Shown: one piece after another, positions 1 through 21,196 of the stretch
Layout: each line of letters begins with the position of its first letter
Position numbering within the stretch: position 1 is the stretch's first letter
DNA from: a virus
IMG/VR virus record: IMGVR_UViG_3300010296_000116
Location: 1 to 21,196 of that record
Length of the DNA stretch: 21,196 nt
Reading direction: 5' to 3' (one strand)
The notes under the pieces: model-generated
Seen by the model: only the letters and a program-made list of their open reading frames with translations
Database searches by the model: none
What the model was told of the DNA's origin: nothing
Made by a program: the position numbers and the translations under genes

Positions 1-2970
1 AATGTAATCACCAAGGTCCGTCACGCGCGCTGCGTTTGCGGCCATTATCATATCAGCCGCTTCCCCAACAGAGTTCATTAAAGATTTAGAAGCTTTCCAC
101 GTCCCAAACCCGGCAAACAACGATTCGTAAGAAGACCCAAGCGTGTTTCTCAAACCGTTTACCATTACGATGCGACCAAGGTCAGGCAAAGCTGCAAGCG
201 GGCCAGTAAGCAGCGTTAAAGCCGCAAAGTTTTTAGACATCCTGATAAATCGGGACGACATATTTGCGGGGTCAGTTGGCAAACCATACGTGCCGCGCAC
301 CAAATCACGCACTGCTTCTACGCGCTGTATAGTGCTTTCCATCTTTTTCTGGTGGGCTCGCATCTGTGAAGGGCTCATGCCCTCTGCTTGCTCCTTAAAA
401 AGCTTCCTGATGGCATCTATTTCGTCACCCAGGTCAATAGACCCAAATTTAGAATACAAGCCTATGTCAGCATCTGTAGAACGCTGATACATACGCATAA
501 GTGAAAAGATGTCTGTTTCAACAGCATCGCCTACCGCATCATCAACAAACTTCATGGGGTCAATGTTTAAGGTCCGCGCTTGTGCTGAGCGCATCGCTTG
601 ATTCCCGCGATACGGAACGGTTTTTACGATGTCGTTATAAATTTCTTCTGCAACAGACCGGGTATGCTGCCCCTCTTTCATAATGATGCCAATCACATGA
701 TCTTTGTTCTGCTTCCAAAAATCTCTGCGATAAACGACATTAAAATAGTCAGAGCGTTTACTCTGCGAGCCATTCCTGGCTCGCTCTAGACGGTCTTTTG
801 CAATATCTCTTGCACGAATAAGACGCGCACGCTCAGCTTCTGTTGCAATTCTTGCTGATGGATTTGTGCTTGTCAGAGGAGCGCGCAGTTCTTCAAGTCT
901 GCGGTCAATAGCGCGCAACTCAGACGCAGCAATTCCTTCCCACGTTCCTGTGCGCTGCCCTTTTTCCCACATATCATCATAATACTTACGGACATGCGTT
1001 GCGGCTTCAGCAACTTCTGGAATTGAGTGCTTCCCCCCATTGCCTAGTGCTTTTGTTATTTCGCGGCCAAATTGACGAAAACTAAGCTCGTCAGCACGAG
1101 AGCGGTCAAGCGTCATCCTCATCCCAGATGGGCGCTTGCCGGTAACACGCAGCGCGTACTTGCTGTAATTTTCGCGTATTTGGCTAAAAGTTTGCACCAT
1201 TGGGCCACGCCCAGTGCGCAAGAGTGTTTCAGCGTTATCGTTCGGTGTTGCTAATGCGCGATTTGCAAGATTCCCTCGCAGGTAGATTGGGATCTCCAAC
1301 GCTCTAGTAACAATGCTTTGTGTAATAGCCGCAAGCTTCGTGTCTGGTTCATTTAGCAAAACGCTAATAGGATTTAAGTTTAATTTGTGAATCCCACCAA
1401 CTGCGTCTGCAGGCCGCATTTCTGCAACATCATCTGTAACAGAAAGTGGTTTTGACCTTGGATTAATAGCAGCACCCAAAACTCCAACATCGTTCGGGTC
1501 AGGAAGCACCATTTCTCTTAGAACGCGCTCTTCTACTTGCGCAGCTTCTTGCAAAGAAAGGTTGCGCATAGGCTTGGTTCTCTGAAGCAAACCAACAATC
1601 GGGGCAGCGCCAAGCGCGTATGCCAAATAAGAATCTTCGCGGCTTGGATCGAGTATCTGTTTTGTGACTTCTTCTGTGCCAAGCACGCCTGCAGCGCGCA
1701 GTATTTGCGATCCTTTTGTCGTAGCCCTGATGGCAGGCAGAGCCAACAAAGATGGGTCAACAATAGCTCCTGCTACAGTGCCCATAATTTGTGCGCCACG
1801 TTCACCGCTTAAATTGCGTTCTAACGTTTGTTCGGCTTTGTATTCAGCAAGCAAACTTGTTGTATGCTCATAAGAGTTGCTGTGCGAAAAATAAAGACGC
1901 GAAACATCGTCAAGGTTTTGAAGCCGCTCGTCGCTAGTCCAATCATATTCAGGATCGACAAAGCGACCAGCAGCATCAGCAGCTTGCTTTAACTCCTGAA
2001 GACCGTTGTCTACTTCCACCCCTCCAAGCAAAGCTATAACGTTTTCTTTAGCAACCGCGCTCCAAAACGCCTGCTGTTTCCAGCTCTTATCAGAAAACTC
2101 TAAGGGTTTATCTTGCGCAACTCCGTATTTAAATTTTACTACGTCCCAATTAATTGAAGGCTGCGGTTCAGCTGGTTCACTTTCTTCCGGCTGTTGTGCA
2201 ACTGTTTCCAAAGGGTCTAACTGTGCAATAGACACCTCTTCTCTCGGAGCCGCGTCAGGAACTTGCGGCTCTGCTTCTACGGGGTCTAACTGTGAAATAG
2301 ACACCTCTTCCCTCGGAGCAGCATCAGGAATCTGAGGCTCTGCTTCTACAGGGTCTAACTCTGAAACAGACACTTCTTCTCTGGGAGCTGCATCAGGAAC
2401 CTGAGGCTCTACAGAAGCTGTTTCTGCAGGAGTTGCGTCAGGAATTTCGGGCTGCTGAGTTTCTTCTAAACCCTGGTCACCAACAATAAGCTGATCCTGC
2501 AATGCAGCAATACGTTTTAACGTCGCTTCATCTGGATTGGTGTGATGATATTTCTTGTAGAACTCAATAGCAGATGATGCATCTCCGGCGGCCATTGCAC
2601 GGAGCGTGTCATCCCAAGTTGGTTTTTGAAAAGTGTCGGCTTCAAACAGTATTTTTTGTTTTGCCGCATCTAGTGTCCTTGCATCACCAGACTCACGAGC
2701 CGCTACAGCCCATGCAGGCAAATTTTGCGAACCAATAGTATTTTCTAAACGATTAACTGCCGTACGCAACGAGTCTGCAGTGTATTGATATAAACCCGCA
2801 GCCGTGTTTTTTAAACTTTTGGCATCAACTCGACGGTCGCTTTCGACAAGCGAAACCCAGTCTCCAAACTTATCAAAAGCCGCACCCGCTTTTTCGGGGT
2901 CAATTTGGATTCGTTTTAGATTTAAAGAGCGAACAAGCTGCAGCAGTTCGCTGTCAGAAATGTCACTCAT
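1..2970 (-). CDS. Very large internal virion (ejection) protein, gp16-like by position; partial, runs off left edge
   Basis: The frame is open for 990 codons from the ATG at 2970 to the window edge, so the C-terminus is missing. It starts MSDISDSELL. Residues about 187-255 form an acidic, proline-containing linker made of three tandem 23-residue repeats. The following part is helical, with a hydrophobic stretch around residues 395-415 (MGTVAGAIVDPSLLALPAIR) and further alanine- and leucine-rich segments near the left edge (FAALTLLTGPLAALPDLGR). Size and position at the end of the virion operon match T7 gp16, the largest ejected core protein, which enters the host envelope to help DNA entry. 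I see no N-terminal lytic transglycosylase signature of the T7 gp16 type. The start overlaps the end of the upstream 411-aa gene by 8 bp. The coding frame is certain; the role is inferred from size, order and composition. Confidence 0.85.
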   Translation of the reverse strand, partial: MSDISDSELLQLVRSLNLKRIQIDPEKAGAAFDKFGDWVSLVESDRRVDAKSLKNTAAGLYQYTADSLRTAVNRLENTIGSQNLPAWAVAARESGDARTLDAAKQKILFEADTFQKPTWDDTLRAMAAGDASSAIEFYKKYHHTNPDEATLKRIAALQDQLIVGDQGLEETQQPEIPDATPAETASVEPQVPDAAPREEVSVSELDPVEAEPQIPDAAPREEVSISQLDPVEAEPQVPDAAPREEVSIAQLDPLETVAQQPEESEPAEPQPSINWDVVKFKYGVAQDKPLEFSDKSWKQQAFWSAVAKENVIALLGGVEVDNGLQELKQAADAAGRFVDPEYDWTSDERLQNLDDVSRLYFSHSNSYEHTTSLLAEYKAEQTLERNLSGERGAQIMGTVAGAIVDPSLLALPAIRATTKGSQILRAAGVLGTEEVTKQILDPSREDSYLAYALGAAPIVGLLQRTKPMRNLSLQEAAQVEERVLREMVLPDPNDVGVLGAAINPRSKPLSVTDDVAEMRPADAVGGIHKLNLNPISVLLNEPDTKLAAITQSIVTRALEIPIYLRGNLANRALATPNDNAETLLRTGRGPMVQTFSQIRENYSKYALRVTGKRPSGMRMTLDRSRADELSFRQFGREITKALGNGGKHSIPEVAEAATHVRKYYDDMWEKGQRTGTWEGIAASELRAIDRRLEELRAPLTSTNPSARIATEAERARLIRARDIAKDRLERARNGSQSKRSDYFNVVYRRDFWKQNKDHVIGIIMKEGQHTRSVAEEIYNDIVKTVPYRGNQAMRSAQARTLNIDPMKFVDDAVGDAVETDIFSLMRMYQRSTDADIGLYSKFGSIDLGDEIDAIRKLFKEQAEGMSPSQMRAHQKKMESTIQRVEAVRDLVRGTYGLPTDPANMSSRFIRMSKNFAALTLLTGPLAALPDLGRIVMVNGLRNTLGSSYESLFAGFGTWKASKSLMNSVGEAADMIMAANAARVTDLGDYI
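2206..2412 (-). repeat. Three tandem 69-bp repeats encoding a 23-residue acidic linker unit
   Basis: Three in-frame copies with exact 69-bp spacing; for example GGGTCTAAC recurs at 2213, 2282 and 2351 on the plus strand. Each copy encodes a variant of EPQVPDAAPREEVSISQLDP followed by VEA. The copies differ mainly at third codon positions and by V/I or S/A swaps, so the protein repeat seems to be under selection. It separates a short N-terminal part from the large helical body of the gp16-like protein. Confidence 0.9.
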
Positions 2971-4198
2971 TCATTTCACTTTCAGGCAACACTTGTTCAA
3001 ACGTACTACCTGCTGCGCCCTCAAGACGAGCTGCAAAGCGGCCACCAGTTATTTTTGCAGCACGACCTAGCTCTGCGGCATTCTTTTCATACCAAAAAAT
3101 GTCTTGTGTATGATTGGCTTTGTTTGCTTGTGCCCAAGCTTCTCTAATGTTTCTACCTTGAATAAGTGGAGTACCAGTAGCTCGGGCAGCTGCGCCGGGC
3201 CCAGCCACAATGGGGTCAATAATGTTTTCAACAAATGGCTCAACAGCAACATCGAGAACAGCCTGTAGTGGTTGGTTAAGGCCGCCCTCAACCATTTCCC
3301 ACGCTGACAAATCAAGGTCTCCCTGAGCAACACGGCGGACACGTTGGTTGTGATCCCATTCATCGCCCAAAATTTGCGCAAACGCTACTGCTTGATCTTT
3401 CTCTAATTGAAAACCTAGATTTCGGGCCTCAGTAATTTTTTGCTCCAGGTATGTTTGCTTGGCCCCGTCATCAAAAAGACTTTCTGGGACACGCCGACTT
3501 CTTTTGTTTGGGAAAAAAATACCAGCTGACTGCGCGCTTTGCTCGGCAGAAAGACCTAGCTTTCCGTCAGCGCCTTGAGCAACTCGCATCTGAAATGATG
3601 GGACCTCCATTTCAAGGCCATCAGGAAGAGTGTAGAACATGCGAACAGAATTGCCGGGGCCGTTTGCAAAACGGTACTGACCCTTGTCCACAATCTCGGA
3701 AACAGTCTTTGAATCAAGGTACGCAGGAATAGGTTCGCCGCTAATGGTGCGCGCGGCTTCACGAGCTGGCTGATTTTCCAGCCTGTCGTAACTCATCTCC
3801 AAACCAAGATCAGGCATAGGCATGTTTGTCAGAGTCCAACGAGCAAACTCAGGAGAAAGCTGGTCGTACTTGAGCCCCTTAATAAGGCGAATCTTTCGCT
3901 TACCGTCTTCGGCAGGGTAATCATTCATTTTACTTGAATGATATTTTTCCCGTGCCACTACCAAGTGAATAATGTTTTCAAGAGCTTTGTCTGACAAATC
4001 ACTAGCGTTGTCGCTGTAATTTAGAACATCATCATAAAACACTTCAGGAAGGTCATCGATTTCTACGCCATTGTCAGAGCCTATGCCTACAAATGACAAA
4101 GCACGAGAAACAAGGCTGGGATCGTCGTAACCAAAAACCTCTGGCGGCATTTGTTGTATAACGGCATTAATACGTTCTTTATATTTTTCGTCCGCCAT
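2963..4198 (-). CDS. Structural-operon protein of unknown function, 411 aa, probable internal virion protein
   Basis: Starts at the ATG at 4198, sharing one base with the stop of the 616-aa gene (TAATG), and overlaps the next gene by 8 bp, so it is translationally embedded in the ejection-protein block. I do not recognise the family. The N-terminal half is mixed charged sequence (MADEKYKERINAVIQQMPPE). The part near residues 300-345 is rich in alanine, valine, proline and glycine (VLDVAVEPFVENIIDPIVAG) and could be membrane-active. The C-terminus is alanine-rich and helical. No catalytic motif, signal peptide or coiled coil stands out. T7 has no gene between gp15 and gp16, so this is an extra component, or part of a gp15/gp16-type protein split off. 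It is probably packaged with its neighbours. Confidence 0.8.
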   Translation of the reverse strand: MADEKYKERINAVIQQMPPEVFGYDDPSLVSRALSFVGIGSDNGVEIDDLPEVFYDDVLNYSDNASDLSDKALENIIHLVVAREKYHSSKMNDYPAEDGKRKIRLIKGLKYDQLSPEFARWTLTNMPMPDLGLEMSYDRLENQPAREAARTISGEPIPAYLDSKTVSEIVDKGQYRFANGPGNSVRMFYTLPDGLEMEVPSFQMRVAQGADGKLGLSAEQSAQSAGIFFPNKRSRRVPESLFDDGAKQTYLEQKITEARNLGFQLEKDQAVAFAQILGDEWDHNQRVRRVAQGDLDLSAWEMVEGGLNQPLQAVLDVAVEPFVENIIDPIVAGPGAAARATGTPLIQGRNIREAWAQANKANHTQDIFWYEKNAAELGRAAKITGGRFAARLEGAAGSTFEQVLPESEMNE

Positions 4199-6048
4199 TA
4201 GTTGCTACCTTTTTTTCTTAACTCTTCAATCGCGCTTGCAAGCTCCTCTCTCTGGCTGCTAGGCAATTTCATAAAGTCAGGGTTGCTCTGAAGTTTTTGC
4301 AAATTCTTAACGACTGTTGGGCGTTGAGTACGCACTTCGGCTATGCCTCCCTGCACTTCACCAGTGCTTGCATCACCCAACCGTCCTTGTTCCAAGTCAT
4401 ACTTATATTTATCAATCCACTCAAACAAACTTGGTGGCAAAAACTTGTGGTCCGACATAATTGCGTTCAGTTCAAACGCTTCAAACGAACTACTGGTGAC
4501 GTTGTTAAAATACTTTGGATCAGCTAAGGCTTCTGCTTTTTCTGGCCCAAGCTTGAAACGCAATGCGTCTTGCATCAAAGAAACGTTGTCATACGAATTT
4601 GAACTGTATTCGTCCCAATCCGGAGTTCCGTCTAAAACACTTCTAACGATTTCTCTGCGTTCAACAACAGCGTTAGCAAGGTTTTCTAGACGGTCTCTAT
4701 ATGCCCTGTTTGGCATATTGACATCATCAAACTCTGTGTCGTTTCCAGCAAGGCCTGTCTGATCCCACTCACCAAGAAAATCAAAGTCTTCTGAAGAAAG
4801 GGGGTTTCCCAAACGGGCAATCAATTGCCCTGCTTTTGAACTGGCTTCTATGTTGCTAAAAGTTTGGTCTTTCAAGTCCCTAACTACGCCATCAACAAAA
4901 ACTTTTGATTTGTTTTCGCTATCATTCCAAGCCGCTTCCCGCAGTCTTTTGGTGGGGCGAAAACTCTCAACGTTCGTTTTAACGTTTGCTAAAATTGAAT
5001 TAAGTCGTCCAGGCGAGCTTGTAATCTGACCCCCAGTGTCCTCGCCCAAAATATTGTTTAGCAACGCTGACATTTTTTCTGGACTTGTCTTGCGAATCTC
5101 ATTCAAAAACACATCAAACGTATCTGTATCAGTAGACTGATTCGGATACTTTTCCCTAAAATACGCACCCAGAATTGTGGCAACATGAGCGTTTTGCGTA
5201 CTTACGGGGTAATATTTTTCAAAGGGCACACCTAGCCCATCGGCAAACTCCCTCATACCGTCAGCGTCTATAGAGGCACTAAGCTGTTCCGCGATTTCTG
5301 TTCCCGTAAGATCGGGGTCTTCTTGGGCGGCCCTTACAACGTTTGCAGCATTGCTCAAAGACACAGCAGAAATCTGGCTTAACTTAGAAATCTGTTCGTC
5401 TTTAATTTTTTTATTTCGTTCTGTTGTATACGAACGAATTGCCGTCCCATAATTACGGGCAGCAGCTGCTTTAAATTTAAGACCTCTTATTTCGCCTTCT
5501 TTGCTACCATCTTCAATGGACTTCAGCGCACCGCTTAAAGCTTGCGCCACTATCTCTTCTAATTGCTGCGGTGATTGGGCATAGCCGCCCTGTACCGCAT
5601 CATCAAGTATTCCATTGACTTGATTTGCCCAATCAAGGGACAGCTTCGCATCTGCATATGCTATTGCAGTCTTATCGGCTTTAGTTTCATACAAGCCTTC
5701 TAACTTGCGGACAGTATCAGAAATTCCTGTTTCAAAAGTTGTCGCTCGAAGTTCGTTGACCCCAGAAATCTTAGAGTGCTTTTCTTTAAGCGCCTGAAGT
5801 TTTTGATTGTAAATTTCTGGCGCATACTCATTTTCATCTGCAAGGCTATTTAAATTATCAAGCTCTGCATTAAACGCATCTTGCGCTCGCAAAACCCGGA
5901 TGCGCTCTGCGTCGTCCATTTCCTTTTCTTTTTTTTGTTTGTTTAACGCCTCTAGTCTTCTTTCTTCTGACTGACGGCGTTCAATCTCTGCTTCTGCATA
6001 GGGCGCAGCGCCTTTCGCAAAACTAGCTATATCCGCAAAATTAACCAT
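4198..6048 (-). CDS. Internal virion protein, gp15-like by position and size
   Basis: 616 aa, starting at the ATG at 6048 with AGAGG five bases upstream, 8 bp after the stop of the gp14-like gene. Residues about 15-60 are highly charged and heptad-like (EAEIERRQSEERRLEALNKQ), indicating a coiled coil; the rest is predicted mainly helical, with no cysteines evident. T7 gp15 is 747 aa and lies between gp14 and gp16 as part of the internal core and DNA-ejection channel; order, size and helical character agree. I see no enzyme motif. The assignment rests on synteny and composition, because gp15-type proteins are poorly conserved. It could instead be another virion core protein of this lineage. 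Confidence 0.8.
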   Translation of the reverse strand: MVNFADIASFAKGAAPYAEAEIERRQSEERRLEALNKQKKEKEMDDAERIRVLRAQDAFNAELDNLNSLADENEYAPEIYNQKLQALKEKHSKISGVNELRATTFETGISDTVRKLEGLYETKADKTAIAYADAKLSLDWANQVNGILDDAVQGGYAQSPQQLEEIVAQALSGALKSIEDGSKEGEIRGLKFKAAAARNYGTAIRSYTTERNKKIKDEQISKLSQISAVSLSNAANVVRAAQEDPDLTGTEIAEQLSASIDADGMREFADGLGVPFEKYYPVSTQNAHVATILGAYFREKYPNQSTDTDTFDVFLNEIRKTSPEKMSALLNNILGEDTGGQITSSPGRLNSILANVKTNVESFRPTKRLREAAWNDSENKSKVFVDGVVRDLKDQTFSNIEASSKAGQLIARLGNPLSSEDFDFLGEWDQTGLAGNDTEFDDVNMPNRAYRDRLENLANAVVERREIVRSVLDGTPDWDEYSSNSYDNVSLMQDALRFKLGPEKAEALADPKYFNNVTSSSFEAFELNAIMSDHKFLPPSLFEWIDKYKYDLEQGRLGDASTGEVQGGIAEVRTQRPTVVKNLQKLQSNPDFMKLPSSQREELASAIEELRKKGSN

Positions 6049-6056
6049 TTTTACCT

Positions 6057-6764
6057 CTAAGAGCTGAGGGCCGTAGCTGTTTGGCCGGTCGCTCGCCCAA
6101 GAGCCTCAAAGCCTTGACTGCGCACACTTGAGAGCCTTTGCGCCGTTCTGGAGTCGATGTTAGCCGTGTCTGTTCGACCTACTACTCCAATCTGACCAAT
6201 CTGCGTTTCAAAAAGACCTTTTGATAATTTGGCGTCTTCAACTTTCTTGTTAGCCAAAGCAACCATTGACTGCCCTTGAGTTTGGCCAGACATTATTGCA
6301 GCAAGGCTTGCTTGCACTTTTTGACGTCGCTCAAGCTCTCGTTGCTGGGCCTCTATTAGTTGTTGGTTCATGTTAATCATGGAAATTTCAGCGTTTAACC
6401 TGCCCATTGCTTCCATATCCGACATGCTACCAAAAGACGAAAGCGCACCAGCAGCACTTGCTAGCGGAGAAATGTATGGCAGTGCTCCGCTTAATGATGA
6501 ACCAATGGCTCCGATACTGCTAAAAAGAGAAGCTGACGGAGCAACAGAGGCAAAAGAAGCGCCAAGTGGCGCAAAACCAATAGCACCAGGAACTGCAGCA
6601 GAAGCAGTAGCCATAAGCCCCGGCCCTGCGAGCGCTGGGCCAACAGCCATAAGCCCCGGCCCTGCGGCAGCAAGAGTTCCTGCTGCCACAGGAGCAGCGG
6701 CTGCAGCAGTTGTTCCTGCAGCAATACTTGTTGCAGCAGCAGTTGCGGTAACGGGTTCACACAT
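6057..6764 (-). CDS. Internal virion protein, T7 gp14-like
   Basis: 235 aa, ATG at 6764 overlapping the nozzle stop by one base (TAATG). The first six residues, MCEPVT, are typical of podovirus gp14-type proteins. Residues about 7-110 are extremely rich in alanine, glycine and serine with long hydrophobic runs, consistent with a membrane-inserting segment. Residues about 115-190 are a charged helix (NQQLIEAQQRELERRQ). T7 gp14 (196 aa) is ejected first and forms the outer-membrane part of the trans-envelope channel. A short DNA repeat encoding the AGPGLMA motif occurs twice (about residues 34 and 47). The family match is good; that it is ejected is inferred. Confidence 0.85.
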   Translation of the reverse strand: MCEPVTATAAATSIAAGTTAAAAAPVAAGTLAAAGPGLMAVGPALAGPGLMATASAAVPGAIGFAPLGASFASVAPSASLFSSIGAIGSSLSGALPYISPLASAAGALSSFGSMSDMEAMGRLNAEISMINMNQQLIEAQQRELERRQKVQASLAAIMSGQTQGQSMVALANKKVEDAKLSKGLFETQIGQIGVVGRTDTANIDSRTAQRLSSVRSQGFEALGRATGQTATALSS

Positions 6765-8941
6765 TAGTAAGCCCTCATTTCAATATTCATACCCAAAATA
6801 CGCAAAGGTAATGGATCGGTTTGCGTTAATGTAATTGTAGGTTCTCTTGAGTACCCAAGAATAGGAAACTCGTAATGTCCTGCTTGCGCCTGTAATTCCT
6901 GGCTCATATCATCTGTTACTTGGCGAACAGCAAGCTGGTTTCCAGCAACTTTAATATCGTATGCTCCGATAATATCAACAATGCAGCGAGTAATCCTGCG
7001 GAACGAACCATCAAGCGCCCCACGTTTAGCTTGAGGTGTTACCGGCATTGTTTCTAAAACAGGTGTGTATGTGTAGCCTGCCCTGACATCATCTATGCCC
7101 GAATAATCAATTTCTATTGTTCCGCCTGCAGAAACAGTTTCAGTGCCTAGATACAAATTGCCTGCAACGACATGAACTGTTTCATTGGCTAAATGGGTAA
7201 ACCCAGTGTAAAGACGGCTTGTGGTAAACGTTACGGCCGCGTTGTCTGCCGGAGAGCTGTCAAGATCAGAAGATAGCGTCAAAGTCGCGCTGCCGGCCGA
7301 ATAGACTACGTTGGTGATTGTATACGTGCCCGTAACACCGCTAATAGTAAACTGATCGCCATCAAAGGGTGTGCTCGTCAACCCGTCGATAACAAGCGAG
7401 TTTCCTGTTTGCGAGCCGCCGTTAACAAGTGGTGTGCCGTACTGAGACATCGCTCCAACAGCAGAGCTGTCTAGCGTAACGCTATCGTCGTCTGCAAGAC
7501 TCTCAAGGCAGTGGACTGTCGATCCATTAATCGTCCGTTTAACAGCAACAAATAAATCTTCACCAACACCAGCGGCACTTTCAAACGTGTCGCCCGAGCG
7601 AGTAGTCCAGAGCGCAAAGCCTCGCACTTTTTGCTCACGAATCGAGTGCATGTGAACAAGTGTGCCGTCTGAGTTTACAAACAAAAGAAACTGTTCTGGT
7701 CGGGTATCCGTACCGAAGGTTCCAGTAATTTGTTTTGGCACATCAAACAAATGCGAAGCCGTAAGACTCAACAGATCAGACACGTAAGTATCTCGAACAA
7801 AATCAAACGCATACGACCGCATGTTTTGCCCAGACCTTTGGACAAATATAGTTTGGCCCTCAAAAAAAGTTGGAGGAATCCTGGTGCATCCAAAAGTTGT
7901 TTGACGACGGACGGACACATTAGATGGAGTGATTGCCCTAACATCGCTGTCAGAAATGAAGAATTCGCCTGTGTCAGTTAAGATTTCAAGCCGTTGCGTT
8001 GAAACTAGATGACGAATCTCATTAACGCTATTTGAGGCAATACTGACGTCAACACTTTGGTCATCCTCGCCTGTGCCAATGTCAAAGTTAAAAAATGACC
8101 CAGAAGTAGAGCCAACCAATCCACCCGGACGCTGCGCATTACCGCCAAACCACAGCCTATTATCGTGAAATGTGACCGCTGCAGGCCACCCACGAACATC
8201 TGAATAAAGCTGTTCCCGCCATGTAGACTCTGCAACAGTGTGCTTTACAGCCTCTCCGTACAGAATTGTACCGCTTACAACGGTGCTAGATGTGTACCCT
8301 GAAATTAGAATAAGAACCGTCGTGTCGTCTTCATCTGTAAACTCAACGATAGTACCTACGTGATCCGATTCCCAAACGGCGGAACTTGCAGTAAGGGTAA
8401 TAGACCCAGAAGTACTTGACGGCTGCAAGGTTACGTTTGCGTCTGCATATTTAAAAAATGGGCGAGCATGGCGAACACCGCCAGTGTTGTTCTCACCGTC
8501 AAATTCAAAAGGAGCAAGAGTAAAGGTTGACGCACCTGTTCGTGTAATTTGTTGTGTTTTGTAGTCAGGATGACAAACAATAATAATATCGCCAGCAGAG
8601 GCAACGTTTAGCTCGTAGATGTCATCAACGCCCCACGGCGCTCCAGTCAGTGTTGTCAGCAAAACCCCTGCTGTACTGTATACTTTTGCCCCACCGCTTT
8701 GAAACGCAATAAGATAACGCTCGTCACCAGAAAAAGCAAAGCCCTGCAGTCTGGATTGAGCACCTAAGTCGTTAAGGTAAGTTGTGCCCGGGCGGCGCAT
8801 TACTCCGCCTGTAAGCATCAAATAAAAGTTGCGAACCTGCTTCCCACCTTCATCATACGCTTTCAAGTCAGAACGCGCATGAAAGTTAGGGTCTAGTTCA
8901 CCTGCCTGAAAGTTTGTCTGAAGAACACGGTAAGTCGGCAT
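6764..8941 (-). CDS. Tail nozzle protein (tail tubular protein B, T7 gp12-like)
   Basis: 725 aa, ATG at 8941 overlapping the adaptor gene stop (TAATG). The N-terminus has the family pattern: QTNFQAGELDPNFHARSDL, then a VRNFYLMLTGGVMRRPGTTY segment. This is the hallmark of podoviral nozzle and stabilisation proteins, in which a conserved arginine and glycine loop precedes a beta-propeller. The rest is beta-rich with many threonine, valine and serine strands. T7 gp12 is 794 aa and forms the hexameric tip of the short tail below the adaptor, through which DNA leaves. It directly follows the gp11-like gene, as in T7. Assignment is strong. Confidence 0.92.
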   Translation of the reverse strand: MPTYRVLQTNFQAGELDPNFHARSDLKAYDEGGKQVRNFYLMLTGGVMRRPGTTYLNDLGAQSRLQGFAFSGDERYLIAFQSGGAKVYSTAGVLLTTLTGAPWGVDDIYELNVASAGDIIIVCHPDYKTQQITRTGASTFTLAPFEFDGENNTGGVRHARPFFKYADANVTLQPSSTSGSITLTASSAVWESDHVGTIVEFTDEDDTTVLILISGYTSSTVVSGTILYGEAVKHTVAESTWREQLYSDVRGWPAAVTFHDNRLWFGGNAQRPGGLVGSTSGSFFNFDIGTGEDDQSVDVSIASNSVNEIRHLVSTQRLEILTDTGEFFISDSDVRAITPSNVSVRRQTTFGCTRIPPTFFEGQTIFVQRSGQNMRSYAFDFVRDTYVSDLLSLTASHLFDVPKQITGTFGTDTRPEQFLLFVNSDGTLVHMHSIREQKVRGFALWTTRSGDTFESAAGVGEDLFVAVKRTINGSTVHCLESLADDDSVTLDSSAVGAMSQYGTPLVNGGSQTGNSLVIDGLTSTPFDGDQFTISGVTGTYTITNVVYSAGSATLTLSSDLDSSPADNAAVTFTTSRLYTGFTHLANETVHVVAGNLYLGTETVSAGGTIEIDYSGIDDVRAGYTYTPVLETMPVTPQAKRGALDGSFRRITRCIVDIIGAYDIKVAGNQLAVRQVTDDMSQELQAQAGHYEFPILGYSREPTITLTQTDPLPLRILGMNIEMRAY

Positions 8942-9561
8942 TATCTCTCGCGCCTAGAACCACGCGTTGAGCGGCGACCAGAACCTTCAAGAAAACGATT
9001 AACCGTCAAACGACGAGTTGTTTGCTGCTGGGAGTCAATGCCTCTCGCACGAATATTCTGAGCTTGGTGCTGGTCTGCCATTAACTTAGCAAGTCCAGCA
9101 TCACGAGCCAAAGAGCCAGCAAGAATGCTTGCCATATGATACTGGACCATCAGCACGAAATGCGGAGGCCACTCAGACTCGTCGGGGCGATACACGTAGT
9201 CAATTACAAGTGACTCATCTACGCCAGCATTGGCATATACATTATCTCCGTAAATATCATAATCAATTGCTTTTTCTGCAACCGTTACGGCATTTACAGT
9301 TAAAACATCACTCGGAAGCTGATAAGCGGCATCCCAACGAGATGTGGGGGCGTCAGCTAGGCGATTAAGAACCGCCTGCTTTGTGGCAAAGCGCCATCGA
9401 TAAGACGAAAGATCAGCTCTCACAACGTCTTCGTAAAGGTTCGATGTGATAGTTGCTTCCGTAGTTCCGTCTTCAAAAGACGTAATAGGGTTTGCGCCAA
9501 CGAGAACTAACGCACGGGCGCAAATATCAATACTTGAGGTAGAAGCTGTTGGTGCTGCCAA
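8941..9561 (-). CDS. Tail adaptor protein (tail tubular protein A, T7 gp11-like)
   Basis: 206 aa; T7 gp11 is 196. The helical opening (IDICARALVLVGANPITSFE), the SYRWRFATKQAVLNRL segment and the later YRPDESEWPPHFVLMVQYHM segment are typical of adaptor proteins that form a dodecameric ring under the portal and receive the nozzle. The C-terminus is basic (GSGRRSTRGSRRER). The only usable start is TTG at 9561: the frame is closed upstream by TAG at 9582-9580, and no ATG occurs in the first 20 codons. No clear ribosome binding site is visible, and a strong hairpin lies just upstream, so translation may be kept low. Confidence 0.92.
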   Translation of the reverse strand: MAAPTASTSSIDICARALVLVGANPITSFEDGTTEATITSNLYEDVVRADLSSYRWRFATKQAVLNRLADAPTSRWDAAYQLPSDVLTVNAVTVAEKAIDYDIYGDNVYANAGVDESLVIDYVYRPDESEWPPHFVLMVQYHMASILAGSLARDAGLAKLMADQHQAQNIRARGIDSQQQTTRRLTVNRFLEGSGRRSTRGSRRER

Positions 9562-9569
9562 AGGGTTAA

Positions 9570-9591
9570 GGGAGGGGCGCTAACCCCTCCC
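9570..9591 (-). terminator. Strong GC hairpin between decoration protein and adaptor genes
   Basis: Perfect 8-bp inverted repeat, GGGAGGGG/CCCCTCCC, with a 6-base loop. It lies between the stop of the 81-aa gene and the TTG start of the adaptor gene. On the minus strand only TTAACCC follows, with no long T run, so a partial terminator or an mRNA processing/stability element after the highly expressed capsid genes is more likely than full termination. Confidence 0.5.
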
Positions 9592-9598
9592 CTCCTAC

Positions 9599-9844
9599 TT
9601 ACGTACCGTTGGTGGTAGTAACGGTCGCGGAACCGCTGGCGCTCGTAACAACGAGAACGTCAACCGTGCGCGTACCGCCGGTAGAGCCAACCGCGATGAT
9701 TACATCATCTTGGTTAAGCTGGTTGGTTACATCGTTGAAGTAACCGGAACCGGCAATAGTGGCAACCGCGTCAGCAGATTCATAGAGAAAAAGCTGCTTG
9801 TTCCCACCGCCAACCTTGTGCAGATCACTTGCAGAAAGAGCCAT
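9599..9844 (-). CDS. Small beta-rich capsid decoration / head-fibre-type protein
   Basis: 81 aa, ATG at 9844 with a perfect AAGGAGG seven bases upstream, implying high expression. The segment LFLYESADAVATIAGSGYFN followed by DVTNQLNQDDVIIAV matches the small module common in phage head-fibre and decoration proteins, and the C-terminus is serine-, threonine- and valine-rich beta sequence (VVTSASGSATVTTTNGT). It follows the capsid gene by 12 bp, the place where BPP-1 and related phages keep a capsid cement protein. A surface decoration role is inferred from position and module. Confidence 0.75.
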   Translation of the reverse strand: MALSASDLHKVGGGNKQLFLYESADAVATIAGSGYFNDVTNQLNQDDVIIAVGSTGGTRTVDVLVVTSASGSATVTTTNGT

Positions 9845-9856
9845 CAGTAAGCCTCC

Positions 9857-10678
9857 TTATTCGCTGCACTGAACTTCGAACACAGAATTGTCGTCGATAA
9901 GGACGGCTCCCTGCGAAAGCATCGAAGTAACAAGGTTAGAAACTTTTTCCGGAACATAGTTCACCTCGGTCGCGATGTCAGCGCCGGTCGCAATACCAAT
10001 GCCAGACTTGTGCCAGCAGAAGGTCTTGCGGTTGCCGGAGCCATCCGTAGGCAGGCCGGAGTGAACCATCCAAACATAGCCCAGCCAACGCTTAGCCGTC
10101 ATACCGCCCTTGTACGGGAGGTCGTCAGAGCCAATAAAGTCCGCGTCAGCAAAAGCACTAATGCCCAGAAGTTCCGTCCACTGGTCAGGGGCGACAACCC
10201 AATAACGCTGACCGTCATCAGGAACATCGTTTTCGCCCATGTTTTCAAACACCGTAAAGATTTTTGTGGTGTTAATGCCCGTCGAACCATGAACGGTCGT
10301 GTTTGACGTTCCGTCAAGCGCGTCCGTAATGAGTTCGTCGGTCTTACGACCCAAAGCCGCAGCAGCGTTAAGCGCAACAACCTGACGCTCATCGATGTTG
10401 GTCTTCAGCTCGTCCAGACGATCAATGTAGTCCGCTGCATAGTAGTCAGTCAGCGTCACATCAACCGAGCTGTGCGTCAAGTTCATCGCCGCCACTTCAG
10501 CGTTGCGCGCTTTGGTAACAGCCGTTCCAGTGCCTACTTTCTGGAACCGAGCAGTCGAGCCGGTAACGCCAGTGATGTTACGGCCCAGCGGACGGAGTTT
10601 CGACCCCATACGCTGATAAGCAACATGCACTTCCGACTCAAACTGCGTAATAAAGGCATCGGAAATATCGAGTGCCAT
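9857..10678 (-). CDS. Major capsid protein
   Basis: 273 aa, ATG at 10678 with GAGGA close upstream. Features typical of HK97-fold capsid proteins of this group are the N-terminal FITQFESEVHVAYQRMGSKL, a beta segment (TGSTARFQKVGTGTAVTKAR), the spine-helix region ERQVVALNAAAALGRKTDEL, and late strands. It lies directly downstream of the scaffold gene and upstream of a small decoration-type gene. It is shorter than T7 gp10 (345 aa) and more like capsid proteins of BPP-1-type or marine podoviruses. It lies behind a terminator-like hairpin and a repeated motif that may give it separate transcription. Confidence 0.92.
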   Translation of the reverse strand: MALDISDAFITQFESEVHVAYQRMGSKLRPLGRNITGVTGSTARFQKVGTGTAVTKARNAEVAAMNLTHSSVDVTLTDYYAADYIDRLDELKTNIDERQVVALNAAAALGRKTDELITDALDGTSNTTVHGSTGINTTKIFTVFENMGENDVPDDGQRYWVVAPDQWTELLGISAFADADFIGSDDLPYKGGMTAKRWLGYVWMVHSGLPTDGSGNRKTFCWHKSGIGIATGADIATEVNYVPEKVSNLVTSMLSQGAVLIDDNSVFEVQCSE

Positions 10679-10775
10679 TTCATCCTCACAGTTAAAAGTT
10701 GGTGTCAGCGGTTATCCCATTTCCGCGCTGCTTGGTTGTCCGAGGGCCAAGCAAATTTCGTTGTGGGGCCGTGTT

Positions 10776-10802
10776 AAAAAAAGAACGCGGCACTAAACCG
10801 CG
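10776..10802 (-). terminator. Rho-independent-type terminator or attenuator in the scaffold-capsid gap
   Basis: On the minus strand CGCGG (10802-10798) pairs with CCGCG (10790-10786) around a 7-base loop, followed by TTC and seven Ts (10782-10776). The stem is short but all GC. It lies just after the repeated motif at 10803-10815 and about 100 bp before the capsid start, so it could terminate read-through from the upstream operon or act as a 5' attenuator. Confidence 0.6.
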
Positions 10803-10815
10803 CAACGCACATTGA
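10803..10815 (-). promoter_or_regulatory. Repeated AATGTGCGTTG motif, copy 1 (upstream of capsid gene)
   Basis: Minus strand reads TCAATGTGCGTTG. The same core occurs at 14186-14174, 17062-17051 and 17616-17605, always in or at the edge of a gap and always on the coding strand of the late genes. In this copy CGCAC/GTGCG also forms a 5-bp hairpin around TCAAT. I interpret it as a candidate phage-specific promoter for the capsid gene; this is inference from recurrence and position. Confidence 0.5.
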
Positions 10816-10847
10816 GTGCGCAAGGTGGGTCGGCCCTCTACAAAACT

Positions 10848-11597
10848 TTAACGAACTCGGCTTACCAGCTTTTCTACCTGCTTAACGTACTGGTCCCTTT
10901 CATTCGGGTCCCAGTATCGCGGGTCATTCATCATGTCTCGAATATCCTGGCGGGTCGGGGCCTGCTCAGCAATAGAGCCAGTTACGGCCGCCATATTAAC
11001 TGGCGTTGTTCTGTTAATAAGGTGCTCCATAATCTGCACCCCATTGGCTGTAGAGCACATCTGCGCAACTACAGGGAACAGCTCAGCCGGTAGATTTTGG
11101 CGAGACCATACCTCTACCGCGTCTACACGAACACGAGCGTTTTCACCCAAAGCCGCCATTTCTTCGACTGGATTGGGCATCTCAGACATGCGACGATTGA
11201 CGTATTGTGTTAACCCCGCATTGAACTGATCTTGGCTGAGGCCTGCTTCAAAAGCAGTTTCGCGCCACCAACCAAGCAGCGGGTCATCACCGTCAAGATT
11301 TGCCAGAGCATCCCCAACGGGACCAGTATCAGGCAGAGCGTAATCATCCTTGCTGGCCGGGCGATCCGCCATGCGCGTTTGCACGTATTCTTCAGCCACA
11401 GAGGCGCGAAGCTCCTCCATGCGCTTACCGTTATAGCTTTCAAGTTCTTTATAAGATTGCAAAAGCCGGTCGGTATCAATCGCAGCATTTTCTGAATTCC
11501 AAAATTTTTCTGGTACATTTTCGGGGCGCTCTGACCCAGAGGGCTCAGAGGAAAAGTTTTGCCCTTCACTTCCGGTGTTCGCTGTTTCATCACTCAT
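10848..11597 (-). CDS. Capsid scaffolding protein (T7 gp9-like)
   Basis: 249 aa from the ATG at 11597; a GTG two codons upstream is possible, but AAAGG lies eight bases before the ATG and too close to the GTG. The protein is acidic and low in complexity at the N-terminus (SDETANTGSEGQNFSSEPSG). It then has VPEKFWNSENAAIDTDRLLQ and SYKELE, a pattern shared by podoviral scaffold proteins, and ends in a basic helix (DQYVKQVEKLVSRVR) of the kind that contacts capsid protein. It lies immediately before the capsid gene and overlaps the Bbp19-like gene by 8 bp. T7 gp9 is 307 aa. It would assemble inside the procapsid and leave before packaging. Confidence 0.88.
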   Translation of the reverse strand: MSDETANTGSEGQNFSSEPSGSERPENVPEKFWNSENAAIDTDRLLQSYKELESYNGKRMEELRASVAEEYVQTRMADRPASKDDYALPDTGPVGDALANLDGDDPLLGWWRETAFEAGLSQDQFNAGLTQYVNRRMSEMPNPVEEMAALGENARVRVDAVEVWSRQNLPAELFPVVAQMCSTANGVQIMEHLINRTTPVNMAAVTGSIAEQAPTRQDIRDMMNDPRYWDPNERDQYVKQVEKLVSRVR

Positions 11598-11853
11598 GCT
11601 CACGGCCTTTCTTTACGCGGTTTTGTATAATTGCGGCCAGATACCGCATCCCTTCCAAGTGCATTAGTTTATTCGGCCCTATTTCCGGGCCAGACACTTG
11701 GTCGATTGAAATACTGCGAATATATGCTAAAGCTTTTTCTCCGTTGTCTCCAGCAAATACCGCAGCAAACAAAGAGTTTAGATTTTTTTCTACTTCACTG
11801 TTTCTAACCGTGCCATCAACCGATAGCGCATTGTTACTGTGTTGGTTCTGCAT
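11590..11853 (-). CDS. Bbp19-like small phage protein
   Basis: 87 aa. I chose the ATG at 11853 (MQNQHSNNALSVDG), which overlaps the portal end by only 20 bp and has AGG six bases upstream. The segment LFAAVFAGDNGEKALAYIRS and the late MHLEGMRYLAAIIQNRVKKG match the pattern of small Bbp19-type proteins found between portal and scaffold genes in many podoviruses. Function is unknown; a role in head assembly is suggested only by the conserved position. A longer frame reading back into the portal gene exists, but its extra residues look like portal shadow. Confidence 0.75.
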   Translation of the reverse strand: MQNQHSNNALSVDGTVRNSEVEKNLNSLFAAVFAGDNGEKALAYIRSISIDQVSGPEIGPNKLMHLEGMRYLAAIIQNRVKKGREHE

Positions 11854-13417
11854 CCGAAGCCTGCATTTGCTGTTGCTGCGCACTGCTCGCCGCTTGCTGC
11901 AAATACCGAAGCAAGCTCTTACGCTCCACGTCTGTGCGCAAGATTTCTGGTGGAACACCTAAACGTTCCGCCATAAATGCCGCTGCTTCTTCTGGCTTTA
12001 CTGTCAGGGACAAAGCTTGCGGACCAAACCTTGCGCCAATCAACTCAATAAACCGATCAACTGTTGTCACGTCTTGCAGCTTCTGTGAACGAGCAAGGGG
12101 TGATGTAGCAGCAATTCTGATGTCTCGTCCATTGATTTGCGGGACTTCAATCAGGCCACGTTTTTTGAGAATGTAAATAACGCGCTGCAAAAGAGGTTGA
12201 ACCAACTCTGCCTGCAGCCGTCCAAACGCACTGCCTATCTGCCTAGACAGGTCGGCCATGCGCTCCGCGACTTCAGTCGCGCTCATCGGTGTCTTGTTTG
12301 GATCACCGAGCATTTCGTTGTAAAGCGCGCGTCGAATGTTTAACCGCATATCATTAAGGATAAGTTGGGCAACATCGAATCGTCCGGGCGGTGCAATCGG
12401 ACTCAGCCCGCTTGATCCGGGTGCGCGCGGAACAACGGTTCCCGGAACAAGGTTAATCGTATCAGGATTAACTGTTCCATCATCATCTACTTGCCAGATA
12501 CCAGAGATGGCAAGCTGTGCGTTTTCCAAAATCAACTCAACTGTTAGGTTGGTCGTTCGGATTGCGGGAAGTGCGTTGAGCACAGGGCCGCGCCCGTAAA
12601 TTTCCCCACTGGCTTTAGACCAACGGAAAACCACCCAAGGTGAAGACCCCGTTCCTTTGAACTGGGTTTTGTAAACCACCGCTTTGTCATTTTTAGAAAT
12701 AACAATGTAATCGTATGCAACCTCATTTGGGCGCTCTGTGTTTCGCAGAGTGCACTCAATCAAGTCGCAGTATTGCGTTTGATTGGTCATCATACGCGCC
12801 TGCATAGAAGCAGGAATTTCTGCCCCCGGCCACATACGACTGATATCTTCATGACGCATACGTCGCGTCCGATAGACCCCCTCTATCTCATCATTCGGAC
12901 CGGCCTCTAAGTATACGTGAGGCAGCGGTACAGCATTGAATCGAACCGGATGGTTTACGTCACCTTCTTCTACCAAAAGGCAACCCGTGCCAACAGCAAG
13001 GTCCATGAAGCTTTCGTGGACTTCCTGATTAAAGTTACTGTTTTGCAGAATCTCAAAAATATATTCAGTTACGGAAGACAGCTGCCGATCCACTGCTTCT
13101 CGTTGATTTTCGGGAATCTCTTGTCCCGCTTTTAGGTCGGCCCAACGAGCAAAGGTGGGCACAAGTCCTGACTGCAAACGAGAAGAAAACTCCTGCACAC
13201 CAACAACCGCAGTTTCGTCAAAAATGCGATCTGTGCGGTCACTGCCTCCTGTTTCCATGTAGAAGCTTTCACGCGCAGGCAGCGTGTAAGTATAACAGTC
13301 CTCAAAGAGTGGAACCCAGTTTTCACGAATTGCACGAGCGCGCTCAAAGCGGCGCATATACAGTTCTACCGGATCGTCCGATGCAGTCGGGTACGGGGGA
13401 GACTCAACAACCACCAA
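11834..13417 (-). CDS. Portal (head-tail connector) protein, podovirus type
   Basis: 527 aa; T7 gp8 is 536. The family pattern is clear: an N-terminal YMRRFERARAIRENWVPLFE helix, SSRLQSGLVPTFARWADLKA, the FMDLAVGTGCLLVEE segment, then EIYGRGPVLNALPAIRTTNL and the late PMSATEVAERMADLSRQIGS. The C-terminus is glutamine- and alanine-rich. It would form the dodecameric ring at the head vertex that threads DNA and binds terminase and adaptor. The start is non-ATG: TTG at 13417 or GTG at 13414, with AGGA five to seven bases upstream, one base after the stop of the preceding gene. Assignment is strong; the exact start is not. Confidence 0.93.
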   Translation of the reverse strand: MVVVESPPYPTASDDPVELYMRRFERARAIRENWVPLFEDCYTYTLPARESFYMETGGSDRTDRIFDETAVVGVQEFSSRLQSGLVPTFARWADLKAGQEIPENQREAVDRQLSSVTEYIFEILQNSNFNQEVHESFMDLAVGTGCLLVEEGDVNHPVRFNAVPLPHVYLEAGPNDEIEGVYRTRRMRHEDISRMWPGAEIPASMQARMMTNQTQYCDLIECTLRNTERPNEVAYDYIVISKNDKAVVYKTQFKGTGSSPWVVFRWSKASGEIYGRGPVLNALPAIRTTNLTVELILENAQLAISGIWQVDDDGTVNPDTINLVPGTVVPRAPGSSGLSPIAPPGRFDVAQLILNDMRLNIRRALYNEMLGDPNKTPMSATEVAERMADLSRQIGSAFGRLQAELVQPLLQRVIYILKKRGLIEVPQINGRDIRIAATSPLARSQKLQDVTTVDRFIELIGARFGPQALSLTVKPEEAAAFMAERLGVPPEILRTDVERKSLLRYLQQAASSAQQQQMQASDAEPTQ

Positions 13418-13418
13418 G

Positions 13419-13664
13419 CTATCCTAGCGTTGTGCGTTTATCTTGACTACTGTCTTCAAAGCCAGCACCGCCAGCGCCGCCTGTAAACAGAGAAGCATAT
13501 CCCAAACGACCAGCTCTCAAGCGATCCTCACGACGCTCCTCTGCCGCAGCGAGTTCGTCTTCCTTTCGCTTTAGCTCAGCAAGCTGTTGCTCTTGAATTT
13601 GTTTTTGACGATTCAAATCTTCTTGGCTTGGACCGCTGGGTTTAGGCGACGACGGCACACACAT
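13419..13664 (-). CDS. Small coiled-coil phage protein before portal
   Basis: 81 aa, ATG at 13664 overlapping the stop of the gp13-like gene by one base. It starts MCVPSSPKPSG, then residues about 14-48 are charged and heptad-like (QEDLNRQKQIQEQQLAELKR), and it ends in a glycine-rich tail (LFTGGAGGAGFEDSSQ). Small proteins starting MC.P with a coiled coil and the GYASLFTGG-type tail are common next to portal genes in podoviruses. I know no proven function; a virion or head-assembly role is inferred from place. Confidence 0.75.
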   Translation of the reverse strand: MCVPSSPKPSGPSQEDLNRQKQIQEQQLAELKRKEDELAAAEERREDRLRAGRLGYASLFTGGAGGAGFEDSSQDKRTTLG

Positions 13665-14140
13665 TAATTACTGCTCCATGTAAATTTATGAAATGGCTCT
13701 CCAAACTTTCCAAAAGGCTTTGCAGGCAGCACGTCAAAACCTAATTTTTTAAGCCATGCAATTGATCTTTTGTTTTCTTGCCAAACGTAGTTTTCAAGAT
13801 GATCGTACATGTCCTGCCACCCAAGCAAAAAATGCCGAGAGTGCTTCATAAAGAAACTTTTGTTTCGTAGGCTCCTTGGCTCCAAGAAAGAGTCCATTGC
13901 CTTAGAACCAAGGAGCCAGGGCACACCTCGTTTCTGGCCCAACGAGGAAATGCCCCATATGGCGGTTGGTTGCCCATCATGAAGCCAAGTAAACGCACCA
14001 CGTGAATAACGCACTGCGTCAGCTAGCGTTTCAGCAAAAGGCTTGCCGTTACAATAGTAGCACTCAAAGACATCGACAGCTCGGGCATTGCTGGCAATAG
14101 CCTCAATGTCAGCCTTTGTCGTGCGTCTAAATTTATTCAT
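13664..14140 (-). CDS. T7 gp13-like protein with GNAT-type fold
   Basis: 158 aa from the ATG at 14140 (MNKFRRTTKADIEAI), which matches the opening of T7 gp13 (a short strand and then a helix after RPTKSTD). A TTG at 14176 could add 12 residues, but it has no ribosome binding site and overlaps the repeated motif. The segments FTWLHDGQPTAIWGISSLGQ and YVWQENKRSIAWLKKLGFDV follow the acetyltransferase-like topology, the second resembling the last helix and strand of GNAT folds. T7 gp13 is needed for internal core assembly. Here it follows TerL rather than gp12. Catalysis cannot be judged from sequence alone. Confidence 0.75.
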   Translation of the reverse strand: MNKFRRTTKADIEAIASNARAVDVFECYYCNGKPFAETLADAVRYSRGAFTWLHDGQPTAIWGISSLGQKRGVPWLLGSKAMDSFLEPRSLRNKSFFMKHSRHFLLGWQDMYDHLENYVWQENKRSIAWLKKLGFDVLPAKPFGKFGEPFHKFTWSSN

Positions 14141-14173
14141 GTCTGCCAGAAATGCTGTTAAAGATAACCTCTG

Positions 14174-14186
14174 CAACGCACATTAG
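14174..14186 (-). promoter_or_regulatory. Repeated AATGTGCGTTG motif, copy 2 (end of TerL)
   Basis: Minus strand reads CTAATGTGCGTTG, overlapping the TerL stop codon and lying about 34 bp before the ATG of the gp13-like gene. It shares ten consecutive bases (AATGTGCGTT) with copies 1 and 3. As a candidate promoter it would serve the gp13-like, portal and scaffold genes. Confidence 0.45.
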
Positions 14187-15712
14187 CGGGACAAGAAGCT
14201 AGCCCACGTTCGTGCTTTTTGTTTTTTAGGCTTGCGAGTAAAAACATCAAAGTCCCGCCTAACCTGAAAAGGCTCTGTTTTTTTCGCTCCGCCAAGAAGT
14301 TGCCGCCCCTCACCTGCGCCCAACAAAGCGTACTGTAGCGCATCATGGATGTGCGAAAATTTATTTTTAAACGGCCGGTCCTCATACCTGTCTCCAGATA
14401 CCGACAGTCTGCGATAATGATAGCCACCCTGGAATCCTTTAATGATGCTTAAACACGTCGGGTCTATAACTAGACCGGGCGAGCCATCAACCATACGCAT
14501 TAGGCATTGGTTCACGCTATCAAGGCGCAAGGCAACATCGTTCGATGGAGCAGGGCGAGCCTGCAAACCGACAGCGCGCAGGATTTGAAAGGGTGTTGTT
14601 TCATCGGTTTGCGCACGCATATCGCCAGCAGGGTCGCCGTGTACATATACGTTACAGGTTGGGAAAGTTGTGGCAATTTCGTGGCGAAGCAGCTCGGCAA
14701 AGCGAACTGTTCCCATGTCTACTGCAACCAACTCTCTTACAACGGCCCAGCGCCCACGCGGCAACTGCAAACAAAAGGCAGCAGCAGGTGTAAGGCCAAA
14801 GTCCAGCCCAACGTGTACTTCAGCGTTTTCAGGAATCTCTATAGCCTCTTTGGCTATGTGAACCTTGTCGTTGAACTGACTGTAGACGGGCTTGCCCTCT
14901 TCCACCATGCCTAGCCGGTTCATAACGTAGACATCAATCCATGAGCGCGTTTTGCCACGAATGATGTTGGAATAATAATCCGGCTGCAGGTTGTTTACGT
15001 TTTCTGCATTTAAGTTCTTGTTATAGCCGGTGACATTACCCTCGCTATCGCGGATTTCTTCCATGCCAGACGGTTGCGTATAGAACTCCCAGTTATCAGG
15101 CTTAACCATCATCAAGGCTTCTCCCTGAGAGATGTAGTCAGGAACAGGAGCATCGCCTGCCATGATGGGCCACCAATGGTCTTCCTCCGGGGCGTTTGTG
15201 TCTGCAATAACGCCATACCACGTGGGTCCGCCGTCGCGCATAGACGGGAAACGGCCTACACGCATTGTGCAAGCATCTACAATCGACTTAGGCACTTCAC
15301 GCGCTTCGTTGATAAACACGCCGGTCAGCTCAAGCGACAGAAGCTTACGCACGTCTTCAGGGCGATCAAGAGCCAGAAATATAACCTCCGCCTCAATCTC
15401 GCCACGTTTGAGCATATGCGTGTAAGGCACAGACCAGTTAAATTTTCCCCAGACATTTTCGGGAAACCAGTCTAGCCATGTCTTGATTGTCGTGGTCCGC
15501 AACTGTGGATTTGTGTTGCGGATGACGGCCCAGCGTGTCCGACGCACACCGTCTTTGTTCTTCTCCTGCATCATTGCTCGTCGCATGACCTCGATGCAGC
15601 AAGACACAGACTTGCCAGAGCCTACAGGACCACGGATACCACGAAAAAAAGTATCCGACTTCATAAATGTTTTTAGAGTTTCGCCGTCAGGCTTGTACTC
15701 AAGGGTGGCCAT
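14183..15712 (-). CDS. terL: Terminase large subunit (DNA-packaging ATPase and nuclease)
   Basis: 509 aa, ATG at 15712 immediately after the stop of the preceding gene. Residues 28-35 are a Walker A motif (GPVGSGKS) and 130-139 a Walker B-type strand with acidic residues (TGVFINEARE). The nuclease half shows the RNase-H-like acidic residues: GLDFG (D304), GDPAGD (D360, D364), and a late HDALQYAL (D457). This matches the two-domain motor that pumps DNA through the portal and cuts concatemers. It lies upstream of portal, unlike T7, where gp19 is at the far right end. All key residues appear present. Confidence 0.95.
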   Translation of the reverse strand: MATLEYKPDGETLKTFMKSDTFFRGIRGPVGSGKSVSCCIEVMRRAMMQEKNKDGVRRTRWAVIRNTNPQLRTTTIKTWLDWFPENVWGKFNWSVPYTHMLKRGEIEAEVIFLALDRPEDVRKLLSLELTGVFINEAREVPKSIVDACTMRVGRFPSMRDGGPTWYGVIADTNAPEEDHWWPIMAGDAPVPDYISQGEALMMVKPDNWEFYTQPSGMEEIRDSEGNVTGYNKNLNAENVNNLQPDYYSNIIRGKTRSWIDVYVMNRLGMVEEGKPVYSQFNDKVHIAKEAIEIPENAEVHVGLDFGLTPAAAFCLQLPRGRWAVVRELVAVDMGTVRFAELLRHEIATTFPTCNVYVHGDPAGDMRAQTDETTPFQILRAVGLQARPAPSNDVALRLDSVNQCLMRMVDGSPGLVIDPTCLSIIKGFQGGYHYRRLSVSGDRYEDRPFKNKFSHIHDALQYALLGAGEGRQLLGGAKKTEPFQVRRDFDVFTRKPKKQKARTWASFLSR

Positions 15713-16003
15713 CTACCACTTTACCTTATCGGCCCAGTACGCCGCAGACATCTTGCCCCGAGCAATATTCTTGCGATGTCTAGCTTTAAAGCTGGCGCGC
15801 TTCCGCTTCATCTTCTCGGACTCGCCAGCTTTGGGCTTGCCAGCAGTCTTAGCGCCCTGCTCGCCAAAGCGAATCGTTTTGATTTGATCACCTACCTTGG
15901 CAACCACAATATGAGACTTTTTGGGATGGCTGGGAGTGCGCTTGGGCTTATTGTAGCCGCTTACGCCAGCCCGAGCTAAACGAGGGTCTTTCTTTTCCGC
16001 CAT
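15713..16003 (-). CDS. Small basic conserved phage protein with YNKPKRTP motif
   Basis: 96 aa, ATG at 16003 overlapping the preceding stop, and ending next to the TerL start. Residues 14-39 (AGVSGYNKPKRTPSHPKKSH, then IVVAKV), IRFGEQG and the ending MSAAYWADKVKW match a family widespread in phages that I remember as DUF6321; that number is from memory. The protein is strongly basic. Function is not known; nucleic-acid binding is suggested by charge, and the tight link to TerL suggests packaging or head-related use. Confidence 0.85.
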   Translation of the reverse strand: MAEKKDPRLARAGVSGYNKPKRTPSHPKKSHIVVAKVGDQIKTIRFGEQGAKTAGKPKAGESEKMKRKRASFKARHRKNIARGKMSAAYWADKVKW

Positions 16004-16227
16004 TAGTGGACATAGCCTCCGTCAACGCCAGTGCGAATTAGCCGCGCAGCAGTTTCCGGTCCAAAGCTTTCAATAATGCGGTCAGCCTCATAGTCCGTGA
16101 CCAGCTCGGTGGGGTGATAGCGCATATGAACCTTCCGAACTATTGCTCGCAAACGGCGCAAGTCAGCTACAGACAGCTCGCTCACAAAGTTCCATGCCAG
16201 AGGCTTAGGTGCGTCTTCTTCGTCCAT
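16003..16227 (-). CDS. Small phage protein of unknown function, 74 aa
   Basis: I chose the ATG at 16227 (MDEEDAPKPLAWNFVSELSV), one base after the stop of the 100-aa gene; a longer reading would lie inside that gene. The core LRRLRAIVRKVHMRYHPTEL and VTDYEADRIIESFGPETAAR look like a compact helical protein, and similar small proteins are found near TerL in marine podoviruses. It is less basic than its neighbours. No function can be given. Confidence 0.75.
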   Translation of the reverse strand: MDEEDAPKPLAWNFVSELSVADLRRLRAIVRKVHMRYHPTELVTDYEADRIIESFGPETAARLIRTGVDGGYVH

Positions 16228-16228
16228 G

Positions 16229-16531
16229 TTAAGCTTTTTTAGCCTTAGTGCGGCGTTTGCGCAAGATGTCAGCGTCTGCCTTACGAGCGCCACCCTTACC
16301 AGTAGCGGCAGAACGCACACGGCCGATAGCCCAGCTCTGTGGCGTCTGCCCCGGCCGAGAACCACTAGAGAAATACGCTCCCATGCCTCGACGCGCAACT
16401 TGCCGGAGCTGAGTCGCAGTATACGGCGAGGAAGCCGCGTATTTCTTAACCGCCGCTTCTACAGCAGGGCCAAGCTTACGCGAGCCTTTTGCGTCGCCTT
16501 TCGCCTGCTTTTTTGTAGGAGCTTTTGACAT
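16229..16531 (-). CDS. Small basic phage protein with FSSGSRPGQTP motif
   Basis: 100 aa, ATG at 16531. The segment GMGAYFSSGSRPGQTPQSWA followed by IGRVRSAATGKGG is a conserved motif of a small phage family often near structural genes (I remember it as DUF5824-like). The N- and C-termini are lysine-rich (MSKAPTKKQAKGDAKGSRK; ILRKRRTKAKKA). It overlaps the 73-aa gene by 56 bp, unusually long for this operon, and no good ribosome binding site is visible, so it may be translated by coupling. Function is unknown; a DNA-contacting role is inferred from charge. Confidence 0.8.
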   Translation of the reverse strand: MSKAPTKKQAKGDAKGSRKLGPAVEAAVKKYAASSPYTATQLRQVARRGMGAYFSSGSRPGQTPQSWAIGRVRSAATGKGGARKADADILRKRRTKAKKA

Positions 16532-16697
16532 TTTTAGACCGCCGCTGAGCTATTTGGTTCATCTCAGTCTTCGTGAGCTTGCCAGCGCGGTACTTACGCG
16601 CAGTGCTCTTGATCTCACGTTCCTGCGCTTTAGGGTTCTTGGAACCCTTCACATACTTCTTATTCACGCCTCCGCGCGTCTTAGGCTGCTTAGGCAT
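16476..16697 (-). CDS. Tiny highly basic protein, 73 aa
   Basis: ATG at 16697, two bases after the stop of the 34-aa gene. About 26 of 73 residues are lysine or arginine against four glutamates, for example KKYVKGSKNPKAQEREIKST and the tail SSYKKAGERRRKRLA. The middle (YRAGKLTKTEMNQIAQRRSK) looks helical. It is a polycation with no recognised domain and probably binds nucleic acid. Its overlap with the 100-aa gene is long, but both frames look protein-like and end where the next begins in the operon pattern. Confidence 0.7.
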   Translation of the reverse strand: MPKQPKTRGGVNKKYVKGSKNPKAQEREIKSTARKYRAGKLTKTEMNQIAQRRSKNVKSSYKKAGERRRKRLA

Positions 16698-16699
16698 CC

Positions 16700-16804
16700 C
16701 TACTTCTTGCGGCTGTAACGCTTGCCAGAAGGCTTTACGCGCTTGCGGTACATAGAACTAGCCATCGACTTGGCAGCAGGGTTCCTGCGCTGACCGTAGG
16801 CCAT
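16700..16804 (-). CDS. Tiny protamine-like basic protein, 34 aa
   Basis: ATG at 16804, TAG at 16702-16700. It starts MAYGQRRNPAAKSMASSMYR and ends KRVKPSGKRYSRKK: twelve arginines or lysines and no acidic residue in 34 positions. It fits exactly between two small genes (4 bp after one stop, 2 bp before the next ATG), which supports it as real despite its length. Virion-packaged or DNA-binding use is a guess. Confidence 0.6.
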   Translation of the reverse strand: MAYGQRRNPAAKSMASSMYRKRVKPSGKRYSRKK

Positions 16805-16808
16805 TGGC

Positions 16809-16985
16809 CTACTTCGAGCCTTTGTACCAGGAGGCGTTGCGGATCATGTCCGCGTCCATCTTGAAAAGATCACTCGTCTTGTCAGACGAACGAACAACCA
16901 TCCCACGCATATCAGGGGCCGGGTTGTTGTACGGAGCAGACCCTTTTGGCGCAGCTCGGCTATATGATTCACGACTATAAGGCAT
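16809..16985 (-). CDS. Small protein of unknown function, 58 aa, first in TerL operon
   Basis: ATG at 16985 with AAGGA about eight bases upstream, TAG at 16811-16809. Reads MPYSRESYSRAAPKGSAPYN, then a short mixed helix containing SSDKTSDLFKMDADMIRNAS and the ending WYKGSK. It heads the chain of tiny genes leading to TerL and lies 66 bp after the repeated motif at 17051-17062. I do not recognise it. The ribosome binding site and packing support coding. Confidence 0.65.
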   Translation of the reverse strand: MPYSRESYSRAAPKGSAPYNNPAPDMRGMVVRSSDKTSDLFKMDADMIRNASWYKGSK

Positions 16986-17050
16986 ACCTTAATTCCTTAT
17001 TCGGGCCTTTTTTGACCAAAAAAATTTATTTGCGTTACCCCTAATCAGGA

Positions 17051-17062
17051 AACGCACATTGA
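17051..17062 (-). promoter_or_regulatory. Repeated AATGTGCGTTG-type motif, copy 3 (upstream of TerL operon)
   Basis: Minus strand reads TCAATGTGCGTT followed by T instead of G. It lies in the 167-bp gap between TerS and the small-gene/TerL operon, after a terminator-like hairpin and before the first ribosome binding site. This is the cleanest promoter-like position of the four copies. Confidence 0.55.
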
Positions 17063-17104
17063 ACCCTGAGAGCAAATAATGCCGGAGCAACACCACATCG
17101 TTCT

Positions 17105-17132
17105 AAAAGTCTTCGACTTTTTGGGGGCCCCC
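17105..17132. terminator. Inverted repeats downstream of TerS
   Basis: AAAAGTC/GACTTTT (17105-17111 and 17115-17121) forms a 7-bp stem with a 3-base loop, and the perfect palindrome GGGGGCCCCC lies at 17123-17132. They begin 20 bp after the TerS stop. Read on the minus strand, the GC palindrome comes first and the A/T stem ends in TTTT, a plausible weak terminator separating TerS from the next operon. On the plus strand the stem ends in five Ts. Confidence 0.5.
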
Positions 17133-17152
17133 TTCACTACGAATGGCCTTAA

Positions 17153-17557
17153 TCAACCTAGATCAATCTTTACCTGAATATCTCCTAGCACTTCGGCCTT
17201 CGTCCTATCCGGTGGCTTGAAGCCTGTCCGGTCCAAGATGTCCTTCGACGCTTCGAGTTGAACGTACTCTGAGCGGGCTTCCGTAGCCAGCGTTACCATC
17301 CTCGCAGCAGCGCGTGCCGCGTTGGTCCCAAGGTGCTCTGCTACTGCCTTCAGCATATACGCTTGAACATGCGGTAACTTGAGGGTTTTCTGTGCCGCGA
17401 CCCTACCACCTTCACTGTCCTTATAGCCCGCCTGTACGGAGGCCTCCTTCACCGTACATCCAGTACTTACTAATGTATCAACGAGGGCTGCTTGCTTGTC
17501 CGTTAATTCACGGCTCGGTGTCGCTTCTGCAACTGTCTTTGCTACAACGTTACTCAT
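17153..17557 (-). CDS. terS: Terminase small subunit
   Basis: 134 aa, ATG at 17557 with AGAGGT eight bases upstream. Residues about 18-65 form a helix-turn-helix-like module (LTDKQAALVDTLVSTGCTVK, EASVQAGYKDS, and KTLKLPHVQAYML), as in small terminases that recognise the packaging site. A middle oligomerisation helix and a C-terminal DILDRTGFKPPDR segment, frequent in this family, follow. It is first in the minus-strand late region and directly borders the large non-coding region, where its binding site may lie. It is separated from TerL by seven small features rather than adjacent. Confidence 0.85.
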   Translation of the reverse strand: MSNVVAKTVAEATPSRELTDKQAALVDTLVSTGCTVKEASVQAGYKDSEGGRVAAQKTLKLPHVQAYMLKAVAEHLGTNAARAAARMVTLATEARSEYVQLEASKDILDRTGFKPPDRTKAEVLGDIQVKIDLG

Positions 17558-17604
17558 ATCGGATACCTCTTAAAACAAAGAGAGACACACTCTAATCTAC
17601 CTGT

Positions 17605-17616
17605 CAACGCACAGTG
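17605..17616 (-). promoter_or_regulatory. Repeated TGTGCGTTG motif, copy 4 (upstream of TerS)
   Basis: Minus strand reads CACTGTGCGTTG, differing from the others in the bases before TGTGCGTTG. It lies 48 bp upstream of the TerS start. The overlapping TTGACA resembles a -35 box, but no -10 hexamer follows at the right distance, which favours a separate promoter or binding site. Confidence 0.45.
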
Positions 17617-17665
17617 TATGCCATTGATTACGCTAGTGGAATTCTTATTGTTTCACGCACACCGC

Positions 17666-17676
17666 CCCCTGCGGGG
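17666..17676. repeat. Short GC hairpin CCCCTGCGGGG
   Basis: Perfect 4-bp GC stem with TGC loop in non-coding DNA. Very similar hairpins with a TTC loop occur at 17824-17834 and 19063-19073, all outside genes. Confidence 0.5.
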
Positions 17677-17733
17677 TCGATGCGCTATTTGTCGGATTAG
17701 TCTCCGTCCTCACTCACTCTTCCCGCTCAGGCC

Positions 17734-17766
17734 TCGCTCGCTATCGCTTCGCTGCGTTTCTTCGCT
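17734..17766. repeat. Cluster of five TCGCT (AGCGA) pentamers
   Basis: TCGCT starts at 17734, 17738, 17744, 17749 and 17762; further copies lie at 17862 and 18029. Five copies in 33 bp in a non-coding region next to TerS resemble short iterons for a DNA-binding protein, such as a packaging or replication initiator site. The role is a hypothesis. Confidence 0.5.
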
Positions 17767-17823
17767 GCAACCTTCGCGCAATCTATACCAACAACCAGAG
17801 CCACAAGCGACTCGTTGCTTCGT

Positions 17824-17834
17824 CCCCTTCGGGG
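17824..17834. repeat. Short GC hairpin CCCCTTCGGGG
   Basis: Perfect 4-bp GC stem with TTC loop, followed directly by the palindrome CGGGCCCG. An identical 11-mer lies at 19063-19073. Confidence 0.5.
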
Positions 17835-17965
17835 CCGGGCCCGTTCCGGTCCCTCTCGCACTCGCTGCTTGGCTACCACCGAGCTTCCCTACTCCCCTCG
17901 TTGCTGGTTTGCGCCCACACACGCCCTACGTGCAAGCACTCCGGGCGCGTATCATACAAAATTGC

Positions 17966-18098
17966 TGCGTCAAGACTCCATTTTTTCCCAACCGTTTATC
18001 CTGTTGCTACTTCTGGCCAAGCTTACTGTCGCTCTGCTTCTTACGACATCCTAGCTGTAAAAAAATGGCCCGCTTCCAGCGGCTTCGGTCTTGACGCA
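17966..18098. repeat. 11-bp inverted-repeat pair TGCGTCAAGAC / GTCTTGACGCA
   Basis: Arms at 17966-17976 and 18088-18098 are exact reverse complements, 111 bp apart, in the region upstream of the first plus-strand gene. They could be two binding sites for one regulator, or chance. Confidence 0.4.
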
Positions 18099-18169
18099 TC
18101 ACCGCTACGCTATTTTGCACGATCTAGTGGGCAAACCAACAACAAGGTTGGCAACAAGGAGTCCAAAAC

Positions 18170-18355
18170 ATGACTAACTACTTCGACCTCATCGACATCC
18201 TCGACGAAGAATTCGACGAACTCGACGACTCGTTCCTCGACCGCGTTCTTCTAGGCTTCTCGACACGCCCCGACTTCTGGGACCAGCTCGATGACGACGC
18301 TGCTGCACTACTTGACATGCATCTCCACATCACCTTCCCACAGGAGAAAATCTAA
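18170..18355 (+). CDS. Small, very acidic protein, first gene of plus-strand operon
   Basis: 61 aa, ATG at 18170 with AAGGAG eight bases upstream. It reads MTNYFDLIDILDEEFDELDD and contains 17 aspartates or glutamates against three lysines or arginines, a net charge near -14. Codons end strongly in C. It overlaps the next start (TAATG). First position, small size and dense, spaced acidic side chains resemble the situation of T7 gp0.3 (Ocr), a DNA-mimic antirestriction protein, but there is no sequence similarity I can point to and it is half the length. Family not recognised; DNA mimicry is a hypothesis. Confidence 0.8.
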   Translation: MTNYFDLIDILDEEFDELDDSFLDRVLLGFSTRPDFWDQLDDDAAALLDMHLHITFPQEKI

Positions 18356-18459
18356 TGACTGACTGGCTCTATCCAATGCTTGCTGTAGTTACACCGTTTG
18401 GCGCTCTCTTGGGCGCTTGCTTCATCGCCATCTATCTTAACGAACGTGAAGGACTCTAG
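18355..18459 (+). CDS. Tiny single-pass membrane protein, 34 aa
   Basis: ATG at 18355 overlaps the preceding stop (TAATG), and the stop at 18457-18459 is followed two bases later by the next ATG. Residues about 4-27 (LYPMLAVVTPFGALLGACFI) form one membrane helix, with NEREGL after it. The tight packing supports translation. Possible roles include altering the host membrane or a holin-like function; none can be chosen. Confidence 0.65.
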   Translation: MTDWLYPMLAVVTPFGALLGACFIAIYLNEREGL

Positions 18460-18461
18460 AC

Positions 18462-18974
18462 ATGACACAGAACGTAGTTTCCATCTCCGAATCCGTTGAA
18501 CACGCCTACGAACAGCCTGCCGTGCCTTCCCTCGACAGCGGAGCTGCCGCTGACGCCGCGTCCTCCTTCTTCGCTAGCCTTCAAGAGTTCATAGATAGCA
18601 GCGAGTGGGACAAAAACAGCGTATGGTTCCTCGCCCGCAGCATCATTGGCTGCATCGACCGCAAAGTTGCCTACATCGAAGAAGAAGGCCTCCCCAAGAA
18701 GGCCCAGTACCTCCAAGACCTGATGCGCGCTAGCACTCGCACAGAGATCGACATGACCAAGTTCGACGAAGTCCACATGCAGGCAGCTACAATGGAGGCA
18801 ACAGCACACGCCTTCGCAGAGCTTTCCCTCAACTTCAAACAGGCGCTTGCCGACTACACCGGCCAACCATATCGGCCATACACAGAACAAATCGACAATC
18901 GCGCCCAGGTCGCAGAATACCACACCGCCGAGATGTCAGCCGTCGCCGACAAGTTTTCCAAATACCTCAAGTAA
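18462..18974 (+). CDS. Unknown 170-aa helical protein
   Basis: ATG at 18462, 2 bp after the previous stop. It starts MTQNVVSISESVEHAYEQPA and is predicted mostly helical, with an acidic N-terminal half and segments such as VWFLARSIIGCIDRKVAYIE and QAATMEATAHAFAELSLNFK. No domain, membrane segment or catalytic motif is recognisable. It is the last gene before a strong terminator and is the largest plus-strand product. Codons favour C in third position, as in the first gene. The frame is well supported; the function is unknown. Confidence 0.8.
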   Translation: MTQNVVSISESVEHAYEQPAVPSLDSGAAADAASSFFASLQEFIDSSEWDKNSVWFLARSIIGCIDRKVAYIEEEGLPKKAQYLQDLMRASTRTEIDMTKFDEVHMQAATMEATAHAFAELSLNFKQALADYTGQPYRPYTEQIDNRAQVAEYHTAEMSAVADKFSKYLK

Positions 18975-18987
18975 CGCTAACCTCACC

Positions 18988-19029
18988 GGAGGGCACTCTG
19001 CCTCGTGCAGCGTGTCCTCCCCCCTTTTT
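18988..19029 (+). terminator. Strong rho-independent terminator after the 170-aa gene
   Basis: GGAGG (18988-18992) pairs with CCTCC (19016-19020). The stem continues with a G-T pair, CAC/GTG, one mismatch and CTGC/GCAG around a 5-base loop, followed by CCCC and five Ts at 19025-19029. It closes the first plus-strand transcription unit. Confidence 0.8.
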
Positions 19030-19061
19030 ACTCGCTCGCCATCTACCATGCTCCGCCCCTC

Positions 19062-19074
19062 GCCCCTTCGGGGC
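19062..19074. repeat. GC hairpin GCCCCTTCGGGGC
   Basis: 5-bp perfect stem with TTC loop, containing the same 11-mer as at 17824-17834. It lies in the otherwise empty 150-bp gap between the terminator and the next small gene. Confidence 0.5.
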
Positions 19075-19124
19075 TCGGGGCTCCCAGCATCACAGTTCAC
19101 CCGCATGGCCTAACGGAGTTCGCA

Positions 19125-19229
19125 ATGCCACGCTATACCAAACAATTCCTGCTAGAAATCGCACTTGGCACGTGCATCGGCTCAACTGCCGCTTTCCTCG
19201 CACTTCTGTGCATCGCACTATTCGCCTAA
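19125..19229 (+). CDS. Tiny single-pass membrane protein, 34 aa
   Basis: I chose the ATG at 19125, preceded by GGAG at six bases (longer readings run through the hairpin region). It reads MPRYTKQFLLEIALGTCIGS, then TAAFLALLCIALFA. The short basic start and one hydrophobic helix (about 9-33) suggest an inner-membrane protein with the N-terminus in the cytoplasm. It is the same length as the membrane protein at 18355 but not clearly similar. Function unknown. Confidence 0.65.
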   Translation: MPRYTKQFLLEIALGTCIGSTAAFLALLCIALFA

Positions 19230-19239
19230 AGGATCGCCA

Positions 19240-19398
19240 ATGTCCGACTCTCGCAAAGAAAAACTGCACGACTTCGTGGAGAAAGCTGACCCAATCATCA
19301 CCCAGGTAGACGACTATGCCACGACTACTTTCGGCTGGTTCAAACCTATCGCCTACGTCATCGCAGCAGCTCTAGTCCTCAAATACATCCTCAACTAA
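19240..19398 (+). CDS. Small C-tail-anchored membrane protein, 52 aa
   Basis: ATG at 19240 with AAGGA seven bases upstream, 10 bp after the previous stop. The first 30 residues are soluble and charged (MSDSRKEKLHDFVEKADPII), and residues about 34-50 are a membrane helix (FKPIAYVIAAALVLKYIL). Tail-anchored topology could place the charged part in the cytoplasm. It is last before the hairpin and repeat region. Not a recognised family. Confidence 0.7.
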   Translation: MSDSRKEKLHDFVEKADPIITQVDDYATTTFGWFKPIAYVIAAALVLKYILN

Positions 19399-19404
19399 CG
19401 GGGT

Positions 19405-19442
19405 CGCGGCGCGCAGCGCCGCGCCTCCAGACTCACTGGAGG
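19405..19442. other. Two tandem perfect hairpins
   Basis: CGCGGCGC/GCGCCGCG (19405-19412, 19416-19423; 3-base loop) is followed at once by CCTCCAG/CTGGAGG (19424-19430, 19436-19442; 5-base loop). No T run follows, so this is an RNA structure or processing element, or a rho-assisted stop, rather than an ordinary terminator. Confidence 0.6.
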
Positions 19443-19450
19443 TCACCCGC

Positions 19451-19494
19451 AAGTTTCTACAGAAAGAAACTCACCAGAAAGTTTCTACAGAAAG
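19451..19494 (+). promoter_or_regulatory. Paired 16-bp direct repeats with internal dyad
   Basis: AAGTTTCTACAGAAAG occurs at 19451-19466 and 19479-19494 (28-bp period). Each copy contains the dyad TTTCTACAGAAA. The second copy ends in the ribosome binding site (AAAGGAG, 19491-19497) of the zinc-ribbon gene. This arrangement suits a repressor operator or a translational control site. Confidence 0.55.
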
Positions 19495-19503
19495 GAGTTT
19501 TCT

Positions 19504-19755
19504 ATGATCTGCCCCGACTGTGACGAATTGCGTCACCCGGATCGTCCTTGTCACTACAAGATGTCCGATGCTGAACGCCAAAGTTTATACCTCCGAGCAT
19601 ACCAAGACATAGAAGTCATCTGTCCGTCCTGCAAAGCTTGGGTCAACATTAACGCAGTACGTGACAACAAAGACAACTGCCCCAAATGCAAAACAGCACT
19701 TCGCTACTGCCTTGGATTCTCTGGTCATCAATGGCTCGAAAGGAAAGAACAATGA
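19504..19755 (+). CDS. Zinc-ribbon protein, 83 aa
   Basis: ATG at 19504 with AAAGGAG six bases upstream. C40-C43 (CPSC) and C59-C62 (CPKC) form a classic zinc ribbon. C3-C6 (CPDC) with H11 and C16-H17 could hold a second zinc. Such small zinc-ribbon proteins in phages often bind nucleic acid or modify host transcription, but no specific family is recognised. Its own ribosome binding site overlaps one of the direct repeats, suggesting regulation. The stop overlaps the next start (ATGA). Confidence 0.8.
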   Translation: MICPDCDELRHPDRPCHYKMSDAERQSLYLRAYQDIEVICPSCKAWVNINAVRDNKDNCPKCKTALRYCLGFSGHQWLERKEQ

Positions 19756-19943
19756 TGGGACAAACTAGAATCGCACGAACCATTGGTGCGTTCGTGCTCT
19801 ACTATTTAATCCTAATGATAGTCTCTCTCTGGGGTGCACTGCTCGCAGGCGTAAACCCAACGATGATTCTATCAATCGTATCCGCACCGTACTGGATACT
19901 CGTGATCCTCACCACAATCCAATTAACTAAAAGGATCGGATAA
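19752..19943 (+). CDS. Small two-helix membrane protein, 63 aa
   Basis: ATG at 19752 overlaps the zinc-ribbon stop as ATGA. Two membrane helices, about residues 10-34 (TIGAFVLYYLILMIVSLWGA) and 38-58 (MILSIVSAPYWILVILTTIQ), flank a short loop, with basic residues at both ends. Size and topology would fit a class II-type holin, but it is in a plus-strand operon of small unknown genes and no endolysin is visible, so this is only one option. Confidence 0.7.
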   Translation: MMGQTRIARTIGAFVLYYLILMIVSLWGALLAGVNPTMILSIVSAPYWILVILTTIQLTKRIG

Positions 19944-20128
19944 TGCTGAGCTATTATGAACGCTACACAGCAGCAACACATACCGTCATGTTTCTCATGG
20001 ATCATTCCGACAAGAAATGGACACCAGAAGATGCAGCATATCGCGCAGCCATGACGCACGGCCTTGGCCTTGCCCAATACGGACGACTGGTCCGTGAAGC
20101 AAAAGAACGCTACGGAGACGCAGACTAA
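19943..20128 (+). CDS. Unknown small protein, 61 aa
   Basis: ATG at 19943 overlaps the previous stop (TAATG), and its own stop overlaps the next start in the same way. AAGGA lies about eight bases upstream. Reads MLSYYERYTAATHTVMFLMD, then DKKWTPEDAAYRAAMTHGLG, and ends in a charged helix. It looks like a small soluble helical protein. Not recognised. Confidence 0.7.
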   Translation: MLSYYERYTAATHTVMFLMDHSDKKWTPEDAAYRAAMTHGLGLAQYGRLVREAKERYGDAD

Positions 20129-20481
20129 TGGGACTGGATCAATTCGCAGAGTTTCGTACAGAGCCAACCGCTAGGTTTTACTGGCGCAAACACGCCGCGC
20201 TACAGGAGTACATGGAACGCCTTTGGGTGGATCAGACAGGACGACCAGCATCAACTCTCAACTGTGAAGACTTGCACCTCTACAAAGAGGACATCGAAGA
20301 CCTCCGCAAGGCTATCTTGTCAGGCTTCAAAGACTATCGATCCGACGGTGGCTTCCTCTACGGACACGAGTATCAGGACGAGTCCGTCAAAGAATACCGA
20401 GAAGACGACTTACGATTCTGTGACGAAGCCATAAAAGCCATCGAACGTGGTGAAACCGTCATCTACTCATGTTGGTGGTAA
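20128..20481 (+). CDS. MGLDQ/YWRK-family conserved phage protein
   Basis: 117 aa, TAATG overlap with the previous gene. The pattern MGLDQ, FYWRKHAALQEYMERLW, a cysteine-containing loop, then LRKAI, GGFLYGHEY and the final VIYSCWW matches a family found in many phages, often with the end YYQSSW. Database entries sometimes call it phosphoglycerate kinase, which the sequence does not support. This member is shorter than many. Function is unknown; a nucleotide- or host-related early role is only guessed. Confidence 0.85.
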   Translation: MGLDQFAEFRTEPTARFYWRKHAALQEYMERLWVDQTGRPASTLNCEDLHLYKEDIEDLRKAILSGFKDYRSDGGFLYGHEYQDESVKEYREDDLRFCDEAIKAIERGETVIYSCWW

Positions 20482-20677
20482 CAAGACTTTGGCTAAAAGA
20501 AAATACCAGACTGTCTACGATGCAGCGTGCATCGCCTGTCCAGACTGCGCTGAACTAACTTACCAGCAGTTTGTAAGAATTCTAAGAACATGGCTGGAAG
20601 ATTCGTCTAAGCTCAACTACACGACCAAAGATGGGGATATCCTTAATCTCGTGAGACACGTAATACCTGTAAGTTGA
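20447..20677 (+). CDS. Possible small protein, up to 76 aa, start uncertain
   Basis: Open from GTG at 20447 to TGA at 20675-20677; a start inside (for example TTG near 20490) is also possible, and no good ribosome binding site is seen. The readable part includes YDAACIACPDCAELTYQQFV, with a CPDC pair, and a helical region (VRILRTWLEDSSKLNYTTKD). It overlaps the opposite-strand S24-like gene by 96 bp, so one of the two ends may not be as drawn; the S24-like frame has better support. It may be a real last gene of the operon or an accidental frame. Confidence 0.4.
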   Translation: MVKPSSTHVGGNKTLAKRKYQTVYDAACIACPDCAELTYQQFVRILRTWLEDSSKLNYTTKDGDILNLVRHVIPVS

Positions 20678-20860
20678 CGCAGGAACAATGAAAGGAGGCC
20701 TAAACAAATATGGCGCAAATTCTCCATTAGGACGCGCCAAAACTATATCATCTCTTTGATAAGAAACACTTTTATCAAGCTCTATTTCTAGTATATCGCC
20801 AACAAAAATTCCGTACTTATTTAATGAATTTGCGTTACAATGTACTTTAGCAGTTACCAT
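20582..20860 (-). CDS. Stand-alone LexA/CI-type S24 C-terminal domain without DNA-binding domain
   Basis: 92 aa, ATG at 20860 with GGTGA five bases upstream. The alignment to the LexA C-terminal domain is direct. ANSLNKYGIFVGDILEIE corresponds to GDSMKDIGIMDGDLLAVH, with S12 at the catalytic serine and G21-D22 at the GD pair. DDIVLARPNGEF matches GQVVVARIDDEV, and FGRVVELRRI matches the last strand. The catalytic lysine falls at Y51, so self-cleavage is unlikely while the fold and dimer surface seem kept. The helix-turn-helix usually fused in front is absent; a small helix-turn-helix gene lies opposite. It could be a dimerisation partner, antirepressor or UmuD-like protein. The fold is well supported, the role inferred. 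Confidence 0.7.
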   Translation of the reverse strand: MVTAKVHCNANSLNKYGIFVGDILEIELDKSVSYQRDDIVLARPNGEFAPYLFRPPFIVPASTYRYYVSHEIKDIPIFGRVVELRRIFQPCS

Positions 20861-20870
20861 TTTTCACCGC

Positions 20871-20905
20871 TTGCAGAAATGCACAGCTAAGCTGTATAAA
20901 GCTTT
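20871..20905. promoter_or_regulatory. Operator-promoter between S24-like and HTH genes
   Basis: The perfect palindrome ACAGCTAAGCTGT (20883-20895) fills the 45-bp divergent gap. For the plus strand, a weak -35 (TTGCAG, 20871-20876) and a -10-like TATAAA (20895-20900) are 18 bp apart. The -10 is only 5 bp before the ATG at 20906, so the HTH mRNA would be leaderless. Binding to the palindrome would cover the promoter core. Confidence 0.6.
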
Positions 20906-21079
20906 ATGTTTGGATTTCTGCAGAAGCGTTGTCAAGAACAAGGACTGTCTTTAGCTGATGTCGCTAAAGAGGTTGGGGTGTCTCCAACGACTGTCTGGCG
21001 GTGGCAAAAAAACAAATACAACCCTCGCTGGTCAACTGTAGAAGCTATCTTGGCTTACCTCGATGACCACCGAGTCTAA
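20906..21079 (+). CDS. Minimal helix-turn-helix regulator, 57 aa (Cro/CI-type DNA-binding domain only)
   Basis: ATG at 20906, TAA at 21077. Residues about 14-35 (LSLADVAKEVGVSPTTVWRW) are a typical helix-turn-helix with the recognition helix SPTTVWRWQ, and residues 42-52 give a closing helix. The protein ends at residue 57 with no dimerisation domain. There is no ribosome binding site and a -10-like box directly precedes the ATG, as for lambda cI made from PRM. It overlaps the next HTH gene by 17 bp. Likely a Cro-like or split-repressor DNA-binding subunit for the adjacent palindrome. Confidence 0.75.
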   Translation: MFGFLQKRCQEQGLSLADVAKEVGVSPTTVWRWQKNKYNPRWSTVEAILAYLDDHRV

Positions 21080-21196
21080 AGCATATCAATCGCTTATAAG
21101 CGCGTTGCGACAACGGCGCGAAGACCTTGGTATTAGCCAAAACGATTTAGACGAAATAATTGGCGTAACCCGTGGTCAAGTCGGTAAATGGGAAGT
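21063..21196 (+). CDS. XRE-family helix-turn-helix regulator, partial at right edge
   Basis: ATG at 21063 inside the end of the previous gene, open to the window end (44 codons). Reads MTTESKAYQSLISALRQRRE, then DLGISQNDLDEIIGVTRGQV and GKWE, the standard XRE pattern of a first helix, SQ..L....GV, and a recognition helix. The rest is missing, so a sensor or dimerisation domain could follow. It is a second DNA-binding protein in the same switch. Confidence 0.75.
   Translation, partial: MTTESKAYQSLISALRQRREDLGISQNDLDEIIGVTRGQVGKWE

Follow-up and report, generated by a model that had tools for sequence, protein, structure and literature searches.

A conserved late-strand word and a co-varying helix-turn-helix protein as candidate late-gene switch in a large group of uncultured podoviruses

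The short word repeated in the late region of the viral record IMGVR_UViG_3300010296_000116 is very probably part of the switch for the late genes, which build the particle, in a large group of phages that are uncultured and mostly marine. A small DNA-binding protein made by the phage appears to read the word, and the recognition part of this protein changes with the word. The best explanation, to which a probability of approximately 70% was assigned, is that the copies belong to activator-dependent late promoters, at which this protein and the host sigma70 RNA polymerase act together. The protein is referred to here as F18, our own label for a small XRE-type helix-turn-helix (HTH) protein family.

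The window analyzed was the whole IMG/VR record, 21,196 bases, and comprises only part of its phage. The minus strand carries the late genes, of which the terminase small subunit (TerS, 17557) is the first and an internal virion protein, at base 1, the last in the window; the early genes lie on the plus strand from 17618 on. Within the internal virion protein gene, three 69-nt tandem repeats, 83–85% identical, were observed at 2202–2410. The closest cultured phage was Pelagibacter phage EXVC031P Hodr (OQ414635; portal 56%, TerL 64%), and a near-identity search of GenBank phages with the window gave no match. Table 1 summarizes the features.

Table 1. Features of the window and classes of site in related phages
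Feature	Position	Strand	Remark
Major capsid protein	9857..10678	-	phrog_3437, E 2e-64
Terminator-like hairpin CGCGG..CCGCG with T-run	10776..10802	-	read from sequence; directly after copy 1
Copy 1, AATGTGCGTTG	10803..10813	-	exact match; class ii; 125 nt upstream of major capsid start
Copy 2, AATGTGCGTTG	14174..14184	-	exact match; class i; overlaps TerL stop codon
Terminase large subunit (TerL)	14183..15712	-	phrog_2, E 1.2e-23
Possible -10, TAAATT	17023..17028	-	24 nt after T of TTT of copy 3; single-site match, weak
Copy 3, AATGTGCGTTT	17050..17060	-	between TerS and small genes preceding TerL
Terminase small subunit (TerS), first late gene	17153..17557	-	phrog_2538, E 3.3e-13
Copy 4, ACTGTGCGTTG	17605..17615	-	upstream of TerS; class iv, start of late region
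F18 N-terminal half, candidate activator	21051..21196	+	cut by window end; profile match E 1e-9 on frame 21042-21194
Class i (relatives)	end of TerL		
Class ii (relatives)	~100 nt before capsid start		
Class iii (relatives)	43-44 nt before ATG of a tail gene		
Class iv (relatives)	start of late region		always continues ACA, giving TTGACA

Four copies of the word in the window

Matches to the 11-mer AATGTGCGTTG with one mismatch at most numbered exactly four in the window, with 0.74 expected, and four copies were reached in none of 100 shuffles. According to our own gene set, the non-coding share of bases 1–17617 is approximately 4.8%, and all four copies were found there on the late strand. 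An earlier note on this DNA had described four minus-strand copies in late-gene gaps; the copies are present and above chance, except that copy 2 begins on the final two bases of the TerL stop codon and not in an open gap. Its estimate of rarity for the bare 8-mer (approximately 0.65 expected, four copies) had to be revised. The 8-mer TGTGCGTT occurs seven times in the window against 1.16 expected, and the three copies beyond the four lie inside genes (12516+, 13431+, and 16312-). Thus, the repeat claim holds for the longer word only. Moreover, when two mismatches were allowed in the 11-mer, 7 matches were found against 8.15 expected, which is not above chance; therefore, the window alone makes a modest case, and the relatives decide.

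In close relatives, the 11-mer keeps 10–11 of its 11 positions at all four places, with flanks down to 15/40. The core of copy 1 is kept 11/11 in L084 and L086, where the upstream flank is kept at only 21/40 and 15/40. The cores of copies 2 and 3 are both 11/11 in L004, L005, and L006, and that of copy 4 is 10/11 in L004 and 11/11 in L006. The terminator-like hairpin after copy 1 is kept in L084–L087, which are close relatives of the window, and was not seen at that place in other clades. A CGCAC..GTGCG dyad at copy 1 was also considered, and it was dropped because it was missing in L084. The capsid leader (GGCC...GGCCC...GGATAACCG-like; window ~10685–10775, minus strand) is conserved also in clades without the word; Rfam gave no match for this leader, nor anywhere in the window and five loci.

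The word and its sister in related phages

The true unit was found to be (T/A)TGTGCGTTG, which is conserved in a large uncultured podovirus group with TerL approximately 65% identical. In these relatives, the word reads TTGTGCGTTG and often stands right after the TerL stop, and it is also located before the capsid gene. In approximately 1.76 Mb of fetched loci, which partly overlap so that not all counts are independent, TTGTGCGTTG had 105 late-strand copies and 2 on the opposite strand; the reversed word, used as a control in the same loci, gave 4 and 0. Four genomes of 25–34 kb (G001, G002, G003, and G019) carry 3, 4, 4, and 3 exact copies, respectively, with the opposite strand free of them. 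When 9-mers repeated near gene gaps were counted blind, the same word was recovered in G002 and G003.

The sites in relatives occupy four kinds of place (Table 1), assigned by simple sequence rules that left some sites unclassified, and extra copies lie near the small genes preceding TerL. The earlier note had suggested that a promoter would be supported by additional copies in gaps upstream of other late genes, and in the relatives such a copy was found before a tail gene. Its proposal of a promoter-like late element is supported by the conservation of the word, by its strict orientation, and by the fixed positions at which it occurs. In L042, L061, L065, and L076, paired G-runs (GGGGGGG-AACACAA-GGGGGGG) were observed between the class iv site and the TerS start; such runs are present in many relatives, possibly as a packaging (terminase) site, and have no counterpart in the window.

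G005 and G016 carry a sister word, TAGTCCATTG (in one case CAGTCCATTG), which occupies the four kinds of place described above and shares T.GT.C.TTG with TTGTGCGTTG. One extra TAGTCCATTG lies on the early strand of G005 (27158–27167, +) and is perhaps a site close to the operon of the regulator itself; in G008, three copies of TAGTCCATTG lie scattered.

A later check drew on TerL relatives in a different collection, retrieved once the idea already existed; the hosts named for these contigs were taken from metagenome bins and cannot be relied on. In L346, L348, and L349, TTGTGCGTTG was located 2, 4, and 12 nt past the TerL match, respectively, and in L350 and L353, TAGTCCATTG was located 33 nt past it. 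These five loci contain nine late-strand copies and none opposite, and two of them carry F18, both of the HKWE type, as expected. In the remaining six loci, both words are absent from the late strand, and three of these loci gave F18-like matches, which are divergent.

In the case of L345 and L347, which are relatives without the word, the TerL gap is closed to a few bases. Hodr, the nearest cultured relative, carries a divergent F18-like domain; however, it has no exact TTGTGCGTTG or YAGTCCATTG, and its TerL and the next gene abut, leaving no class i gap. Repeated-word searches for a third word class in Hodr, G010, G012, L347, and L351 gave nothing convincing. A text search of the literature for the word string gave, among the matches listed, none that was related judging by title.

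F18 as the candidate reader

In gene clustering of twelve genomes, F18 was the early family found in exactly G001, G002, G003, G019, G005, and G016. Its members, approximately 80–110 residues long, are XRE (Cro/C1-type) HTH proteins by both sequence and fold (HTH_3 / HTH_31; HTH_3 scores of 38.7 bits in the G005 member and 24.9 bits in the G003 member against a cut-off of 23). The structure model had a pLDDT of 93, and its best structural match was 3f6w with a Z of 11.3. The F18 gene of the window is cut by the window end, and intact close relatives of it are present in L004 and L291–L293. A second small HTH protein of 57 aa (window 20906–21079, plus strand) was observed just before F18, overlapping it.

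Strong F18 matches were found in all five motif genomes of at least 33 kb, taken as whole records, and scans of IMG/VR yielded 160 loci with F18. Four motif-bearing fragments of 16–29 kb (G015, G017, G022, and G023) gave no F18 match, perhaps because these fragments are incomplete. A profile search found divergent F18-like forms in Hodr, G010, and G012, and weak divergent matches occurred in Hodr and six records without the architecture of the word. Among cultured phages, the search gave only the weak Hodr match and distant repressors.

The recognition helix was compared with the word for distinct F18 sequences having a word within reach, and the type of helix predicted the type of word in 49/49 sequences. 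Where KWE is preceded by H, S, or G, the word is (T/A)TGTGCGTTG (42 of 42 sequences); where it is preceded by A, the word is TAGTCCATTG (7 of 7). As the second type forms one clade (support 89/89), the match between helix and word amounts to one evolutionary switch, and therefore another linked gene could be the reader. The word has also drifted in a concerted manner within genomes, to TTGTGAGTTG in L225 and L226 and to TTGTGCATTG in L258 and L260, at two or three places, and these drifts come without a clear helix change. The late activator put forward in the earlier note is thus supported by an HTH protein that both co-occurs and co-varies with the word.

Promoter anatomy and competing explanations

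Over 130 non-redundant sites, the conserved block was (T/A)TGTGCGTTG, with the next base mostly A or C; it is compact, directional, and non-palindromic. A -10-like hexamer was most frequent at an offset of 24 nt downstream of the T of TTG, corresponding to an 18 bp spacer past the TTG hexamer, and a high -10 score at that offset was obtained in 25 of the 130 sites, compared with approximately 6 at other offsets. The majority of the -10 column was T/A-A-T-A-A-(A/T), and the distance from the block end to the -10 peak was 21 bp. The -10 is clear over the 130 sites and weak at most single sites, including three of the four window copies: a fair -10 was found at copy 3 only, and copy 1 leads into the terminator-like hairpin and not into a -10. 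Copy 4 continues into a perfect TTGACA. The earlier statement that the element lacks sigma-70 features was consequently half right, as copy 4 runs into TTGACA and the family has a -10 at sigma70 spacing. In class iii, a sigma70 start would coincide with the ATG, which needs explaining.

Under the preferred explanation, the four copies would be the upstream half of activator-dependent late promoters. F18, a small early protein, would bind TTGTGCGTTG at approximately -43 to -34, overlapping the place of the -35 hexamer, and would recruit the sigma70 RNA polymerase of the host to weak -10 elements approximately 18 bp past the TTG hexamer. One promoter before TerS would start the late region, and internal ones would serve the packaging, capsid, and tail genes. 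We infer the promoter role, the binding and activation by F18, and the role of the host polymerase from these comparisons.

A phage RNA polymerase of another type could instead read the word directly, the word being the promoter with the start adjoining it. The compact and directional block would suit such a polymerase, and so would the ribosome site of class iii, which lies 20–30 nt past the word and fits a nearby start. However, a search for the single-subunit RNA polymerase (PF00940) matched 0/25 related records, including five of at least 33 kb with the word or sister word (the window phage being incomplete), and the same search found the T7 polymerase as a positive control at E 9.9e-110. 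Two large G003 proteins also matched no polymerase family, and the G003 early proteins tested resemble recombination and single-strand-binding functions. With the -10 signal at sigma70 spacing also against it, direct reading is unlikely, and the suggestion in the earlier note that the phage has its own RNA polymerase was not supported. It is similarly improbable that F18 binds the word as a repressor and keeps the late genes silent at the early stage of infection. Repressors are common among XRE proteins, and many PHROG matches of F18 are named repressors or regulators; nevertheless, 29 of 34 F18 members match phrog_4836, annotated as a CII-like regulator, and the word replaces a good -35 and the -10s are mostly weak, which resembles activator-dependent promoters.

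Less probable still is an action of the word in RNA or during elongation, as a processing site, antitermination element, or pause element. The word is strand-specific and located in leaders, with copy 1 at a terminator-like hairpin. An RNA hairpin after the word seemed real by eye at several sites; however, no excess of RNA structure was found downstream of the word over 100 sites, and the candidate reader has a DNA-binding HTH fold. Chance repeats without function, for which the two-mismatch count in the window speaks, are very improbable and are refuted by the relatives, in which the word is conserved at fixed positions and on a fixed strand.

Of the known systems, activation by F18 with the host polymerase would be like MotA or CII in outline, with the defining spacing or repeat of neither. 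T4, which has no polymerase of its own, redirects that of its host (PMC2988021), and its middle promoters, with MotA and AsiA, likewise combine a phage word in the -35 area (the MotA box) with a sigma70 -10. The MotA box is centered at -30, 12 ± 1 bp from the -10 (PMC2988021), whereas the block described here ends 21 bp before the -10; moreover, F18 is an XRE HTH protein and MotA a double wing protein. Lambda CII and P22 C1 are likewise small phage HTH activators over the -35, the role proposed for F18. CII promoters carry a TTGC-N6-TTGC repeat; no such direct repeat over the -35 was present in the site profiles, and several late sites occur here in contrast to the lysogeny promoters there. 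Restriction-modification controller (C) proteins, such as C.Esp1396I and C.AhdI, have the same compact XRE fold as F18 (Z 9.4–10.1) and activate from sites near -35. However, C operators are palindromic pairs, unlike the single non-palindromic block of the word. T7-type promoters likewise place several phage promoters on the late strand but depend on a polymerase type that was not found in the 25 related records.

For most uncultured marine phages that have no polymerase gene, no mechanism of late-gene activation has, to our knowledge, been described. On balance, the widespread group described here probably uses an undescribed late-transcription system, in which an XRE protein of approximately 80 residues on a non-palindromic 10 bp block would redirect the host polymerase to several late promoters, site and protein having switched specificity together genome-wide (GTGCGTTG and GTCCATTG types). 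From sequence comparison alone, both a site and a candidate protein can be named, together with a specificity swap that arose naturally, and annotators of this phage group can use the word as a marker for late promoters.

Follow-up and report, generated by a model that had tools for sequence, protein, structure and literature searches.

The closest described precedents for a small, acidic phage protein that imitates DNA come from phage T7. Ocr is a demonstrated DNA mimic that is translated as 117 residues and forms an elongated, curved dimer (according to the part of PMC2806950 available here), and gp5.9, an acidic protein of 52 residues, inhibits RecBCD by DNA mimicry and adopts a parallel coiled-coil dimer (according to the part of PMC9836394 available here). 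T4 Arn, an inhibitor of McrBC that is annotated as a small acidic anti-restriction protein, is a further point of reference, compared here by description and charge. The 61-residue protein described below is like Ocr in its net-acid density (0.230 against 0.239) and in the setting of its gene, gene 0.3 of T7 likewise being the first of its operon with a 1-nt overlap with gene 0.4; it is unlike Ocr in length, and the targets of Ocr are known. It is like gp5.9 in being very small, and the gene of gp5.9 also overlaps a neighbour, in that case the upstream one, by 1 nt. The T7 protein is less acidic (0.154 net per residue) and its dimer structure has been described, whereas the present protein is known from its sequence and from low-confidence models. 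Arn differs in being longer (92 residues) and less densely charged.

The window, by which we mean the whole stretch of DNA analysed, is an entire virus record of 21,196 bases, assigned to a T7-like podovirus by its structural and terminase genes. The minus strand encodes the portal (Head-tail_con, E 5e-101), capsid, nozzle and terminase small subunit (Terminase_2). The nearest named phage found is Pelagibacter phage EXVC031P Hodr, with 64% identity in TerL and 48% in the terminase small subunit; a literature search on Pelagibacter phage Hodr returned no paper, and a scan of a genome collection with the terminase small subunit matched four marine metagenome-assembled fragments only (52–56% identical). 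The features of the locus are as follows.

17153–17557, minus strand: terminase small subunit (Pfam Terminase_2, E 7.4e-8), the divergent neighbour and synteny anchor.
17558–18169, plus strand: noncoding leader of 612 nt, separating the acidic gene from the divergent gene for the terminase small subunit.
17811–18015, no strand assigned: leader core, 98.0% identical to relative L004 and 97.6% to L005, above every other segment compared.
18156–18161, plus strand: AAGGAG ribosome-binding site, read from the sequence, 8 nt before the ATG of the acidic gene.
18170–18355, plus strand: gene for the 61-residue acidic protein (17 D/E, 3 K/R), with an ATG start and a TAA stop, recognised by homologues and dN/dS.
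18355–18459, plus strand: hydrophobic peptide of 34 residues, single-TM-like, whose ATG overlaps the TAA of the acidic gene by 1 nt.
18462–18974, plus strand: protein of 170 residues with relatives at the head of the plus-strand operon in a wider marine phage group (iterated HMM).

The gene at 18170–18355 had been picked out in a preliminary description as encoding a 61-residue polyacid with 17 acidic against three basic residues, and these counts were reproduced (D13, E4, K1, R2, H2), with a computed pI of about 4.05 and a charge of −14.3 at pH 7. The strong ribosome-binding site described there is the AAGGAG motif listed above, and the starts of the homologues are likewise preceded by AAGGAG or GGAGG. 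Its place as the first plus-strand gene, and first of its operon, fits the anatomy of the locus, where it follows the noncoding leader; in every member with surroundings that were read, the plus-strand genes likewise begin with the acidic one, behind a noncoding leader of about 380–725 nt. Among 1578 non-redundant six-frame ORFs of 50–75 residues from the loci compared, the protein ranks third in net charge per residue; the two above it come from a single gene in near-identical copies, and the top seven also include three homologues of the window protein. The acidity is thus not a matter of chance composition. Seven further viral records have homologues at the same place (L002, L003, L004, L005, L008, L009 and L091); of these records, L002, L003 and L004 share one protein with L006, itself the record of L002, and L008 is cut by the contig end. 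These homologues, together with NG86 estimates of dN/dS (0.37/0.68 against L005 and 0.33/0.89 against L006), exclude a chance ORF, and 18170–18355 is a real, conserved gene. Scans of viral records with a four-member family alignment or with single members gave no further record, and the family was found only in close relatives of the window phage; in Hodr no homologue of the acidic gene was found.

The five distinct members carry 15–18 acidic and 2–4 basic residues, and the other four are 40–59% identical to the window protein. F5, L7, L11, L28 and G29 are invariant in all five. Between members, 12–16 of 15–16 acidic residues stay acidic by column and 16–23 of 18–27 hydrophobic residues stay hydrophobic (19–23 of 23–27 in comparisons with the window), values that are inflated because the alignment favours such matches, so that the shuffle values overstate the retention. 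Taken with the dN/dS estimates, the retained acidic and hydrophobic columns show selection on the protein product. Comparisons with the window place dN/dS of the acidic gene at about 0.37–0.6, against 0.04–0.09 for the terminase small subunit and 0.2–0.25 for the 34-residue peptide (0.54, 0.04 and 0.25, respectively, against L005). The acidic gene is 68–69% identical in such comparisons, and its flanks are 84–98% identical; against L005 the identities are 97.6% for the leader core, 95.6% for the terminase small subunit, 87.3% for the 34-residue gene and 67.8% for the acidic gene. Such low identity relative to the flanks would be expected if the gene were a host-facing module open to exchange. 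Against the same relative, dS descends from the acidic gene (0.68) through the peptide gene (0.35) to the terminase gene (0.17), and the high value in the acidic gene makes it probable that replacement by a diverged allele, and not an arms race or fast protein change alone, accounts for some of its divergence.

The alignment also shows that the acidic run varies in length: L005/L006 have lost two residues within it by deletion, and L009 has an insertion. Such variation argues against a rigid pattern of phosphate spacing and hence bears against DNA mimicry. It bears equally on a metal-binding, EF-hand-like function, which runs such as DEEFDELDD and DDD might call to mind; a site of this kind sits poorly with a run that changes length among homologues, and we give metal binding hardly any credence. 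The EF-hand itself was rejected, as no EF-hand-like or DxDxDG pattern is present in the five members.

Downstream, the acidic gene's stop and the next ATG share 1 nt, both in the window and in the four relatives read at that point. Homologues or analogues of the TM-like peptide, 32–34 residues long, directly follow the acidic gene in L005, L006 and L091. Toxin–antitoxin pairs typically place a small acidic antitoxin gene first, and the acidic gene precedes the peptide gene in that order, overlapping it by 1 nt in the window, L005, L006 and L091; the acidic protein might thus be an antitoxin-like or regulatory cytosolic partner of the overlapping membrane peptide. We regard such a partnership as unlikely, given that in L009 a 69-residue gene comes next and the TM-like peptide only one gene later, and that a PADLOC search with the acidic and 170-residue proteins gave no match. 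Strict pairing of the two genes was rejected on the same L009 arrangement. The 170-residue protein that follows has no significant Pfam or PHROG match. An iterated HMM recovered a 170-residue-like gene in 53 loci, a count that takes in the window itself as well as pieces of single records that overlap one another, and that comes from a profile still growing when stopped, with drift unchecked. Hodr resembles the window in that its 170-residue-like gene also heads the plus-strand operon, and differs in that its first plus-strand gene encodes 147 residues. Between close relatives, the 170-residue gene is even more diverged than the acidic gene (44.7% identical to L004).

Upstream, in the leader, a plus-strand ORF at 17618–18094 was rejected as a gene because indels of 10–11 nt relative to L005, L006 and L007 break its frame. 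The fold of 17640–18169 has a minimum free energy of −153.7 (z −2.4), and the same region has no Rfam match. The near-identity of the leader core in L004 and L005 may be set beside the genes around it in those relatives, which are 45–96% identical. An exact 32-mer from the core is present in four viral records only, and BLAST of the core against phages and plasmids gave no match. The core contains a long inverted repeat, GTCAAGAC ... GTCTTGAC. In the covariation analysis of the leader, 144 of 165 pairs are invariant, three show two-sided changes and 13 contain a break, evidence too sparse to establish an RNA; the core could be an RNA, or a packaging or replication site. Position 17602–17616 reads TGTCAACGCACAGTG, which occurs once in the window; among 108 loci its 13-base core is restricted to this phage clade, once in each. 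The 13-base core lies a short way upstream of the gene for the terminase small subunit, its minus strand contains TTGACA, and TGTCAACGCACAGTG may be part of a late promoter.

The position of the acidic gene, between this structured-looking leader and an overlapping gene, would also suit a leader ORF with an inert product, translated only to couple or regulate the genes behind it. We consider such a role highly improbable for a gene with dN/dS below 1 and retained acidic and hydrophobic columns, and on these two grounds a leader ORF devoid of a functional product was rejected.

To place the charge in context, a base-rate set was compiled of 194 annotated proteins of 40–120 residues from T7, T4 (about 150 of 169 kb, leaving out the stretch 100001–118903), lambda and Hodr, with coordinates listed by hand such that some genes in range may have been missed. 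The set has a mean net-acid density of about 0 (sd 0.087). At 14/61, the acidic protein lies 2.6 sd out, and only Ocr exceeds it. Nine proteins of the set reach at least 0.15, namely Ocr, T4 49.1, lambda NinF, T4 Frd.3, Hodr 14955, T4 Tk.1, T4 49.3, T7 gp5.9 and Hodr 22316; two of the nine, Ocr and gp5.9, are demonstrated DNA mimics, and the other seven have no DNA-mimic annotation. Most of the very acidic small proteins in the set are without known function. Known inhibitors can be far less acidic, as illustrated by T4 Arn (0.098) and T7 gp2 (0.078 net per residue), and a test on charge therefore misses inhibitors too. The charge raises the odds of DNA mimicry and does not decide the matter.

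The same comparison bears on a role in host takeover in which no DNA is imitated. T7 gp2 and T4 AsiA bind RNA polymerase or sigma, also as annotated, and the acidic protein could be a small takeover or accessory protein that presents a hydrophobic-plus-acidic patch to a host or phage protein. Hydrophobic positions are retained along with acidic ones, which fits a specific protein interface; gp2 and AsiA (0.022) are nevertheless much less acidic, and the charge of the family would be extreme for this role. We see takeover by such a patch as a possible account, nearly as likely as the one that we favour below.

Comparisons with known families and folds gave no counterpart. The acidic protein has no Pfam, PHROG or PADLOC match (the best of the five members in PHROGs having E 0.14) and no match among INPHARED phages at E ≤ 10, and tblastn of two other family members against phages gave E of 5 or more, or nothing. 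The lack of sequence similarity to Ocr proposed at the outset was borne out, membership of the Ocr sequence family being rejected on a best BLASTP E of 6.5 over 15 residues; the gp5.9 sequence family was likewise rejected, with no alignment at E ≤ 100. A profile search of the PDB gave matches at E 0.71 or worse, with no Ocr chain and no known mimic among them. Structure prediction, the check proposed in the preliminary description, did yield helical models, but at low confidence only: with the five-member alignment as input, AlphaFold reached pLDDT 58 for the window protein and 62 with L091 as query. A comparison of surface charge with Ocr, ArdA and Gam would be unjustified on models of such confidence. 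Foldseek on these models returned nothing with E below 4, and significant helical amphipathicity was found in none of the five members.

The proposal that the protein is a DNA mimic thus keeps its footing in the extreme net-acid density, in an acidity that is kept despite divergence, in a gene that diverges much faster than its flanks and in a second acidic family that uses the same slot (see below), and loses it in homology to mimics and in any match of fold or family; DNA mimicry is plausible but unproven. Our tentative choice is a DNA-mimic-like protein that inhibits one of the DNA-handling proteins of the host, nearer to T7 gp5.9 than to Ocr in size. In the mechanism that we infer, in which folding, binding partner, DNA mimicry and time of production are all put conditionally, the gene product would be soluble, small and acidic, would probably contain helices, and its carboxylates would occupy the basic DNA-binding surface of the host protein. 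Candidate targets are a restriction enzyme, a nuclease of RecBCD/AddAB type, a nucleoid protein or RNA polymerase, and the outcome would be a phage genome that is protected or favoured, in a mode like that of Ocr or, closer in size, of gp5.9. As a first guess at a named target we would put an end-processing nuclease of RecBCD/AddAB type, a guess more likely wrong by far than right, made because relative L004 carries, further along its plus strand, a RecE-like exonuclease (PHROG E 4e-32) and an SSB (Pfam E 9e-25). Overall, we narrowly favour the DNA-mimic-like inhibitor, closely followed by takeover through other protein binding, and then by the antitoxin-like partner, the leader ORF and metal binding, with the remainder left to other alternatives.

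On the timing of expression, no sigma70-like promoter was found in 17400–20950, against 3.0 expected from shuffles. Further along, 20582–20860 (minus strand) encodes a 92-residue protein that is weakly UmuD-like (PHROG E 0.01) and has no HTH match, and a separate HTH gene adjoins it at 20906–21079 (plus strand); the corresponding area of L091 encodes a 231-residue Peptidase_S24 repressor-like protein. The 92-residue protein and the HTH gene may be a split or truncated repressor. Given the UmuD-like and HTH genes at 20582–21079, the replication arm may be served by a promoter of its own, and the operon that includes the acidic gene may run on a separate schedule.

The slot after the leader was surveyed in 40 loci anchored on the terminase small subunit, these being the loci of 80 with a recognised 170-residue-like gene; eight of the 40 are duplicates by their last 60 residues. 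An SD-preceded ATG ORF of at least 28 residues lies between the terminase gene and the 170-residue-like gene in 11 loci. Six of these ORFs are strongly acidic (net −12 to −14), in L006 and L009, which belong to the present family, and in L034, L059, L050 and L064; L068, L069 and L077 have less acidic genes of 75–89 residues, and L023 and L040 have ORFs of 29–39 residues with weak sites. No such ORF was found in the other 29 loci, where the leader seems to be followed immediately by the 170-residue-like gene. The acidic gene is therefore extra to the conserved operon head and sits in a slot that several small genes use.

A second, unrelated-looking acidic family of 41–52 residues uses the same slot (L034:2279–2434, L059, L050:1569–1691 and L064). 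Its C-termini (EEEEDTIIF, DDEDTIEF, DDEEDTIWF) resemble the acidic I-x-F tip of bacterial SSB, and no PHROG match was obtained for the L050 and L034 proteins. The place after the leader might be an exchange slot for small acidic inhibitors, in which unrelated families mimic DNA and the SSB tail against host repair or defence proteins, a broad scheme that we consider very unlikely as stated. The nearly invariant leader and the second acidic family in the same slot merit a separate look, and the first gene after a long leader opposite the terminase small-subunit gene offers a rule for finding candidates. To our knowledge, few counter-defence proteins of uncultured marine phages have been characterised; should the acidic protein prove to be a DNA mimic, it would rank with the smallest described and come from just such phages.
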